DNA of 64,000 nt from Taklimakanibacter lacteus (GTDB taxonomy: Bacteria > Pseudomonadota > Alphaproteobacteria > Rhizobiales > Aestuariivirgaceae), in assembly GCA_003576695.1 (NCBI GenBank), contig QOZQ01000001.1:124001-188000 (forward strand), written 5' to 3'. Shown here one piece after another: positions 1 to 64,000 of this stretch; position 1 is the first letter of the stretch, and every line of letters begins with the position of its first letter. The notes beneath the pieces are model-generated. The model worked only from the letters and a program-made list of their open reading frames with translations, was not told the DNA's origin and made no database searches. A program made the translations under genes and the position numbers.

Positions 1-657
1 ATCCTGGTGGGCGGCATTGCGGGCCTCGTCAACGGCATCATCATCACCCGCTTCGGCGTGCCGCCGCTGATCGCGACGCTGGCGACGCTGGCGCTCTATC
101 GCGGCCTCGCCGAAGGCATCAGCCAGGCGCGCTCGGTCCGCGGCTATCCCGACTGGTTCTTCACTTTGGGCCAGGGCGAGGTCCTGGGCGTGCCGACGCA
201 ATTGTGGATATTCGGCCTGCTGGCCCTCATCGCCGCCGTCATTCTCGGCCTTTCGACCTTCGGGCGCGCCACTTACGCGATCGGCTCCAATGCGGTGGCA
301 TCGCGCTTCTCAGGCCTCAGCGTCGATCGCACGCTCCTCCTTATATATATGGCCTCAGGGCTCATAGCGGGTCTCGCCGCGGTGATCTTCGTGTCGCGCG
401 TCTCGACAACGCGTTCCGACATGGGCACCGGGCTCGAGCTCGACGTCATCACCGCCGTCGTCCTCGGCGGCACCAGCATCTTCGGCGGGCGCGGCACCAT
501 CATCGGCACGTTGCTCGGCCTCGTCCTGATGCAGGCGCTGAAGAACGGGCTGGCGCTTGCGGGCGTCAAGGGCGACGGCACCATCGTGGTGATCGGCGCC
601 GTCCTCATCGGCACGATCCTCATCAGCAATATCTTTCGCAAGGATGCAGACGGTTGA
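1..657 (+). CDS. Sugar ABC transporter permease (RhaP/RhaQ-like), 5' truncated
   Basis: The reading frame is open from base 1 and ends in TGA at 655-657, so 218 C-terminal residues are visible and the start lies outside the window. The protein is hydrophobic with several membrane segments and carries the RbsC/BPD_transp_2 family patch GGTSIFGGRGTIIGT, which is the cytoplasmic coupling region of ribose-type importers. It would form the inner-membrane channel for the sugar delivered by the binding protein encoded 73 bases downstream. Because rhaS, rhaD and rhaI follow, L-rhamnose is the likely substrate. Which of the two Rhizobium permeases (RhaP or RhaQ) it matches cannot be decided from the fragment. 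Confidence 0.88.
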   Translation: MLVGGIAGLVNGIIITRFGVPPLIATLATLALYRGLAEGISQARSVRGYPDWFFTLGQGEVLGVPTQLWIFGLLALIAAVILGLSTFGRATYAIGSNAVASRFSGLSVDRTLLLIYMASGLIAGLAAVIFVSRVSTTRSDMGTGLELDVITAVVLGGTSIFGGRGTIIGTLLGLVLMQALKNGLALAGVKGDGTIVVIGAVLIGTILISNIFRKDADG

Positions 658-730
658 ACAAAAGGGAGGTCCGGATCTTCTTGGCCGTCAGCATAATCAA
701 GGTCCGGATGTGAAGCGCAAGGAGCATGAA

Positions 731-1837
731 ATGATACGCAAAACATTGGTTGCTGCCGCTGCCCTCGCCGCCATGGCGGGGAGCGCCTTTGCCGCCTCGG
801 CCTGGACCGGGGGAGACGATCTGCCGACCAACCCGCTTGCCTGCGACGGAACACCTGGTGCCGCCGTGGCCAAGCCCTATGACGGCGGCGAGCCGACGGG
901 CGCGCCTGACCGCAAGGGCAAGAAGATCACCGTCGTCGATGTGCCGAAGCTCATCGGCATCGGCTATTTCAACGCGACGTCGAAGGGCATTGCGGACGCG
1001 GCCATGGAGCTCGGCAATGTCGAGGCCAAGACCGACGGCCCGACGCAGGCCAATATCGACCAGCAGATCACCTTCATCGACAACTACATCACCAGCGGCG
1101 TCGACGGCATATTGTTCGCCGCCAATGACCCGGTGGCGATCGCGCCGGTCCTGAAGAAGGCGCTGTCCAAGGGCATCAATGTCGTGGGCTATGACGCCAA
1201 TTCGCAGCCCGATGCGCGCCAGTGGTTCGTCAACCAGGCCGAGTTCAACGGCATCGCCAAGGCGCTGATCGACAATATGGCCAAGGAAATCGGCGAGGAG
1301 AGCGCCTTCGCCATCGTCACCTCGACCTTCACCACGCCCAACCAAGCACGCTGGATCGCCGAGATGGCGGCCTATGCGGAGAAATGCCATCCCAAGATGA
1401 AGTGGCTGGAGACGGTGGAAGCGCAGGAGGACAACGTGCTCTCCTTCAACCAGGCCACGACCCTCATCAACAAATATGGCGATGAGCTCAAGGGCATCTT
1501 CGGCATGACGAGCGTCGCCACGCCGGCTTCGGCGGAAGCGGTGACCCAGGCCAGCAAATGCGGCACGATCGCCGTCGTCGGCCTCGCCACGCCCAATGCG
1601 ATGAAGCCTTATGTGGAGAAGGACTGCGTCAAGTCGGTGGTGCTGTGGAACCCGGTCGACCTCGGCTACGCCGCCATGCATGTGCTGCGCGCGGTCGCCG
1701 ATGGCGACCTGAAGGCCGGCGCCACCTCGGTCAAGGCCGGCAAGCTCGGCGAGCTCCAGGTCATCAACGGCTCGGAGATCCTGCTCGGCGCGCCCTTCGT
1801 CTTCTCGAAGGAGAATATCGGTCAGTTCGACTTCTAG
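731..1837 (+). CDS. rhaS: Rhamnose ABC transporter periplasmic binding protein
   Basis: A 368-residue periplasmic binding protein of the ribose/AI-2 (PBP1, Peripla_BP_4) type. The start at 731 gives a clean Sec signal peptide (MIRKTLVAAAALAAMAG, cleavage near SAFA-AS). Longer in-frame starts upstream would add a charged non-signal leader and are rejected. The family patches DGILFAANDPVAIAP and GIFGMTSVATPASAEAV belong to the ligand-binding hinge domains. The permease gene ends 73 bases upstream and the rhamnose enzymes lie downstream. RhaS identity is inferred from this context plus the family. An autoinducer-2 or other deoxysugar binder is the main alternative. Confidence 0.85.
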   Translation: MIRKTLVAAAALAAMAGSAFAASAWTGGDDLPTNPLACDGTPGAAVAKPYDGGEPTGAPDRKGKKITVVDVPKLIGIGYFNATSKGIADAAMELGNVEAKTDGPTQANIDQQITFIDNYITSGVDGILFAANDPVAIAPVLKKALSKGINVVGYDANSQPDARQWFVNQAEFNGIAKALIDNMAKEIGEESAFAIVTSTFTTPNQARWIAEMAAYAEKCHPKMKWLETVEAQEDNVLSFNQATTLINKYGDELKGIFGMTSVATPASAEAVTQASKCGTIAVVGLATPNAMKPYVEKDCVKSVVLWNPVDLGYAAMHVLRAVADGDLKAGATSVKAGKLGELQVINGSEILLGAPFVFSKENIGQFDF

Positions 1838-1861
1838 GGAACCGAGCTCTCTCCGGTGTTT

Positions 1862-1984
1862 CCCCTCTCCCGTTGCGTAGCAATGGGAGAGGGTGCCCGA
1901 CCTTGCTCCGCCGAAGCGGAAGTTTTCTGCTTTGCAGGAGCGTAAACTTCGGGCTTCGCGAAGGCGAGCAGCGTGGGTGAGGGC
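1862..1984. repeat. Intergenic palindromic repeat between rhaS and rhaD
   Basis: The gap between rhaS and rhaD contains CCCTCTCCC at 1863-1871 paired with GGGAGAGGG at 1885-1893, followed by further GC-rich palindromic sequence ending in the GGGTGAGGGC patch near 1976-1984. The same CCCTCTCCC/GGGAGAGGG core recurs at 4120, 6681, 56240, 56430, 59449 and (as CCTTCTCCC) 59578. It is therefore a dispersed REP/BIME-like element. It could stabilise the rhaS message or reduce read-through into rhaD. Confidence 0.75.
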
Positions 1985-2010
1985 AATTCAGCATGAAAGG
2001 TCAGTGATCC

Positions 2011-4098
2011 ATGACGACATCCGCCATTCCCGATCTGTGGGACGACAAGGTTGCCGCTTCGCTCAGCGAGCCGGGGCTTTTGCTCTATCGCTCGAACCTG
2101 TTGGGCAGCGATCTCAGGATCACCAATTTCGGCGGCGGCAATACATCGGCCAAGGTCAGGATGACCGATCCCCTGACCCGCAAGGAAGAAACGGTTCTGT
2201 GGGTGAAGGGCTCGGGCGGCGATCTCGGCTCCATGAAGCTCGATGGCTTCTCGACACTCTATCTCGACAAGCTCCATGCCCTGAAAAACCTCTATCGCGG
2301 CATCGCCCATGAAGACGAGATGGTCGACTACCTGCCGCATTGCACCTTCAACCTCAACCCGCGCGCGGCCTCGATCGACACGCCGCTGCATGGCTTCGTT
2401 CCGGCATTGCATGTCGATCACATGCATGCCGATGCGGTGATCGCCATCGCCGCGGCGAAGGACTCCGAGAAGCTGACCAGGGACGTCTTCGGCGATGAGA
2501 TGGGCTATCTGCCCTGGCAAAGGCCGGGCTTCGATCTTGGCCTCAAGCTCGGCGAGATGGCCGAGAAGAACCCGCATTTCGTCGGTGTCGTGCTCGGCGC
2601 CCATGGGCTCTTCACCTGGGGCGGGACCGCCAAGGAGTCCTACCAGACCACTTTGCGCATCATCAACAAGGCGGCCCAATGGCTGGAAGAGCATCGCGCC
2701 AGGCCCGCCTTCAAGGGCCATCGCTTCGACAGCCTCGATGCCAGGTCGCGGGCTGAAACAGCCAAGCGCCTGATGCCCGAGATCCGCGGCCGCATCTCCA
2801 GGGACGAGCGCAAGATCGGTCATTTCACCGATGCGCCGGAAGTGCTCGACTTCGTCAACAGCAATGCGCTCGATGCGCTGGCGCCGCTCGGCACGTCCTG
2901 TCCCGATCATTTCCTGCGCACCAAGATCAGGCCGCTGGTTCTGCCCTTCGATCCCAGGACGAACAACCTCGATGACGTGATTGCCGGCCTCGACGGCACG
3001 CTTGCCGACTATCGCCAGGACTATGCCGCTTATTATGAGCGCTCGAAGCATCCGAACTCGCCCAGGATGCGCGATGCCAATGCCGTCATCTATCTGGTGC
3101 CGGGCGTCGGCATGATCTCCTTCGCCAAGGACAAGGCGACGGCCCGCATCGCGTCGGAATTCTATGTGAATGCGATCAATGTCATGCGCGGCGCTTCGGG
3201 CGTGTCTGACTATGCCGGATTGCCGGAGCAGGAGGCCTTCAATATCGAATACTGGCTGCTGGAGGAGGCGAAGCTGCAGCGCATGCCGAAACCGAAGAGC
3301 CTTGCCGGACGCATCGGCTTCGTCACCGGCGGGGCGGGGGGCATCGGCCAGGCGATCGCGCATCGCCTGCTTGCCGATGGCGCCTGCGTCGTCTTCGCGG
3401 ATATCGACGAGGCGGCGCTCAAAGCGACGGTCGAAGGCTTCGGCGCGCACTTCGGCAAGGACCAGGTGCAAGGGGTCCTGCTTGACGTCACAAAGGAGGA
3501 TGCCGTCATCGCCGCGATGGGCGACACGGTATTGCGCTTCGGCGGCATCGATATCGTGGTCAACAATGCCGGCATTTCGTCCGCCGCGCCGGTCGAGGAC
3601 ACGAGCCTCGATCTGTGGAACAAGAACATGTCGATCCTCGGCACCGGTTATTTCCTGGTGGCGCGCGAAGGCTACCGGCTCATGAAGAAGCAGGGGCTCG
3701 GCGGGTCGATGGTATTCATCGGCTCGAAGAACGCCATTGCGGCATCCGCCGGCGCTTCCGCCTATTGCACGGCCAAGGCGGCGGAAGTGCATCTCGCCCG
3801 CTGCATGGCCTTGGAGGGGGCGCCGCTCGGCATCAGGGTGAATGTCGTCAATCCGGATGCCGTCCTGCGCGGCTCCAAGATCTGGCAGGGCGAATGGCGC
3901 CAGCAACGGGCGCAATCCAACAAGATCAAGGAGGAGGAGCTCGAAGAGTTCTACCGCAAGCGCTCGCTGCTGCAGCGCTCGGTGTATCCTGAGGATATCG
4001 CCGAAGCGGCCTATTTCTTCGCCTCTGATCTTTCGGCCAAGTCGACCGGCAATTTCCTCAATGTCGATGCCGGCAATGCCACGAGCTTCACAAGATGA
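2011..4098 (+). CDS. rhaD: Bifunctional rhamnulose-1-phosphate aldolase / short-chain dehydrogenase
   Basis: A 695-residue fusion. Residues 1 to about 425 are a class II aldolase/adducin domain, with FGGGNTSAK for phosphate binding and the histidine patches VDHMHADAVI and LGAHGLFTWG for the metal. From about residue 431 an SDR domain starts, with the NAD loop VTGGAGGIGQ, the NNAGIS patch and the catalytic YCTAK. In Rhizobium the homologous protein cleaves L-rhamnulose-1-phosphate to dihydroxyacetone phosphate and L-lactaldehyde, and the dehydrogenase half is thought to oxidise the lactaldehyde. Both halves keep their key residues. It lies between rhaS and rhaI on the same strand, consistent with one catabolic transcript. 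Confidence 0.92.
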   Translation: MTTSAIPDLWDDKVAASLSEPGLLLYRSNLLGSDLRITNFGGGNTSAKVRMTDPLTRKEETVLWVKGSGGDLGSMKLDGFSTLYLDKLHALKNLYRGIAHEDEMVDYLPHCTFNLNPRAASIDTPLHGFVPALHVDHMHADAVIAIAAAKDSEKLTRDVFGDEMGYLPWQRPGFDLGLKLGEMAEKNPHFVGVVLGAHGLFTWGGTAKESYQTTLRIINKAAQWLEEHRARPAFKGHRFDSLDARSRAETAKRLMPEIRGRISRDERKIGHFTDAPEVLDFVNSNALDALAPLGTSCPDHFLRTKIRPLVLPFDPRTNNLDDVIAGLDGTLADYRQDYAAYYERSKHPNSPRMRDANAVIYLVPGVGMISFAKDKATARIASEFYVNAINVMRGASGVSDYAGLPEQEAFNIEYWLLEEAKLQRMPKPKSLAGRIGFVTGGAGGIGQAIAHRLLADGACVVFADIDEAALKATVEGFGAHFGKDQVQGVLLDVTKEDAVIAAMGDTVLRFGGIDIVVNNAGISSAAPVEDTSLDLWNKNMSILGTGYFLVAREGYRLMKKQGLGGSMVFIGSKNAIAASAGASAYCTAKAAEVHLARCMALEGAPLGIRVNVVNPDAVLRGSKIWQGEWRQQRAQSNKIKEEELEEFYRKRSLLQRSVYPEDIAEAAYFFASDLSAKSTGNFLNVDAGNATSFTR

Positions 4099-4119
4099 GG
4101 GGACGAACAGCTGCGCGTA

Positions 4120-4153
4120 TTACCCTCTCCCCGCTGAAGCGAGGAGAGGGTAA
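4120..4153. repeat. Palindromic repeat / hairpin between rhaD and rhaI
   Basis: An 11-base perfect stem, TTACCCTCTCC at 4120-4130 with GGAGAGGGTAA at 4143-4153, and a 12-base loop. It belongs to the same dispersed family as the repeat at 1862. The right arm contains the GGAGAGGG that would serve as ribosome binding site for the first rhaI start at 4160, so the folded RNA could mask it. Confidence 0.75.
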
Positions 4154-4159
4154 GAAGGA

Positions 4160-5461
4160 ATGCCACCTATGACCTTCTCCATCTCCGCCGATTTCATCGC
4201 AGAAGCGAACCGAAAGGCCGAGGCGCATCTCGCCGAGGACTATGCCGCGCTCGGACGCCAGCTCGCGCGGCGCGGCATCGACATCGAGAAGATGACGCAA
4301 CGGGCCATGGATTATGCCGTCGCGGTGCCGACCTGGGGGGTGGGCACCGGCGGCACGCGCTTTGCGCGCTTTCCGGGGCCCGGAGAACCGCGCAATGTCT
4401 TCGACAAGCTCGATGATTGCGGCGTCATCCACCAGCTCACCCGCACGACGCCCACGGTCTCACCGCATATTCCCTGGGACAAGGTCTCCGACTACAGCGC
4501 GCTGCGCCAGAAGGCGGCCTCGCATGATCTCGCCTTCGACGCGGTGAATTCCAACAGCTTCCAGGATGCCGCCCAGCAGAAGCTCTCCTACAAGTTCGGC
4601 TCCCTCACCCATGCCGACGCGGCGACGCGGGCGCAGGCGGTCGAGCACAATCTCGAATGCATCGAGATCGGCCGCAAGCTCGGCTCCACCGCGCTCACGG
4701 TGTGGATCGCCGACGGTTCCAATTTCCCCGGCCAGTCCAATCTCAATGCCGCCTTCGACCGCTATATGGAGTCGCTCAGGGCCATCTATGCCGAACTGCC
4801 GAAGGACTGGTTCGTCTTCCTCGAGCACAAGCTCTATGAGCCGGCCTTCTATTCGACGGTCATCTCCGACTGGGGCTCGAGCTTCATGGCGGCATCCGAG
4901 CTCGGCCCCAAGGCCAGATGCCTGGTCGATCTCGGCCATCATGCGCCCAATACCAATATCGAGCAGATCGTCGCCCGCCTCATAAGGGCGCAGAAGCTCG
5001 CCGGCTTCCATTTCAACGATTCCAAATACGGCGACGACGATCTCGATTCGGGCTCGGTCGATCCCTTCCGGCTGTTCCTCATCTTCAATGAGCTGGTGGA
5101 CGCCGAATTGCGCCAGGCCCCGGGTTTCAGCCCCGCCTATATGATCGACCAGTCGCACAATGTCACCGATCCGATCGAAAGCCTGATGCAGTCGGCGACG
5201 GAAATCCTGCGCGCCTATGTGCAGGCTTCGCTCATCGACCGCGCTGCGCTCGCGGCAGCCCAGGCCGAAAGCGACGTGCTGGGCGGGCATCTTCTCGTCA
5301 AGCAGGCCTTCACGACCGATGTCTCACCGATCCTCGCCGAAGCGCGGCGGCGCAAGGGCGGCGCCATCGATCCGATCGCGATTTATCGCGCTTCGTCCTA
5401 CCGCCGGCACAAGGCGAAGGAGCGGCCACCCGCGGCGGGAACGTCGGCCGGCATTGTTTGA
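4160..5461 (+). CDS. rhaI: L-rhamnose isomerase, Rhizobium-type
   Basis: A 433-residue TIM-barrel sugar isomerase of the L-rhamnose catabolism isomerase family found next to bifunctional RhaD in rhizobia. It converts L-rhamnose to L-rhamnulose. Probable metal ligands are seen in order in FLEHKLYEP, LVDLGHHAPNTN and FHFNDSKYGDDD. Two starts are possible. ATG 4160 has GGAGAGGG nine bases upstream, but that site lies in a hairpin arm. ATG 4169 has AGAAGGA nine bases upstream and gives a protein three residues shorter. It lies 61 bases after rhaD, separated only by the repeat. No kinase (rhaK) or mutarotase (rhaU) is in the window. They may lie upstream of base 1. Confidence 0.9.
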   Translation: MPPMTFSISADFIAEANRKAEAHLAEDYAALGRQLARRGIDIEKMTQRAMDYAVAVPTWGVGTGGTRFARFPGPGEPRNVFDKLDDCGVIHQLTRTTPTVSPHIPWDKVSDYSALRQKAASHDLAFDAVNSNSFQDAAQQKLSYKFGSLTHADAATRAQAVEHNLECIEIGRKLGSTALTVWIADGSNFPGQSNLNAAFDRYMESLRAIYAELPKDWFVFLEHKLYEPAFYSTVISDWGSSFMAASELGPKARCLVDLGHHAPNTNIEQIVARLIRAQKLAGFHFNDSKYGDDDLDSGSVDPFRLFLIFNELVDAELRQAPGFSPAYMIDQSHNVTDPIESLMQSATEILRAYVQASLIDRAALAAAQAESDVLGGHLLVKQAFTTDVSPILAEARRRKGGAIDPIAIYRASSYRRHKAKERPPAAGTSAGIV

Positions 5462-5509
5462 GTCCGTTCCCGAAATGCTCTAAGCCCTTTCGCCAGACAT
5501 ATTGTTTGC

Positions 5510-5554
5510 GCATGATTTTTCCGGAAAACCGGTACCCACTTTTCCGGATCATGC
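5510..5554. repeat. Rhizobiales-type intergenic palindrome (GCATGAT...ATCATGC)
   Basis: A 45-base element bounded by GCATGAT (5510-5516) and ATCATGC (5548-5554), with inner arms TTTTTCCGGAAAA and ACTTTTCCGG. A near-identical copy and a half copy occur at 13664-13761. This is the short extragenic palindrome common in Hyphomicrobiales genomes. An open frame for the next gene runs through it, which is why the gene start was placed downstream at 5568. Confidence 0.8.
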
Positions 5555-5567
5555 TTTTGAGGGCAAG

Positions 5568-6674
5568 ATGAGCAGCAAGGACATTACCAGCTTCTTCCGG
5601 TTCGAGCCGGTGGGCAAAAGGATCGAGGAGCTGGAGACGCCGGTTCCGGTCATCGACATCGATGTGGTGGACCGCAATCTCAAGCGCTGGCAGGCGCGCT
5701 GCGACGAGATCGGCATCGCCAACCGCCCGCATATCAAGACGCACAAGCTGGCGGCGCTGGCCAAATACCAGATGGCGCTCGGCGCCAAGGGCATCACCGT
5801 GCAGAAGCTCGGCGAGGCGGAAGTCATGGCGGATGCCGGCATCAGCGACATGCTGCTCACCTTCAATGTGGTGGGAGCGCCCAAGCTCAGGCGCCTGGCC
5901 GAACTCGCCAGGCGTACCGGCATCTCGGTCGTCGCCGACAATGAGGCCGTCATCGAAGGCCTGGGCCAGGCCGGCATCGCCGCCGGGCGCGACATAAGCG
6001 TGCTGGTCGAGTGCGATACCGGCGGCAAGCGCAACGGCGTGCAGTCGCCTGAAGCCGCCGCCGGCCTCGCCAGGGTGGTCGACAAGACCAGGGGCGTCAC
6101 CTATGGCGGCCTCATGACTTACGCGGCGCCTGGAACCCGCCTGGCGGCGAAAGCCTTCCTGACCGAGGCGCGCGATCTGGCGGGCAAGGCCGGGCTCGAG
6201 ACCGCCGTCGTCTCGACCGGCGGATCGCCCGATATGTGGAGCAAGGAAGGGCTCGAAGTCGCGACCGAATACCGCGCCGGGACCTACATCTATTTCGACC
6301 GCTCGCTCGCCGAGCGCGGCACCTGCTCATACGATGATTGCGCTCTCCATGTCCTCGCCACGGTGGTGAGCCGGCCCACCGATGAACGCGCCCTCATCGA
6401 TGCGGGCAGCAAAACGCTGACCAGCGACCTCCTGGGCCTCAAGGGCTATGGCGTCGTGACCGGGCTCGACAAGGCGCAGATCTACAATATGAGCGAGGAG
6501 CACGGCTTCCTCGATATTTCGGGCCTCGCGCAAAAGCCCAAGGTCGGCGATCTGGTGCAGATCACGCCCAACCATGTCTGCCCGGTGACCAATCTCTTCG
6601 ACCGCGTGGTTTTCGTGCGCGGCAATGACGTGCTGGGCGCCGTCAAGGTCGATGCGCGCGGAATGGTGCAGTAG
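5568..6674 (+). CDS. D-threonine aldolase / D-serine deaminase-like PLP enzyme
   Basis: A 368-residue fold-type III PLP enzyme of the DSD1/low-specificity D-threonine aldolase family. The N-terminal alanine-racemase-like barrel carries RPHIKTHK, whose first lysine is the expected PLP Schiff-base residue. The C-terminal domain carries HGFLDIS and the PNHVCP metal-binding motif. Start 5568 was chosen because everything upstream in frame is a palindromic repeat. The reaction is probably aldol cleavage or deamination of a D-hydroxy amino acid. The exact substrate is not evident. It lies 106 bases after rhaI, so co-transcription is possible, but no role in rhamnose use is obvious. Confidence 0.8.
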   Translation: MSSKDITSFFRFEPVGKRIEELETPVPVIDIDVVDRNLKRWQARCDEIGIANRPHIKTHKLAALAKYQMALGAKGITVQKLGEAEVMADAGISDMLLTFNVVGAPKLRRLAELARRTGISVVADNEAVIEGLGQAGIAAGRDISVLVECDTGGKRNGVQSPEAAAGLARVVDKTRGVTYGGLMTYAAPGTRLAAKAFLTEARDLAGKAGLETAVVSTGGSPDMWSKEGLEVATEYRAGTYIYFDRSLAERGTCSYDDCALHVLATVVSRPTDERALIDAGSKTLTSDLLGLKGYGVVTGLDKAQIYNMSEEHGFLDISGLAQKPKVGDLVQITPNHVCPVTNLFDRVVFVRGNDVLGAVKVDARGMVQ

Positions 6675-6680
6675 ATGAAT

Positions 6681-6703
6681 CCCCTCTCCCTGGGGGAGAG
6701 GGG
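6681..6703. terminator. Perfect hairpin between convergent genes
   Basis: CCCCTCTCCC (6681-6690), a 3-base TGG loop and GGGAGAGGGG (6694-6703) form a perfect 10-base stem between the converging genes ending at 6674 and 6710. There is no T-tract on either side. It shares its core with the dispersed repeats, so it is both a repeat copy and a plausible bidirectional transcription barrier. Confidence 0.6.
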
Positions 6704-6709
6704 ATATGA

Positions 6710-7474
6710 TCAGATGCCCTTGAGCACCGTGTCGATGAAGGGCAGGAAACCTGCCGTAGCGCCGGCATCGACCGGCAGGCTCACACCGGTGATGCCGCTC
6801 GAGAGCGGGGAGGCGAGGAAGAGCACGGCATTGGCGACTTCCTCCGGCGTGACCAGACGCTGCAAAGGATAGAGCCGGGTGACACGCGGCAGGAGCTGCG
6901 GCTCGGCCTCAAGCCGGTGATCCCAGGCATGGGTGCGGGTCGAGCCGGGGCAGACGCTGTTCGAGCGAATGCCATGCGCGCCATATTCGACCGCAATGGC
7001 GCGCGAGAAGCCCTCAATGCCCGCCTTTGCCGCGGCATAGACGGGATTGCCGAAATGCAGGATGGCATTCACCGAGCTGATGAAGACGATGCTGCCGACC
7101 TTGCGCTCGACCATGGCGGGAAGCAGACCCTGGGTAAAGTGCATCACGCCGTTGAGATTGAGCTGCAACTCGCGGTCGATCACCTCGGGCGTCACGTCCT
7201 CCATCAGCTCGGCGCGGGTCCAGCCGGCATTGTTGATGAGGCAGTCAGGCGCCCCGAAACTGGACAGGATGTCTTCCACCGCCTTGCTGATCGATCGCGG
7301 GTTGAGCAGGTCGAACACTTCGAGATGGTCGGGTGCGATCGGCTCATCTGTCCTGGCGTTCCTGTCGCAGGCGATGACGACGGCGCCCTCAGCCTTGAAG
7401 GCCGCGACAAGGGCCGAGCCGATGCCGCCGCCCGCCCCCGTGATGATGACCTTCTTGCCCTTAAGTCCTGTCAT
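6710..7474 (-). CDS. Short-chain dehydrogenase/reductase (SDR)
   Basis: A 254-residue classical SDR. The NAD(P) loop ITGAGGGIGSA lies at about residues 10-20, INNAGW follows, a serine lies in FISSVNA, and the catalytic YAAAK is present. The C-terminal VDAGATAGFLP patch is also typical. The start at 7474 places the first beta strand right after MTGLKGKK. An upstream in-frame start would add 31 residues with no SDR similarity. It is convergent with the D-threonine-aldolase-like gene and divergent from the binding-protein gene at 7611. A sugar or polyol dehydrogenase is the best guess. The substrate is unknown. Confidence 0.8.
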   Translation of the reverse strand: MTGLKGKKVIITGAGGGIGSALVAAFKAEGAVVIACDRNARTDEPIAPDHLEVFDLLNPRSISKAVEDILSSFGAPDCLINNAGWTRAELMEDVTPEVIDRELQLNLNGVMHFTQGLLPAMVERKVGSIVFISSVNAILHFGNPVYAAAKAGIEGFSRAIAVEYGAHGIRSNSVCPGSTRTHAWDHRLEAEPQLLPRVTRLYPLQRLVTPEEVANAVLFLASPLSSGITGVSLPVDAGATAGFLPFIDTVLKGI

Positions 7475-7610
7475 GGTTACCGGCTGGCTCCCTGTACCTG
7501 CTTGTTTTCGCTCGCTCATCCCAGTATGTAGCAGAAACCATGTCGGGAGCGATGACAACCCGCTCAAAGGCGCGGGCCAAAATCAAGAGTTCCAGCCGGG
7601 AGGACATATA

Positions 7611-8840
7611 ATGGGCCGGTATTTGCGGGGCATCCTCGCGGTCGGGCTCGGTTTCCTTGCCCTGTCAGGCCCTGCTTTCGCCGGCACCGTCAAGGTCATC
7701 GTCGCCGATTACAGCATCAGGACGGCGGCCTATTTCGCGGAGGCCGAAAAAGCCTTCGAGGCCGCCAATCCCGGCACCGACATAAGCATCGAGGTGGTGC
7801 CCTGGGACACGCTCGGGCAGAGGCTTGCCTCCGACATCGCCGCCGGCACCAATCCGGACATCGCCGTTGCCGGCACGCTCTGGCTTGTCGATTTCGTGAA
7901 GCGGGATGTGGTCGAGCCGCTCGACGGCTTCATCGACGACCAGTTCAGACGCCGGTTCGTCGAGCCCTTCCTGTCGGCCGCGGCCATGGACGGCAAGATC
8001 TATGGGCTGCCGATCGCCGCTTCGGCGCGCGCCCTGTTCTACAACAAGGAGCTTTTCGCCAAGGCCGGCATCGCCGAGGCGCCGAAGACCTGGGACGAAC
8101 TCAAGGCCGCGGCGCAGAAGATATCGGCGCCGGGGGCCGAGATCTATGGCTATGGCCTGCAGGGCAAGGGCAGCGAGGCCGACATCTATTATTATTACGC
8201 GATGTGGTCGCAGGGCGTCGAAGTCCTCGACGAGAACGGCAAGTCGGCGCTGTCGAGCGACGGCGCTGCCGCCGCGGCGAAGATCTATGCCGAGCTGATC
8301 ACCAAAGGCGCCACCCAGCCCGGCGTCACCGGCTATGCGCGCGAGGATGTCGAGAAGCTGTTCAAGCAGGGCCGGATCGGCATGATGATGTCAGGTCCGG
8401 CGCTGGCAGACGCAATGAGCAGGGAAGCGCCCGATGTCGGCTACGGCATCGCCCCGATTCCGGCAGGCCCCACGGGCGCCAGAGGCACCTATGGCGTGAC
8501 CGACTCGATCATCATGTTCAAGAACTCCGAGGCCAAGGAGGAAGCCTGGAAGTTCCTCGACTATCTCTTCACCACCGGCATGCGCGCCAAGTTCAACCAG
8601 GATGAAGGCTTCCTGCCGGTGATCAAGGAAGAGGCGCAGCTCGACTACAATGTGAACAACGCCGATCGCAAGGCCTTCATCGAGCTCATGCCTTCGGCCC
8701 ATTTCACACCGCTCATCGCGCGCTGGGACGAAGTGGCGGAGACGACGGTCACCGCGCTGCAGAAGATCTATCTCGGCGCCGATCCCGACGCGGTGCTGAA
8801 AGCGACAGCCGAGCAGATCAACGGCATCCTCGCCAAGTAG
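7611..8840 (+). CDS. Extracellular solute-binding protein family 1 (sugar type), orphan
   Basis: A 409-residue periplasmic binding protein. ATG 7611 follows GGGAGGA at 7598-7604 and opens a Sec signal peptide (RGILAVGLGFLALSGPAFA, then GTVK). The mature part has the family 1 signatures AAGTNPDIAVAGTLW and GYGIAPIPAGPTGARGTYG. Such proteins feed sugars or glycerol-like solutes to MalFGK-type importers. No permease or ATPase gene adjoins it, which is odd for this family. RidA and MlrC genes follow. It may work with a transporter encoded elsewhere. The substrate is unknown. Confidence 0.82.
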   Translation: MGRYLRGILAVGLGFLALSGPAFAGTVKVIVADYSIRTAAYFAEAEKAFEAANPGTDISIEVVPWDTLGQRLASDIAAGTNPDIAVAGTLWLVDFVKRDVVEPLDGFIDDQFRRRFVEPFLSAAAMDGKIYGLPIAASARALFYNKELFAKAGIAEAPKTWDELKAAAQKISAPGAEIYGYGLQGKGSEADIYYYYAMWSQGVEVLDENGKSALSSDGAAAAAKIYAELITKGATQPGVTGYAREDVEKLFKQGRIGMMMSGPALADAMSREAPDVGYGIAPIPAGPTGARGTYGVTDSIIMFKNSEAKEEAWKFLDYLFTTGMRAKFNQDEGFLPVIKEEAQLDYNVNNADRKAFIELMPSAHFTPLIARWDEVAETTVTALQKIYLGADPDAVLKATAEQINGILAK

Positions 8841-8864
8841 GCGCGTGTTCCAACGCCGATCGAG

Positions 8865-8892
8865 TTCCGCTGCACCGGACATTCCAGCGGAA
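8865..8892 (+). terminator. Inverted repeat downstream of the orphan binding protein
   Basis: TTCCGCTG (8865-8872) and CAGCGGAA (8885-8892) form an 8-base stem with a 12-base loop, 25 bases after the binding-protein stop codon. There is no T-run. It could end or attenuate transcription before the RidA gene. It may equally be a repeat remnant. Confidence 0.35.
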
Positions 8893-9039
8893 TGGAAATG
8901 CAGTGCGCGAGTTTTCCGCTTTTTGCATCGCGACACCGGAAAACCACTTCGCTCTTCTTGCCGCCATGCTCTATCCTCGCCGGCTGATCCTTCCTCTTTC
9001 CGCCAGATCCTGGCGCGTCGGTCAAACAGGAGCATTCGC

Positions 9040-9408
9040 ATGAAGAAGCAGGTTTTCGGCACGTCCCATGTGCCTCTCTCGCCGGCCGTCAGGGCCGGTG
9101 ATTTCATCTATGTGTCAGGCCAGGTCCCGGTCGATGCGCAAGGCAATGTCGTCGCCGGCGACATCAAGGCGCAGACGCGCCAGGTGCTGGAGAATGTCAA
9201 AGCGGCGCTGGTGCTGGCCGGCGCCACGCTGGACGAGGTCGTCAAGATCACCGCCTGGCTGCAGGATGCACGCGATTTCGCCGCCTTCAACCAGGTCTAT
9301 GGCAGCTATTTTCCCAAGGAGCCGCCGGCCCGCTCGACGGCGGAGAGCCGGCTGATGATCGATGTCAAGGTCGAGATCGAAGCGATCGCCTATTCGCCGA
9401 AACGCTGA
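9040..9408 (+). CDS. RidA/YjgF/YER057c family protein (reactive intermediate deaminase)
   Basis: A 122-residue protein with the RidA family layout. VPLSPAVRAGDFIYVSGQ lies near the N-terminus, then the patch KAALVLAGATLDEVVKITAW, and the arginine in PPARSTAES, which binds the carboxylate of 2-aminoacrylate-type imines in RidA. ATG 9040 is preceded by AGGAGCATTCGC, a good ribosome binding site. The next gene starts four bases after its stop, so the two are translated together. A housekeeping enamine deaminase or a pathway-specific RidA paralogue are both possible. The MlrC neighbour favours the latter. Confidence 0.88.
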   Translation: MKKQVFGTSHVPLSPAVRAGDFIYVSGQVPVDAQGNVVAGDIKAQTRQVLENVKAALVLAGATLDEVVKITAWLQDARDFAAFNQVYGSYFPKEPPARSTAESRLMIDVKVEIEAIAYSPKR

Positions 9409-9412
9409 TCGC

Positions 9413-10885
9413 ATGCGTATCTTCACGGCCTCGCTCGCCACCGAGACCAATACCTTCTCGCCCGTGCCGACCGACCGGGCGAGCTTCGAGATGGCGTTCC
9501 ATGCGCCGCCCGGACAGCATCCGGAAACGCCGACCTTGTGCTCATCGCCCATGCTGGCCTTGCGCCGGAGGGCGCGCAGCGACAAGAGGCTCGAGATCAT
9601 CGAAGGCACGGCAGCCTGGGCAGAACCCGGCGGGCTTCTCAACCGGCAGGCCTATGAGGGATTGCGCGATGCCATACTGAGCGAGCTCGAACAGGCGCTG
9701 CCGGTCGATGGCGTCGTGCTCGGGCTGCATGGCGCCATGGTGGCTCAAGGCTATGACGATTGCGAAGGCGATCTCCTCGAACGGGTGCGCGCGCTGGTGG
9801 GACCGAAAGCCGTCATCGCCGCCGAGCTCGATCCGCACAGCCACCTGACGCCGAAGCGCGTCGCCAATGCCGACATTCTCGCCGCCTTTCTCGAATTCCC
9901 TCATACGGACTTCTACGAACGGGGAGAGCATGTCGTGGACATGGCGCTCAGGGCCATAGCCGGCGAGATCAGGCCGCTCATATCGACTTTCGATTGCCGC
10001 ATGATCGATGTCTATCCGACCAGCCGCGAGCCGATGCGCTCCTTCGTCGACCGGCTGAAGGCGCTGCACGGCAAGGACGGCATCCTGTCGGTCTCCTTCA
10101 TCCATGGCTTCATGGCGGCGGATGTGCCCGAGATGGGCAGCCGCATGCTGGTGGTGAGCGACGGCGACAAGGCCCGCGGCGACCGGCTTGCCGAAAAGCT
10201 CGGGCGCGAGATCTTCGCCCTGCGCGGCACGACCATGATGCCGACGACGGGCATCGATGAAGGGCTCGACCGCGCGCTCAAGGCGGCACGGCCCGGACGA
10301 CCCGCGGTCATCGCCGACATGTGGGACAATCCAGGCGGCGGAGTGGCGGGAGACGGCACGCTGCTGCTGCGCCGCATGATCGAGCGCAATATCAAGAGGG
10401 CGGCGCTGGCGACCATCTGGGATCCGATCGCGGTGACTTTCGCGCATGGGGCGGGCGAGGGGGCGCAGATCGATATGCGCATCGGCGGCAAATCGGGGCC
10501 TCTCGGCGGCGAGCCGGTCGATGCCCGCGTCACCGTCCGCAAAGTGGCCCGGGAAGGCTGGCAGAGCTTCGGCGGCAGCCGGGTCACGCTCGGGCCTGCG
10601 GCGGTGGTGCGCCTTGCCGGCAGCGAGATCGACGTCATTCTCAACACCAACCGCACGCAGACCTTCGAGCCCGACATATTCACCAATATGGGCATCGATG
10701 TCGCGGGCCAGTCGCTGCTGGTGGTGAAGTCGACCAACCACTTCCATGCCGGCTTCGCGCCGATCGCAGCCGAGATCATCTATGTCGCGGCCGGGGCCAC
10801 TTATCCCAATAATCCGCGCGAGACGAATTATCGCAAGCTCACGCGCCGGATCTGGCCCCGGGTGGAAGATCCGTTTCGAGCTTAA
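9413..10885 (+). CDS. M81 family metallopeptidase (MlrC-like)
   Basis: A 490-residue protein of the DUF1485/MlrC family, named after the enzyme that performs the last step of microcystin breakdown in Sphingomonas. Residues 1 to about 300 form the MlrC N-terminal domain with the opening patch ASLATETNTFSP and probable metal ligands in ELDPHSHLT and EFPHTDFYERGE. The remainder is the MlrC C-terminal domain (VIADMWDNPGGG). Start 9413 follows the RidA stop by four bases. In most bacteria these proteins sit with amino acid or peptide transporters and their substrate is not microcystin. The same applies here. Confidence 0.85.
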   Translation: MRIFTASLATETNTFSPVPTDRASFEMAFHAPPGQHPETPTLCSSPMLALRRRARSDKRLEIIEGTAAWAEPGGLLNRQAYEGLRDAILSELEQALPVDGVVLGLHGAMVAQGYDDCEGDLLERVRALVGPKAVIAAELDPHSHLTPKRVANADILAAFLEFPHTDFYERGEHVVDMALRAIAGEIRPLISTFDCRMIDVYPTSREPMRSFVDRLKALHGKDGILSVSFIHGFMAADVPEMGSRMLVVSDGDKARGDRLAEKLGREIFALRGTTMMPTTGIDEGLDRALKAARPGRPAVIADMWDNPGGGVAGDGTLLLRRMIERNIKRAALATIWDPIAVTFAHGAGEGAQIDMRIGGKSGPLGGEPVDARVTVRKVAREGWQSFGGSRVTLGPAAVVRLAGSEIDVILNTNRTQTFEPDIFTNMGIDVAGQSLLVVKSTNHFHAGFAPIAAEIIYVAAGATYPNNPRETNYRKLTRRIWPRVEDPFRA

Positions 10886-10982
10886 CCCTCGTCCTGCAAG
10901 CTCGTCATGGCGGGAGGGGTGGCATATTTGCCTTCCGTTCCCATCTCTGGTTCAACAGAGCGAGGAGGCCTTAGAATCACTC

Positions 10983-11552
10983 ATGGCGCCGCCCCGTCTT
11001 CATCTTGTCGTGCCGGAAACGACCAGCCAGCATGCGATCCGCTGCTTCACGGCGGCCTGCGCCGCGGGCGATGTGGCGAGCGTGCTGGCGCCTGGCGATC
11101 TCATCGCGGCCTTGCAGCCGCTTGCGGTGAAGCTCAATGTGGCGCTGCTCAGCGGCGACGAGAAACATGCCCGCCAGTGCGACGGCATCGAAATCGCAAC
11201 CCGCGCCGACTACGATCATGCGCGCAGCTTGCTCGGACCGGACAAGATCATAGGCGCGCTGTGCGGTGTGTCGCGGCACACCGCGATGGATCTCGCGGAA
11301 GCCGGTGCGGATTATGTCGCCTTCCACCAGGCCAGGCTCAAGCCGCATGACGAGCCGATCATCGCCTGGTGGTCGGGCCTGTTCGAGGTGCCCTGCATTG
11401 CCGCCGATCCGGTCGGGCCGGAGCAGGTTGCCGCATTATTGACGCAACAGCCGGATTTCATCCGTCCGCCGGATTCGATCTGGACATCGCCCGAAGAGGC
11501 CCGGCGCATCGTCACCGACCTGATGCAGGCGATGTCGGAACAGGCGCCATGA
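10983..11552 (+). CDS. Thiamine-phosphate-synthase-like TIM-barrel protein
   Basis: A 189-residue protein resembling the ThiE/TenI family. It opens with the strand PRLHLVVPE, continues through DGIEIATRADYDHAR and GALCGVSRHTAMDLAEAGADYVAF, and ends in a short helix. It is shorter than authentic ThiE (about 210 residues) and lacks a clear thiazole-phosphate-binding glycine loop, so thiamine synthesis is doubtful. The start is preceded by GCGAGGAGG at 10960-10968, 14 bases upstream. Its stop overlaps the start of the Sel1-repeat gene (ATGA). No other thi gene is near. Confidence 0.6.
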   Translation: MAPPRLHLVVPETTSQHAIRCFTAACAAGDVASVLAPGDLIAALQPLAVKLNVALLSGDEKHARQCDGIEIATRADYDHARSLLGPDKIIGALCGVSRHTAMDLAEAGADYVAFHQARLKPHDEPIIAWWSGLFEVPCIAADPVGPEQVAALLTQQPDFIRPPDSIWTSPEEARRIVTDLMQAMSEQAP

Positions 11553-12433
11553 AAATCAGACTGGCCGTCCTCCTTTGCCTGGCTCTCGCCGGCCCGGCGC
11601 TTGCGCAAAGCTCCTATGAGGAAGCTGTCTCCCTGTATGAGGACAAGGACTACAAGGGCGCCTTCACCGTCGCCGAGGCGGCGGCGAAAAGGGGCGATAT
11701 CCGCGCCATGGCCATGCTTGGCGTCCTCTACCAGAAGGGCCTCGGCGTCACCGCCGATCTCAACAAGGCTGTCGACTGGTATGCCGATGCCGCCGAGAAG
11801 AACAATCTCGGCGCGCAATATTCGCTGGGCGAAATCTATCTCAATGGCGCGCTCGGGGAACCGGACACGGTCCGCGGGCGTTACTGGATGCTGAAGGCGG
11901 CCGGGCAGGGCAAGCCCGAGGCCCAGCACCGGCTCGGCCTCCTGGCGGCGGCAGAAGCGCCGCCGGACTGGACCGATGCCGCCGAATGGTTCCGCAAGGC
12001 GGCGGCGCAGGGTTACGCGGATTCGCAGTACAATCTCGGCGTTCTCTATGCCGAGGGCAGAGGTGTCGATGCCAGCAAGGTCATGGCCGGTGAATGGTTC
12101 GCCAAGGCGGCAGTCCAGGGTCACCGTGACGCGGCGCTCGACTACGGCATCATGGTATTCCGCGGCGACGGCGTCAAAAAGGACGAGAAGGTCGGCGCCC
12201 AGTGGCTCCTCGTTTCCGCCCGGCGCGGCAACCCGGTGGCGCAGAATCGCGTCGCCAGGCTTTATGCGACCGGCAAAGCCTTCGACGTCGATCCGGCGGA
12301 GGCGATGAAATGGCATATTCTCGCCAAGGCCGGCGGGCGCAGCGATGCCTGGCTCGACGAATTCGTCGCCCGCCTGCCCATGGCGACCCAGGAGGAGGGC
12401 GAAGCCAGGGCGCGAACCTTCAAGCCGGACTGA
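11549..12433 (+). CDS. Sel1-like repeat (TPR-type) exported protein
   Basis: A 294-residue protein with a Sec signal peptide (RLAVLLCLALAGPALAQ) and about six 36-residue Sel1 repeats. Examples are GVLYQKGLGVTADLNKAVDW, NLGVLYAEGRGVDASK and ARLYATGKAFDVDPAEAMK. The ATG overlaps the preceding stop by four bases. Such periplasmic repeat proteins act as scaffolds or regulators. In rhizobia the Sel1 protein ExoR controls exopolysaccharide synthesis, but nothing here shows the specific ExoR features, so only the family is called. Confidence 0.85.
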   Translation: MKIRLAVLLCLALAGPALAQSSYEEAVSLYEDKDYKGAFTVAEAAAKRGDIRAMAMLGVLYQKGLGVTADLNKAVDWYADAAEKNNLGAQYSLGEIYLNGALGEPDTVRGRYWMLKAAGQGKPEAQHRLGLLAAAEAPPDWTDAAEWFRKAAAQGYADSQYNLGVLYAEGRGVDASKVMAGEWFAKAAVQGHRDAALDYGIMVFRGDGVKKDEKVGAQWLLVSARRGNPVAQNRVARLYATGKAFDVDPAEAMKWHILAKAGGRSDAWLDEFVARLPMATQEEGEARARTFKPD

Positions 12434-12506
12434 GAGACAAATTTTACCTCCGGACCCGTGACGAAATGCGCAGTTTGGCGCCTTGATCCAGCCACCCCGT
12501 TCCCGC

Positions 12507-13661
12507 ATGCACACCGACATGACGTCCGCACCCGCCCCTTCCCGCCGTGACCATCGCGTCGATTTCCTGCGCGGGCTGGCGCTCGCCATCATCTTCATCA
12601 ATCACGTGCCCGGCAATTTCTACGAAACGTGGACGCCCAAGAATTTCGGCTTCTCGGATGCGGCGGAAGTCTTCGTCATGCTGGCGGGCTTCGCCTCGGC
12701 CTATGCCTATTTCGCCCGTTTCGAGCGCGGCGAGATCTGGGACGCGATGAGCAAGGCCTGGCGGCGGGCCGGTGTCCTCTATGTCAGCCATGTGGTGACG
12801 ACGGTTGCGGCGGTGGCGCTGTTCTGCGCCGCCTCGCTCTATTTCACGCATCCCGGATATCTCGACGACACGATCGTCTACATGGACATCAAGCCCCTGA
12901 TGGACGATCCGGTGCGCGGCTTCATCGGACTCATAACGCTCGGCCATCAGCTCGGCTATTTCAATATCCTGCCGATGTATATGGCGCTGCTCCTGATGCT
13001 GCCCGCCATCATGGTGCTCGCCCGCTTGAACCTGTCGCTGCTGCTCGCGGTGTCGGTGACCCTGTGGTTCGCAACCGCGCTCTTCGCGCTCGATGTGCCG
13101 AACTATCCCTTGCCCGGCGGCTGGTTCTTCAATCCCCTGGCCTGGCAGCTTCTGTTCGTCATCGGCTTCATCCTCGGCCAGCGCCAGCGCGAGGCGAAAC
13201 CCATGCCGTTCTCGCGCGTGCTCTATGCGGCATGCGTCGCCTATCTGCTGCTCGCCTATTGGTGGGTGCCGTTCGACTGGCTGATCCATTTCTCCGGCAT
13301 CAAGCTGCCGGGCACCCTATGGGGTTTCGAGAAAGGCTTCGTCGCCTGGCCACGCCTCCTGCATGTGCTGGCGCTGGGCTATGTGGTGATGATGTCGCCG
13401 CTCGGCCGTCTCATGCACCGCATCCCGAAGACGCATTTCCTCACCGCCATGGGGCGGCATTCTCTGCCTGTCTTCTGCCTCGGCTCGCTCTTGTCGATGA
13501 CCGGCGCGGTGGTCCGCCATGAATGGGGCGGCAGTTTCGCGCATGATTCGATCATCATTACGACAGGCCTCGCGCTGATGGGACTTCTTGCCTTCATCCT
13601 CGACGGGCGCCAGCCGTCGCCGCCCAAGCCGCTGTCCGTTCCCAGGCCGGCGACGACCTGA
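12507..13661 (+). CDS. OpgC-like membrane acyltransferase/succinyltransferase-type protein
   Basis: About 384 residues with roughly ten membrane segments. The N-terminal motif RVDFLRGLALAIIFINHVPG, with its Asp-Arg and His, is the opening of the OpgC domain family, related to acyltransferase 3. OpgC proteins add succinyl or other acyl groups to periplasmic glucans in some proteobacteria. ATG 12507 was preferred to TTG 12483 upstream. ATG 12519 is also possible. The C-terminus is a proline-rich cytoplasmic tail. No glucan synthase gene is adjacent, so the acceptor is unknown. Confidence 0.78.
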   Translation: MHTDMTSAPAPSRRDHRVDFLRGLALAIIFINHVPGNFYETWTPKNFGFSDAAEVFVMLAGFASAYAYFARFERGEIWDAMSKAWRRAGVLYVSHVVTTVAAVALFCAASLYFTHPGYLDDTIVYMDIKPLMDDPVRGFIGLITLGHQLGYFNILPMYMALLLMLPAIMVLARLNLSLLLAVSVTLWFATALFALDVPNYPLPGGWFFNPLAWQLLFVIGFILGQRQREAKPMPFSRVLYAACVAYLLLAYWWVPFDWLIHFSGIKLPGTLWGFEKGFVAWPRLLHVLALGYVVMMSPLGRLMHRIPKTHFLTAMGRHSLPVFCLGSLLSMTGAVVRHEWGGSFAHDSIIITTGLALMGLLAFILDGRQPSPPKPLSVPRPATT

Positions 13662-13663
13662 AG

Positions 13664-13761
13664 CGTGATGGCTTCGGCATCCACTTTTCCGGATCATGCT
13701 TTGGCTTTTTGTTTGCACATGATTTTTCCGGAAAACCGGCATCCACTTTTCCGGATCATGC
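13664..13761. repeat. One and a half copies of the GCATGAT/ATCATGC palindrome
   Basis: A full copy lies at 13718-13761 (CATGATTTTTCCGGAAAACC through CCGGATCATGC). The right half of another lies at 13664-13699, sharing the 20-base segment that ends in CCGGATCATGC. The copy at 5510-5554 differs at only a few bases. The rest of this 269-base gap, up to the next start at 13931, shows an open frame from 13808 but no ribosome binding site or family similarity there. Confidence 0.8.
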
Positions 13762-13930
13762 TTTGGGCCAGCCCTTGTTGGCGGACCTTGCCCACACCAC
13801 ATAATAAGTGGGAACGGTGAAGTCCCTGGCCGGAGCAAGGCTCCGGCACAAACCGTTTTCTTACCCGGGCGCCTTGGTCGTCCTCTCCAGATTTTTTGCC
13901 GGACAAGAGGCGCTCAGCAGAGTGGCTCAC

Positions 13931-14239
13931 ATGGCCCGCTTCCACAGACGGCATGGCTTGAGCGGATTCGCCGCCGCTCTCACGATCCTCTTTCCCATGA
14001 TCGCCCAGGCGCAGCTTCCCTGCGCGCCGCGCGAGGAGATCATCACCCAGCTCGTCGAGCGCTACGAGGAGGCGCCCGAGGCCAATGGGGTGACGGCGCA
14101 AGGCCTGCTGCTCGAGGTCTTCGTCTCCGAAGGCCGCAGCTGGACGATTATCCTCACCACGCCGCAAGGCCTTTCCTGCGTCGCCGCGGTCGGCGAGAAC
14201 TGGGAGCGCGAATTCCGCAAGCCGGAGGTCGGTTTCTAG
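13931..14239 (+). CDS. Small exported protein of unknown function
   Basis: A 102-residue protein. Start 13931 gives MARFHRRHGLSGFAAALTI and a signal peptide ending near IAQAQ-LPCAP. A longer reading from 13808 adds 41 residues that do not look like a leader, so it was rejected. The mature part has a CAPREEIITQLVERYEEAPE helix and an ILTTPQGLSCVAAVGENWE strand pair, with two cysteines that could form a disulfide in the periplasm. I do not recognise a function. Small proteins with this layout are common in Hyphomicrobiales. The next gene starts 47 bases downstream. Confidence 0.7.
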   Translation: MARFHRRHGLSGFAAALTILFPMIAQAQLPCAPREEIITQLVERYEEAPEANGVTAQGLLLEVFVSEGRSWTIILTTPQGLSCVAAVGENWEREFRKPEVGF

Positions 14240-14286
14240 AGGCTGGCAGCTTCCGCGCGGGAACAGGATGTAATAAGACCTGCCGC

Positions 14287-15918
14287 ATGAGCACTTCCAT
14301 CTATGACCGCGACCTGCCCAAGACCCCGGCCAACTACCAGCCTTTGACGCCGCTGTCTTTTCTGGCCCGCGCCGGCGCGGTCTACAGGGACCATACCGCC
14401 ATCATCCATGGCCGGCAGCGCTTCACCTATGGCGAGTTCTATGCGCGCTGCCGCAGGCTCGCCTCGGCGCTCGCCAAGGCCGGCATCAGGCGCGGTGACA
14501 CGGTCTCGGCGCTGCTGGCCAATACGCCTCCCATGCTCGAGGCGCATTACGGTGTCCCCATGACCGGCGCCGTCCTCAACACGCTCAATACCAGGCTCGA
14601 TGCCGCCGTGATCGCCTTCTCGCTCGATCATGCCGAGACCCGCCTCGTCCTCATCGACAGCGAATTCTCCGGCCTCCTGAAGGAAGCGCTCGGCCTGATG
14701 AAGGGCCGCAAACCGATCGTCGTCGACTATGTCGACCGGGAATTCGTGCCCGAGGGCCAGCGCCTCGGCTCGCTGGACTATGAAAGCTTCATCGCCAATG
14801 GCGATCCCGACTTCGCCTGGCTGATGCCCGAGGACGAGTGGGACGCGATCTCGCTCAACTACACATCGGGCACCACCGGCAATCCCAAAGGTGTCGTCTG
14901 CCATCACCGCGGCGCCTATCTGATCGCGCAGGGCAATGTGCTGACCCAGCAGATGGCCAAGCATCCGGTCTATCTGTGGACGCTGCCGATGTTCCATTGC
15001 AACGGCTGGGGCTATCCCTGGTCGATGTCGGTCATGGGCGGCACGCATGTCTGTCTGCGCGCGGTCCGGGCGAAGGCGATCTGGCAGGCCCTGGCCGAGC
15101 ACAAGGTCACGCATCTGTGCGGCGCGCCGATCGTGATGACGACGATCCTCAATGCGCCTGACGAAGAGAAGACGAAGCTTCCGCATGTCGTCGAGTTCAC
15201 CACCGCCGCCGCGCCGCCGCCGGAAGTGGTGCTGGCGCGCATGGCGGAAGCGGGCTTCAATGTCACCCATGTCTATGGCCTCACCGAAACCTATGGGCCG
15301 GCGGTGGTGAACGACTGGGACGAGAGCTGGGATTCGCTCAACCCGGCGGCCCGGGCGGCGAAGAAGGCGCGCCAGGGCGTCAATTACATCCCGCTCGAGA
15401 CACTGACCGTCATGAACCCCGAAACCATGGAGCGCGTTCCGGCCGATGGCGAGACGCTGGGCGAGGTCATGTTCCGCGGCAATATCGTGATGAAGGGATA
15501 TCTGAAGAACCGGCAGGCGAGCGAAGAGGCGTTCAAGGGCGGCTGGTTCCATTCGGGCGACCTCGCGGTGCTCTATCCCGATGGCTATATCCAGCTCAAG
15601 GACCGCTCCAAGGACATCATCATCTCGGGCGGCGAGAACATTTCCTCGATCGAGGTCGAGGAAGTGCTCTACAAGCATCCGGCGGTGCAGGCGGCCGCCG
15701 TCGTCGCCAAGGCGGATGAGAAATGGGGCGAAAGCCCTTGCGCCTTCGTCGAGCTGAAGCCCGGCCAGAGCGTCACGGCGGATGAGATCACCCAGTGGTG
15801 CCGGCAGGGCCTGGCGCGCTTCAAGGTGCCCAAGCACGTGGTCTTTGCCGAATTGCCCAAGACCTCGACCGGCAAGATCCAGAAATTCAAGCTGAGAGAG
15901 ATGGCGAAGGACGTGTGA
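14287..15918 (+). CDS. Acyl-CoA synthetase, AMP-binding (DmdB / medium-chain type)
   Basis: A 543-residue ANL-superfamily ligase. The P-loop motif YTSGTTGNPKGVVCHHRGA lies at about residues 193-211, the A5 motif is VYGLTETYGP, the A7/A8 motifs are FHSGDLAVLYPDGYIQLKDR and SGGENISSIEVEE, and the C-terminal catalytic lysine lies in STGKIQKFKLRE. It activates a carboxylic acid to acyl-AMP and then acyl-CoA in the cytoplasm. The overall layout resembles the DmdB/methylmercaptopropionate-CoA ligase and medium-chain fatty acid ligase groups. The substrate cannot be fixed by reading. The downstream gene begins one base after its stop. Confidence 0.9.
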   Translation: MSTSIYDRDLPKTPANYQPLTPLSFLARAGAVYRDHTAIIHGRQRFTYGEFYARCRRLASALAKAGIRRGDTVSALLANTPPMLEAHYGVPMTGAVLNTLNTRLDAAVIAFSLDHAETRLVLIDSEFSGLLKEALGLMKGRKPIVVDYVDREFVPEGQRLGSLDYESFIANGDPDFAWLMPEDEWDAISLNYTSGTTGNPKGVVCHHRGAYLIAQGNVLTQQMAKHPVYLWTLPMFHCNGWGYPWSMSVMGGTHVCLRAVRAKAIWQALAEHKVTHLCGAPIVMTTILNAPDEEKTKLPHVVEFTTAAAPPPEVVLARMAEAGFNVTHVYGLTETYGPAVVNDWDESWDSLNPAARAAKKARQGVNYIPLETLTVMNPETMERVPADGETLGEVMFRGNIVMKGYLKNRQASEEAFKGGWFHSGDLAVLYPDGYIQLKDRSKDIIISGGENISSIEVEEVLYKHPAVQAAAVVAKADEKWGESPCAFVELKPGQSVTADEITQWCRQGLARFKVPKHVVFAELPKTSTGKIQKFKLREMAKDV

Positions 15919-15919
15919 C

Positions 15920-16792
15920 ATGATCGGGGGGCGGAGCTTGGTGGGGACTGTTTTGGCACTCCTCACAGTCTTTCTGGCGAGTGCCGGGCTTGCGCAGGCC
16001 GACGAGCGCATGAGCGCGCAGGAGTTCACACAGTCTTTTGCCGCGCGGGTCGAGAAACTCTTCCCGGATGCAAGGGTGACCATCAAGCAGGCTCTGGAAG
16101 TAGAGATTAAAAGGGGTGCCGAATACGAGGCTCTCTTGTTCAAGGGCAACCTCGACAATGCGTTCAAGAAATATCTGGATGAGCCCTGGAGACTCGAGGA
16201 TATCCTCAACGAACATGCGCGCGTCTCCGCCAGCGCCCCGGACAAAGCGTCATTCGCCAAGCGTGAACAACTCGTGGCCGTCATCCGTCATCAAAGTTAT
16301 CTGGATGAAATCAACAAGACCAAACGCGCCGATCAGGAGTTTCCAATGCACCGGCTGGCGGGCGATATCGCTGTTTACTATGCCTTCGATGCGCCGGACA
16401 CAATAAGATATGCCGACAGCCGGATGATCGAGGAGACCGGATTGACACGGTCCGATTTCGAATCGGTCGCGATCGAAAATCTTCGCCGCATCATGGTGGA
16501 GCCGCTTCTTGAGACCTATCCCGAGATGGTCGTCATATCGGCCAATGATCCCTACATGACGTCGGTTCTCCTCTTCGACCAGTTCTGGAATCCCGACAGA
16601 TTTCGGTTTCGCGGCGATCTCGTCGTGTTTGTCCTGACCCGCGATCTCATGCTGGTGACAGGAAGCGAGGAAAGTGCCGGATTGGCGGCCACCCAAAAGG
16701 CCGCCCGCGATCTGATCGAAAAATTGCCCTATGCCATTTCATCGGAGCCGATCGTCCGGCGCCAGGGCAAGTGGGAGGCCTTTCAGCCATAA
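15920..16792 (+). CDS. Exported DUF1444-family protein
   Basis: A 290-residue protein with a Sec signal peptide (TVLALLTVFLASAGLAQADE). The mature part contains the DUF1444 (YtpQ-like) pattern. AVYYAFDAPDTIRYADSRM is followed by LTRSDFESVAIENLRR and a final DLVVFVLTRDLMLVTG segment. Bacillus YtpQ is cytoplasmic, so the exported form here is a variation. The function is unknown. The ATG follows the acyl-CoA ligase stop by one base, so translation is coupled, but no shared function is apparent. Its codon use is slightly more AT-rich than its neighbours, with AAA, ATT and TTT seen more often. Confidence 0.7.
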   Translation: MIGGRSLVGTVLALLTVFLASAGLAQADERMSAQEFTQSFAARVEKLFPDARVTIKQALEVEIKRGAEYEALLFKGNLDNAFKKYLDEPWRLEDILNEHARVSASAPDKASFAKREQLVAVIRHQSYLDEINKTKRADQEFPMHRLAGDIAVYYAFDAPDTIRYADSRMIEETGLTRSDFESVAIENLRRIMVEPLLETYPEMVVISANDPYMTSVLLFDQFWNPDRFRFRGDLVVFVLTRDLMLVTGSEESAGLAATQKAARDLIEKLPYAISSEPIVRRQGKWEAFQP

Positions 16793-16858
16793 TCGGCCTG
16801 ACCTCACCTTTACGTCATCTGCATTGAAGTTAGGCCTGAGTTGGCGCAGATAACGCCC

Positions 16859-17719
16859 ATGAATGTCCTCGACATCACCTATCATGGCGAGACGGTGACC
16901 CTGGCCGACCTTCCGGAGTACCGGAAATTCTACGGCAAGCTCACAAGCGGCGTATGGGAGCCCAAAACCTTCCGTACGCTGAGCGACCAGCTTTCGCCCG
17001 ACATTACTTATATCGACATCGGGGGCTGGATCGGGGTCACGCCCTTCTGGGCCAGCCGGCGGGCCAGGCGGGTGATCGTGGTCGAGCCCGATCCCAAATG
17101 CCACGCCGTCCTCAAGGCGCTCCTGCCGCGCTATCCCAATGTGTCGCTCACCGAATGCGCGCTGTCGCCCAAGTCCTGCCTGACTCTCAATGCGGTCGAT
17201 GATTTCGGCAGCTCGGAAACGAGTGCCCTCGACATCGGCAACAAAGGGTGCTCGGTCGAGGTGCCTGGCTGCTCGATGGGGGAGCTCCTGAAAAAGGCAG
17301 GTCCCGGTCCGGTCTTCGTCAAGATCGACATCGAAGGCTATGAGTACAAGATCGCCGATGAGCTCAGGGCGCTGGATCGGGCGCAGGTGCGGGGCGTGCA
17401 GCTCGCCGTCCATCCCGCCTTGTACGAGAAGAGCCTCGCCGGCTTGGCGCCATTCCGTCGCGGCAGGACGCTGCTGGCCACCTTGCGGCTGGCACGGCTC
17501 TATCGCGAGCTCGAACGGGTTGCCGCTGTGGGCAAATTTTCCAGTTTGGTTACTTACCTCATCAGTGGGGTCGGCCTGACGCGCAGCCCCCGCGGGGCTG
17601 ATATTCTTTTCCTTAACCGGACGCCCCCGTTGCAATGTCGCGGTCCGGATCACACATTAGGTGGCCGAAAGCCTTTGCCGTCCGAATCGGGCCCTGCCGA
17701 GCGGGACAAGGCTTCATAA
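16859..17719 (+). CDS. FkbM-family SAM-dependent methyltransferase
   Basis: A 286-residue Rossmann methyltransferase. The SAM-binding motif YIDIGGWIGVTPFW lies at about residues 46-59 and the acidic strand end is VVEPDP. The FkbM hallmark FVKIDIEGYEYKI lies in the middle. FkbM proteins methylate sugar or polyketide hydroxyl groups. In proteobacteria they often sit in surface polysaccharide clusters. ATG 16859 was chosen over TTG 16841. The C-terminal 30 residues (from about TPPLQCRGPD) are low in order and may be partly read-through from a lost stop. Confidence 0.75.
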   Translation: MNVLDITYHGETVTLADLPEYRKFYGKLTSGVWEPKTFRTLSDQLSPDITYIDIGGWIGVTPFWASRRARRVIVVEPDPKCHAVLKALLPRYPNVSLTECALSPKSCLTLNAVDDFGSSETSALDIGNKGCSVEVPGCSMGELLKKAGPGPVFVKIDIEGYEYKIADELRALDRAQVRGVQLAVHPALYEKSLAGLAPFRRGRTLLATLRLARLYRELERVAAVGKFSSLVTYLISGVGLTRSPRGADILFLNRTPPLQCRGPDHTLGGRKPLPSESGPAERDKAS

Positions 17720-17804
17720 TGTTATTTGAGCGCTTCTTTCGCCATGGTCGGGCAAGCCGGGTGCGGGTCCGGGTGACTTTGGGAGGAAGGCAACGGAGCA
17801 CTGC

Positions 17805-19130
17805 ATGACGGCCGCCCAGTATGAGACATCGGAAATCCTCATCGACAAAGTGTCGGACTGGCTGAAGCAGGCATCGCTCAGAAACACCGATCTCGAGACC
17901 GTGGTGCGCGGCTGCTGCGAAAGACTGGCCGCGACCGGCATTCCCGTGAAACGCATCCATGTCTCGCTGTCCATGCTGCATCCGCTCTATCGCGCCATGG
18001 GCTTCACCTGGCGTCGCGGCGAAGGCCTCAAGGTCGAAGGCTACCGCCATGTCGAGCCCGGCCAGGAAAAGAACGATATGTTCCTCAAGAGTCCTTATTT
18101 CCATCTCCTGAGCCACGGACTCGAGCATATGCGCCGGCGCATCGATGTCGACGCGCAGCCGGAATTTCCGATCTTCGAAGACCTCAGGAAGGAAGGCATC
18201 ACCGACTATCTCGCTTTCGTGTCGGGCTTCGATGAGGAATGGACGCAGGGCATCCTCGGCTCCTGGTCGACCGACCGGCCGGGCGGCTTCAATGAAAGCG
18301 ACATCGCGGCGCTGCTGCGCATCCAGAGCCGGCTCGCGGTGGCGACACGCGTCGCGGTGCTGAGCCAGCTCGCCGGCAACATGCTGACCACCTATCTCGG
18401 CAACGGCGCGGGCAAGCGCGTGCTGTCGGGCCAGATCCAGCGCGGCGACGGCGAGACGATCCGCGCCGCCCTCATCATAGCCGACATGCGCGGCTCGACG
18501 GCGATCGCCGAGCAGGCCGGCCGGCAGGTCTTCATCGACACGCTCAACCAGTTCTTCGATGCGATCGCCACGCCCTTCGGCGAAGGCGGGGCGGAGATAC
18601 TGAGCTTCCTCGGCGACGGTTTCCTGGCGGTCATCCCTTGCGCCCGGCATCGCGGGCCTTCGGAGATCGCCTGCCGGCAGGCGCTGGCCGCCGCCCATAA
18701 TGCGGTGGCGCGCATGACACAGCTCAATGAGCAGCGCCGGAGCGAGAACCTGCCGGAAATCGGCTATGGGCTGGGGCTGCATGTCGGCAATGTCATGTTC
18801 GGCAATGTCGGCCTGAAGGACAGGCTCACCTTCTCGGCCTTCGGCCAGGCGGTGAACGAGGTCCAGCGGCTCGAGAGCCTGTCGAAGAAATACAAGACGC
18901 CGATCATTGCCAGCGACGAATTTGCCCTTTATAGCGGCGGCAACTGGAAGATGCTGGGGATCGAGACTTTGCGGGGCACCGAATACGACATGAAGGTCCA
19001 TGCGCCCATCGAGGGCAAGGGCACGGTCACCGACTATGTGCCGGCCAGCAAGGCGCGCGATCTCACCGACGCCGAGCAGCTCATCCTGCTGCATCGCGAC
19101 AAATATCTCACCCGGCGCAAGGCGAGCTGA
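17805..19130 (+). CDS. Class III adenylate/guanylate cyclase, soluble
   Basis: A 441-residue protein. Residues 1-205 form an N-terminal sensory-like region without membrane segments, of a type often seen in rhizobial cyclases. Residues 218-400 are the class III catalytic domain. Metal aspartates are D227 (ADMRGSTA) and D271 (FLGDGFLAV), and the transition-state pair is N351 and R355 (FGQAVNEVQRLE). The usual Asp before AVN is Gln, a position that normally helps read the base, so ATP versus GTP preference is uncertain. The stop overlaps the next start by one base. GGGAGGAAGG lies 17-26 bases upstream of ATG 17805. Confidence 0.88.
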   Translation: MTAAQYETSEILIDKVSDWLKQASLRNTDLETVVRGCCERLAATGIPVKRIHVSLSMLHPLYRAMGFTWRRGEGLKVEGYRHVEPGQEKNDMFLKSPYFHLLSHGLEHMRRRIDVDAQPEFPIFEDLRKEGITDYLAFVSGFDEEWTQGILGSWSTDRPGGFNESDIAALLRIQSRLAVATRVAVLSQLAGNMLTTYLGNGAGKRVLSGQIQRGDGETIRAALIIADMRGSTAIAEQAGRQVFIDTLNQFFDAIATPFGEGGAEILSFLGDGFLAVIPCARHRGPSEIACRQALAAAHNAVARMTQLNEQRRSENLPEIGYGLGLHVGNVMFGNVGLKDRLTFSAFGQAVNEVQRLESLSKKYKTPIIASDEFALYSGGNWKMLGIETLRGTEYDMKVHAPIEGKGTVTDYVPASKARDLTDAEQLILLHRDKYLTRRKAS

Positions 19131-20101
19131 TGCGACGTTTCGCGGCAACGGGCCTCGTCCTGGCGGGCCTCCTGGCTCTCGGTGCGCAGCCGGCGGCGGC
19201 CGGCGCGAAGCTCACCTATCAGGACAAGCTCGTCGACGGTTTCGAGGGCGCGGATTTCGCCCCCGAGGGCGGGCTCTATTACAAGAAGAATTTCGAGCAG
19301 AGCGCCGGCACCTTCGAGTTCCAGGACGAGGTGGTGCATCGCGGCAAGCGCGCCTTACGGTTGTCGGTGAAGCCGCTGTGCCCGGTGAGCCAACCTTTGT
19401 GCAGCGAGCGGGCGGAAATCTGGGAGCGCAGCAAGCTCAGAGTTCCTTACGACACCGGGGTCTGGTACGGCTTCGCGGTCAAATTCGCCGAACCCTTGCC
19501 CCAGGATGACCACCGCTACCTGGTCGCCCAGTGGAAGCGCGAGATCGAGGCCGGCGCCAACGGCGATTTCAGCCCGTTCCTGGCCTTCCGCTACAATGAA
19601 GGCAAGTTCTTCATCACGGTCGAAACCAACCTGGTGCCGGGCAAGGAGATCGAGAAGGGCAAGAGAGCTATTTGCGCCCCGGGCGAAACGGCGGTCTGGC
19701 TTCGCCCCGACACCAACCAGACGCGGGCACTGGTCGCCTTCGACAAGAATTTCGGGCCTGAGAACGGGGACGAGTTCACCGCCTGCACCGACAAGATCAC
19801 CGTCACCGATCACGGCAATAAGCTGCCGGCGGCGGACAGCGGCTGGATCGATTTTGCCGTCTATTCGAAACCCGGTCCCGAGGGCACCGGCCATATAGAG
19901 ATATTCGCCAACGACAAATGGATCGTCACCGTCAAAGGCCGCATCGGCCACAATGACAAGGGGCTGGGCGAGAACCAGTATTTCAAGTTCGGGCCGTACC
20001 GGGCCGGGGGCCCCGGGGTCTGGGCTCTCTATTATGACGACTTCCGCCGCAGCCTCCGTTGTGCAGATGTTACCAAGCCGCAGATTTGCCCCTTTCCCTA
20101 G
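19130..20101 (+). CDS. Exported polysaccharide-lyase-like protein (heparin lyase I fold)
   Basis: A 323-residue secreted protein with a signal peptide (TGLVLAGLLALGAQPAAAG). It contains the pattern of the Polysacc_lyase (PF14099) beta-jelly-roll family. YDTGVWYGFAVKFAEPLP is followed by YLVAQWKREIEAG, with a late GPYRAGGPGVWALYYDDFR strand. Family members cleave or bind uronate-containing glycans in the periplasm or outside the cell. Its start overlaps the cyclase stop (TGATG), so it is probably coupled to it. An oligopeptide/oligosaccharide-type ABC importer follows after 79 bases and could take up products. That link is inference. Confidence 0.75.
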   Translation: MRRFAATGLVLAGLLALGAQPAAAGAKLTYQDKLVDGFEGADFAPEGGLYYKKNFEQSAGTFEFQDEVVHRGKRALRLSVKPLCPVSQPLCSERAEIWERSKLRVPYDTGVWYGFAVKFAEPLPQDDHRYLVAQWKREIEAGANGDFSPFLAFRYNEGKFFITVETNLVPGKEIEKGKRAICAPGETAVWLRPDTNQTRALVAFDKNFGPENGDEFTACTDKITVTDHGNKLPAADSGWIDFAVYSKPGPEGTGHIEIFANDKWIVTVKGRIGHNDKGLGENQYFKFGPYRAGGPGVWALYYDDFRRSLRCADVTKPQICPFP

Positions 20102-20180
20102 AGGCTGAAAAACGGCTAGGCTCCCCAAAAAGGGGAAGCGTTGGGTCGGCCATGTTGGCAAGGCGTAAGTCCGGACCGCA

Positions 20181-22063
<1,883 letters not shown>

Positions 22064-22067
<4 letters not shown>

Positions 22068-23962
22068 TTCTGCGGTTTATCTACAGCCTCGTGCTCGCCA
22101 TCCTGTGTGCCATGCCGGCAGCGGCGGGCTATGTCGAGCCGGACTACTTCAAGGACAAGGTGACGAAGGGCGAGATGCCGCCCGTCGAGCAGCGCCTGCC
22201 CAAGGAGCCCCTGAAAGTGACGATCGCGGGCGAGGGCAAGTCCGTCGGCCAATATGGCGGCACGGCGCGCATCCTCATCGGCGGCCAGCGCAATATCAGC
22301 CTCATGACCGTCTATGGCTATACGCGGCTGCTCCGCTATGACGACAAGCTGCAGCTTCAGCCGGATCTCCTGCAATCCTACGAGGTCCAGGAAGGCCGTA
22401 TCTTCACTTTCCATCTGCGGCCCGGTCTCAAATGGTCGGATGGCGAGCCGGTCACGACAGAAGACTTCCGTTACGCGCTCGAGGACGTGGCGTTCAACGA
22501 AGAGTTGAGCAAGGTCACTTCGCCCTATCTGCTCGTCAACGGCAAGGCGCCGGTATTCGAGATCATCGACGACCAGACGGTGCGCTACACCTGGGAAGCG
22601 CCCAATCCCGATTTCCTGCCGCAGATCGCCGCCCCGCAGGCGCTCGGCCTGCTCATGCCGGCGCATTACCTGAAGCAGTTTCACAAGAAGTACCAGACCG
22701 AGGAGAAGCTCGACGAACTGATCAAGGCAAATAGCGAAAAGAAATGGACGGGGCTCCACATCAACAAGGCGCGGCAATACCGGCCGGAGAATCCCGACCT
22801 GCCGGTGCTCGATCCGTGGCGCAACACGACCAAGCCGCCTTCCGAGCAGTTCGTCTTCGAGCGCAATCCCTATTTCCATCGCGTCGACCAGGACGGCCGC
22901 CAGCTGCCCTATATCGATCGCTTCGTCCTCAATGTCAGCTCCTCGTCGCTGATTCCGGCCAAGACCGGCGCCGGCGAGGCCGATCTCCAGGCCCAGAACA
23001 TCGGCTTCGCCGATTATACGTTCCTGAAGGAAGCGGAGGCGACGCATCCGATCAAGGTCAAGCTGTGGGAAAGCGGGCGCGGATCGCGCATTGCCCTCTT
23101 CCCCAACCTGAACTTCGAGGACCCGGTCTGGAGCAAGACATTGCGCGACGCGCGTTTTCGCCGGGCGTTGTCGCTGGCCATCGACCGCAACGAGATCAAC
23201 CAAGCCAAGTTCTTCGGGCTCGGCCGGCCGAGCGCCGACACCGTGCTGCCGGCAAGCGCGCTCTATAAGGACGAGTATGCGAACGCATACACCAATTTCG
23301 ACCCAGCCCAGGCCGATGCGCTGCTCGACGAAATGGGTCTCGACAAGCGCGATGGGAGCGGCGTGCGGCTGCTTTCCGACGGCCGGCGCGCCGAGATCAT
23401 CGTCGAGACGGCGGGCGAAGACCAGGTCGAGACCGACGTGCTCCAGCTGATCACCGATCACTGGAAGAAGGTGGGCCTGAAGCTCGTGATCCGCACCTCG
23501 CAGACCGATGTGCTGAGGAGCCGCGTCATCGGCGGCACCACGATGATGACGATGTCCTCCGGCCTCGACAATGGCGTGCCGATCGCCGACATGAATCCGC
23601 ATGCCCTGGCGCCAACCAGCCACGAGCAGATGCAATGGCCGCAATGGGGCATTTTCGTCGAATCGGCCGGCGAGAAGGGCACGGAGGCCGATCTGCCGGA
23701 GGCCAAGGAGCTTTCCGACCTCTACAATCAGTGGCACAAGGCCGCCGACACGACAGCCAGGGCGGAGATCTGGCACAAGATGCTGGCGCTCTATACCAGC
23801 CAGGTCTTCTCCATCGGCATCCTGAACGGCACGCAGCAGCCCATCGTCATCTCCTCGAAACTGCGCAACGTGCCCGACAAGGCGCTCTTCAGCTTCGATC
23901 CCACCTGCTATTTCGGCGTCTACGGCATGGATACCTTCTGGTTCGAGAAGGGAGGCTCCTGA
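22064..23962 (+). CDS. ABC transporter substrate-binding protein, family 5 (peptide/nickel/oligosaccharide)
   Basis: A 632-residue periplasmic protein with a signal peptide (SLVLAILCAMPAAAG). The SBP_bac_5 patches are VYGYTRLLRYDD, FHLRPGLKWSDGEPVTTEDF and FRRALSLAIDRNEIN. It belongs to the long subgroup with an N-terminal SVGQYGGTARI segment. Members bind peptides or, in rhizobia, also oligosaccharides such as alpha-galactosides. Proximity to a polysaccharide-lyase-like gene makes a sugar ligand worth considering. The start at 22064 overlaps the ATPase stop. Confidence 0.9.
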
Positions 23963-23964
23963 GC

Positions 23965-24963
23965 ATGCTGCGCTACATCATCTGGCGCATCCTCATGATG
24001 GTGCCGACGCTGATGATCATATCGGCGCTGGTCTTCACCATCATCGAGCTGCCGCCGGGCGATTATTTCGAAAGCTATGTGGCGGAACTGCAGGCGCAGG
24101 GCGAGAGCGTCAATGCCGAGCAGATCGAGCAGTTGCGCCAGGAATACGGCTTCGACAAGCCGCCACTCGTGCGCTATTTCCACTGGGTCGCCGGCATGCT
24201 GACCGGCGATTTCGGCTATTCCTTCGAATACCGGCTGCCGGTCATGGATGTCGTCGGCGACAGGCTGTGGCTCACCATCGTCGTTTCCTTCACCACCATC
24301 ATCTTCACCTGGCTGATCGCCTTTCCGATCGGGATCTATTCGGCGACACATCAGTATAGCTGGGGAGACTACGGCCTGACCTTCATGGGCCTGCTCGGCA
24401 TCGCGGTGCCCAACTTCATGATGGCGCTGGTGTTCATGTATCTCGCCAATGTGTGGTTCGGAACCTCGATCGGCCATCTCATGGATCTGCAATACATGGA
24501 TCAGCCGATGAGCTGGGACAAGTTCAAGTCGATCCTGGCGCATTTGTGGATTCCGGTGCTGATCATCGGCACGGCGGGGACCGCGGGCATGATCCGGCGC
24601 CTGCGCGCCAATCTGCTCGACGAGCTGCAGAAGCAATATGTGGTGACGGCGCGCGCCAAGGGCCTGCACCCGTTCAAGGCGCTGGTCAAATACCCGCTGC
24701 GCATGGCGCTCAATTTCTTCATCTCCGATATCGGCTCGATCCTGCCGGCGATCATCTCGGGCGCCGAGATCACCGCTATCGTGCTGTCGCTGGAGACCAC
24801 CGGGCCGTTGCTGATCCGGGCGCTGAAGAGCCAGGACATGTATCTCGCCGGCTCTTTCCTCATGTTCCTCGCCTTCCTCACGGTAATCGGCGTCCTCATT
24901 TCGGATCTGGCGCTGGCGGTGCTCGATCCGCGCATCAGGCTGCAGGGCGGAAGCACGAAATGA
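23965..24963 (+). CDS. ABC transporter permease, DppB type
   Basis: A 332-residue inner-membrane protein with the DppB layout. MLRYIIWRILMMVPTLMIIS forms the first helix, then come a periplasmic region (QLRQEYGFDKPPLVRYFHWV), five further helices and the coupling motif YVVTARAKGLHPFKALVKYP. It forms half of the channel with the DppC-type partner. It starts two bases after the binding-protein stop, with GGGAGGC as ribosome binding site at 23950-23956. Its stop overlaps the next start (ATGA). Confidence 0.92.
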   Translation: MLRYIIWRILMMVPTLMIISALVFTIIELPPGDYFESYVAELQAQGESVNAEQIEQLRQEYGFDKPPLVRYFHWVAGMLTGDFGYSFEYRLPVMDVVGDRLWLTIVVSFTTIIFTWLIAFPIGIYSATHQYSWGDYGLTFMGLLGIAVPNFMMALVFMYLANVWFGTSIGHLMDLQYMDQPMSWDKFKSILAHLWIPVLIIGTAGTAGMIRRLRANLLDELQKQYVVTARAKGLHPFKALVKYPLRMALNFFISDIGSILPAIISGAEITAIVLSLETTGPLLIRALKSQDMYLAGSFLMFLAFLTVIGVLISDLALAVLDPRIRLQGGSTK

Positions 24964-26141
24964 ACGATATGACGCCGCTGCCGCCGCCGGGCCAGCCGCT
25001 CAGGCATTATGTGTCGGTCGCTCCTTTCGACCCGACTTCGGGCGACACGATGAGCGAGCAGCAGAAGCGGGTGTTCCTCGCTTCGCAGTGGAAGCTCATG
25101 TGGTGGAAATTCAAGCGCCACCGGCTGGCGCTCCTCTCCGCCGTCATCCTCGCCATCCTCTATGTGATGATCGTCATCGCCGAGTTCCTGGCGCCCTATA
25201 ATCTTGCCACCCGCAATGTCGGCGCCATCTACGCGCCGCCGCAGAAAGTGCGGCTGTTCCATGAGGGAAGCTTCGTCGGACCGTTCGTCTATGGCCGCAG
25301 CGTCCAGCTCAACATGGAGAACCTCAGGCGCGAATACAAGGACGACACCAGCAAGGTGCAGAAGCTGCGCTTCTTCTGCCGTGGCGATGCCTACAAGTTC
25401 TGGAGCCTGGTCGAGACGAATCTGCATCTCGTCTGCCCGGCCGAAGGTGGGCAGTTCTTCCTGCTCGGCACCGACCAGCTCGGGCGCGACGTGTTCTCGC
25501 GCATCATCTATGGCGCCCGCATCTCGCTCACCATCGGGCTTCTCGGCGTCGCGGTGAGCTTCATCCTCGGCATCGTCATCGGCGGCATAGCCGGCTATCG
25601 CGGCGGTGTGGTCGATCTCATCACCCAGCGGCTCATCGAAGTGCTGCAATCGCTGCCCAGCATTCCCCTGTGGCTGGCGCTCGCCGCCATCATGCCTGTC
25701 ACCTGGTCGCCGCTGCTCGTCTATTTCGGCATCACCTTCATCCTCGGCCTGCTCGACTGGACCGGACTTGCCCGTGCGGTACGCTCGAAATTACTGGCGT
25801 TGCGTGAGGAGGACTATGTCCTTGCGGCCCAGCTGATGGGTGCAAGAGGAAGCCGCATCATCGCGCGGCATCTGGTCCCCGGCTTCATGTCGCATTTGAT
25901 CGCCTCGGCCACCATATCCATCCCCGGCATGATCCTCGGCGAAACCGCATTGAGCTTCCTCGGGCTGGGCCTCAGGCCCCCGATCGTCAGCTGGGGGGTG
26001 CTGCTCAACGAAGCCACCAACATCAATGTGGTGGCGCTCTATCCCTGGCTTATGCTGCCGGTCATCCCGGTGATCGTCGTCATATTGGCCTTCAATTTCC
26101 TGGGAGACGGACTGCGCGACGCCGCGGATCCGTACAAATGA
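24960..26141 (+). CDS. ABC transporter permease, DppC type
   Basis: A 393-residue inner-membrane protein. The first helix is about residues 57-78, then comes a long periplasmic insertion (about 90 residues) before LGTDQLGRDVFSRIIYGAR, the DppC hallmark. The coupling loop is EEDYVLAAQLMGARGSRIIA. The insertion makes it longer than the usual 290-310 residues and is typical of the subgroup paired with long family 5 binding proteins. It closes the four-gene transporter unit. Confidence 0.92.
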   Translation: MNDMTPLPPPGQPLRHYVSVAPFDPTSGDTMSEQQKRVFLASQWKLMWWKFKRHRLALLSAVILAILYVMIVIAEFLAPYNLATRNVGAIYAPPQKVRLFHEGSFVGPFVYGRSVQLNMENLRREYKDDTSKVQKLRFFCRGDAYKFWSLVETNLHLVCPAEGGQFFLLGTDQLGRDVFSRIIYGARISLTIGLLGVAVSFILGIVIGGIAGYRGGVVDLITQRLIEVLQSLPSIPLWLALAAIMPVTWSPLLVYFGITFILGLLDWTGLARAVRSKLLALREEDYVLAAQLMGARGSRIIARHLVPGFMSHLIASATISIPGMILGETALSFLGLGLRPPIVSWGVLLNEATNINVVALYPWLMLPVIPVIVVILAFNFLGDGLRDAADPYK

Positions 26142-26229
26142 GGGGGCATCCTCACCATATGGTCGAGTTGCCGCGCCATGGCCTGGTCCGCCGGTTCCGG
26201 CGGGCCGGAAAAAAGAGAGGGGAGTGCTG

Positions 26230-27441
26230 ATGCGCCGGCTCGAACATGCTCGAATCCTCATGTACAGCCACGACACCTTCGGCCTCGGGCATCTCAGAAG
26301 GTGCCGCACCATCGCCCATTCGCTGGTCGAGAACTACCGGGGCCTGAGCGTCCTCATCATCTCGGGCTCAACCATCGCGGGCGCCTTCGACTACCGCGTG
26401 CGCGTCGACTTCGTGAAGATTCCCTCGATCATCAAGCTGCATAACGGCGAATATACATCGCTCGACCGCCACACCGATCTGCATGAGACGCTGGAGATGC
26501 GCCAGGCGATCATCCGCCATACGGCCGAATCCTTCCAGCCCGACATGTTCATCGTCGACAAGGAGCCGCTCGGCCTGCGCGGCGAGCTCGAGGAGACGCT
26601 TTCCTATCTCAAGACGCACGGCACCACGCTGGTGCTCGGCCTGCGCGAGGTCATGGACGCACCCAATCTGCTCAAGGCCGAATGGGCCAAGCGCGATGTC
26701 CTGCGCAAGGCCGGGATGTTCTACGATTCGATCTGGGTCTACGGTCCTGAGGACTTCTACGATCCGCTCACCGGCTTCGATGTGCCGCAGAATGTCCGGT
26801 CGCGCATGCATTATGTCGGCTTCCTGCAGCGGCATCTGCCGCAGGCCGACGTGCCGATGCGCGAGGTCGAGGGCAACTACATACTGGCGACGACGGGCGG
26901 CGGCGGCGACGGCGCCGATCTCATCCACAATATCTTCGACGCCTACCGCCATGACGCAACCCTGACGCACCGGCTGCTGGTGGTGCTCGGGCCGTTCATG
27001 CCGGCGCGCAAGCGGCGCAAGCTCCTCAAGAAGGGCTCGGCCATTCCCAATGTCGAGATCATCGAATTCGACAACCGCATGGAAAATCTGGTCGCCGGCG
27101 CCCGCGCCGTGGTCGGCATGGGCGGCTACAATACCTTCTGCGAGATCCTGTCCTTCGACAAGCCGGCGCTCATCGTGCCACGCGTGACGCCGCGCGAAGA
27201 GCAGCTGATCCGCGCCCGGCGTGCCGCCGAACTCGGCGTCATCGACATGCTGCTGCCGGAAGAGGCGGAAGACCCGGCGCGCCTTGCCGAGGCGCTCAAG
27301 GTCCTGCCCGAGCGGGCGCCGCCCTCCAAGGTCACCTCGAAGCTAAGGCTCGACGGGCTCGAGAGGATCACCGATCTCGTCGGCGAATGGCTCGAGCCCG
27401 GCTCGCAGAAGCGGCTTTCGGTCATCGAAGGCGGAAATTGA
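26230..27441 (+). CDS. Predicted glycosyltransferase (COG4671 / MurG-like GT-B)
   Basis: A 403-residue GT-B fold protein. The N-terminal donor/acceptor motif SHDTFGLGHLRRCRTIA is typical of COG4671-type proteins. The C-terminal half has TTGGGGDGADLI and the nucleotide-sugar patch VVGMGGYNTFCEIL with LIVPRVTPREEQ. ATG 26230 is preceded by GAGGGGAG at 26217-26224. GTG 26224 is an alternative. It is the first of three coupled sugar-transfer genes. A role in surface polysaccharide or glycoconjugate synthesis is inferred from family and neighbours. Confidence 0.82.
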   Translation: MRRLEHARILMYSHDTFGLGHLRRCRTIAHSLVENYRGLSVLIISGSTIAGAFDYRVRVDFVKIPSIIKLHNGEYTSLDRHTDLHETLEMRQAIIRHTAESFQPDMFIVDKEPLGLRGELEETLSYLKTHGTTLVLGLREVMDAPNLLKAEWAKRDVLRKAGMFYDSIWVYGPEDFYDPLTGFDVPQNVRSRMHYVGFLQRHLPQADVPMREVEGNYILATTGGGGDGADLIHNIFDAYRHDATLTHRLLVVLGPFMPARKRRKLLKKGSAIPNVEIIEFDNRMENLVAGARAVVGMGGYNTFCEILSFDKPALIVPRVTPREEQLIRARRAAELGVIDMLLPEEAEDPARLAEALKVLPERAPPSKVTSKLRLDGLERITDLVGEWLEPGSQKRLSVIEGGN

Positions 27442-28676
27442 CGAAGAAGATCGTCATCGTTTTGAAAGGCTATCCGCGTCTCTCGGAAACCTTCATCGCC
27501 CAGGAACTGCGCGGCCTCGAGCTTGCCGGTCACGCGCTCGTCCTCATGTCGATGCGTCATCCCACCGACAAGAAGCGTCATCCGGTACATGACGAGATCG
27601 AGGCGCCGGTCACTTATCTGCCGGAATATCTGCGCGACGACCCGCTGAGGGTCCTCAGGGCCTGGTGGAAGATGCGCCGGCACAGAAACTACCGGTCGAT
27701 GCGAAGCGCCTTCCTGGCCGATCTCAGGCGTGACCGGACGCGCAACCGCTGGCGCCGCTTCGGCCAGGCCCTGGTGCTGGCGGCCGAATTCCCCGCCGAT
27801 TTCAATTGGCTGCATGCGCATTTCATCCACACGCCGGCGGCAGTCACGCGCTATGCGAGCCTGCTTCTCGGCGTCGGGTGGAGCTGCTCGGCGCATGCCA
27901 AGGACATCTGGACATCACCGGACTGGGAGCTGCGCGACAAGCTCGCCGATGCCCGCTTCGTCGTGACCTGCACCAAAGCCGGGTTCGACAAGCTCAAGAG
28001 CCTGAGCCCCGATCCTGCGCGCGTGCATTTGAGCTATCATGGCCTCGATCTCGCCCGTTTCGGCCGCTTCACGGCGGAGCGCCCGGCGCGCGACGGCACG
28101 GTCATCCGGGATCCTGTGGTCCTGCTCAGCGTCGGGCGGGCGGTGGAGAAGAAGGGCTATGGCGTGCTGCTCGATGCGCTGGCGCTGCTGCCCGGGGACC
28201 TCTCCTGGCGTTTCGTCCATATCGGCGGCGGCGAGCTCTTGCCGGCACTCAAGGCCAGGGCGGAAGCGCTCGGGCTGGCGGAACGCATCCTTTGGCAAGG
28301 GTCCATGGCGCAGGCCGAGGTGCTGGCGCAGTATCGCGAGAGCGATCTCTTCGTGCTGCCCTGCCGCATCGCCAGCGACGGCGACCGCGACGGACTGCCC
28401 AATGTGCTGGTCGAGGCGGCGAGCCAGCGGCTGGCTTGCGTGTCGACGACGATCTCGGGCGTGCCGGAACTTCTCAGCGACAAAGTAAACGGGCTTCTGG
28501 TGGCGCCCGACGATCCGGGCGCCTTGAGCGAAGCTCTCGCCAAGGCCATCCGCGATCCCCTTCTCAGGCGTGAGTTCGGCGATGCGGCGGAGCGGCGCGT
28601 GCGCAGCGATTTCGATCATGCGGCGAGCATCCGTCAGCTCACCCGGCTGTTCGGCGGCGTGCGGGATGCGGCATGA
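27438..28676 (+). CDS. Glycosyltransferase, GT4 family
   Basis: A 412-residue GT-B glycosyltransferase. It starts at TTG 27438, overlapping the previous stop as TTGA. The N-terminus KKIVIVLKGYPRLSETFIA and the pattern HAHFIHTPAAVTRYA are typical of GT4 enzymes of exopolysaccharide pathways. The C-terminal half has LSVGRAVEKKGYGVLLDA and DGLPNVLVEAASQRLACVS, the nucleotide-sugar binding EX7E region (here with Asp and Glu). It probably transfers a hexose from an NDP-sugar. Donor and acceptor are unknown. Confidence 0.88.
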   Translation: MTKKIVIVLKGYPRLSETFIAQELRGLELAGHALVLMSMRHPTDKKRHPVHDEIEAPVTYLPEYLRDDPLRVLRAWWKMRRHRNYRSMRSAFLADLRRDRTRNRWRRFGQALVLAAEFPADFNWLHAHFIHTPAAVTRYASLLLGVGWSCSAHAKDIWTSPDWELRDKLADARFVVTCTKAGFDKLKSLSPDPARVHLSYHGLDLARFGRFTAERPARDGTVIRDPVVLLSVGRAVEKKGYGVLLDALALLPGDLSWRFVHIGGGELLPALKARAEALGLAERILWQGSMAQAEVLAQYRESDLFVLPCRIASDGDRDGLPNVLVEAASQRLACVSTTISGVPELLSDKVNGLLVAPDDPGALSEALAKAIRDPLLRREFGDAAERRVRSDFDHAASIRQLTRLFGGVRDAA

Positions 28677-29797
28677 AGGCACTCATCTATGTCCAGCATC
28701 TTCTCGGCATCGGCCATCTGGCGCGGGTCAGCCGCATCGCTTCGGCGCTCGAGCAGGCGGCGGTCGACGTCACGCTGGTGAGCGGCGGACCGCCGGTGAC
28801 GGGCTTTCCGACCGGCCAGGTGCGGGTGGTGCAATTGCCGCCCATACGGTCACGCGATGCGGCCTTCTCGGCGCTCGTCGATCAAGATGATCAGCCGGTC
28901 AGTGCGGCGCTCAAGGCGCAGAGATGCGAGCGTCTGCTTGCCGAGTTCGACGCGCTCGACCCCGATGTGCTCATCATCGAGGCCTTTCCATTCGGCCGCC
29001 GGCAGATGCGCTTCGAACTGCTGCCGCTCATCGAGCGCGCCAAGGCGAGGGTAAGGCCGCCCCTGATCGCAAGCTCGGTGCGCGATATCCTGCAGGAGAA
29101 CCGCAAGGCCGGGCGTGCGGAAGAGACACTGGCGCTCATCAAGGACTTTTTCGATCTCATTCTCGTTCATGGCGATCCGGGCTTCGCGCGGCTCGAAGAG
29201 ACGTTCCCGCGCGCAGCCGAGATCAGGGAGCGCATCGCCTATACCGGGCTGGTGGCCGGCGCGTCGGCGCCGTCGCCCGACCGGTTCGACGTGGTGGTCT
29301 CGGCCGGCGGCGGCATTGTCGGGCAGCGGCTGGTCGCGACCGCGGCCATGGTGGCGGCGCGCCTCGCCGCCCAATGGCCGCGCTGGTGCATCATCACCGG
29401 CCCGCATTTCCCGCCGGGCGAAAAAGCGGCGCTCGCCGCGACGCTGCCCGCCGGCATCCGGCTCGAGACCTTCCGGGCCGACTTCCCCGGGCTTCTCGCC
29501 AATGCCCGGCTGTCCATATCGCAGGCCGGCTACAATACGGTCTGCGACCTCCTGCAGGCCCGCTGCCGCGCGGTTCTCATACCCTTCGCGGCCGGGGGCG
29601 AGACCGAGCAGAGCGAGCGCGCCCGCCGCCTGGCGGAGCTGGGCCTTGCCGCGGTCGTGACCGAGAACGAACTGACGCCCGAAAGCCTGGCCGCGGCGAT
29701 GGCCGGCGCGCCGTCGCCCGCGACGCACAAGATCAGTCTCGACGGGGCCGCGGAAACGGCCCGTATCCTGGCCCAGCGCCTGGCGGGCCGGCAATGA
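28673..29797 (+). CDS. Predicted glycosyltransferase (second COG4671/MurG-like)
   Basis: A 374-residue GT-B protein distantly paralogous to the product of 26230-27441. It opens with YVQHLLGIGHLARVSRIASA (same GxGHxxR motif) and has the C-terminal patches VVSAGGGIVGQRLV and ISQAGYNTVCDLL. The ATG overlaps the previous stop by four bases, so the three transferases are one translational unit. A pair of related transferases around a GT4 enzyme suggests successive additions to one glycan. Confidence 0.82.
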   Translation: MKALIYVQHLLGIGHLARVSRIASALEQAAVDVTLVSGGPPVTGFPTGQVRVVQLPPIRSRDAAFSALVDQDDQPVSAALKAQRCERLLAEFDALDPDVLIIEAFPFGRRQMRFELLPLIERAKARVRPPLIASSVRDILQENRKAGRAEETLALIKDFFDLILVHGDPGFARLEETFPRAAEIRERIAYTGLVAGASAPSPDRFDVVVSAGGGIVGQRLVATAAMVAARLAAQWPRWCIITGPHFPPGEKAALAATLPAGIRLETFRADFPGLLANARLSISQAGYNTVCDLLQARCRAVLIPFAAGGETEQSERARRLAELGLAAVVTENELTPESLAAAMAGAPSPATHKISLDGAAETARILAQRLAGRQ

Positions 29798-29928
29798 TGT
29801 TAAGTATTGATTGGCATGGCTTTTCTGCCAGTAGCCGGGGCGCGAGCCTTTTTGTATGCTGAAGTCGGGAACCATGCATCTCTTCTGCCACGTCAGCCCT
29901 TTTCCACGGTCCAGGCGCCCTCATCACG

Positions 29929-32658
29929 ATGGATAAGAATCTCGCAGTATACATCTGGAGGCACACGAGCCGGCAGCAGATCTGGATCCTGTTCATCATC
30001 CTGCTGTCGATGCCGACCTATTTCCTGTCGCTCGACCTGCCCAAGCAGATCGTCAACGGACCGATCCAGGGTGATGGCTTCAACACACCCGATGCCCAGC
30101 AGACCTTCCTGAAGATCGTCCTCGACCTTCCCGACTGGCTGGGGAAGATCGAGCCCGTCGTCCTTTTCGAGGGCTTCCATCTCAGCCGCTTCGGCATGCT
30201 GATGGCGCTGTCGGCGGCCTTTCTCCTCCTGGTCGTCGTCAACGGGCTGTTCAAATTCTACATCAATACCTTCAAGGGCCGGCTCGGCGAGCGCATGCTG
30301 CGCCGCCTGCGCTTCCAGCTCATCGACCGCGTGCTGCGCTTCCCGCCCAATGTGTTCAAGCGGGTGAAGGCTTCGGAAGTCGCCACCATGGTGAAGGATG
30401 AAGTCGAGCCCCTGGGCGGCTTCATCGGCGATGCCTTCGTGCAACCGGCCTTCCTCGGCATGCAGGCGGGGACCGCGCTCTTCTTCATCGTGCTGCAGAA
30501 TTTCTGGCTCGGCATCCTGGCCGCCTTCATGGTCGGCATTCAGGGGATCATCATCCCCAAGATGCGCCGCCGCCTCATCCGGCTGGGCAAGGAGCGCCAG
30601 CTCACCGCCCGCCAGCTGGCGGGCCGGGTCGGCGAGATCGTCGACGGCATCTCGTCGATCCACGTCCATGATACGTCGAACTACGAGCGTGCCGATATCG
30701 CCAGCCGCCTGGGACGCATCTTCAAGATCCGCTACGACCTCTATCAGTGGAAATTCTTCGTCAAGTTCCTCAACAATTTCCTGGCGCAGGTCACGCCCTT
30801 CCTGTTCTACGCGATCGGCGGCTATCTGGCGCTCAGGGGCCAGCTTGATATCGGTCAGCTGGTCGCGGTGATCTCGGCCTACAAGGACCTGCCGAGTCCG
30901 ATCAAGGACCTGATCGACTGGGACCAGCAGCGTCTCGATGTGCAGGTCAAATATGCGCAGGTCTATGAGCAGTTCCATGTCGACCAGCTCATCGATCCCG
31001 CGGTCCAGGCGCTCGCCAGCAAACCGGCGACGCCGATCGAGACGCCGATCTCGATCTACAATTTTTCCGCCAGCGACGACAGCGGCGCCAGGCTGCTCGA
31101 GAACATCACGCTCGACATCCGCCCGGGCGAGAATGTCGCGGTCATCGGCACCGCCGGCGGCGGCACCGAAGCGCTTGCCGACGCCATTGCCCGGCTGGTC
31201 TGGCCGGAGAACGGCCGCATCTCCGTCAACGGCGCGGATCTGCTGGCGCTGCCGGAAGCCGTCACCGGACGGCGCATTGCCTATGCGGCAGGCGAGGCGC
31301 ATCTGTTCCAGGGCACCATCTACGACAATCTCGTCTATGTGCTGAAACACTATCCGGTTCGCCATCCGGCCTATGAAGGAACGCTCGCCAGCCAGCGCGA
31401 ATGGGAAGTGAGCGAAGCGCAGCGCGCCGGCAACCCCGATCACGATCTGCGCAGCGATTGGATCGACTATGAGACGATCGGCGCCAAGGGGCCGGAAGAT
31501 CTTTCCGCCGCCGTCGAGCATGTCCTCGAAGCCGTCTCCTTCTCCGATGATGTCTTCGATCTGGGACTGCGGGCCTCACTCGACGAGAAGCTGCATCCGG
31601 CGATCCCGAGGCACATCGTCGAGGCCCGCAAGGCGCTGCAGACGCGGCTCGACGAAGAGGGGCTTTCCGGCCTCGTCGCGTCCTTCGATCTCGCACTCTA
31701 CAACACCGAGGCGACGGTGGCCGAGAATCTCCTGTTCGGCACGCCGGTCGGGCCTGAGCTTTCCAACGCCAATCTGGCGGCGAATGCCTATTTCCGCTCC
31801 ATCCTGACGCAATCGAATCTCGATGAGGCGCTCTATCGCATGGGCGTCGAGATCGCCCGCAACGCGGTAGAGCTGTTCCGCGACCTGCCGCCCGATCATC
31901 CGTTCTTCCAGCAGCTCATCTTCATGACGGCGGACGAGATCCCGGACTATCAGGCGCTGCTGCAGCGCGTTCAGGACAAGCCCTTCGCCGCGATCTCGGA
32001 GGCGGATCGCCGGCGCATGATGAAGCTCACCTTCTCCTATGTCGAGCCGCGCTACCGCTTCGGCCTGCTCGACGACGGGATGATGGAGCGTATCGTCCAG
32101 GCGCGCATGGTCTTCCACGACAATCTGCCCGACAACCTCAAGGGCGCGATCGAGCTCTATGATCCGGAAGGCTACAATAAATCGGCGAGCATCCTCGACA
32201 ATGTGCTGTTCGGCCGCGTCGGCCACCGGCACGCGGATGCCGGCGACCGCATCCGCGGCATCGTGCGCGCGGTGCTCGATGATCTCGATCTCAGCCAGGA
32301 CGTGATGAAGGTGGGACTTGAATTCAACGTCGGCGTCGGAGGCCGCCGCCTCACCACGGTGCAGCGCCAGAAGCTGCATGTGGCGCGGGCTCTGCTCAAG
32401 CGCGGCGATTTCATCATCCTGAACAAGGCGCTGTCGTCGGTCGAGCAGCGCACGCAGGAGCAGTTGGTCCGCTCGGTGCTGGGCGAAGCCGCCCGCGACG
32501 GGCGCAAGCCGGCGGTGATCTGGGTGCTGAGCAATCCCAATCTCGCCCGCCTGTTCGACAGGGTGGTGGTGCTGGACCGGGGGGTTGCCGTCGAGGACGG
32601 CAATTATGACCATCTGATGTCCCGAAAGGGCGTTTTCGCCGGTCTCCTGGCGTCGTAA
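29929..32658 (+). CDS. ABC-exporter-like protein with degenerate nucleotide-binding domain
   Basis: A 909-residue protein, far longer than the usual 580-650 for an exporter half. Residues 1 to about 330 are an ABC exporter membrane domain. From about 375 an ABC ATPase-like fold starts, but every catalytic motif is altered. The Walker A position reads GTAGGGTE (407-414, Lys replaced by Thr), the signature reads LTTVQ (808-812), Walker B reads FIILNKALSS (828-837, Asp-Glu replaced by Asn-Lys), and the H-loop reads VLSNPNL. About 290 extra residues lie between Q-loop and signature. The segment resembling LFxGTIxENLxxG occurs three times (about 460-472, 592-604, 750-762). It is unlikely to hydrolyse ATP. 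A cyclic-nucleotide-binding gene follows after 30 bases. Confidence 0.8.
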   Translation: MDKNLAVYIWRHTSRQQIWILFIILLSMPTYFLSLDLPKQIVNGPIQGDGFNTPDAQQTFLKIVLDLPDWLGKIEPVVLFEGFHLSRFGMLMALSAAFLLLVVVNGLFKFYINTFKGRLGERMLRRLRFQLIDRVLRFPPNVFKRVKASEVATMVKDEVEPLGGFIGDAFVQPAFLGMQAGTALFFIVLQNFWLGILAAFMVGIQGIIIPKMRRRLIRLGKERQLTARQLAGRVGEIVDGISSIHVHDTSNYERADIASRLGRIFKIRYDLYQWKFFVKFLNNFLAQVTPFLFYAIGGYLALRGQLDIGQLVAVISAYKDLPSPIKDLIDWDQQRLDVQVKYAQVYEQFHVDQLIDPAVQALASKPATPIETPISIYNFSASDDSGARLLENITLDIRPGENVAVIGTAGGGTEALADAIARLVWPENGRISVNGADLLALPEAVTGRRIAYAAGEAHLFQGTIYDNLVYVLKHYPVRHPAYEGTLASQREWEVSEAQRAGNPDHDLRSDWIDYETIGAKGPEDLSAAVEHVLEAVSFSDDVFDLGLRASLDEKLHPAIPRHIVEARKALQTRLDEEGLSGLVASFDLALYNTEATVAENLLFGTPVGPELSNANLAANAYFRSILTQSNLDEALYRMGVEIARNAVELFRDLPPDHPFFQQLIFMTADEIPDYQALLQRVQDKPFAAISEADRRRMMKLTFSYVEPRYRFGLLDDGMMERIVQARMVFHDNLPDNLKGAIELYDPEGYNKSASILDNVLFGRVGHRHADAGDRIRGIVRAVLDDLDLSQDVMKVGLEFNVGVGGRRLTTVQRQKLHVARALLKRGDFIILNKALSSVEQRTQEQLVRSVLGEAARDGRKPAVIWVLSNPNLARLFDRVVVLDRGVAVEDGNYDHLMSRKGVFAGLLAS

Positions 32659-32688
32659 GATAGGGGAATGATATGGGAGAAATGAGCC

Positions 32689-33153
32689 ATGCAGCTGAGA
32701 GATGAAGTTGAGCTGTTGCGGCGCGTGCCGTTGTTTTCGGGCGTCGCTCCGGCCAAGCTCAAGCTTCTGGCCTTCACGTCGGACCGGGTCAGCTTCAGCA
32801 GCGGACAGACCTTGTTCAAGCAGGGGGATCCGGGCGATGCCGCCTATGTGGTTCTCTCCGGCTCGGCCGACATCCTGGTCAATTCGCAAAGCGGCGAGAT
32901 CAAGGTGGCGACTCTCGAACCCAATTCGATCGTCGGCGAGATCGCCATTCTCTGCGACGTCGCGCGCACCGCGACGGTCCGGGCCAATGCGCCGCTCGAG
33001 ACACTGCGCATCCGCAAGGACCATTTCCTTAAGCTGCTGGCGGAGTTTCCGGAGATGGCGGTCGAGATCATGCGGGTGCTCGCCGACCGTCTCAGCCACA
33101 CGACCGCCGAGCTCAGCGAAGCGCGCAGCGAATTGCGGCGCAAGACGCACTAG
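32689..33153 (+). CDS. Cyclic-nucleotide-binding domain protein (stand-alone CNB)
   Basis: A 154-residue cytoplasmic protein consisting of one CRP-type cyclic nucleotide-binding domain and no DNA-binding domain. VPLFSGVAPAKLKLLAF opens the domain. The beta-roll includes LFKQGDPGDAAYVVLSGSAD. The phosphate-binding cassette reads VGEIAILCDVARTATV, with the conserved Glu and the Arg that bind cAMP or cGMP. The C-terminal helix ends in a charged tail. It lies between the degenerate ABC protein and an adenylate cyclase, so it is a probable receptor for the cyclase product acting on a protein partner. Confidence 0.9.
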   Translation: MQLRDEVELLRRVPLFSGVAPAKLKLLAFTSDRVSFSSGQTLFKQGDPGDAAYVVLSGSADILVNSQSGEIKVATLEPNSIVGEIAILCDVARTATVRANAPLETLRIRKDHFLKLLAEFPEMAVEIMRVLADRLSHTTAELSEARSELRRKTH

Positions 33154-33177
33154 CTGCGGCCTGCGGCGGAGGCCGTC

Positions 33178-34890
33178 ATGGCGCATCCCGACGTTGCCTT
33201 GCCTCACAAGATGACGCTGCCGCGCGTGAGCCTGCGCCAGGCGCGGCTCGCCACCGGCCTTGTGCTGTTCGCCTTCGTGCTCACGCACTTCCTCAATCAT
33301 GCGGTGGGCCTGGTTTCCATCGATGCGATGGAATGGGTGCGTGACCTGCGCACCGCCGTCACCCGCAGCCTCGTCGGCACGCTCATCCTTGCCGGCGCGT
33401 TCGTTATCCATTTCGTGCTCGGTGTCGTGGTTTTCGTCGGCCGGCGCAATCTCAGGATCGCAGCGCATGAATGGGTGCAGCTCGCCTTCGGCCTCCTCAT
33501 TCCGCTTCTTCTGATGCGCCATGTCACCGGCTTGCGCGTCGCCCATGAATATGTGGGCTTCGAGGACAACTACACTTACGCGCTATGGGTCATGTGGACA
33601 TCGGAGGCGGTACGCCAGGCCGTGTTGATGATCCTGGTGTGGGTGCATGGCTGCATCGGTCTGCATCACTGGCTCGAATTCAGGAGCTGGTATCGCGATC
33701 TCAAATGGCTGTGGGTGGCGCTCGCCACCCTCATCCCGGCGCTGGCCTATGCGGGCTTCGCCTCGGCCGGCCGTGCGGTGCGCTACGAAACCGATTTCCA
33801 GCCGCCGTTCACTCCCGAGCAATACAAATTTCTTCTCGGGCTCATGAACTACGAGTTCTACGGCTATCTGGGCGTGCTTGCCGCGGTGGTGGCGGTGCGC
33901 GCAGGGCTCAGCGCCGTCGACCATTACCGGCACAAGATCACCGTCACCTATACGGGCGGGCAGCGCGTGTCGGCGCGGCGCGGCATGTCGGTCCTGGAGA
34001 TCAGCCGCTTCAACAATATCCCGCATGCCTCGGTCTGCGGCGGCCGGGCGCGCTGCTCGACCTGCCGGGTGCGGGTGATCGAAGGGGCGGCGAACGAGCC
34101 TCCACCCGATGCCGGCGAGCGCCGCGTGCTGCAGCGCGTCGGCGCCCCGGCCAATGTCAGGCTCGCCTGCCAGTATCGACCGGTGAGCGACATCACCGTC
34201 ACGACTTTGCTGCCGGCGGTGAGCGTCGATGCGCTAGGCGGGCTGACGGACAAGTATTTCTGGGGCGTCGAGCAGGACGTCACGGTCATGTTCTGCGATT
34301 TGCGCGGCTTCACCCGGCTGTCCGAGCAGCGTCTCTCGTATGACGTCGTGTTCCTGCTCAACCAGTATCTCGGCCGCATGAGCGAGGTCATCAACGATAC
34401 CGGCGGCTATGTCGACAAGTTCATGGGCGACGGCATCATGGCGATCTTCGGCATGGACCGGCCGGCGAAAGCGGGTGCCCGCGATGCGCTCGCGGCGACG
34501 CGCGCGATGGGCGGCGTGCTCGATGCCCTCAACCAAAGCCTGCATGAGGAATTGCGCGGCAAGCTCGAAATGGGGATCGGGCTGCATGCGGGCACGGCCA
34601 TATTGGGGCGCATAGGGGCGGCAGGCAAATCCTCGGGTGCCGGCGGCGTTACGGCGCTCGGCGACACGGTCAATACCGCAAGCCGTCTCGAAGGAGCGTG
34701 CAAGGAGCTCAATATGCAGGCCATCATTTCCACAGCCGTCCTGGACAAGGCCGGGGTCGAGAGGGGCGGGCTCGAGACCCGGCGAATCGACATTCGCGGG
34801 CGGGTCGAGCCCATCGAGGTGGTGGCGGTCAAGCGGGCGACGGAGCTTCCCGCTTTGGAGTTCCATAGCACGCCAGACCTGCTACGATAG
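33178..34890 (+). CDS. cyaC: Membrane-bound redox-regulated adenylate cyclase (CyaC-like)
   Basis: A 570-residue protein with three parts. Residues about 20-245 form a six-helix membrane anchor with one histidine near each of helices 1-4 (H37, H78, H115, H157), the tetra-histidine pattern of diheme-B succinate:quinone reductase anchors. Residues about 253-345 are a ferredoxin-type 2Fe-2S domain with C287, C293, C296 and C331. Residues 360-550 are a class III cyclase with D374, D418, N499 and R503. Sinorhizobium meliloti CyaC has been described as a diheme and 2Fe-2S adenylate cyclase responding to quinone redox state, and the layout matches. It likely turns respiratory state into cAMP. Confidence 0.88.
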   Translation: MAHPDVALPHKMTLPRVSLRQARLATGLVLFAFVLTHFLNHAVGLVSIDAMEWVRDLRTAVTRSLVGTLILAGAFVIHFVLGVVVFVGRRNLRIAAHEWVQLAFGLLIPLLLMRHVTGLRVAHEYVGFEDNYTYALWVMWTSEAVRQAVLMILVWVHGCIGLHHWLEFRSWYRDLKWLWVALATLIPALAYAGFASAGRAVRYETDFQPPFTPEQYKFLLGLMNYEFYGYLGVLAAVVAVRAGLSAVDHYRHKITVTYTGGQRVSARRGMSVLEISRFNNIPHASVCGGRARCSTCRVRVIEGAANEPPPDAGERRVLQRVGAPANVRLACQYRPVSDITVTTLLPAVSVDALGGLTDKYFWGVEQDVTVMFCDLRGFTRLSEQRLSYDVVFLLNQYLGRMSEVINDTGGYVDKFMGDGIMAIFGMDRPAKAGARDALAATRAMGGVLDALNQSLHEELRGKLEMGIGLHAGTAILGRIGAAGKSSGAGGVTALGDTVNTASRLEGACKELNMQAIISTAVLDKAGVERGGLETRRIDIRGRVEPIEVVAVKRATELPALEFHSTPDLLR

Positions 34891-34915
34891 GGCCAAGCGA
34901 GGGTTTAAGTACTTG

Positions 34916-35746
34916 ATGGCGAAACCAGATTTTACCGTGAAGTTCTGGGGTGCGCGGGGAAGCATCCCGGTCTCGGGTCCCGATTTCGCCCGTTATGGCG
35001 GCGATTCGTCCTGTGTCGAGATGCGCTGCGGCGAGCATCTTCTGATGTTCGATGCCGGCTCCGGCCTCAAGCGCGCCGGCATCGAGATCGAGGAGAAGGG
35101 CCTCAAGCGCCTCGACATGTTCTTCTCGCATTGCCACTGGGATCATATTTTCGGTATCCCGTTCTTCATGCCGTTCTATCGCGGCAGCATGAAGATCAGG
35201 ATCTGGTCGGGGCATCTGGCGGGCGTGATGACCACTCATGAAATGATCTCAGGGATCATGAAGGCGCCCTATTTTCCGATCGCGCCGGAAATCTTCATCG
35301 CCGATGTCGACTACCGGGATTTCAAGCCGGGCGATGTGCTGACCCCCCATGACGGCGTCACCTTGCGTACCGGCAGCCTCAATCACCCCAATGGCGCCGT
35401 CGGCTACCGGGTCGAATTCCAGGGCAAATGCGCCTGCTACATCACCGACACGGAGCATGTGCCCGGCAAGCTCGACCAGAATGTGCTCAAGCTCATCGAT
35501 CATGCCGACCTCGTCATCTATGACGCGGCCTTCGTCGAGAAGGAGATGCAACGCTATCGGGGCTTCGGCCATTCAAGCTGGGAAGAAGGCGTGCGCCTGT
35601 GCCGGGCGGCCAAGGCCAGGAAGCTTGCCATCTTCCATCATTCGCCCTTGCGTACCGACAGCGAACTCGATGCCATCGGCAAGGATGCGCAAGCGGCTTT
35701 TTCCGGCGCCTTCGTGGCGCGCCAGGGGCAGGTGATCGAGCTCTGA
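34916..35746 (+). CDS. MBL-fold metallo-hydrolase (PhnP/COG1235-like)
   Basis: A 276-residue metallo-beta-lactamase-fold protein. KFWGARGSIPVSGPDFARYG leads into the dinuclear metal motif SHCHWDHIFG (HxHxDH), and further ligands lie in GSLNHPNGAVGY, YITDTEH and IFHHSP. No signal peptide, so cytoplasmic. It starts 25 bases after the cyclase stop. The fold includes phosphodiesterases (PhnP and class II cAMP phosphodiesterases), so hydrolysis of a cyclic nucleotide made next door is an attractive but unproven idea. It converges end to end with the deacetylase gene. Confidence 0.85.
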   Translation: MAKPDFTVKFWGARGSIPVSGPDFARYGGDSSCVEMRCGEHLLMFDAGSGLKRAGIEIEEKGLKRLDMFFSHCHWDHIFGIPFFMPFYRGSMKIRIWSGHLAGVMTTHEMISGIMKAPYFPIAPEIFIADVDYRDFKPGDVLTPHDGVTLRTGSLNHPNGAVGYRVEFQGKCACYITDTEHVPGKLDQNVLKLIDHADLVIYDAAFVEKEMQRYRGFGHSSWEEGVRLCRAAKARKLAIFHHSPLRTDSELDAIGKDAQAAFSGAFVARQGQVIEL

Positions 35747-36499
35747 TTATGGGCCGATCAGGTCGCCGGGGGTGCGCCAGCTGACCGCTTGCGATTGCGC
35801 GGTGGCGGAGAAGAGACCGCGCAGGAAGCCGAAGGCTTCGTCATCGCTCACCAGATGATGGCTCAATATGCCGATGGGAGTGCCTCCCGCCCGCCGCGCG
35901 CGCTCGAGCTCCTGCGTCAGCGAAGCCACCAGCACCGTATGGTCACGGCAGGCATTGCCGGCGCGCGAGTCGATGATGTCGACATGCGTGTTGACGACAC
36001 TGAGGCGGGGTCGCGAGACGAGCTTGTGGCCGAAGACCGAGAGCGCTGTGAAGCCGAGAGAAGGCAGATCATCGAGCAGGGAAACAGCGATGCGATTCCA
36101 GGGCGGCACCAGCATCGCTGTGAGGCGCCTGCCGTAGAGGTCAGTGAGCCGCGTCAGGCCTTCGGCCAGGTCCTTCAGCACAACGCCCGGCGGGCGATGG
36201 TCGCCCAGCTCCTGCTTCTTCTCCGCGGGCGGCGCATGATTGGCGTGCGACCAGCCATGGACGAGCGGATGAACGAATTCAGCGTTGTCGAGATGGCGGG
36301 CGAGCGCCGGGCCGGTTCTGGCGGGGATGATCGCGAGCCCGACCGGAACGGCGAATTCCGCCGTCAAGGCGATCAGCCGGTCGAGTTTCGGCGTCGGCGC
36401 GATGGCATCGTCGTCGCGCAGCCACAGATCTGCCCTGCGTCCGGCTTCACGCCAAAGCGCAAGCTCGGTGAGAACCGGCTGCCACAAACCAGGCGTCAC
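35747..36499 (-). CDS. Polysaccharide deacetylase-family protein
   Basis: A 250-residue protein of the NodB-like deacetylase superfamily in its short divergent form. The likely metal ligands are DDDAIAP (about residues 28-34) and HGWSHANH, with VPPWNRI and GILSHHL as later active-site strands. It has no signal peptide. It starts at GTG, overlapping the stop of the upstream glycosyltransferase (GTGA). Its own stop abuts the MBL-fold gene stop with no gap. It would remove acetyl groups from a glycan or glycan precursor. Confidence 0.78.
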   Translation of the reverse strand: MTPGLWQPVLTELALWREAGRRADLWLRDDDAIAPTPKLDRLIALTAEFAVPVGLAIIPARTGPALARHLDNAEFVHPLVHGWSHANHAPPAEKKQELGDHRPPGVVLKDLAEGLTRLTDLYGRRLTAMLVPPWNRIAVSLLDDLPSLGFTALSVFGHKLVSRPRLSVVNTHVDIIDSRAGNACRDHTVLVASLTQELERARRAGGTPIGILSHHLVSDDEAFGFLRGLFSATAQSQAVSWRTPGDLIGP

Positions 36500-37575
36500 G
36501 CCAGCGCGTCCTTCAGGAGCTGGGCGAGACGGCGCGAGGCCGGCGCCAGAGCGCGCTCGTCCAGCACGAAGCTTCGCGCGGCCTGGCCATAGGCCTTGCG
36601 CTTGGCATCATCGCTGAAGAGATCACGGATCGCTGCGGCATAGGCTGCGACGTCGCCATCGGGCGTCAGGAGACCGGTGCGGCCATGCTCGACCACGGCG
36701 GGAACGCCGGCGGTCGCCTGCGCCACCACCGGCATGCCGGCAGCCTGTGCCTCGAGATAGGCCAGGCCATAGGCCTCGCCGCAGCCCGGCCACACATAAA
36801 TGCCGCCCTTGCGCAAAGCGGACGGCACGGCGTCGGGGGCAAGCTCGCCCCGCCAGTCGAAACGCTCACGCGGAAGGCCTGCGAACAAGGCAATGGTTTC
36901 GCGCCGCACCGGGCCATCGCCGATGACCGAGAGATGCCAGGGCAGGTCGGGCAGCAAGGCCAGCGCCTTGGCCAGCATGGTAAAGCTCGCGAATTTGTCG
37001 CCCTTGCGCATCATCGCCACGGTCATGAGGTTTCGGCCCGCCGGTTCGGCGAAACCATCCGCGAAGGCGGCCGTATCGATGAAGGGTACAAGCGACGCGA
37101 AGCGGCCGCCAGGCACCGCCCTGCCAAGACCGTCGCGGTCGCGGTCGGTGAAGCACAGATTGAGGCGGGCAAGGGTGATGGCGTCGCGAACCCAGGCCTG
37201 CGCCGCGGCCCAGCCCTGCCGGTCGCGCCGCGGCGAATAGGACGCTTCCGCGGTGACATAGGGAATATCGAAATGACGCGCGAGATCGGGACCCAGGAGA
37301 TCGGGTGCCTTGTAATAGGGATGATAGGTGAACCACAGATCGGGCTTGCCCGTCTGCGTCCAGACCTGCATGAGCCTCGCCTTTTCCGCATCGGCAGCCT
37401 GCCGAAGCTTGGGCATGAGATCGGGTTCCGGCGTGAAGGCGCGCAAGGTGCTGGCGACAGAGACGCGGAAGCCCGCTGTTTCCAGCGCCCGGATGAGAAG
37501 ACGCCCCATCTCCCGGTCTCCGGAAGGGACAGGATGGTCGGGCGCTTTGAGCGGGGCGTAGAAAGCGATCTTCAC
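36496..37575 (-). CDS. Glycosyltransferase, GT4 family
   Basis: A 359-residue GT-B enzyme starting at GTG 37575. It opens with KIAFYAPLKAPDHPVPSGDR. The donor-binding half has GRNLMTVAMMRKGDKFASF and IYVWPGCGEAYGLAYLEAQA followed by GMPVVAQATAGVPAVVEHG, the usual GT4 nucleotide-sugar region. It is coupled to the deacetylase gene downstream. The divergent gene at 37659 is 83 bases away, so promoters for both directions must fit in that gap. It is likely part of the same glycan pathway as the transferases at 26230-29797. Confidence 0.86.
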   Translation of the reverse strand: MKIAFYAPLKAPDHPVPSGDREMGRLLIRALETAGFRVSVASTLRAFTPEPDLMPKLRQAADAEKARLMQVWTQTGKPDLWFTYHPYYKAPDLLGPDLARHFDIPYVTAEASYSPRRDRQGWAAAQAWVRDAITLARLNLCFTDRDRDGLGRAVPGGRFASLVPFIDTAAFADGFAEPAGRNLMTVAMMRKGDKFASFTMLAKALALLPDLPWHLSVIGDGPVRRETIALFAGLPRERFDWRGELAPDAVPSALRKGGIYVWPGCGEAYGLAYLEAQAAGMPVVAQATAGVPAVVEHGRTGLLTPDGDVAAYAAAIRDLFSDDAKRKAYGQAARSFVLDERALAPASRRLAQLLKDALA

Positions 37576-37658
37576 CCCTCTGCCTATGACCGCCTTCGCC
37601 TATTGCGTCAATGCGCAGCGCAATCGCCAAGATTCGCCCGCCATGCTAGCGTGTTGCC

Positions 37659-38807
37659 ATGACCGCGATGACCCAGGAAGACTTCTTTGAGACGCTGCCG
37701 GCCTTCGAGGAATTTTCCGGCGTTGCCGATGCGCGCCATTATCGTCCTCTGCCGGATGGATGGTCGCTGGCGACGGCCGATATCGTGAGCTCGACCAGCG
37801 CCATCGAACGGGGCGAATACAAGGCCGTCAACATGGCGGGCGCCAGCGTCATCTCGGCGGTGCTCAATGCGCTCGGCCATCGCAAGATACCGTTCGTCTT
37901 CGGCGGCGACGGCGCCATACTGGCGGTGCCGGAGAATGCGGTCGCGCCGACGCGCGAAGCGCTCGCCCTGACGCAAGCCTGGGTGAAGCAGGATCTGGGC
38001 CTCGATCTGCGTGCCGCCATCGTGCCGCTCAGCGACATCAGGGCGAACGGACTCGATGTGCGGGTGGCGCGGTTTCGGGCAAGCTCCAACGTCACCTATG
38101 CGATGTTCGCCGGCGGCGGCGCCAATTGGGCGGAGAGCCAGATGAAGGCGGGCAAATATGCGGTGCCCCCGGCGCCCGCCGGCGCCCGGCCGGATCTCAC
38201 CGGGCTCTCCTGCCGCTGGGATCCGATCGCGGCGAAGAACGGCGAGATTGTCTCCATCATCGTCACGCCGGCGGATGAAGCGCGCAGCGGCGAATTTGCC
38301 GGGCTGGTCGACGACATCATCCGCATCGTCAGCGGCGAGGAGCAGGCGGGCCTGCCGGTGCCGCGCAAATTCGGCTTCCCGCCCAAGGGTCTCAATTACG
38401 AAGCGCTCGCCTCGCGCCGCGGGTCGCTGCTGGCGCGCAAGCTCTACATTCTCGCCGAATCGCTAGCCGGCTGGCTCGTCTTCCGCACCAACGTGAAAGT
38501 CGGCCGCTTCGACCCCGCCGCCTACAAGAACGATGTGGCGCAGAATACCGATTTCCGCAAATTCGACGACGGCCTCAAGCTCACGGTGGACATAGCGCCC
38601 GCTCTGGTTGCGCGTCTCGAGGAGCGCCTGGCGCGCGCCCGCGACGACGGTCTCTGCCGCTACGGGCTGCATCGGCAGAGCTCGGCGCTGATGACATGTT
38701 TCGTCCCCAACCCGTTCGCGCGCGATCACTTTCATTTCATCGACGGCGCGGCCGGCGGCTATGCCGTCGCCGCCGCCAATATGAAAGCCCAGAAGCTGGC
38801 AGCCTGA
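37659..38807 (+). CDS. DUF3095-family protein (nucleotide cyclase-like)
   Basis: A 382-residue protein of the DUF3095 family, which is related to class III adenylate cyclases. The first metal-binding strand reads ATADIVSSTSAIERG (about residues 39-53) and the hairpin FVFGGDGAILAVP carries the second aspartate (about residues 82-94). No membrane segment is seen. Catalysis has not been demonstrated for most members, so cyclase activity is a family-level inference. It is the third cyclase-type gene in about 21 kb. ATG 37668 is an alternative start. Confidence 0.78.
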   Translation: MTAMTQEDFFETLPAFEEFSGVADARHYRPLPDGWSLATADIVSSTSAIERGEYKAVNMAGASVISAVLNALGHRKIPFVFGGDGAILAVPENAVAPTREALALTQAWVKQDLGLDLRAAIVPLSDIRANGLDVRVARFRASSNVTYAMFAGGGANWAESQMKAGKYAVPPAPAGARPDLTGLSCRWDPIAAKNGEIVSIIVTPADEARSGEFAGLVDDIIRIVSGEEQAGLPVPRKFGFPPKGLNYEALASRRGSLLARKLYILAESLAGWLVFRTNVKVGRFDPAAYKNDVAQNTDFRKFDDGLKLTVDIAPALVARLEERLARARDDGLCRYGLHRQSSALMTCFVPNPFARDHFHFIDGAAGGYAVAAANMKAQKLAA

Positions 38808-38813
38808 CTTTCC

Positions 38814-38831
38814 TGCCGGCTTGCGCCGGCA
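38814..38831. terminator. Hairpin between convergent genes
   Basis: TGCCGGC (38814-38820), loop TTGC and GCCGGCA (38825-38831) make a perfect 7-base stem between the stop codons of the DUF3095 gene (38807) and the opine-dehydrogenase-like gene (38836). There is no T-tract, so it is a plausible bidirectional pause or Rho-assisted terminator. Confidence 0.55.
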
Positions 38832-38835
38832 CGCC

Positions 38836-39918
38836 TCACTCCTGCAGGCAATAACCGTCCCGCGACAACGCCACGATATCGGCAAGCGACATGCTGTCGA
38901 GATCAAGAGCGGCGAGGAGATCGTTCTCGGCGAAGAAATCGCGGCCATAGAGGGCCGAGAAAATCCTGACACCCGCCTCATGGAGCTCTGCCGGCTTGCC
39001 GGCGAGGCGCCCGAGCTTCACCGTCATCACCAGGCCGAAGGGCACGTCCTCCAGAACATAACGGCTTTCCGCCGTCGCCGGCCCGGTGCCGCCATTGCCG
39101 GCCGCATGCATTTCCTGGTTCATCTGCGAGACGGAGCTCATGGGCACATGGAAGGACAGATGAAAATGCTGGAAGATGGTGCGCACGTCGTGGCCCAATG
39201 CCCTGGCGATGGCAAGCCTTTCCGCGTCGAGCGCCTCGAGCAGGCTACCCACTTTCGGGGTGACGTTCTGGCCCTGGCTCCAGGTCTCGCCGCGCTCCAT
39301 GCGCGTCAGGTTGCAGAGCGCGATCCCCATGTGGTTCTGCGGGTTGAGATTGCTGAGCGCGATCGCCATCAGGCTGCCGCGATCGACGAAGCGGTCGCCG
39401 AAGAGCTTCCGGCAGACGGCAAGTCCATGCGCGCTCTGCGCCACCGGCACGGTCGAGAGATCGACCATCTTGCGCACGGTGTTGACATTGACCTCGGTTG
39501 GGCTCCTCTGCCGGCCGGTCACGACGGTGGTGCCCCAGGCGACGATCGGCACCATGAGGCCGCGGCGGGCAAGGGCGCGGCCGAGATAGAGGGCGCCGAA
39601 AGAGGCATGCGAGCTGATGACGACAGTCTGCTTCGCGGCAAGGAAGGGCGCGATGGCGTCAAAGGCGAATTTGTGCCCGTAGCCCGGCAGCGCGATAAAG
39701 ACGACGTCGGCGCTTTCAGTCAGGGCCCTGGCGCTTGCGGCGACCTTCGGATGAAAAATACCCTGGATGGCGCCGGTGGCGGTCAGCGGCTCGCCTTGGG
39801 CCAGCGCCGCGGTACGCTCACCCGAAGGCGACCACAGCACGGCTTCGTGGCCCATCTGCTCAAGAAGGCAGGCCGTGGCAAAGGCGATCGATCCGGCTCC
39901 GACTATTCCTACGCGCAT
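38836..39918 (-). CDS. NAD(P)-dependent octopine/nopaline dehydrogenase-family enzyme
   Basis: A 360-residue two-domain dehydrogenase. The N-terminal Rossmann motif VGIVGAGSIAFATACLLE binds NAD(P). The C-terminal helical domain, from about residue 185, has SNLNPQNHMGIALCNLTRM, containing the Asn-x-x-x-His pattern typical of opine dehydrogenases. These enzymes interconvert an opine with an amino acid and a 2-oxo acid. Start 39918 was chosen because the upstream extension is rich in Arg/Pro and precedes the Rossmann strand. It is the last gene of a nine-gene operon with its own importer, so catabolism of an opine-like compound is likely. Confidence 0.85.
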   Translation of the reverse strand: MRVGIVGAGSIAFATACLLEQMGHEAVLWSPSGERTAALAQGEPLTATGAIQGIFHPKVAASARALTESADVVFIALPGYGHKFAFDAIAPFLAAKQTVVISSHASFGALYLGRALARRGLMVPIVAWGTTVVTGRQRSPTEVNVNTVRKMVDLSTVPVAQSAHGLAVCRKLFGDRFVDRGSLMAIALSNLNPQNHMGIALCNLTRMERGETWSQGQNVTPKVGSLLEALDAERLAIARALGHDVRTIFQHFHLSFHVPMSSVSQMNQEMHAAGNGGTGPATAESRYVLEDVPFGLVMTVKLGRLAGKPAELHEAGVRIFSALYGRDFFAENDLLAALDLDSMSLADIVALSRDGYCLQE

Positions 39919-39943
39919 CTTCCGGCTTTCTCCATGAGGTGGT

Positions 39944-40546
39944 CTATCTGGTTCGACTCGCCGGATCGAAGGTGACGACGAGAAAGGCCCTGGCACCCAC
40001 GGCGCCAGTGCTCACCAAGCCGTGTTCCACATCCGCCGCATAGCGCGCCGTCTCGCCCGCGCGCAGGAGTGTCCTCGATACGCCGCTGGTCACCGAAATC
40101 TCGCCCTCGGTGCAATGGAGATGCTCGATCGTGCCGGCCGCATGCGGCTCGCTGACAAGCCGGCCATTGGGCTCGAAGTTCAGCAGATACCATTCGGTGG
40201 CCGATACCATCGATGCCGGCGACAGGATCTGCAAGGTGCAGGTGCCATCGGCGCCGCGGATCACCGGCGTCGAATGCTCGGTCTGGTGATCGATGGCGCG
40301 CGCCTCTTCGCTGGCACCTGAGATGAGGCTCGTAATGTCGAGACCGAGAGCCCTGGTCAGGTGCCATAGTGTGCCATAGGTCGGATTGGCGTCGCCGCGC
40401 TCGATCTCCGACAGCATCGAGCGCGACACGCCCGAGACCTGCGCCAGCTCGGCAAGCGTCAGATTGCGCGCCTTGCGCTGCGCCTGGAGGCGGGGGCCGA
40501 TCGCCGGCGGCTCGCTCGGGCCGGGCAATGGCTCGTTGCTTTTCAT
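39944..40546 (-). CDS. XRE-family regulator with C-terminal cupin domain
   Basis: A 200-residue regulator. A helix-turn-helix covers about residues 18-72 (LTLAELAQVSGVSRSMLSEI, ERGDANPTYGTLWHL). A cupin sensor domain covers about residues 115-195 (EPHAAGTIEHLHCTEGEISV). Such proteins control amino acid, polyamine and similar catabolic genes in response to small ligands. It lies inside the operon, its start overlapping the upstream stop by four bases, which suggests autoregulation. The inverted repeats upstream of the first gene (47210-47297) are candidate binding sites. Confidence 0.9.
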   Translation of the reverse strand: MKSNEPLPGPSEPPAIGPRLQAQRKARNLTLAELAQVSGVSRSMLSEIERGDANPTYGTLWHLTRALGLDITSLISGASEEARAIDHQTEHSTPVIRGADGTCTLQILSPASMVSATEWYLLNFEPNGRLVSEPHAAGTIEHLHCTEGEISVTSGVSRTLLRAGETARYAADVEHGLVSTGAVGARAFLVVTFDPASRTR

Positions 40547-41118
40547 GCCGCGACCGGTTCTCCCAGAGTGTGCATCAGGCGGTTGGCCCAGCCGAACAGA
40601 GCGGCCGACAGGACGAGATCGAGAATCTCCTCCGCATCGAGCCCTGCCTGCGTCAGCGCCGTCACGTCTTCGGCAGTGGCCGCCGGCGGGCATTCGGAAA
40701 GCTTCATCGCGAAACGCAGGATCGCACCCAGGCGCGGCGTCAGGTCGGCCTCGGCGCCGTCGGCGAGAACCTTCGCCATCGCCGTCTCGTCCTTGGAGAG
40801 CTGATTGTAGCGCTCGGCATGGACGGCGGCGCAATAGATGCAGTGGTTGACGCGGGACGCGGCAACCGCGCCCATCTCGCGCTCGGCACGCGACATGCCG
40901 CCCCGGTTGTACATGATGGCGTTGAACAATGGCGAGCGCTGCTTCAGAGTCTCCGGATCATGCGCGAGCACCAGCACATAGTCCGAGATCTTGCGGTTGG
41001 ATGGCGTCACCTGCAAGGCGTCGAGCTGGGCCGGCGTCGCCTTGTCCAGCTCGACCGGCGTCACATGCGGATGCCAATGGGGAACCCGGCTGGTGAAATC
41101 CTTGACGATGCGGCTCAT
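40543..41118 (-). CDS. Alkylhydroperoxidase AhpD-like (CMD) protein, Avi_7169-type
   Basis: A 191-residue carboxymuconolactone-decarboxylase-fold protein. It has the redox motif NHCIYCAAVHAERY, with CxxC and the downstream His as in AhpD peroxidases. It is similar in layout to the family I recall as the Avi_7169 peroxidase group, which is typically encoded next to a second CMD protein as here. The start at 41118 overlaps the upstream stop. An antioxidant or thiol-disulfide role in the pathway is probable. The true substrate is unknown. Confidence 0.82.
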   Translation of the reverse strand: MSRIVKDFTSRVPHWHPHVTPVELDKATPAQLDALQVTPSNRKISDYVLVLAHDPETLKQRSPLFNAIMYNRGGMSRAEREMGAVAASRVNHCIYCAAVHAERYNQLSKDETAMAKVLADGAEADLTPRLGAILRFAMKLSECPPAATAEDVTALTQAGLDAEEILDLVLSAALFGWANRLMHTLGEPVAA

Positions 41119-41603
41119 AGGGCTCCCTTCAACAGACGCAATCCCGCCACCACCCGGATCTGATAGCTCACAAAGGCGATCAGCTCGGAGAGACGGACAA
41201 TATCGGCCTCGGCAATGCCGGCCTCGCACAGAAGCCTTATATCGGCGCCCGAAGCCTTCTTCGGCTCCGAAGCGACGAGATCGGTATGACGGATCAGCGC
41301 CCGCGAGCGATCATCGCCGCCCGTCCAGGACAGCTCAGCGATTTTTCTCTCGTCTTCGCTTGCCTTCGCCTCGTCGAGCAGCCCGCGAAAATGCCCAAGG
41401 AACGGCGCGTCGCCATTGAGGGCGGCGATGCGGCAGGCGAGTGCGGCGCGCAAGCCATGCGAGAGTCCGCCGGGCTGCAAAGGCCGCAGCGCCGCGTCAT
41501 GCGTCTTCTGCGTCAGCTCGAAAACATCGCCGCGCTTGGCGGCGATCGCGGCCAGGGGGCTTTCGGGTGCGATCCGCGCCAGCTCAAGCAGCAAATCCGT
41601 CAT
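41115..41603 (-). CDS. CMD-domain protein without redox cysteines, Avi_7170-type
   Basis: A 162-residue all-helical protein resembling AhpD/CMD proteins. The CxxC is missing. At the end of the helix where it might be expected the sequence is HGLRAALACRIAALNGD, with a single Cys. It probably pairs with the CxxC-bearing neighbour as its non-catalytic partner, a pairing known for the Avi_7169/Avi_7170 families. It overlaps both neighbours by four bases. Confidence 0.75.
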   Translation of the reverse strand: MTDLLLELARIAPESPLAAIAAKRGDVFELTQKTHDAALRPLQPGGLSHGLRAALACRIAALNGDAPFLGHFRGLLDEAKASEDERKIAELSWTGGDDRSRALIRHTDLVASEPKKASGADIRLLCEAGIAEADIVRLSELIAFVSYQIRVVAGLRLLKGAL

Positions 41604-43105
41604 TGCAGTCCTCGTTTCCTGGCGGGTGCTTCCTCCGCCTCTTCCGGCAATTCGCTTCCCCGCCATTCGTCGCCCTTGAGCTCCGGCGTGTCATAGGCGA
41701 GCAGACGTTGCCAGTGCGCCTCGATATTCTCGGCATAGAATTCGGCGGCGATGGCGCGGGCGAGCCAGGCCGCCCCCTCGCTGATGCCCGGAATGTCGCC
41801 GCTGGTCTTCCCCAGGCTCACGCTCGCGCCGTAATTGAAGCAATGGATGCGCGAGAGCCATGGCGCTTCACCCGGCGAGCGCTCGAGGAAGCTGAAATCC
41901 TCGGCGAGATAGGGGAAATTGCCCAGTTGCTCGTGCTCCAGCCCGGCGGGTGGGCGATAGCGGTCGCGCCACAGGGCGATCTTGTCGGCATAGCCCGCAA
42001 GCTCCGTGCGGGCCAGCGGCTCGACCAGGAAGCCCGTGCCGAGGATCAGGAAGTCGGTGGTGAGCCGCCGGCCGCCGTCGAGGCCGAGAACGACTTCGCC
42101 GTCAACCATCCGCGTTGTCTCGACGCCCGCGCCGAAATGGAAATAGGCATTGGCATGCCGGCTCACCCGCAAGGTCGAGCCGCGCGGCGCCGGCGTCTGG
42201 GTAAGGAAGGAATAATGCATGATGCGCCAGCGCCAGGCATCATCCAGCTCGGAATAGGCGGCGGTGAATCCGAAGGAGCCGATGCCCATCAGCTTGTTGA
42301 TGGTCGGCATCACCTTGCGGCGCGCCAGGAGACGGACTTCCGCGGCCCCGGCCTCGAGAGCCTCCGCCGCATTGTCGACCGCCGAGGCGCCGACGCCCAC
42401 CACGACCACGCGCTTGCCCTTGAGGGCTGCGAAGTCGATGGCATCGGAGGAATGCGCCCAATGGGTCTTCGGCAGGCCATCGACGAAGGCCGGGATGCTG
42501 GCTCTTCCGGTGCCGTCGCGCCCGGTTGCCATGACCACGCGGCGGGCGAGGATACTGTCCTCGCGCCGGCCCGGCCCTGCGAGCTCGAGCCGCAGGAGAT
42601 CGCCTTGCGGGCGGATGCGCCGGACTTCCACCTCGTTCTCGACCGGCAAGTCGAGGACTTCGCGATACCAGCGCAGATATTCGGCCCACATCGGGCGCGG
42701 GATCTTGTCGAGCGCCTGCCAGGCTTCCCCGCCGAACTGGGCGACGAACCAGGCGCGGAAAGTGAGCGAGGCCATGCCATAGGCAGGACCGGTCAGCTGC
42801 TTGGGCGACCGCAAGGTCTCCATGCGGGCATAAGTGAGCCATGGACCCTCGAAGCCCTTGGGTGCGCGATCGAGGATGCGCAGATTGCGAATGCCGGCGC
42901 ACCGCAGCGCGAAGCTCGCGACCAGGCCGCACATGCCGCCGCCGATGACAGCGACGTCATGGACCGGCTCACCATCGGGCCCTTCGGCCGGGACGACCCA
43001 GTTCGCGGGTGGCAGGCAGAGACAGGCAAGGTCGTCGCGCACCCGCTGCTCGAGCTCGGTGAGGTTCTTGGCCATGGCCGCGCCAATGGGAGATACGGTG
43101 CTCAC
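41600..43105 (-). CDS. FAD/NAD(P)-binding oxidoreductase (flavin monooxygenase-like)
   Basis: A 501-residue flavoprotein. The FAD dinucleotide motif is VAVIGGGMCGLVASFALR (about residues 51-68). The NAD(P) motif is VVVVGVGASAVDNAAEAL (about 216-233). The ATG-type motif LILGTGF lies near residue 354. It resembles the FMO/Baeyer-Villiger group but lacks the clear FxGxxxHxxxW fingerprint (the segment reads GLPKTHWAHSSD), so hydroxylation is not certain. It starts at GTG 43105, overlapping the ABC ATPase stop (GTGA). It may oxidise the imported compound. Confidence 0.83.
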   Translation of the reverse strand: MSTVSPIGAAMAKNLTELEQRVRDDLACLCLPPANWVVPAEGPDGEPVHDVAVIGGGMCGLVASFALRCAGIRNLRILDRAPKGFEGPWLTYARMETLRSPKQLTGPAYGMASLTFRAWFVAQFGGEAWQALDKIPRPMWAEYLRWYREVLDLPVENEVEVRRIRPQGDLLRLELAGPGRREDSILARRVVMATGRDGTGRASIPAFVDGLPKTHWAHSSDAIDFAALKGKRVVVVGVGASAVDNAAEALEAGAAEVRLLARRKVMPTINKLMGIGSFGFTAAYSELDDAWRWRIMHYSFLTQTPAPRGSTLRVSRHANAYFHFGAGVETTRMVDGEVVLGLDGGRRLTTDFLILGTGFLVEPLARTELAGYADKIALWRDRYRPPAGLEHEQLGNFPYLAEDFSFLERSPGEAPWLSRIHCFNYGASVSLGKTSGDIPGISEGAAWLARAIAAEFYAENIEAHWQRLLAYDTPELKGDEWRGSELPEEAEEAPARKRGLQ

Positions 43106-44187
43106 GCCGGCACCGCCTCGTCACGGATGACGGTGGCATTCTCAGGTTTCCAGCTGATCCAAACATCCTCGCCGGCGATCGATTCCGTATCGCCCAGATG
43201 GACGAGCGCGGTAAGATGAGTGCCGTCCGAGACCTCGACCAGCATCGAGGTGTGGTTGCCCTTGAAGACGCGCTGACGGATCTTGCCCGGCATCGCATTC
43301 ACGCCGTCGGCGGGCGAGCCTGAGAACCGGATCGCTTCCGGCCTCACCACGATGCAGGCGGCATCACCCGCCTTGGCGGGATGGCCGGTGGCGGAGGCCT
43401 GGACCTCGAGCCCGTTCCAGCGCAACGCCGTCCTGTCGCCGTCCCGGGCGACAACCGTCGCCTTCAGAAGATTGGCCTCGCCGATGAAGTTGGCGACGAA
43501 GACGCTGTTGGGATGCGAATAGAGCGTGTGCGGATCGCCCATCTGCTCGATCCTGCCGTTGTTCATGACGACGATCACATCCGACATGGTGAGCGCCTCC
43601 TCCTGGTCGTGGGTCACGAACAGGAACGTCTTGCCGGTCGTCTCCTGGATTGCCTTCAGCTCGATCTGCATCTGCTGGCGCAATTTCGCATCGAGTGCCG
43701 AGAGCGGCTCGTCGAGCAGCAAGACCTGCGGGTCGGGAGCCAGGGCACGCATCAGCGCCACGCGCTGGCGCTGGCCGCCGGAGAGCTCCGACGGCAGGCG
43801 CTCGGCAAAAGCTTCGAGCCTGACCAGCCTCAGGAGCTCCATCACCCGCCGGTGGATGGCATCGGCGGATTTTCCCTGCAGCTCCAGCCCGAAAGCGATG
43901 TTGCGCGCGACATTCATATGCGGGAAGAGCGCGTAATCCTGGAAGACGATGTTGACGTTGCGCTTGTTGGGCGGCAGGTGCGTCACGTCCCTGCCGGCGA
44001 GCAGGATGCGCCCCGAGCTGGGGGTCTCGAAGCCGCCCAGCATGCGCAAGGTCGTCGACTTCCCGCAGCCGGAAGGGCCAAGCAAGGTCACGAACTTGCC
44101 GGGCTCGATCGCAAGGTTGAGATCATCCACCGCGATTGCCTGGCCATAGGTCTTGGTCACATTCTCGAACTGGACGACCGGTTGCAT
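43102..44187 (-). CDS. ABC transporter ATP-binding protein, spermidine/putrescine (PotA) type
   Basis: A 361-residue ATPase with all motifs intact. Walker A is LGPSGCGKST, Q-loop IVFQDYALFPHMNV, signature LSGGQRQRVALMRAL, Walker B LLLDEPLSALDAKLR and H-loop FVTHDQEEAL. The C-terminal TOBE domain (about 280-355) includes PGKIRQRVFKGNHTSMLVEV. It energises the importer whose permeases and binding protein are encoded upstream on the same strand. The start overlaps the permease stop by one base. Confidence 0.92.
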   Translation of the reverse strand: MQPVVQFENVTKTYGQAIAVDDLNLAIEPGKFVTLLGPSGCGKSTTLRMLGGFETPSSGRILLAGRDVTHLPPNKRNVNIVFQDYALFPHMNVARNIAFGLELQGKSADAIHRRVMELLRLVRLEAFAERLPSELSGGQRQRVALMRALAPDPQVLLLDEPLSALDAKLRQQMQIELKAIQETTGKTFLFVTHDQEEALTMSDVIVVMNNGRIEQMGDPHTLYSHPNSVFVANFIGEANLLKATVVARDGDRTALRWNGLEVQASATGHPAKAGDAACIVVRPEAIRFSGSPADGVNAMPGKIRQRVFKGNHTSMLVEVSDGTHLTALVHLGDTESIAGEDVWISWKPENATVIRDEAVPA

Positions 44188-44981
44188 CAGCGACTCCTCG
44201 AACGGCGGGTCATATACTCGGCATAGAGGCCGACGGCGGCGGTAACGATGAGAACGAGCGTCGCCATCGCGTTGATCTCGGGCGACATGCCGCCCTGCAC
44301 CTTGGCGAAGATCAGCATCGGCAGGGTCGGGCGATAGCCGCCCAGGAAGAAGGTGCGCACGAAATCATCGACGCTGAGCAGGACGCAGAAGATCATGCCG
44401 CCGGCGATCGCCGGGCCCAGATAGGGCAGGGTCACGCGGAAGAAGGCGACGATGCTGTCGGCGCCGAGATCGCGCGCCGCATCGACGAGATTGGGCGGCA
44501 TCGAGCGCAGCCGCGTCAGCGCCATGACGACGACGAAGGGCACGGCATGCACGGTGTGGCCGAGCACGATGGCGCCGGTGCCGGTCGGCATGTCGATGGT
44601 CGAGATGAAGACGCGCAGCGAGATGGCCGAGATCATGCCCGGCACCACCGCCGGAAGGCAGGCCAGCGCGAAAAGGATGCCGCTCCAGCGGCTGCCGCTC
44701 TGGGCGATGAGCATGGCGATCCACACGCCGATCACCGTCGCGGCGAAAGTGGTCGCGACGGCGATGGCGATGGTATAGAGGCAGGCTTCGAGGAACTGCT
44801 TGTCGTGCAGAACCTGGCTGTACCAGCGCAAGGTCAAGTCGCCGATCGGAAAGGCGATGAAATTGGCATCCTTGAAGCTCATCGCCATCATGAGGGTCAG
44901 CGGCACCAGGAGATAGAGCATGAAGGCCCAGTAGCCCATGGCGAGCAGGGTGCGCGGGATGTCGGAGAAATAGGCGCGCAT
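44187..44981 (-). CDS. ABC transporter permease, PotC type
   Basis: A 264-residue inner-membrane protein with six helices and the coupling (EAA) segment LVDAARDLGADSIVAFFRVT. FVRTFFLGGY near the last periplasmic loop is the PotC family patch. The start at 44981 overlaps the partner permease stop by one base (TGATG). Polyamine-type importers in rhizobia also carry opines and amino compounds, so the substrate should be read from the operon, not from the family name. Confidence 0.91.
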   Translation of the reverse strand: MRAYFSDIPRTLLAMGYWAFMLYLLVPLTLMMAMSFKDANFIAFPIGDLTLRWYSQVLHDKQFLEACLYTIAIAVATTFAATVIGVWIAMLIAQSGSRWSGILFALACLPAVVPGMISAISLRVFISTIDMPTGTGAIVLGHTVHAVPFVVVMALTRLRSMPPNLVDAARDLGADSIVAFFRVTLPYLGPAIAGGMIFCVLLSVDDFVRTFFLGGYRPTLPMLIFAKVQGGMSPEINAMATLVLIVTAAVGLYAEYMTRRSRSR

Positions 44982-45964
44982 CACATCAGCTTCGTGGCTT
45001 TGCCGCCGACCAGCCGCATGAAGATGCCGGCCGTGGTGAGCGCGGAAACGAGCATGATCAGGGCAAAGGCCGCCCCCACCGGCCATTTGTCGCTGGCGCC
45101 ATGGAAGAAGCCGCTGATCGTCTCGGGGAACATCACATTGGTGGGACCGCCGAGCAGCATGGGGGTGGCGAAGACGCCGATGCAGGTGAGGAAGACGAGA
45201 CTGCAGCCGGAGACGATGCCGTCGCGCGACAGCGGCAGGACAATGCGGCGGAAGCGCGTGAAAGGTCCGGCACCCAGGTCGGCTGCGGCGTCGAGCAGAT
45301 GCTTGGGGATCTTGTCGATCGCGGAGTAGAGCGGCAGCAGCATATAGAGGCAGATGAGATAGATGAGGCCGAAGCCCAGCGAGAAGGAGGTATAGAGCAT
45401 CGGTATGGGACGGTCGATGAGGCCGATGTCGCGCAGGAGGAAGTTCAGGGCGCCACGGTTGGCAAGCAGCATGATGACCGAAAAGGTGCGGATGAGCTCA
45501 CCCGCCCAGAACGGGACGAGGAGGAGCAGCAAGGCCTTGGAGCGCCAGTCGGGCCGGACGATCTTCGCCACATAATAGGCGACTGGAAACACGACGATGA
45601 GGGTGATCGCCGTCGACGCCAGCGAGAAGACGAAGCTGCGGATCAGCGGCATGAAATAGATCGATTCGGAAAAGAAGATCGCGTAGTTGGCGAGCGTGTA
45701 GCTCGCAGGACGGCCGTGCTGGAGCGGGTAGCTGGTCAGGAAGCTGATCTTCGCCATCTGATAGATCGGGCCGATATGGAGGAAGGCCAGCCAGAGCAGC
45801 GGCACGGCGGCCAACAGAGCCAGCCGTCCGGCCCGGCTCGCCACCGCCGCGCCGAGGGTCAGCTGATAGAGCCGCGAATTGACGATCCGGCTGATATTCG
45901 TCGAATAGCGCGGCATGGGCCCGCCATTCTCCAGCTCCGCCTGCGCTGCCTCGATACTCGCCAT
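44981..45964 (-). CDS. ABC transporter permease, PotB type
   Basis: A 327-residue inner-membrane protein. A cytoplasmic N-terminal stretch of about 45 residues precedes the first helix (RLALLAAVPLLWLAFLHIGP), and five more follow. The coupling loop is LLDAAADLGAGPFTRFRRIV, and LLGGPTNVMFPETI is the typical PotB periplasmic patch. It lies 59 bases after the binding-protein gene. A perfect hairpin fills that gap. Confidence 0.91.
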   Translation of the reverse strand: MASIEAAQAELENGGPMPRYSTNISRIVNSRLYQLTLGAAVASRAGRLALLAAVPLLWLAFLHIGPIYQMAKISFLTSYPLQHGRPASYTLANYAIFFSESIYFMPLIRSFVFSLASTAITLIVVFPVAYYVAKIVRPDWRSKALLLLLVPFWAGELIRTFSVIMLLANRGALNFLLRDIGLIDRPIPMLYTSFSLGFGLIYLICLYMLLPLYSAIDKIPKHLLDAAADLGAGPFTRFRRIVLPLSRDGIVSGCSLVFLTCIGVFATPMLLGGPTNVMFPETISGFFHGASDKWPVGAAFALIMLVSALTTAGIFMRLVGGKATKLM

Positions 45965-45976
45965 GAAGATGCTGCC

Positions 45977-46002
45977 GCTCCGGCGGCATTCTCCGCCGGA
46001 GC
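45977..46002 (-). terminator. Perfect hairpin between binding-protein and permease genes
   Basis: GCTCCGGCGG (45977-45986), loop of six bases, and CCGCCGGAGC (45993-46002) form a 10-base perfect stem 22 bases after the binding-protein stop. No U-run follows, so it is more likely an mRNA-stabilising or attenuating structure that keeps the binding protein in excess over the permeases than a full terminator. Confidence 0.65.
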
Positions 46003-46023
46003 GCCTTTCAATCGTTCGGAAGA

Positions 46024-47130
46024 TCAGGCGGCCTTCACCTCGGCGGTGGCCTTGTCGATCATTTCGTTCTTCATGTCGCGGTTCACCGAGGAGAAGAACA
46101 CGATGCGCTCGACCTGCTCCTGCGGCAGCGAGTTCGCGGCGCGCTCAAGATCGGTGAGGAGCTCCGGCACGCCGGAAATGGTCGAGGCGAAACCCGACTG
46201 GCGCGTCATCGAGGCGCCGACCTCGGGCGAGGCCAGGATGGCATCGAGGAGCTTGTAGGCGTTCTCGGCATTGGGCGCGTGGTTGACGATGTTCAGCGTG
46301 TAGCAGAAGCCGAACGTGCCTTCTTTCGGCACCGAGAGACGGATCGGATGGCCTTCGGCAATGAGCTTCGCCGCAGGTCCCGACCAGGAATGGGCGAGAT
46401 AGATGTCCTCGTTGAGGAACATCTGCTGCACCTCGGAGCCCGCGTCGTAATATTTACGGACCATGTCCTTGTGCTTGATGAGGAAGTCGCGGGCCGCGTT
46501 GGTCGCCTTCTGGGCCTCCTCGCGCTTGTCGACATAGGTGACGAAGTCGCCGTCATAGCCCAGATATTTCATGGCAATGGTCATGAAGTCGCTGACGATA
46601 TAGGACGTCATGCCCTTGTACTGCGGATCGAACATGACGTCCCAGCTTTGCGGATCCTTCACATAGCTGGTGTTGATCGCGAGGCCCTCATAGCCGGCAA
46701 GAATCGGCAGGCCCCAGAGCTTGTCGTTCACGCGCGTCCATGGCGCGTTCTGATAAGCGGGGTTCAGGTTCTTCCAGTTCTTGATCTTGTCGGTGTCGAG
46801 GGGCGCCAGCAGGTCCGAGCTGATGAACTGCGTGTAGCGGTGGCCGGCGACAGTGACCATGTCGGTCGAGGGATTGGCGCCCTCGGCGGCGAGCAGGTTA
46901 TATTGCTTACCCTGATCGTCGGTGAGGCGGATATTGACCTGGATGCCGGTATCCTTCTGGAATTTGTCGAGGAACTCGGCCGGCAGGAACTTGTCATAGG
47001 TGGTGATGTTGAGCGTGTTGCTCTGCGCCCAGGCCGGACGGGGGCGAATGTTATAGGGCGCGGCGAGGGCGCCGGCGGCTCCCCCTAAAAGCCTCAGCGC
47101 GGTTCTGCGGTTGGCGGTCAGGTCTCTCAT
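46024..47130 (-). CDS. ABC transporter substrate-binding protein, PotD/opine type
   Basis: A 368-residue periplasmic protein. The N-terminus MRDLTANRRTALRLLGG has a twin-arginine followed by a short hydrophobic stretch ending near PAWAQS, so Tat export is likely though the motif is weak. The mature part shows the PotD-like patches ITTYDKFLPAEFLDKF and GLPILAGYEGLAINTSYV. It is the first gene of the minus-strand operon that runs down to 38836. GAGAGAGGACGCCC lies directly before the ATG as ribosome binding site. Confidence 0.9.
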   Translation of the reverse strand: MRDLTANRRTALRLLGGAAGALAAPYNIRPRPAWAQSNTLNITTYDKFLPAEFLDKFQKDTGIQVNIRLTDDQGKQYNLLAAEGANPSTDMVTVAGHRYTQFISSDLLAPLDTDKIKNWKNLNPAYQNAPWTRVNDKLWGLPILAGYEGLAINTSYVKDPQSWDVMFDPQYKGMTSYIVSDFMTIAMKYLGYDGDFVTYVDKREEAQKATNAARDFLIKHKDMVRKYYDAGSEVQQMFLNEDIYLAHSWSGPAAKLIAEGHPIRLSVPKEGTFGFCYTLNIVNHAPNAENAYKLLDAILASPEVGASMTRQSGFASTISGVPELLTDLERAANSLPQEQVERIVFFSSVNRDMKNEMIDKATAEVKAA

Positions 47131-47209
47131 GGGCGTCCTCTCTCGTTGATTTTTCTGTTTCCGTTGCGCATTGCTGCAACGATTTTTGCCAGCTCTTCTT
47201 CCGGACGTA

Positions 47210-47297
47210 ATTCCGGGAAACCGAACACGAAATCCAACATCCCGGAATACTCCGATTGAACAGGCGTGACTGTCAATCGAAATTACAAAACTGTAAT
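47210..47297 (-). promoter_or_regulatory. Operator-rich promoter region of the opine-type operon
   Basis: Three separate inverted repeats lie in 88 bases upstream of the binding-protein gene. ATTCCGGGA (47210-47218) pairs with TCCCGGAAT (47240-47248). CGATTGAACAG (47253-47263) pairs with CTGTCAATCG (47270-47279) with one bulge. ATTACA (47282-47287) pairs with TGTAAT (47292-47297). TTGACA on the minus strand at 47276-47271 could be a -35 box. I see no convincing -10 at standard spacing. They are likely sites for the XRE-cupin regulator and others. Confidence 0.6.
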
Positions 47298-47310
47298 GTC
47301 TGGAGAAGGG

Positions 47311-48156
47311 TCACGCCCGGATCAGCGCGATGGCGCTGGCATCATCCTGCGGCTTGAGGCGCGGGAAGTTCATGCAATCGGGATCGCCGCGCTCGATCTG
47401 GCGCAGCCTGCCATAGAGGGCGGAAACCCCGCCCTGCTGCGCCGCGCGCGCCAACAGGGTGCTCTCGGATGCTTCTCCATAGTGATCGACCAGACGGAAG
47501 AAGCCATCGGTCGAGAGCAACACATGGGAAGGCTGGTCGAGCGGCAGATATTCGGCGAAAGCGAGACAGGCGCGATCGGCTTCGATCACGCCATAGCCGC
47601 CTTCCTTGTTGCGCTGGCGGCGGCTGGCGAAATGGGCCGGCTGCAAAGCGCGGAAGAGGTCGTCGAGCTTCGTCATGCCGCTTTGGCGCAGGCGCGTCGC
47701 CTCTGTCGTGACCCAGTGGTCGAATTCGTCATTGGGAAAATCGACGAGGCGGCGGAAGCCGGAACGGTCCTCGGCCAAAATCCGGCAATCGCCCAGGCGA
47801 ACCGAGTGCCATTCCGTGCCGATGCGGCAGATCGCGGCGATGCAGGCGGCGGGCGGATCGAAATTGTCGGGCAGACGGTGCGTCGTCATATCCTCAATGA
47901 GCCGGTCGATCAGTTGCGAGAGGGCGCCCGGCAGATCCTGCGGTTGCGCGAGAAGGTCGTGCAAATGATGATCGATGCGCGAGACGAACCATTGCGCGTC
48001 GCTGCCCGCCACGCCGAGGCCCGTGTCATTGATGCCGGTGACGCCATCGAGCGCCCAGGCCGCCGTGACGTCATCGGCAGCGCCGATGAAGCCAACAGCA
48101 TCCTCATTCACCTTGCCCGAACCCTGGCTCAGGTGACCGGCGAGCTTGAGTTTCAT
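47311..48156 (-). CDS. PP2C-type Ser/Thr phosphatase
   Basis: A 281-residue protein with the PP2C metal-binding plan. GKVNEDAVGF gives motif I, AWALDGVTG motif II, SVRLGDCRIL a central strand, LLSTDGFFRLV the later Asp-Gly, and QDDASAIAL the terminal Asp. It has no membrane segment and no extra domain. It is the last gene of the amino-sugar operon and overlaps nagA by four bases. Partner proteins are unknown. A phosphoprotein target, or a sugar-phosphate role, could explain its position. Confidence 0.82.
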   Translation of the reverse strand: MKLKLAGHLSQGSGKVNEDAVGFIGAADDVTAAWALDGVTGINDTGLGVAGSDAQWFVSRIDHHLHDLLAQPQDLPGALSQLIDRLIEDMTTHRLPDNFDPPAACIAAICRIGTEWHSVRLGDCRILAEDRSGFRRLVDFPNDEFDHWVTTEATRLRQSGMTKLDDLFRALQPAHFASRRQRNKEGGYGVIEADRACLAFAEYLPLDQPSHVLLSTDGFFRLVDHYGEASESTLLARAAQQGGVSALYGRLRQIERGDPDCMNFPRLKPQDDASAIALIRA

Positions 48157-49298
48157 GATGAGGAGGCTACTCCGTCAATCCAGGTCCGTTCGACCGCAAG
48201 ATCATCTGTCAGATGGACGAGATTGGCGCAATAGCCAGGCAGGATGCGGCCGAGCTCGCGGTCCTTGCGCAGGAAGGCGGCCGGGTAAAGCGCCGCCATG
48301 CGCAAGGCTTCGGCGAGATCGACGCCCAGCTGATCGACGCAATAGCGCACCGCTTCATCCATGGTCAGGATGGAGCCTGCCAGCGTCGCATTGTCGAGCT
48401 CAAGACGGCCATTGCGGGCGGTGATCTTGCGGCCCTGAAGCTCGAAGCTCGGAGGCCCGCCAGCGGCCGGCGGCATCGCATCGGTGACGAGGAAGAGACG
48501 ACCCCTGGGCTTCGCCGCCAGCGCCACCTTGAGCGCCAGAGGATCGACATGATGGCCATCGGCGATGATGCCGCAATAGCTTTCGCGATCGGCAAGGGCG
48601 GCGCCCACCATGCCGGGCTCGCGATGCTGCAGCTGGCTCATGGCGTTATAGAGATGGGTGAAGCCGCGGGCGCCGGCGGCCAGTGCCGCGTTGGCCTCGC
48701 GCGCCGTGGCGTCCGAATGACCGAGCGAGACGATGATGCCGGCCGCGCTGAGCTCCCTGATGGCGTCAGGCGAAACATGCGACGGGGCCACGGTCAGAAG
48801 CACGATCCCGCAATCGAGCTCCTTCAGCCAGGCGATGTCGGCTGGCGTGATCTCGCGGATGTGCTCGGGCGGATGGGCGCCCTGCCTTCGCGGATCGAGG
48901 AACGGGCCTTCGATATGGATGCCGATGACGCCCGGCACGTTTTCGCGCCGGGCCCTGGCCACGGCTTCGGCCGCCGCGCGGATGATCTCGGGCGCGTCGG
49001 TGATGACGGTGGGCAGGAGGCTCGTCGTGCCGAAGACGCGATAGGCTTCGGCCATGCGCCGGATGGTGGCAATGGAGGGATCCCCATTGAGCAGCGCTCC
49101 GCCGCCGCCATTCACCTGGGCATCGATGAAGCCGGGCGCCAATATGCCGCCGGCGAGATCGGTCGCTGTGATTGCGCCGTCAAGCTTTGAAGCCGTGACC
49201 AGCTTCTCGATACGGCCATCGGCAATGACGACCGCCATGCCATCGTGAAACTGCTCACCATCGAAGAGGCGGGCACCGGTGAGGGCGAAGCGCTTCAT
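48153..49298 (-). CDS. nagA: N-acetylglucosamine-6-phosphate deacetylase
   Basis: A 381-residue amidohydrolase. PGFIDAQVNGGGG is followed by the metal and substrate motifs GIHIEGPFLDPRRQGAH, SLGHSDAT, FTHLYNAM, IADGHHVDP and FLVTDAM, all as in NagA. It hydrolyses GlcNAc-6-phosphate to glucosamine-6-phosphate and acetate in the cytoplasm. The gene overlaps the SIS-domain gene upstream and the phosphatase downstream by four bases each. Confidence 0.95.
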   Translation of the reverse strand: MKRFALTGARLFDGEQFHDGMAVVIADGRIEKLVTASKLDGAITATDLAGGILAPGFIDAQVNGGGGALLNGDPSIATIRRMAEAYRVFGTTSLLPTVITDAPEIIRAAAEAVARARRENVPGVIGIHIEGPFLDPRRQGAHPPEHIREITPADIAWLKELDCGIVLLTVAPSHVSPDAIRELSAAGIIVSLGHSDATAREANAALAAGARGFTHLYNAMSQLQHREPGMVGAALADRESYCGIIADGHHVDPLALKVALAAKPRGRLFLVTDAMPPAAGGPPSFELQGRKITARNGRLELDNATLAGSILTMDEAVRYCVDQLGVDLAEALRMAALYPAAFLRKDRELGRILPGYCANLVHLTDDLAVERTWIDGVASSS

Positions 49299-50296
49299 TT
49301 TGTCTCCGTCACTTTCTTGAGCAGCCGCGGCCGGTCGGGATCGCGGCCACGCAACCGGGCAATGCGCTCGGCACTGCCATAGAAGGTCTGGATCAGCGAG
49401 ACGGGATCGAGCAGCGGGTGGCGGGTCGGCGCATAGTCGGGCGTGATCACCCGGGCGCCCGCGGCACCGAGGCGCCTCGCGGTCTCCGCCGTGGTGGCGG
49501 CGGCCTTGTCCTTGGGCGCCAGCACGAGGACCGGGAAGCCTTCGCCGATCAATTCCATCGGCCCATGCACGACTTCGGCAGCGGAATAGGCCTCGGCATG
49601 GAGGCCCGAGGTTTCCTTGAGCTTGAGGGCGGCTTCCCCGGCCATCGGATGCGAAGGACCGCGGCCCAGCACATAGGAAGACGTGCTGGCGCTCAAGATC
49701 TCCTCGGCCTGGCTCCAGCGCAAAGCGAGCGCCTTGGTCAGGTCATCGGGCAGATGATCGAGCGCGTCTACAAGCCCGGACTCGCCCCCACAGACAGCGG
49801 CAAGGCCTGCCGCCATGGCGGCAGAGGCAATGAAGGTCTTGGTTGCGGCGACGCTGCGCTCCGTCCCGGCGCAGAGAGGCAAGCAGAGATCGGCCTCGCG
49901 TGCCAGAGGCGAATCCTCGGTATTGGTGACGGCGAGGGTGGGGATGCCGGCGCGCTTCGCTTCCGCCTGGAAAGCGAGAATGTCGGGGCTCTTGCCCGAT
50001 TGCGAAATGGTGAGCAGCAGCGTATCGCGCAAAGCAAGCTTCGCGCCATAGACGGAAACGACCGATGCGCCGACCGAGCAGCAGGGCAGGCCGAGCGTGA
50101 TCTCGATCAGATATTTGAAATAGGACGCCGCGTGATCGGAGGAGCCCCGGGCGCAGGTCACGATATGCGACGGCTTCCTGTCGCGGTAGAGCCGGCCGAG
50201 TTCTTTGAGCGCCTGCCGGTTGGTGGCGAGCATGCGGGCGACGGCTTCGGGGGCTTCGGCGGTTTCAAGCGCCATATAGGTTTGCTGTCCGGTCAT
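49295..50296 (-). CDS. SIS-domain glucosamine-6-phosphate deaminase (NagB-II/AgaS type)
   Basis: A 333-residue protein with two SIS sugar-phosphate isomerase domains and no glutaminase domain. HIVTCARGSSDHAASYFKYL and LLTISQSGKSPDILAF are the first domain's phosphate loops. YVLGRGPSHPMAGEAALKLK with TSGLHAEAYSAAEVVHGP is the second domain. Position between kinase/regulator and nagA supports conversion of GlcN-6-phosphate to fructose-6-phosphate and ammonia. This form replaces classical NagB in many alphaproteobacteria. Confidence 0.9.
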   Translation of the reverse strand: MTGQQTYMALETAEAPEAVARMLATNRQALKELGRLYRDRKPSHIVTCARGSSDHAASYFKYLIEITLGLPCCSVGASVVSVYGAKLALRDTLLLTISQSGKSPDILAFQAEAKRAGIPTLAVTNTEDSPLAREADLCLPLCAGTERSVAATKTFIASAAMAAGLAAVCGGESGLVDALDHLPDDLTKALALRWSQAEEILSASTSSYVLGRGPSHPMAGEAALKLKETSGLHAEAYSAAEVVHGPMELIGEGFPVLVLAPKDKAAATTAETARRLGAAGARVITPDYAPTRHPLLDPVSLIQTFYGSAERIARLRGRDPDRPRLLKKVTETK

Positions 50297-51057
50297 GATC
50301 CTGCCGTGAGATGAAGCTCGGCGACGAAGTCATAGGAATCGCCGCGATAATGTGAGCGGGTGAATTCGACGACGCGGCCATCGGCCAGATAGGCGACGCG
50401 CTCGGTGAAGAGGGCGGGGCTTCCTTCCGGCAGGCCGAGAAGCAGGGCATCGGACTTGCCGAGCGCCGCGGCATGCAGGCGCTGCAGCGCGCGCACCGGA
50501 CGCAGCCCGCGTTTGGTCAAGGTCGCATAGAGCGATCTTTCGACGGCGAGCGGGTCGGGCAGGAAGCGCTGCGGGATCGACGCCCGCTCGATGGCGAGCG
50601 GCTTGTCGTCGGCGCGGCGCAGGCGATGGAGACGGCTCACCTTCTCGCCCGGCGAAAGGGCCAGCACGAGCGCTTCCTCGGGTGTCGGCAAGGCGACGGA
50701 GCGGTCGAGCCAGTCGGAGATGGTCTCGATGCCGCGCGAGCGCATGTCCTCGGTGAAGCTGGTGAGGCGCGACAGCGGCAGCTCGATGCGCTCGGACCGC
50801 GATGCGACGAAAGTCCCGGAGCCGCGGCGTTGGACGAGGATGCCTTCGGCGACGAGATCGGCGAAAGCCTTGCGCACGGTGACGCGCGAGATGCCGAGCA
50901 TGCGGGCGAGATCGCGCTCACCCGGTATCGCATCGCGGTCGGCAAGCTCGCCCTGCGCGATGGCTTCGGTGACGAGCCGCTTGAGCTTGAGATAGAGGGG
51001 GGCCGGCCCGCCATCGGCGATGCGGGCGCGCTCGAAGACGGGCGAGATGCCGCTCAT
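50293..51057 (-). CDS. GntR/HutC-family transcriptional regulator of amino-sugar genes
   Basis: A 254-residue regulator. The winged helix covers residues about 18-85 (YLKLKRLVTEAIAQGELADR, then LARMLGISRVTVRKAFADL and RRGSGTFVA). The C-terminal UTRA ligand domain covers about 100-250 (LHRLRRADDKPLAIERASIP). NagR/DasR-type members bind GlcNAc-6-P or GlcN-6-P and repress nag genes. The start at 51057 gives the ATGA overlap with the kinase gene. The palindrome at 51958-52023 is the likely operator. Confidence 0.9.
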   Translation of the reverse strand: MSGISPVFERARIADGGPAPLYLKLKRLVTEAIAQGELADRDAIPGERDLARMLGISRVTVRKAFADLVAEGILVQRRGSGTFVASRSERIELPLSRLTSFTEDMRSRGIETISDWLDRSVALPTPEEALVLALSPGEKVSRLHRLRRADDKPLAIERASIPQRFLPDPLAVERSLYATLTKRGLRPVRALQRLHAAALGKSDALLLGLPEGSPALFTERVAYLADGRVVEFTRSHYRGDSYDFVAELHLTAGS

Positions 51058-51941
51058 CGGTGCCATCCGCTGAGACCGGCGGCACGGCGCGCCATCATGA
51101 TAGCGCCATCGAGCGGGTCATGCCGCGCTGCGATGAGATGCACCTTGAGATCGTTCGGCATGTAGGGATCGAGCGGCCGCGCCAGTCCGCCCACCAGCGC
51201 CACATGGGGGGCGCCGCGGGCGAGGAGCTCTTTGACAAGCCGGGCAATTCCACGCGCCGCATCCTCGACGAGCTCGCGACCATGGTGGTCGCCCGCGGCC
51301 GCGGCGGCGAAGATGCGTGGCGAGAATTGCGCATAATCACGCGGCAGGGCATGGCGCGCCCAGTCGGCGAAAGCGTCGCGGTCGCGTCCGAAGCTGGCCA
51401 GAAGCTCGGCGAGCAAGGGCGAAGACGGAATGAGATTGTCGAGGCTCAAGGCGGCGCGGCGCAAGGCCCCGCGGCCGAGAATGGCGCCCGAGCCCTGATC
51501 GCCCAGAGGGAAGCCGAAGCCGCCGATCCAGTGGCGTTCGCCCTTGACCAGCGCCAGGCCCGCGGAGCCGGTGCCGGCAATGACGATGCCGCCATCGGCG
51601 CCTTCATGAGCGCCGAGGCAGGCGGCATAGGCATCGACATCGACGCTGACCGTAGCGAAGCGCTCGAGAGCGTGCCGCACCGCTGCCGTCGTCTCCTCGG
51701 TGACCGCCCCGGCAAGGCCCAGGCCCACATGGATCCGGGGCCGGTCCTTGTCGGCGAGGCCCGCTTTGCCCAGGGCCTCGCCGATGGTGGCGAGGATGGT
51801 TGCGAGCGCGGCGCCGAGATCCTGGTAGAGATTGGCCAGACCGCCCGTCGCCTCGCCGAGAAGGGCGCCCTCATGGTCGCGCAGGCGGATCCGACATTTC
51901 GTGCCGCCGCCATCGACGCCCATGAATAGTTTCTCGGCCAA
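51054..51941 (-). CDS. N-acetylglucosamine kinase-like (BadF/BadG/BcrA/BcrD ATPase family)
   Basis: A 295-residue ASKHA-fold kinase. LFMGVDGGGTKCRIRL is the first phosphate loop, GIVIAGTGSAGLAL the second, and GGFGFPLGDQGSGAILG the sugar-binding region of GlcNAc kinases. TTG 51941 was chosen because AGGAG lies six bases upstream. ATG 51923 is the alternative. A much longer frame upstream runs through the operator region and is rejected. It would phosphorylate GlcNAc (or GlcN) before NagA and the deaminase act. It is first in the operon. Confidence 0.87.
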   Translation of the reverse strand: MAEKLFMGVDGGGTKCRIRLRDHEGALLGEATGGLANLYQDLGAALATILATIGEALGKAGLADKDRPRIHVGLGLAGAVTEETTAAVRHALERFATVSVDVDAYAACLGAHEGADGGIVIAGTGSAGLALVKGERHWIGGFGFPLGDQGSGAILGRGALRRAALSLDNLIPSSPLLAELLASFGRDRDAFADWARHALPRDYAQFSPRIFAAAAAGDHHGRELVEDAARGIARLVKELLARGAPHVALVGGLARPLDPYMPNDLKVHLIAARHDPLDGAIMMARRAAGLSGWHR

Positions 51942-51957
51942 GTGAATCTCCTGCGGT

Positions 51958-52023
51958 CCGGACAATACCAAAATAATACCTTCTGGAAAGAAAATTATAC
52001 TGGTACTTGATTGGTATTGTCCG
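51958..52023. promoter_or_regulatory. Palindromic operator between the nag-type operon and the SDR gene
   Basis: CGGACAATACCAA (51958-51970 and the next base) and TTGGTATTGTCCG (52011-52023) are inverted copies about 40 bases apart. Inner half sites AATACC (51975-51980) and GGTA (52002-52005) lie between them. The region between is AT-rich. The TGGTAT core resembles sites of GntR/HutC regulators such as NagR and DasR. Its place between divergent genes fits repression of both by the GntR protein encoded in the operon. Confidence 0.7.
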
Positions 52024-52064
52024 GGTTGAAAGCCCGGATCGGACAGGTTAAGCGCAGGCGCACC

Positions 52065-52832
52065 ATGATCATGTCTCAGAACGGGGAAGCGTTGGTTCGA
52101 CAGCATGAAGGCCGCGTCATCCTGGTCACCGGCGCCTCGCGCGGCATTGGCCGGGCAGCATTCCAGGCGCTTGCCCGGGAGGGCGCTCATATCGTCGCGA
52201 CGGCACGCACTCTCGATGCCCTCACCGGACTGGATTCGGAAGCGAAATCATTGGGCGGCGAGGTCACTCGAATCGCCTGCGAAATGAATGACAGCGCCGA
52301 TATCGACCGCCTCGCGGCGTTGATCGCCGAGCGCGTCGGCCGGCTCGACGGGCTGTTCGGCAATGCCGGCATCCTGGGGCCGAAGCGGCCGGTCGGGGAA
52401 TTGTCGCCGGCTGATTTCGAAGCGGCGCTCGCCATCAATCTCACCGCCAATTTCAGATTGCTGCATCTGCTCGATCCGTTGCTCAAGGCGGGCCCCGCCG
52501 GGCGGGCGCTGTTCGTCACATCGGGCGTCGCGTGGAAACGTCATGCCGGCTGGACACCCTATGCGGTGAGCAAAGCCGCGCTCGAGGCCCTGGTCGGCGT
52601 CTATGCGAATGAGATCGAGGGCACGAGGGTCAGGGCCAATCTCATCAGCCCGGGACCGATCCGCACCGAATTGCGCGTCGAGGCCTGGCCCGAGGAGGAT
52701 CCCGATAGTGTGCCTTTGCCCGAAGCGCTGGCGCCGGCCATCCTCACCATGCTCTCCGCCGATTTCGACCAGAATGGCGTGATCCTCGATTTCAAGACCG
52801 GGCGTTATACACGCTGCCAGCCGCCCATTTAG
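52065..52832 (+). CDS. Short-chain dehydrogenase/reductase (SDR), divergent to the nag-type operon
   Basis: A 255-residue SDR with NAD(P) loop TGASRGIGRAAF, NAGILG and catalytic YAVSKAALEALVG. A serine lies in FVTSGVAWKR. The lysine is present in YxxxK. It starts at ATG 52065 or 52071, and no strong ribosome binding site separates them. It shares the operator region with the amino-sugar operon, so it may act on an amino-sugar-linked compound, but many similar SDRs are of unknown function. Confidence 0.82.
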   Translation: MIMSQNGEALVRQHEGRVILVTGASRGIGRAAFQALAREGAHIVATARTLDALTGLDSEAKSLGGEVTRIACEMNDSADIDRLAALIAERVGRLDGLFGNAGILGPKRPVGELSPADFEAALAINLTANFRLLHLLDPLLKAGPAGRALFVTSGVAWKRHAGWTPYAVSKAALEALVGVYANEIEGTRVRANLISPGPIRTELRVEAWPEEDPDSVPLPEALAPAILTMLSADFDQNGVILDFKTGRYTRCQPPI

Positions 52833-52847
52833 CCATCTTGCCGGCAT

Positions 52848-52865
52848 CTGCCATCTTGATGGCAG
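52848..52865. promoter_or_regulatory. Palindrome upstream of vapBC (probable autoregulatory operator)
   Basis: CTGCCATC-TT-GATGGCAG is a perfect 8-base inverted repeat. It lies upstream of a TTATAT (-10-like) sequence at 52878-52883, about where the -35 region should be. VapBC complexes typically repress their own promoter through such sites. AGGAGG then precedes the antitoxin ATG at 52904. Confidence 0.65.
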
Positions 52866-52903
52866 AATGCTTCTCCCTTATATAGGATCTGCAGGAGGTC
52901 CAG

Positions 52904-53155
52904 ATGGCAGAACCCCAGCTTTCCGTGCGTAGCGCCAGGGCGCGCGACCTGGCTCATCGTTTAGCTCGTCGAGAGAATCGCACGGTTGCCGATGTCGTCG
53001 AGCGTGCCTTGGAAGCCTATGAGATTCGTGAGGCTGGACGCGAACCAGCGGTGTCCTTTTATGCCCGCCTCGCCGCCGAGAGCGATGCTGACGACATCGA
53101 CCTCGAGGCCATCATCAAGGAAAGCAGGAAGAAACACACGGGGATCGATCTTTGA
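52904..53155 (+). CDS. vapB: VapB-type antitoxin
   Basis: An 83-residue protein. The first half is a DNA-binding domain of the PSK/Rv0623-like VapB type (LSVRSARARDLAHRLARREN, TVADVVERALEAY). The C-terminal tail (SDADDIDLEAIIKESRKKH) is the likely toxin-binding segment. AGGAGG lies eight to thirteen bases upstream of the start. Its stop overlaps the toxin start. Local base composition is less GC-rich than the flanking operons, which fits acquisition as a mobile toxin-antitoxin module. Confidence 0.85.
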   Translation: MAEPQLSVRSARARDLAHRLARRENRTVADVVERALEAYEIREAGREPAVSFYARLAAESDADDIDLEAIIKESRKKHTGIDL

Positions 53156-53565
53156 TCTTCGTGGACACGAATGTTGTTTCCGAGACACTGAGGAAGCAAC
53201 CCAATGAAGCTGTTATAGCATGGCTTGCTCGACATGATGCGGAGCTTGCGCTTCCTACGGTCACGATTGCCGAGATCGCCTTTGGTATCGAGAAAATACG
53301 CCCTGATCAGCGCGCGAAACGCCTGGAGCGACGCCTGTCCGATTGGCGACATCGGTTCTCGGCTCGAATATTTGGACTGACGGAAGAGGCGGCGCTTGCC
53401 TATGGTCAGATCATGGGCGCCGCCGAGCTGCAAGGACATTCCATGTCTGCACCCGATGGCATGATTGCCGCGATTGCTCTCGTGAATGGGGGCCGCTTGG
53501 CCACTCGCAATCTGGCCGACTTCTCGACAACTAATCTCGAACTTATTTCCCCCTGGGATTTCTGA
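53152..53565 (+). CDS. vapC: VapC-type PIN-domain ribonuclease toxin
   Basis: A 137-residue PIN-domain protein starting at TTG 53152 (overlap TTGA). The acidic residues are visible in FVDTNVVSE (first Asp), TVTIAEIAFG (Glu), SAPDGMIAAIA (Asp) and TRNLADF (last Asp). Together they would bind the metal for RNA cleavage. All are intact, so the toxin is expected to be active and held in check by the VapB protein encoded just upstream. Confidence 0.88.
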   Translation: MIFVDTNVVSETLRKQPNEAVIAWLARHDAELALPTVTIAEIAFGIEKIRPDQRAKRLERRLSDWRHRFSARIFGLTEEAALAYGQIMGAAELQGHSMSAPDGMIAAIALVNGGRLATRNLADFSTTNLELISPWDF

Positions 53566-53613
53566 CGCTCTTTTTCCCTTCGATGCGCCTGTGCACCGCA
53601 GCATCGAATTTCG

Positions 53614-53646
53614 TTGACTTGCGTCCCGGATTGCAAAATATTGCAA
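53614..53646 (+). promoter_or_regulatory. Promoter/operator of the SorC-family regulator gene
   Basis: TTGACT (53614-53619) and AATATT (53637-53642) are a -35/-10 pair with 17-base spacing. The sequence TTGCAAAATATTGCAA (53631-53646) is nearly palindromic and overlaps the -10 box, as expected for an autorepressor site. The SorC-type regulator encoded 14 bases downstream is the probable ligand. Confidence 0.5.
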
Positions 53647-53659
53647 GCAACGAAAAAAA

Positions 53660-54697
53660 ATGCAGACAAGGATGGGAGACGTGGACCAGCCCCGGTCACA
53701 TCTGCAGATCGACGAAGAAGCGACGCTCGCGGCGCGCGCCGCCTGGCTCTATTTCGCCGGCGGCCAGACCCAGGGCGAGATCGCCGAGAAGCTCAACATC
53801 CCCAACACCAAGGCGCATCGCCTCATCGCCCGCGCCAGCCGCGACGGCCTGATCCGGGTCTTCGTCGAGGGCCCGATCGCCGGCTGCGTCGGGCTCGAGG
53901 AGCAGATCAAGGCCAAGTTCGGCCTCGGCCATTGCGAGGTGGTGCCCAATATCGATGACGGCGCCTTGCCCTTGCGCACGCTCGGCATGGCGGGAGCCCG
54001 ATACTTGCGCAATGTGCTCGACCGCGGCGCGCATCAGATCATCGGCGTCGGCCATGGCCGCACGCTTGCCGCGGCGATCGACTTCCTGCCGTCATCGCCC
54101 GCCCCGCATGTGAAATTCGTCTCGCTGCTCGGCGGCCTAACGCGCCGCTTCGCCGCCAATCCCTATGACGTGATCCATCGCCTCTCCGAGCGCACCGGCT
54201 CGGAGGAGGCCTATCTCTTACCGGTTCCCTTCTTCGCCAACAGCGTCGAGGACAAGGCGGTGCTGCTCAAGCAGTTCGGCATTGCCGACGTCGTGGCGCT
54301 GGCGCGCCAGGCGACGCTGCATCTCGTCGGCATCGGCGAGGTCGACAATAAAGGCTTCATCACCTCCGCCGGCATGATCGCGCCCGCCGAAATCGATGAA
54401 GTGGCCCGCGCCGGCGCGCTCGGCGAGGTGCTGGGCTCGTTCTTCGCCGATGACGGCAAGCGCGTGCCGACCGATCTCTCCGATCGCGCCCTTGCTCCCG
54501 ATATCGAGCAATTGCGCGGGCGCGAAATGGTCGCCATCGCCGGCGGCCGCAACAAGATGAAAGCCATTCGCGCGGTGCTGCGGTCGGGTCTCCTGACCGG
54601 CCTCATCACCGACGAAGCCACCGCCCGGCAACTGGCCGGCGAGGAAACCGGATCCGACCCCGGCAACAAGAACGGCGCAAAAAAAGCCGCGAGCTGA
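53660..54697 (+). CDS. SorC/DeoR-family transcriptional regulator (EryD-like)
   Basis: A 345-residue regulator with an N-terminal helix-turn-helix (GGQTQGEIAEKLNIPNTKAH, about residues 35-54) and a C-terminal SorC sugar-phosphate-binding domain, seen in HQIIGVGHGRTLAAAI, HLVGIGEVDNKGFI and EMVAIAGGRNKMKAI. EryD of Brucella and rhizobia is a SorC-type repressor of erythritol genes, and the following genes match that pathway. ATG 53660 is used here. ATG 53672 and GTG 53681 are possible. The binding-protein gene starts 26 bases downstream. Confidence 0.86.
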   Translation: MQTRMGDVDQPRSHLQIDEEATLAARAAWLYFAGGQTQGEIAEKLNIPNTKAHRLIARASRDGLIRVFVEGPIAGCVGLEEQIKAKFGLGHCEVVPNIDDGALPLRTLGMAGARYLRNVLDRGAHQIIGVGHGRTLAAAIDFLPSSPAPHVKFVSLLGGLTRRFAANPYDVIHRLSERTGSEEAYLLPVPFFANSVEDKAVLLKQFGIADVVALARQATLHLVGIGEVDNKGFITSAGMIAPAEIDEVARAGALGEVLGSFFADDGKRVPTDLSDRALAPDIEQLRGREMVAIAGGRNKMKAIRAVLRSGLLTGLITDEATARQLAGEETGSDPGNKNGAKKAAS

Positions 54698-54723
54698 ACA
54701 ACCATCCAACGCAACGGAGGAAA

Positions 54724-56169
54724 ATGGGAATGTACGAGAAAGAAAAAGGGCTGTTCGACGCTTTCGTCGCCGGCAAGCTCTCGCGGCGCGAATTGCTCGC
54801 CACATCGGCCAAGCTCGGAATTTCGGCCGCCGCCGGCGGCATGCTGCTGACGGCCGCGCAATCGCGCGCCATGGCGGCGGATTTCGACTGGATGGCGCAT
54901 AAGGGCAAGAAGCTCAAGCTCCTGCTCAACAAGCATCCCTACGCGGATGCGATGATCGCCAATCTGCAGACCTTCAAGGACATGACCGGCATGGACGTCA
55001 CCTATGACGTCTTTCCGGAAGACGTCTATTTCGACAAGGTGACGGCGGCGCTGTCATCGGGATCGAGCGAATATGATGCCTTCATGACCGGCGCCTATAT
55101 GACCTGGACCTATGGCCCGGCCGGCTGGATCGCCGATCTCAACGAATATATCAAGGACCCGGCCAAGACGAACCCGACCTATAATTGGGACGACGTGCTG
55201 CCGGGCTTGCGCGCCTCGACGGCGTGGAACGGCGTGCCGGGCGGTGAGCTCGGCTCGGCCGATGCCAAGCAGTGGTGCATCCCGTGGGGCTATGAGCTCA
55301 ACAACCTCTCCTACAATGTGAAGATGTTCGAGAAGGCCGGCGTCCAGCCGCCGAAGAATCTCGACGAGCTGGTGGCCACGGCCGCGAAGCTCACCAAGGA
55401 TCTGGGCGGACCCTATGGCATCGGCGTGCGCGGCTCGCGCTCCTGGGCCTCGATCCATCCGGGCTTCCTGTCGGGCTATTCGAATTTCGGCCAGAAGGAC
55501 TTCACCGTCGCCGACGGAAAGCTCACCGCGGCGATGAACACCGCCGAATCGAAGGCGTTCCACAAGCAATGGGTGGGCATGATCCAGGAATCGGGACCGA
55601 AGAACTGGTCCACCTATACCTGGTACCAGGTCGGCACCGATCTCGGCGCCGGCGCCTCCGCCATGATCTTCGATGCCGACATTCTCGGCTATTTCATGAA
55701 TGGCGGCGACAACAAGGAGAAGGGTAATATCGGTTACGCGCCCTTTGCCGCCGACCCGAAGGCGAGTGCGCCCACGCCCAATGTGTGGATCTGGTCGCTC
55801 GCCCTGTCGAACTTCTCGAGCCAGAAGGACGCCGCCTGGTACTTCATGCAATGGGCGTCTTCCGTCGAGCATGACCTGTTCGGCGCCCGCAAGATGGACT
55901 TCGTCAATCCGGTCCGCGCCTCGGTGTGGAAGGATGAGGAATTCCGCAACCGGATCGACAAGTCCTATCCGGGTTATCTCAATCAGCACGATACGTCCGC
56001 GCCGGGGGCGAAGATCTACTTCACCGCGCAGCCGTTGTTCTTCGACCTCACTACCCAGTGGGCGGAGACACTCCAGAAGATGGTGGCCAAGGAAGTACCG
56101 GTCGATGAAGGCCTCGACCAGCTTGCCGCCAATGTCGACAAGCAGCTGAAGGAAGCCGGTCTCGGCTAG
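54724..56169 (+). CDS. Polyol/sugar ABC transporter substrate-binding protein (Tat-type)
   Basis: A 481-residue family 1 binding protein. The N-terminus has the twin-arginine SRRELLATSAKLG and a hydrophobic stretch ending near AMAADFD, indicating Tat export in folded form. GSSEYDAFMTGAYMTWTYGP and GVRGSRSWASIHPGFL are family patches. ATG 54724 follows GGAGG at 54716-54720. It delivers the substrate to the two permeases encoded after a 362-base gap. The gap is filled with repeats and begins with a strong hairpin. Confidence 0.9.
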   Translation: MGMYEKEKGLFDAFVAGKLSRRELLATSAKLGISAAAGGMLLTAAQSRAMAADFDWMAHKGKKLKLLLNKHPYADAMIANLQTFKDMTGMDVTYDVFPEDVYFDKVTAALSSGSSEYDAFMTGAYMTWTYGPAGWIADLNEYIKDPAKTNPTYNWDDVLPGLRASTAWNGVPGGELGSADAKQWCIPWGYELNNLSYNVKMFEKAGVQPPKNLDELVATAAKLTKDLGGPYGIGVRGSRSWASIHPGFLSGYSNFGQKDFTVADGKLTAAMNTAESKAFHKQWVGMIQESGPKNWSTYTWYQVGTDLGAGASAMIFDADILGYFMNGGDNKEKGNIGYAPFAADPKASAPTPNVWIWSLALSNFSSQKDAAWYFMQWASSVEHDLFGARKMDFVNPVRASVWKDEEFRNRIDKSYPGYLNQHDTSAPGAKIYFTAQPLFFDLTTQWAETLQKMVAKEVPVDEGLDQLAANVDKQLKEAGLG

Positions 56170-56188
56170 ACTTCGGACTGCTTCAACC

Positions 56189-56223
56189 GCGCAGCCCGGT
56201 TCGTCCTCCCGGCCGGGCTGCGC
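56189..56223 (+). terminator. Strong hairpin after the binding-protein gene
   Basis: GCGCAGCCCGG (56189-56199) and CCGGGCTGCGC (56213-56223) form an 11-base perfect stem with a 13-base loop, 19 bases after the stop codon. There is no U-run. As in the other importer operon (45977-46002), it is positioned to limit or stabilise transcripts between the binding protein and the permeases. Confidence 0.65.
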
Positions 56224-56239
56224 AACCTCTCATCATTGA

Positions 56240-56503
56240 TGATACCCTCGCCCCGCTTTAGCGGGGAGAGGGAAGGGGCCCGTCGCGCAGCGACGGGAAG
56301 GGTGAGGGGCTTTGTAGAGAGATACGAGTTGGAATTCAGAGTGCCGCAGCTTTCCTTTACCAGCGTTATTTCCTATTCTCGGGATCACGTCGTGCATACG
56401 CAATTTGGCGCTCAGCGCCTTATCCCGCCCGCTGGCCCCTCACCCTCCCATTGCTCCGCAATGGGTCCCTCCCTCTCCCCGCTGAAGCGGGGCGAGGGTA
56501 AGA
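56240..56503. repeat. Repeat-filled gap between binding protein and permease genes
   Basis: The 362-base gap 56170-56531 has no convincing gene. Two palindromic repeat clusters occur. One is at 56245-56312 (CCCTCGCCCCGC with GCGGGGAGAGGG, then GTCGCGCAGCGAC). The other is at about 56428-56503 (CCATTGCTCCGCAATGG, CCCTCTCCCCGC with GCGGGGCGAGGG). They are copies of the family at 1862, 4120, 6681 and 59449 in both orientations. Between them lies about 110 bases of AT-richer sequence. An open frame of 99 codons crosses the whole stretch but follows the repeats. Confidence 0.75.
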
Positions 56504-56531
56504 TGTCCGAACCAGAACGAGGGCCAGACCC

Positions 56532-57458
56532 ATGACCGCGGCAGCCGATCATATTCCTCGACCCAAGACATCGAGCCGGTTCATGCGCCGGGCGCTGCCC
56601 TATCTCTTGAGCCTGCCGGCGCTCCTCGTCTGCATCGGCATCCTCATCCCGTTCTTCACCGCCGTCTATTATTCGCTGCTGCGCTTCCGTCTCAACCTGC
56701 CGGCCCTCAAGGGCTTCATCTGGTTCGACAACTATATCAACTTCCTTTCCGATGCGGCCTTCTGGAACACGGTCAAGGTCTCGCTCGTCTATGCCGGGCT
56801 CACCGTCGGCGTCGAATTGCTGCTCGGCCTCGGCATTGCGCTCCTGCTGCAGAAGCCGACGCGCTTCAACAATATCGCCTCGATCCTGCTGCTGCTGCCG
56901 CTGATGACGGCACCGGCGCTCGCCGCCCTGATGTGGAAGCTGATGACCAATCCCAATTTCGGAATCCTCAGCTATTTCGTGAGCCTTCTGGGCTTCACCG
57001 ATTTCAAATGGGCATCCGATCCCTCGACCGCGCTCCTCACCGTGACGCTGGTCGATGTCTGGGTCTATACGCCCTTCATCATGATCCTGCTGCTGGCGGG
57101 CCTGCGCTCGCTGCCCAAGGCGCCGTTCGAGGCAGCAGCGCTCGACGGCGTGCCGCGCAGCTTCGTCTTCTTCCGCATCACGCTGCCGATGCTGCTGCCC
57201 TATATCATCACCGCCTCGCTGTTCCGCCTGCTCGATTCGATCCAGCAATTCGACATCGTCTATTCGATGACGCAAGGCGGGCCCGGCGACACGCTGATGG
57301 TGTTCCAGGTCCAGTCCTATCTCGAATTCTTCCAGTACACGAATGTCGGGCGCTCGGCCGCGCTCCTCATCATCCTGTGGGCGATCACCTATCTGCTCTC
57401 CAACATCTTCATCAAGCAGTGGCTCAAATTGCGCGAACGCGCCCATGGGGGAGCATAG
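56532..57458 (+). CDS. ABC transporter permease, MalF/UgpA type
   Basis: A 308-residue inner-membrane protein with six helices. FMRRALPYLLSLPALLVCIG is the first. The coupling loop is LPKAPFEAAALDGVPRSFVF, the EAA motif of sugar importers. It pairs with the next permease, whose gene starts three bases after its stop. The substrate is probably a polyol, judged from the kinase and dehydrogenases in the cluster. Confidence 0.92.
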   Translation: MTAAADHIPRPKTSSRFMRRALPYLLSLPALLVCIGILIPFFTAVYYSLLRFRLNLPALKGFIWFDNYINFLSDAAFWNTVKVSLVYAGLTVGVELLLGLGIALLLQKPTRFNNIASILLLLPLMTAPALAALMWKLMTNPNFGILSYFVSLLGFTDFKWASDPSTALLTVTLVDVWVYTPFIMILLLAGLRSLPKAPFEAAALDGVPRSFVFFRITLPMLLPYIITASLFRLLDSIQQFDIVYSMTQGGPGDTLMVFQVQSYLEFFQYTNVGRSAALLIILWAITYLLSNIFIKQWLKLRERAHGGA

Positions 57459-57461
57459 GCC

Positions 57462-58319
57462 ATGGATCACACATCGACCTTCGAACGGATCGTCCGCGGC
57501 ATCCTCATCGGCCTCGTCCTCGTCTTCTTCCTGTTCCCGATCTTCTGGATCGTGCTGATGTCGTTCCAGACCAATGAGACGATCCTGCGCATCCCGCCCA
57601 GCATCGTCTTCGAGCCCACCCTGTCGAACTACTCGGCGCTCATCACCGGCCGGCTCGAGACAACTGCCGGCAATCTCGACATCGCCTTCATGAAGAACCT
57701 GGGCAACAGCGTCTTCCTCTCGGTCGCTTCGGTTCTCGTCTCGCTGGCCCTCGGCATTCCGGCAGCCTATGCCTTCGCGCGCTTCCGCTTCCGGCTCGGC
57801 GAGGACATCGCCTTCACGCTGCTGTCCTTCCGCTTCGCGCCGCCGCTGCTGGTGCTCCTGCCGCTCAGCCTCTATTTCAAGCAGCTCGGCCTCACCAACA
57901 CCTATATCGGGCTGATCTGGGTCTATCAGCTCATCTGCCTGCCGCTCATTTTGTGGATCGTGCGCGGCTATTTCGAGGATATCAGCCCCGATATCGAGCA
58001 TGCCTATCGCATTGCCGGCAACAGCTGGTGGCAGACCTTCCGCAAGATCGCGGTGCCGCTCGCCATGCCGGGCATCGCGGCGGCGGGCCTCCTGGCCTTC
58101 ATCTTCGCCTGGAACAACTTCATCTTCGCGCTCATCCTGGCTTCCGCCGACAAGCAGCCGGTGACCGTGGGGGCGCTCGCCTTCGTCACCGCATCGGGCA
58201 TCCAGTATGGCCAGATCGCCGCCGCTATCGTGCTGTCGATCGCGCCGACTTTGGCGCTCGCCCTCTATGCCCAGCGCTACCTGGTCGAGGGCCTGTCGCT
58301 CGGCGCGGTGAAGGGTTGA
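57462..58319 (+). CDS. ABC transporter permease, MalG/UgpE type
   Basis: A 285-residue inner-membrane protein with six helices. The first is ILIGLVLVFFLFPIFWIVLM. The EAA-type coupling segment is DIEHAYRIAGNSWWQTFRKI, and the C-terminus LVEGLSLGAVKG is typical of MalG-type permeases. The next gene starts two bases after its stop. It completes the membrane channel with the preceding protein. Confidence 0.92.
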   Translation: MDHTSTFERIVRGILIGLVLVFFLFPIFWIVLMSFQTNETILRIPPSIVFEPTLSNYSALITGRLETTAGNLDIAFMKNLGNSVFLSVASVLVSLALGIPAAYAFARFRFRLGEDIAFTLLSFRFAPPLLVLLPLSLYFKQLGLTNTYIGLIWVYQLICLPLILWIVRGYFEDISPDIEHAYRIAGNSWWQTFRKIAVPLAMPGIAAAGLLAFIFAWNNFIFALILASADKQPVTVGALAFVTASGIQYGQIAAAIVLSIAPTLALALYAQRYLVEGLSLGAVKG

Positions 58320-58321
58320 TC

Positions 58322-59413
58322 ATGCCGCATCATCTCGAACTCGCCGCCGTTTCCAAATCCTTCAAGGCCAACAAGGTCCTCGAGGACATCTCGCTCACCG
58401 CCGATGCGGGCGAGATCGTCGTCATCTTCGGGCCGTCCGGCACCGGCAAGACCGTGCTGCTCCGGCTCATTGCCGGCGTCGAGGAACCGACGACGGGCAA
58501 GATCAGCATCGACGATCAGGACATGGCGGATGTGGCGCCCGAGCACCGCGATGTCGGCATGGCGTTCCAGAATTTCGCGCTGTTCCCGCATCTCAATGCC
58601 TTCGAGAACATCGCCAGCCCCTTGCGGGCCCGTGCCCAGGGCGATGCCCAGGTCAAGGACGGGGTGGCGCGCGTCGCCAGGCTGCTCAAGATCGACCATG
58701 TGCTGGGCCACGCGCCCCGGCAATTGTCGAACGGCCAGAAGCAGCGCACCGCGCTCGCCCGCGCCCTTGCCTCATCGCCCAAGCTGCTGCTGCTCGATGA
58801 CCCCTTGCGCAATGTGGACGCGAAACTGCGTTTCGAGATGCGGCTCGAATTGCCGCGGCTGCTGCGGCAGGCGAAATCGACCGTCCTTTATGTGACGCAG
58901 GATTACAAGGAAGCCATGGCGCTGGCCGACCGCATCGCCGTCCTGGCCCAGGGCAGGTTCGTCCAGGTGGCGAGCCCCGAGGAGATCTATCGCAAGCCGG
59001 CGACGGTCGGCGTGGCGCGGCTGTTCGGCGATCCGACGATCAACCTGGCGGAAACCACGGTCGGTCCCGATGGCGCAATCGATTTTGCGGGAGAGAAAGT
59101 GGCAATCGACAAATCCTATGCGGCGCTGGCGGGGCGGCCTGTGACCTTCGGAGTCCGGCCGGAAGCGGTCGAGATGACGAAGGACAAGGGCACTGGCCTC
59201 AAGGCGCAAGTGATGGCGGTGACGCCGCTCAATGAGCGCACCGTGCTCCTGCTGCAGACATCGTCTGGCGCCGAGCTTCTGGCCTCGCTGCCGTCGTCAT
59301 CGGCCCAGATACCCAGGGCCGAGAGCGAGGTGAGGATCACCTTCAACGCCCGGGGAACCCATCTGTTCGACCGCGATACAGGTGCGACGCTTGGGCAGGG
59401 TAGTCGCCCATGA
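58322..59413 (+). CDS. ABC ATPase 1 of the polyol importer, catalytically altered
   Basis: A 363-residue MalK/UgpC-like ATPase. Walker A is intact (FGPSGTGKT, residues 36-44) as is the Q-loop (MAFQNFALFPH). The signature is LSNGQ (135-139). After Walker B the catalytic glutamate is aspartate (LLLLDDP, D160) and the H-loop histidine is glutamine (VTQD, Q193). The C-terminal MOBE/TOBE domain (about 235-355) is present. With two catalytic positions changed it is probably a weak ATPase that pairs with the second, complete one encoded after a 238-base repeat-bearing gap. GlpS/GlpT-type rhizobial importers also use two ATPases. Confidence 0.88.
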   Translation: MPHHLELAAVSKSFKANKVLEDISLTADAGEIVVIFGPSGTGKTVLLRLIAGVEEPTTGKISIDDQDMADVAPEHRDVGMAFQNFALFPHLNAFENIASPLRARAQGDAQVKDGVARVARLLKIDHVLGHAPRQLSNGQKQRTALARALASSPKLLLLDDPLRNVDAKLRFEMRLELPRLLRQAKSTVLYVTQDYKEAMALADRIAVLAQGRFVQVASPEEIYRKPATVGVARLFGDPTINLAETTVGPDGAIDFAGEKVAIDKSYAALAGRPVTFGVRPEAVEMTKDKGTGLKAQVMAVTPLNERTVLLLQTSSGAELLASLPSSSAQIPRAESEVRITFNARGTHLFDRDTGATLGQGSRP

Positions 59414-59448
59414 GAGTGCACGAAATTTGTGAGCTGTTCATACTATTC

Positions 59449-59606
59449 CCCCTCTCCCGTCCGGAGGATGGGAGAGGGTGCCCGATAGGGCGGGTGAGGG
59501 CTCTTTATCTGCCAAGCGGAAAGTTTTTCATGTTCGTGCGTGCGTTGAGAAAGAGCCCTCATCCGGCCTTCGGCCACCTTCTCCCACGCTGCGCGCGGGA
59601 GAAGGG
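59449..59606. repeat. Two palindromic repeats between the ATPase genes
   Basis: CCCTCTCCC (59450-59458) pairs with GGGAGAGGG (59470-59478), and CCTTCTCCC (59578-59586) pairs with GGGAGAAGG (59598-59606). Conserved flanks GCCCGATAGGGCGGGTGAGG and GAGCCCTCATCCGGCCTTCG match the dispersed family. The 238-base gap 59414-59651 holds no gene. GGGAGG at 59638-59643 serves the next start. Confidence 0.75.
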
Positions 59607-59651
59607 GAATCTTGGTAAGCGCCCTGCGGCGCTCGCGGGAGGGCGCGCCTG

Positions 59652-60773
59652 ATGTCGTCCGAGCTCGTTCTGAAGGATGTCGACAAGATCTATGGCGCCG
59701 GCGCCATTCATGCCGTCAAGGATCTGAGCTTCACCGTCAAGCCCGGCGAGATCACCGCATTGCTCGGCTCTTCCGGCTGCGGCAAGACCTCGACCCTGCG
59801 CATGATCGCCGGCTTCGAGACGCTCACCAACGGCTCGATCACGCTCGATGGCAGGCCCATCCACGCGCTGCCGCCGGCGCAGCGCAACGTCGCCATGGCC
59901 TTCGAGACCTATTCACTCTATCCGCCGCTCACCATCGGCGAAAACATCTCCTTCGCGCTCAAGGCGCAGAAGCTCGGTCAGGCCGATGTCGGCAAGCGGG
60001 TCAGGGACATGGCCGAAATGCTCGAGATCGGCGATGTGCTGCACAAATACCCAAGCTCGGTGTCGGGCGGCCAGCAGCAGCGCGCCAGCCTCGGCCGCGC
60101 CCTGGTGCGCCCCGCCGGCCTCTATCTCCTCGATGAGCCGATGGGCCAGCTCGAGCCGCAACTGCGCGCGGTGCTGCGCGGCCGCATCAAGCATTATCTG
60201 CGCGAGCATAAATGCACGACGATCCTGGTGACGCACGACCAGACCGAGGCCAATGCGCTCGCCGACCGCATCGCGGTCATGGAAGGGGGTGTGCTGCAGC
60301 AATATGCGACGCCGGCCGAATTGAAGGCGCGGCCAGCCAATCTCTTCGTCGGGACGTTCATCGGCGAGCCGCCCATGAACGTGTTCCCGGTCGAGGTGAG
60401 GGACGATGGCAAGACGGTCAATTTCACCATCACCGGCAGCGATGGGCAGAGCCTCGCCTATGCGGCCGCAGACCTGCCGCAGGCCGTGCGAACGCGCCTG
60501 CAGAGCGAGACGGCGCTCATGCTGGGCGTGCGCCCGCATGCGGTGCATATCGGCAGAAGCGGCCTCAAGGCGCGCGTCGTCACCTGCCAGTGGCTGGGCG
60601 ACCAGACCCATATCGCCACCGAAATCGCCGGGCGCACGGTCGTCTCGGTGTCGCATGAGCAGATCACCGCCAAACCAGGCGAGACGATCGCGCTCGGCAT
60701 CGCGCCCCATGATCTTCATGTCTTCGCGGCGGGCACCGGTGCCGCCATTGCGCATGGGGCCGAGCTCGTATGA
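59652..60773 (+). CDS. ABC ATPase 2 of the polyol importer
   Basis: A 373-residue ATPase of the MalK/UgpC group. Walker A GSSGCGKT (39-46), signature VSGGQQQR (137-144), Walker B LLDEP with the catalytic E162, and H-loop VTHD (H195) are intact. Its Q-loop glutamine is glutamate (MAFETYSLYPP, E85) and the D-loop reads GQLEPQL in place of SNLDAKL. The defects differ from those of ATPase 1, so a heterodimer would have one competent composite site. The kinase gene starts within its stop (ATGA). Confidence 0.88.
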   Translation: MSSELVLKDVDKIYGAGAIHAVKDLSFTVKPGEITALLGSSGCGKTSTLRMIAGFETLTNGSITLDGRPIHALPPAQRNVAMAFETYSLYPPLTIGENISFALKAQKLGQADVGKRVRDMAEMLEIGDVLHKYPSSVSGGQQQRASLGRALVRPAGLYLLDEPMGQLEPQLRAVLRGRIKHYLREHKCTTILVTHDQTEANALADRIAVMEGGVLQQYATPAELKARPANLFVGTFIGEPPMNVFPVEVRDDGKTVNFTITGSDGQSLAYAAADLPQAVRTRLQSETALMLGVRPHAVHIGRSGLKARVVTCQWLGDQTHIATEIAGRTVVSVSHEQITAKPGETIALGIAPHDLHVFAAGTGAAIAHGAELV

Positions 60774-62335
60774 GCGCCGACATCATCATCGGCATCGATG
60801 CCGGCACGTCGGTGATCAAATCGGTCGCCTTCTCGGCAGCCGGTGAGCAGCTCGCCGTGGCCGCGATCCCCAATTCCTATGTCACGCTGCCCAATGGCGG
60901 AGTCGAGCAGGACATGGCGCGCACCTGGCGAGATGCCGCGCAGACGCTGAAGGACCTTGCCCAAAAGATCGACAACCTGAACAGCCGTGTCATTGCGATC
61001 GCCGTCACCGGGCAGGGCGATGGCATGTGGCTGATCGATGAGAAGGGCGAGCCCGCGGCACCGGCCTGGCTGTGGCTCGATTCGCGGGCGGCTTCGATCG
61101 CGGAAGACTTCACCCGCGCCTCCGGCTATGCGGCGCATTATGAGCGCACCGGCTCGGGCGTGAATGCCTGTCAGCAGAATGTCCAGCTTGCCTGGCTCAA
61201 GCGCCATGCGCCCGAAATTCTGGCCCGGGCGCAGTCGGCGCATCACTGCAAGGACTGGCTCTATTTCAAGCTGACGGGCGAGCGCGCCTGTGATCCTTCG
61301 GAAGCCAATTTCACATTCGGCAATTACCGCAACCGTGCCTATGCCCCTCAAATCCTTGATGAACTTGGCGTTCCGGAAGCGAAACGACTTCTTCCTCCCA
61401 TCGTCGAAGGCACCGAGCAGTCGCATGGCTTGAGCCTCGCGGCGGCGACCGCCACCGGGCTTGCCGCCGGCACGCCCGTCATCCTTGGTTATGTCGATGT
61501 CGTCTGCACGGCGCTGGGGGGCGGGCTGTTCGACCGCGAGGGCCGGGTCGGCTGCTCGATCGCGGGCTCGACCGGCATGCATATGCGGCTCGCGCCCTCA
61601 GCCGACCAGGTGCGTCTCAATGCCGAACGCACCGGCTACACGATGGCCTTCCCGGTGCCCGGCATGCTGGCGCAGATGCAGTCCAACATGGCTTCGACCC
61701 TCAATATCGACTGGCTCCTCGATCTCGCCCGCGATGTGCTGAAAGCCCATGGGGTCGAGCGCAACCGCAAGGATCTGCTCGCCGGTCTCGACGACCAGGT
61801 CCTGGAGCGCCCGTCGGGCAGACTTCTCTATCATCCCTATATCTCACAGGCTGGCGAGCGCGGTCCGTTCCTCGATGCGGGAGCCAGGGCGCAATTCACC
61901 GGTCTCGATGCCTCCATGGGCTTTGCCGATCTGATGCGTGCGGTGTTCGAAGGCCTCGCTCTCGCGGCGCGCGATTGCTACGCGGCCATGGGTCCGCTGC
62001 CGAGGGATCTGAGACTCACCGGCGGCGCCGCCCGCTCCAAGGCGCTCAGGCTGTTGTTCGCCAGCGCCCTCGATGCGCCGGTGCGCAGCGTTCAGCGCGA
62101 AGAGGCGGGTGCCGCAGGTGCTGCCATGATGGCCGCCGTCCAGCAGAAGATATATCCGAACATGGCGGATTGCGCGGCCCGGTGGGTCGACCCGGCGCTC
62201 GGACCGGAAACCAGACCCGATGCGGCACTCGTGCAAATGTTCGACACGATGTTCCCCATCTACAAGGAAACGCGCACAGGGATGCGTCCCGTCTGGCGTG
62301 CGTTGCAGACTTCAAGGCAAAATCCTCATGCGTAA
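60770..62335 (+). CDS. eryA: FGGY-family polyol kinase, erythritol kinase (EryA)-like
   Basis: A 521-residue sugar kinase. The N-terminal phosphate loop is IIIGIDAGTSVIKSVAFSAA. The central patches CKDWLYFKLTGERACDPSEA and GNYRNRAYAPQ, and TGQGDGMWLIDE, resemble Brucella EryA as I remember it. The C-terminal adenosine motif is LTGGAARSKALRLLFAS. It phosphorylates the imported polyol with ATP in the cytoplasm. The locus also has a SorC-type regulator and a GlpD/EryB-type dehydrogenase, as expected for erythritol. Other four- or five-carbon polyols are not excluded. Confidence 0.78.
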   Translation: MSADIIIGIDAGTSVIKSVAFSAAGEQLAVAAIPNSYVTLPNGGVEQDMARTWRDAAQTLKDLAQKIDNLNSRVIAIAVTGQGDGMWLIDEKGEPAAPAWLWLDSRAASIAEDFTRASGYAAHYERTGSGVNACQQNVQLAWLKRHAPEILARAQSAHHCKDWLYFKLTGERACDPSEANFTFGNYRNRAYAPQILDELGVPEAKRLLPPIVEGTEQSHGLSLAAATATGLAAGTPVILGYVDVVCTALGGGLFDREGRVGCSIAGSTGMHMRLAPSADQVRLNAERTGYTMAFPVPGMLAQMQSNMASTLNIDWLLDLARDVLKAHGVERNRKDLLAGLDDQVLERPSGRLLYHPYISQAGERGPFLDAGARAQFTGLDASMGFADLMRAVFEGLALAARDCYAAMGPLPRDLRLTGGAARSKALRLLFASALDAPVRSVQREEAGAAGAAMMAAVQQKIYPNMADCAARWVDPALGPETRPDAALVQMFDTMFPIYKETRTGMRPVWRALQTSRQNPHA

Positions 62336-63368
62336 GCTTGTCATCATCGGCGATCATTTCATGCGCTCGGACATGTTCGAGACGGCGATCCGGCAGAAAT
62401 GCCCCAAGGCTCCGCTCGACATCGTCCGCCATGATCTCGACTGGCCCGACAGGCCGATGGAGCATGGCTATGCCCAGGCCGGCATGGCGGGGCTCAAGGA
62501 ATATATGGGCAGCGAGGACGAGACGGCGGCGCTGATCGACGGCGCCGAGATCCTCGTCACGCAGCTCGCACCCTTGTCGGCGTCGATCATGGATCGCTGT
62601 CCGTCGCTCAAATTCGTCGCCGTGTCGCGCGGCGGTCCGGTCAATATCGACATGGAGGCCGCCCGCCGGCGCGGCGTCACCGTCGTCAACACGCCGGGCC
62701 GCAATGCGGCCGCGGTCGCTGAGTTCACCATCGGCGCCATACTTGCCGAGACGCGGCTCATCACCCGCGGCCATGACGCGCTGCGGCGCGGCATCTGGCG
62801 CGGCGATCTCTATCGCGCCGATCGCACCGGCGAAGAGCTCTCCGAGATGACGGTCGGCGTCATCGGCTATGGCCAAGTGGGCACGCGGGTGGTGCGCCTG
62901 CTCAAGGTCTTCGGCTGCCGCATCCTGGTCGCCGATCCCTATGTCCAGCTTTCCGCCACCGACCTCGCCGACGGCGTCGAGCAGGTCTCGCTCGAAACGC
63001 TGCTGGCCCAGTCCGATGTGGTGTCGCTGCATCCGCGCGTGACCAAGGAAACCGAGAAGCTCATCAATGCCGAAACCCTGGCGCAGATGAAGCCGACCGC
63101 CATCCTGGTCAATACGGCGCGCGGCCCCCTGGTCGACTATGACGCGCTCTATGACGCGCTCGCCAGTCACCGCATCAAGGGCGCCATGCTCGAGACTTTC
63201 GGGATCGAGCCGGTTCCCGCCGACTGGCCGCTACTCAAGCTCGAGAATGTGACCTTGACGCCCCATATCGCCGGTGCGTCGGTCAGGACCGTCACCTATG
63301 CGGCGGGCCTCGCGGCGGAAGAGGTCCGGCGCTATCTCGTGGGCGAGCCGCCCGTCAATCGGTGTTGA
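62328..63368 (+). CDS. D-isomer-specific 2-hydroxyacid dehydrogenase
   Basis: A 346-residue NAD-dependent dehydrogenase. The dinucleotide motif is MTVGVIGYGQVGTRVVRLLK (about residues 181-200). The catalytic trio is the Arg in NTARGPLVD, a Glu in the segment LETFGIEP and the His in LTPHIAGAS. The N-terminal 55 residues are longer than in typical family members and contain a GDHFMRSDMFETAI segment. Its start overlaps the kinase stop by eight bases. Such an enzyme is not part of the known erythritol route, so its task here is open. Confidence 0.85.
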   Translation: MRKLVIIGDHFMRSDMFETAIRQKCPKAPLDIVRHDLDWPDRPMEHGYAQAGMAGLKEYMGSEDETAALIDGAEILVTQLAPLSASIMDRCPSLKFVAVSRGGPVNIDMEAARRRGVTVVNTPGRNAAAVAEFTIGAILAETRLITRGHDALRRGIWRGDLYRADRTGEELSEMTVGVIGYGQVGTRVVRLLKVFGCRILVADPYVQLSATDLADGVEQVSLETLLAQSDVVSLHPRVTKETEKLINAETLAQMKPTAILVNTARGPLVDYDALYDALASHRIKGAMLETFGIEPVPADWPLLKLENVTLTPHIAGASVRTVTYAAGLAAEEVRRYLVGEPPVNRC

Positions 63369-63376
63369 GCCCCACG

Positions 63377-64000
63377 ATGGTAAAGAAGGGCCCGGTCGAT
63401 CTTCTGGTCATTGGCGGCGGCATCAATGGCGCTGGCATTGCCCGCGACGCCGCGGGACGGGGACTGTCGGTCGTGCTGTGCGAGAAAGACGATCTGGCGC
63501 AAGGCACCAGCTCGCGCTCCGGCAAATATATCCATGGCGGCCTGCGCTATCTCGAATATTACGAATTCCGGCTGGTGCGCGAGGCGCTCACCGAGCGCGA
63601 GGTGCTGCTCAAGGCCGCGCCTCATATCATCTGGCCGATGCGCCTGGTGCTGCCGCATTCGCCCGAGCAGCGCCCGGCCTGGCTCATCCGGCTCGGCCTC
63701 TTCCTCTATGATCACCTGGGCAAGCGCGAGACCTTGCCCGGCTGTCGGCGCATCGATCTGAGACGGGACCCTGAAGGCGCCATCATCCGCGACGAGTACA
63801 AGACCGCTTTCGAATATTCCGACTGCTGGGTGGACGATGCCCGCCTCGTCGTTCTGAATGCCGTCGATGCGCGCGAAAAGGGGGCGGAAATCCTTACCCG
63901 CATGGCGGCGGTGTCGGCCCGGCGCGAGAACGGCCTGTGGCAGGTCGAGCTCAAGGGGGCGGAAGGCGCGCGCCGCATCGAGGCGCGCGTCCTCGTCAAT
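63377..64000 (+). CDS. FAD-dependent glycerol-3-phosphate dehydrogenase family (GlpD/EryB-like), 3' truncated
   Basis: The frame opens at ATG 63377, eight bases after the previous stop, and runs for 208 codons to the window end without a stop. The FAD motif DLLVIGGGINGAGIARDAAG lies at about residues 7-26. It is followed by the family patches GTSSRSGKYIHGGLRYLEYY and AFEYSDCWVDDARLVVLNA. It would oxidise a polyol phosphate and pass electrons to quinone at the membrane. In this context erythritol-4-phosphate (EryB) fits as well as glycerol-3-phosphate (GlpD). The fragment cannot separate the two. Confidence 0.86.
   Translation, partial: MVKKGPVDLLVIGGGINGAGIARDAAGRGLSVVLCEKDDLAQGTSSRSGKYIHGGLRYLEYYEFRLVREALTEREVLLKAAPHIIWPMRLVLPHSPEQRPAWLIRLGLFLYDHLGKRETLPGCRRIDLRRDPEGAIIRDEYKTAFEYSDCWVDDARLVVLNAVDAREKGAEILTRMAAVSARRENGLWQVELKGAEGARRIEARVLVN

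Follow-up and report, generated by a model that had tools for sequence, protein, structure and literature searches.

Hydrolysis of ATP is what defines an ABC transporter. What, then, could be the role of a protein that has the fold of an ABC exporter and none of the residues that carry out the hydrolysis? We analyzed such a gene in a 64,000-nucleotide stretch of the genome of Taklimakanibacter lacteus (hereafter the window), for which the original prediction, made from the DNA letters alone, had proposed a selected pseudo-ATPase with a partly triplicated insertion. Among open-license PMC papers, judged by title or shown abstract, none called the protein a pseudo-ATPase or described a cyclic-nucleotide-binding (CNB) partner for it.

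A predicted exporter fold without catalytic residues

The reading frame is uninterrupted over 909 codons and a stop (Table 1), with a GC content of 0.67, 0.37, and 0.85 at codon positions 1, 2, and 3. Pfam identified ABC_membrane (PF00664) at residues 93–316 (E = 3.5e-19) and the first part only of ABC_tran at residues 390–496 (E = 2.5e-11). Translation and Pfam thus agree with the predicted length, open frame, and exporter membrane domain. In the full-length structure model, helices span residues 5–46, 87–137, 160–183, 194–239, 250–302, 308–318, and 324–348, and the pLDDT of the membrane domain falls below 50 at residues 179–198 and 313–323. Foldseek matches of the model were exporters, TmrAB and TM287/288 among them; for half-transporters, a target-normalized TM of 0.54–0.62 and an rmsd of 14–17 Å indicate a loose superposition.

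Table 1. Features of the pseudo-ABC gene and its neighbors, in window coordinates
Feature	Position	Strand	Evidence
Pseudo-ABC exporter, 909 aa	29929..32658	+	Translation, Pfam, structure model
Exporter membrane domain, residues 1–350	29929..30978	+	Pfam PF00664, model, conservation
Lost Walker A GTAGGGTE, residues 407–414	31147..31170	+	Alignment of relatives
Module 1, residues 446–555, with TIYDNL; Q-loop-to-signature copy	31264..31593	+	hhalign
Module 2, residues 553–660, with ENLLFG; invariant R567, N600	31585..31908	+	hhalign
Module 3, residues 712–808, with DNVLFG, running into signature; invariant R726, N758, G762	32062..32352	+	hhalign
Degenerate signature LTTVQ, residues 808–812	32350..32364	+	Alignment
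Degenerate Walker B and D-loop region (N832, K833, SSVE)	32407..32445	+	Alignment
H-loop position S868	32530..32532	+	Alignment
Single CNB domain protein, 154 aa	32689..33153	+	Pfam PF00027 only; cassette GEIAILCDVARTATV
Class III nucleotide cyclase with 2Fe-2S ferredoxin-like domain	33178..34890	+	Pfam Guanylate_cyc, Fer2
MBL-fold hydrolase, possible cyclic-nucleotide phosphodiesterase (weak)	34907..35746	+	Pfam Lactamase_B_2
Glycosyltransferase, GT28-C type	26224..27441	+	Homologue near ABC gene in 68/89 loci
Glycosyltransferase, GT4 type	27387..28676	+	Pfam and locus comparison
Glycosyltransferase, GT28-C type	28673..29797	+	Pfam and locus comparison
Polysaccharide-deacetylase-like protein	35747..36499	-	Homologues' annotation; no Pfam match
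Glycosyltransferase, GT4 type	36496..37575	-	Pfam and locus comparison
Nucleotide cyclase, upstream	17805-19130	+	Pfam
Polysaccharide lyase, upstream	19130-20101	+	Pfam

Thr413 and Glu414 replace the Lys and Ser/Thr of Walker A; in Walker B (FIILNKAL), Asn832 replaces Asp and Lys833 replaces Glu; and Ser868 occupies the position of the H-loop His. All five catalytic residues that we checked are missing, as the original prediction had read from these motifs. Its wording that all motifs are destroyed holds for the catalytic residues but is too strong for the signature, which is degenerate yet mostly conserved in its helix: LTTVQ (in the context RLTTVQRQKL) has lost the glycines of LSGGQ and retains the Leu and Gln, and L808, Q812, and R820 are found in 145, 135, and 145 of 150 relatives. 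From these residues and the model, the protein is predicted to be a type IV ABC-exporter fold without the canonical catalytic residues.

The survival of Leu808, Gln812, and Arg820 where the cis-acting residues are lost resembles the degenerate-site heterodimers TAP1/2, TmrAB, and TM287/288 and speaks for an ATP-driven pair, in which a canonical exporter encoded elsewhere would be the partner and the window protein would give the signature and D-loop. The degenerate sites of TAP and TM287/288, however, retain the Walker A Lys, which is gone here, and the second signature Gly is present in just 27 of the 150 relatives. A profile built from six canonical exporters found a second, canonical exporter in a single one of 97 loci (L155). 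A partner might be encoded at a distance, as the T. lacteus genome has eight other places matching PF00664. We consider such a heterodimer improbable.

Loss of the ATPase residues across the family

A homologue of the membrane domain was found in 108 of 289 sampled Alphaproteobacteria, with the full-length form checked in those from which genomic stretches were fetched, a part of the 108. ORFs shorter than 830 residues or scoring below 400 bits were left out of the homologue set, as were rows identical over residues 100–600; five alignment rows were exchanged for longer stretches of the same genomes, and L020 and L030, both truncated where their contigs end, were retained. Loci L086–L114 and L214–L223 are outside the alignments, and L226–L228 outside the tree. 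Not all close genomes have the gene: for 32 of 60 near relatives, no match was obtained at E = 1e-30. One genome (G479) encodes a family member, L226, plus a dead paralogue, L229, a combination that made us consider two pseudo-ABC proteins pairing with each other.

Within the window's clade (n = 57), no member retains any of the five catalytic residues, with a letter aligned at positions 413, 414, 832, 833, and 868 in 57, 57, 56, 56, and 55 members, respectively. In the whole set of 150 relatives, 74 retain none, one (L208) retains all five and four others retain four, so the loss is graded across the family. The dN/dS ratio was 0.02–0.26 in the membrane domain, the halves of the nucleotide-binding domain (NBD), and the insert, for five sequence pairs and in every region. 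The clade-wide loss and these ratios together give good support to a probable pseudo-ATPase maintained under selection, and not a decaying gene. The original prediction had said as much, and it had proposed searching orthologues for the same lost motifs, a loss that extends through the clade of 57; of the contrary signs that it named, dN/dS near 1 was not observed, and intact motifs are absent from the clade but present in distant relatives such as L208.

Could the protein still be an ordinary ABC exporter with diverged motifs? The full set of residues in L208 and the public records, which label relatives as ABC transporter ATP-binding proteins, point in that direction, but the complete absence of the residues among the 57 clade members makes it very improbable for the window protein. 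For the family at large, the presence of Lys413 in 57 of 150 relatives, and L208 combining all five residues with a CNB domain, leave ATP use possible.

The replaced residues show patterns of their own, consistent with a rewired nucleotide site: an acidic residue would have shifted from Walker B to Walker A (Glu/Asp at 414, Asn/Ser at 832) and, within the window's clade, the catalytic-Glu position would have taken over the basic residue of Walker A. Such a site would then bind an unusual nucleotide or the cNMP itself. Among relatives with an acidic 414, 120 of 127 lack Asp832, versus 13 of 22 others, a correlation that holds on the tree (LR = 17.2, p = 0.0018), and a basic 833 is found in 44 of 64 relatives without a basic 413 but in 0 of the 85 that have one (LR = 14.3, p = 0.0065). 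The 413/833 exchange occurred, however, essentially on one branch, which makes the correlation test pseudoreplicated; basic 413 against acidic 833 gave p = 0.06, and the values come from five tested pairs, uncorrected and without random-column controls. A rewired site seems to us quite improbable.

Triplication of the helical subdomain

The original prediction had noted three ENLxxG-like segments and about 290 extra residues, attributed to duplication of a part of the domain. Both observations were confirmed, and the segments, which contain N467, N600, and N758, turned out to be parts of a larger repeat. In hhalign comparisons of family profiles (pairwise E-values), modules 2 and 3 matched at E = 1.1e-16 (probability 99%), modules 1 and 2 at E = 8.4e-6 (65%), and modules 1 and 3 at E = 8.7e-6 (64%), the module 1 profile covering residues 425–555. 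Shorter module profiles gave pairwise E-values of 1.5e-13 (2–3), 1e-6 (1–2), and 2.4e-6 (1–3). Other segments of the window protein served as controls and gave E-values of at least 0.025, save for one overlapping module 2.

Modules 1 and 3 also match the stretch from Q-loop to signature in six canonical exporters that the same genome encodes (E = 5e-9 and 4e-6), the match of module 2 being weak (E = 4e-4, probability 16%). This stretch is 361 residues long in the window protein versus 64 in the canonical exporters (69 in one), and the triplication accounts for the roughly 297 extra residues. Modeled alone and without an alignment, the insert had a mean pLDDT of 45.8, and the model was not used.

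The invariant sites of the family fall mostly inside the modules. Residues G429, R567, N600, R726, N758, and G762 are conserved in 150 of 150 relatives and W511 in 149 of 149, in contrast to a variable ATP site. Between modules 2 and 3, R567 corresponds to R726 and N600 to N758.

A cyclic-nucleotide-binding partner

The gene directly downstream encodes a small protein whose phosphate-binding cassette has the expected Gly–Glu and Arg. In homologous loci, we looked for domains similar to this one. At 130 of 135 loci, a CNB domain is encoded immediately 3′ of the ABC gene in the same orientation or is fused to the ABC protein, a count that is not one of independent observations as the loci include many close relatives (e.g., Ensifer). 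The first locus set contributed 92 of 92, consisting of 75 adjacent genes (median gap 44 nt), 6 apparently overlapping frames, and 11 ORFs of fusion length (about 1,000 residues or more), and the second set 38 of 43, directly 3′ or fused. Fusion was confirmed by Pfam for L037/L168, and the other fusion-length ORFs were judged by size. The cassette retains Gly in 130 of 130, Glu or Asp in 129 of 130, and Arg in 130 of 130. By these counts, the CNB partner is near-obligate, and its binding cassette is intact in sequence.

In the T. lacteus genome, the eight further PF00664 places all lie more than about 4 kb from each of the sixteen PF00027 places. Lys413 and Glu833 are both retained at all five loci that lack CNB, versus 31 of the 127 that have it (Fisher p = 0.0012; two clades only). 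L208, with both CNB and the full residue set, indicates that the partner does not need the ATPase loss. Some CNB homologues carry the database name of a Crp/Fnr transcription factor; we rejected this identity since Pfam finds PF00027 alone in the 154-residue protein and no DNA-binding domain.

A Thr follows the cassette Arg in 81 of 92 and 34 of 38 loci of the first and second set. In eukaryotic kinases and channels, this Thr is linked to cGMP preference, but it appears too weak a sign to choose between cAMP and cGMP here. The predicted control by the adjoining sensor has strong genomic support from the near-constant linkage and the fusions; gene order and fusion fall short of showing direct ABC–CNB contact.

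Gene neighborhood and the Sinorhizobium meliloti locus

The neighbors include nucleotide cyclases and glycosyltransferases (Table 1). The product of the MBL-fold gene reached 45 bits against the NCBIfam model cyc_nuc_deg_phdiest, whose cut-off is 400. A homologue of the first GT28-C-type gene (GT28a) recurs near the ABC gene in 68 of 89 loci, the remaining 21 having no match within the stretch fetched. Next to the same glycosyltransferase cluster, one relative (L160) consists of a 360-residue membrane domain, and no NBD was found.

In S. meliloti, homologues of the window genes form one run that directly follows genes for a sulfotransferase, an aminotransferase, and a PIG-L deacetylase. The descriptions of smb21249, smb21248, and smb21247 are the same (PMC5498481), which identifies the run as the smb21252–smb21271 cluster; SMb numbers of its single genes were assigned by counting. 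Transposon insertions in nine genes of this cluster sensitize the bacterium to phazolicin, a phenotype that we attach to the cluster and not to its ABC gene, and insertions in cyaA, which encodes an adenylate cyclase, were likewise depleted (PMC10128002). The authors infer that the cluster makes a surface polysaccharide (PPP) protecting against phazolicin and consider it likely tied to symbiosis (PMC10128002). MsbA2 (SMb21191), an ABC protein whose polysaccharide operon also encodes neighboring glycosyltransferases, was considered as the S. meliloti orthologue; the first gene of its operon is placed at 938 kb of pSymB (PMC3687685) and our orthologue stretch at 838–845 kb, and the identity was dropped.

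The recurrence of glycosyltransferase genes beside the ABC gene, together with invariant residues that fall mostly in the modules rather than the ATP site, fits a scaffold or assembly platform that would transport nothing and use the modules to keep the cNMP sensor and the glycosyltransferases at the membrane. Conservation in the family is, however, highest in the membrane domain (50 of 350 sites conserved at ≥95% versus 15 of 553 in the NBD and insert), beyond what an anchor needs, and the window genes scanned with Pfam, a part of the window, include no other candidate glycan exporter. We regard a pure scaffold as unlikely, though worth keeping in view.

A putative signal-gated membrane component

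The original prediction had suggested a receptor, channel, or scaffold. The evidence does not choose among channel, pump, and scaffold but favors a part of a surface-polysaccharide machine. To its most specific form, a homodimeric, cNMP-gated ABC-fold membrane part of that machine without ATP hydrolysis of its own, we give an even chance. In this model, the homodimer would have a type IV ABC-exporter fold with NBDs that no longer hydrolyze ATP in the window's clade; the helical subdomain, copied twice, would extend the cytoplasmic face to form a platform; and the cNMP-binding protein, encoded directly downstream or fused, would dock on it. The neighboring cyclases would make cAMP or cGMP, altering the conformation of the CNB protein and in turn that of the membrane domain, which would allow the assembly of a glycan made by the neighboring glycosyltransferases or its passage through the inner membrane. 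Homodimerization, docking on the modules, gating, glycan cargo, and ATP independence are what we infer.

More tentatively, and with somewhat less than an even chance, the family may represent a class of cNMP-gated ABC-fold translocators, in which the ATPase is retired, the helical subdomain copied twice as a docking platform, and control handed to a CNB subunit, with the second messenger opening a glycan path directly and not via transcription. If true, a pump has been turned into a signal-gated device whose ATP site decays stepwise next to a near-invariant CNB site, with natural intermediates available, and cAMP or cGMP acts by a direct, nontranscriptional route on a surface polysaccharide, one linked in S. 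meliloti to resistance against an antimicrobial peptide. The database names given to the relatives and, as Crp/Fnr regulators, to some partners would then be questionable.

Comparison with known systems

The best profile matches, the type IV exporters MsbA (TIGR02203) and PglK (NF050066), share the fold and a glycoconjugate context, but the window protein scores far below both cut-offs (178 of 602 and 56 of 1000 bits, respectively), lacks the catalytic residues, and carries the long insert. MsbA2, from its different locus, offers the likeness of an ABC gene beside glycosyltransferases. CFTR and SUR are ABC folds made into a regulated channel or regulator and resemble the proposed change of role; both bind ATP. 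Bacteriocin-type exporters (TIGR03896 and TIGR03796) likewise link a CNB protein to an exporter, but their ATPases are intact; the window CNB protein itself matches TIGR03896 at E = 1e-11, with 44.8 bits against a cut-off of 161.

Loss of the ATP Site and Selection

The window protein has Thr413 in place of the Walker A Lys, Glu414 for the following Ser/Thr, Asn832 for the Walker B Asp, Lys833 for the catalytic Glu, and Ser868 for the H-loop His. We built a tree from 150 relatives plus six canonical exporters of the window's genome; the protein sits in a 57-member clade (support 1.00) in which no sequence retains any of these five residues (57, 57, 56, 56, and 55 rows with a letter at 413, 414, 832, 833, and 868, respectively). 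Within this clade the lost motifs recur. Arg or Lys occupies position 833 in 43 of the 57. The loss is graded, because relatives range from zero to five residues retained: with gaps scored as not kept, 74 of the 150 retained none, 22 one, 36 two, 13 three, 4 four, and 1 all five, this last (locus L208) lying outside the clade. The original reading of a destroyed signature held in part: LSGGQ is degenerate in the window protein, but of the 150 relatives 145 retain Leu808, 135 Gln812, and 145 Arg820, all three in the signature helix.

Five residue pairs were tested for correlated change on the tree, with uncorrected p values and without a random-column control. Asp832 was missing in 120 of 127 sequences with an acidic 414 versus 13 of 22 others, and a dependent model was favored (LR 17.2, p = 0.0018). 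Ser/Thr414 was correlated with Asp832 (p = 0.0007) and Lys413 with His868 (p = 0.002), while basic 413 against acidic 833 gave p = 0.06. A basic 833 was seen in 44 of 64 sequences lacking a basic 413 versus 0 of 85 having one (p = 0.0065), an exchange that falls essentially on one branch of the tree. We regard these patterns as no more than a lead.

We computed dN/dS by region with the Nei–Gojobori method for five pairs (window versus L011, window versus L040, and L040 versus L041, the L numbers denoting loci of relatives; Sinorhizobium meliloti versus S. medicae; and Rhizobium leguminosarum versus R. etli). Values ranged from 0.019 to 0.255, and from 0.04 to 0.24 in the insert, some cells representing one or two changes. 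The window gene is therefore not decaying, in agreement with the earlier view of it as selected.

Coordinates of the window genes and of homologues in other records
Feature	Record	Position	Strand	Size
Pseudo-ABC exporter, single open frame	window	29929-32658	+	909 residues
Cyclic-nucleotide-binding (CNB) protein	window	32689-33153	+	
Class III cyclase with 2Fe-2S ferredoxin-like domain	window	33178-34890		
ABC frame, split in two pieces	S. meliloti 1021 pSymB (L213)	23501-26210		
Paralogue	L224	7470-10022		
ABC membrane-domain protein	L080, Pseudosulfitobacter plasmid	7773-9077		434 aa

Triplicated Modules

Pfam assigned residues 1–350 to an ABC-exporter membrane domain and the remainder to a nucleotide-binding-like domain, with the insert outside the matches; among the NCBIfam matches listed (25 of 114), none reached its cut-off. 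An AlphaFold2 model built from 26 family sequences (mean pLDDT 83, pTM 0.76) scored mostly 85–95 in the nucleotide-binding domain and insert and below 50 in two membrane-domain stretches. The Foldseek matches listed were ABC exporters (P-glycoprotein, TmrAB, PCAT1, MsbA, and TM287/288), with loose whole-chain superposition (target-normalized TM 0.54–0.62 for half-transporters, rmsd 14–17 Å).

The repeated ENLxxG-like segments noticed earlier proved to belong to a triplicated module. Pairwise comparison of family profiles for residues 425–555, 553–660, and 712–808 (modules 1–3) gave E = 1.1e-16 (probability 99%) for 2 versus 3, 8.4e-6 (65%) for 1 versus 2, and 8.7e-6 (64%) for 1 versus 3, with control segments at 0.025 or worse, bar one overlapping module 2. 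The Q-loop-to-signature stretch of canonical exporters matched module 1 (E = 5e-9) and module 3 (4e-6), and module 2 only weakly (4e-4, 16%). Invariant Arg (567, 726) and Asn (600, 758) occupy equivalent positions of modules 2 and 3; these four, Gly429, and Gly762 occur in 150 of 150 relatives, and Trp511 in 149 of 149. The spacing from N467 to R807 was 335–350 residues in 48 of 57 rows listed (extremes 314 and 413).

A distinct family of dead paralogues (L224, L225, and L229) has the modules too; its membrane domain is strongly diverged and its catalytic residues are unrecognizable by eye, and the fetched stretches contain no CNB gene. One genome (G479) carries both families.

A Cyclic-Nucleotide-Binding Partner

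In our first set, all 92 full-length loci carried a CNB domain immediately after the ABC gene in the same orientation, or as a fusion with it: 75 adjacent pairs (median gap 44 nt, largest 616), 6 apparently overlapping frames, and 11 ORFs of about 1,000 residues or more taken as fusions, one of which (L037/L168) was checked with Pfam. As a control, we located PF00664 at nine places in the window's genome and PF00027 at sixteen; this pair alone is adjacent, and the next closest lie about 4 kb apart. In the second set, 38 of 43 loci had a CNB. Five loci (L174, L175, L191, L193, and L203) had none within about 1.8 kb of the ABC gene and no PF00027 match on their contigs, one only 5 kb long, and it was likewise absent from all five loci with a membrane domain only. 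Lys413 and Glu833 were both kept in 5 of 5 loci without CNB versus 31 of 127 with it (Fisher p = 0.0012, the CNB-less loci coming from two clades).

The CNB cassette keeps its Gly in 130 of 130 homologues, Glu or Asp in 129, and Arg in 130; set against the catalytic-residue counts, the cyclic-nucleotide site is retained where the ATP site is lost. The two sites can coexist, as L208 also has a CNB. The cyclase encoded directly after the CNB gene, in which the part ahead of the ferredoxin-like domain resembles a membrane half by eye, is perhaps a redox-controlled cyclic-nucleotide source.

Genomic Context and Proposed Function

Upstream of the ABC gene lie a nucleotide cyclase, a polysaccharide lyase, a peptide-type importer, and three glycosyltransferases; beyond the CNB and cyclase genes follow an MBL hydrolase, a deacetylase-like protein, a glycosyltransferase, and a DUF3095 protein. 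A homologue of glycosyltransferase GT28a was near the ABC gene in 68 of 89 loci (31/36, 31/40, and 6/13).

In S. meliloti, homologues of the window genes form one run directly after genes matching smb21249, smb21248, and smb21247 by product, as described in PMC5498481. The stretch that opens with the first GT4 gene and closes with the FkbM methyltransferase gene has 20 genes, equal to the number of tags smb21252–smb21271; by gene counting the ABC gene would be at about SMb21269 and the CNB gene at about SMb21270, single numbers that we infer because the end points of the count were chosen. A phazolicin study reports that nine genes within smb21252–smb21271 were required against the peptide and that cyaA insertions were depleted, and its authors speculate that the nine genes make a surface polysaccharide with a protective role, PPP (PMC10128002). 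The split ABC frame of the strain 1021 record, open in another strain's record (L079), is either a sequencing error or a real difference.

Judged from sequence, the most likely arrangement is an exporter-fold homodimer that, in the window's clade, would not hydrolyze ATP itself; the CNB subunit would dock on the triplicated modules and gate the dimer, which may serve synthesis or export of a glycan from the neighboring enzymes. One main rival is an ATP-using heterodimer; a canonical second exporter was present in 1 of 97 loci. The other is a scaffold without transport. We read the protein as an ABC exporter variant new to description, with a defensible case for a separate signal-gated class; our searches of open-access papers brought up no account of such a protein.

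Distribution and Unusual Relatives

Matches at E = 1e-30 were found in 28 of 60 near relatives, and membrane-domain matches at 1e-25, a few of them to a membrane domain only, in 108 of 289 sampled Alphaproteobacteria. In a phylum-wide sample, 27 of 299 genomes matched at 1e-70, all in the window's order or class and some through the paralogue family. At L160 (reverse strand), a 360-aa ORF encodes the membrane domain only, with no nucleotide-binding domain found in the following 2 kb; because it adjoins the same glycosyltransferase cluster, it suggests that one lineage or more can do without the ATPase.

The L080 protein lies in a copper-related gene cluster and matches query residues 1–349 only. 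The L158 family member has an open frame of 1,386 codons, about 500 of them ahead of the usual match start, and in genome G190 the long fused form occurs three times (L155, L156, and L157).
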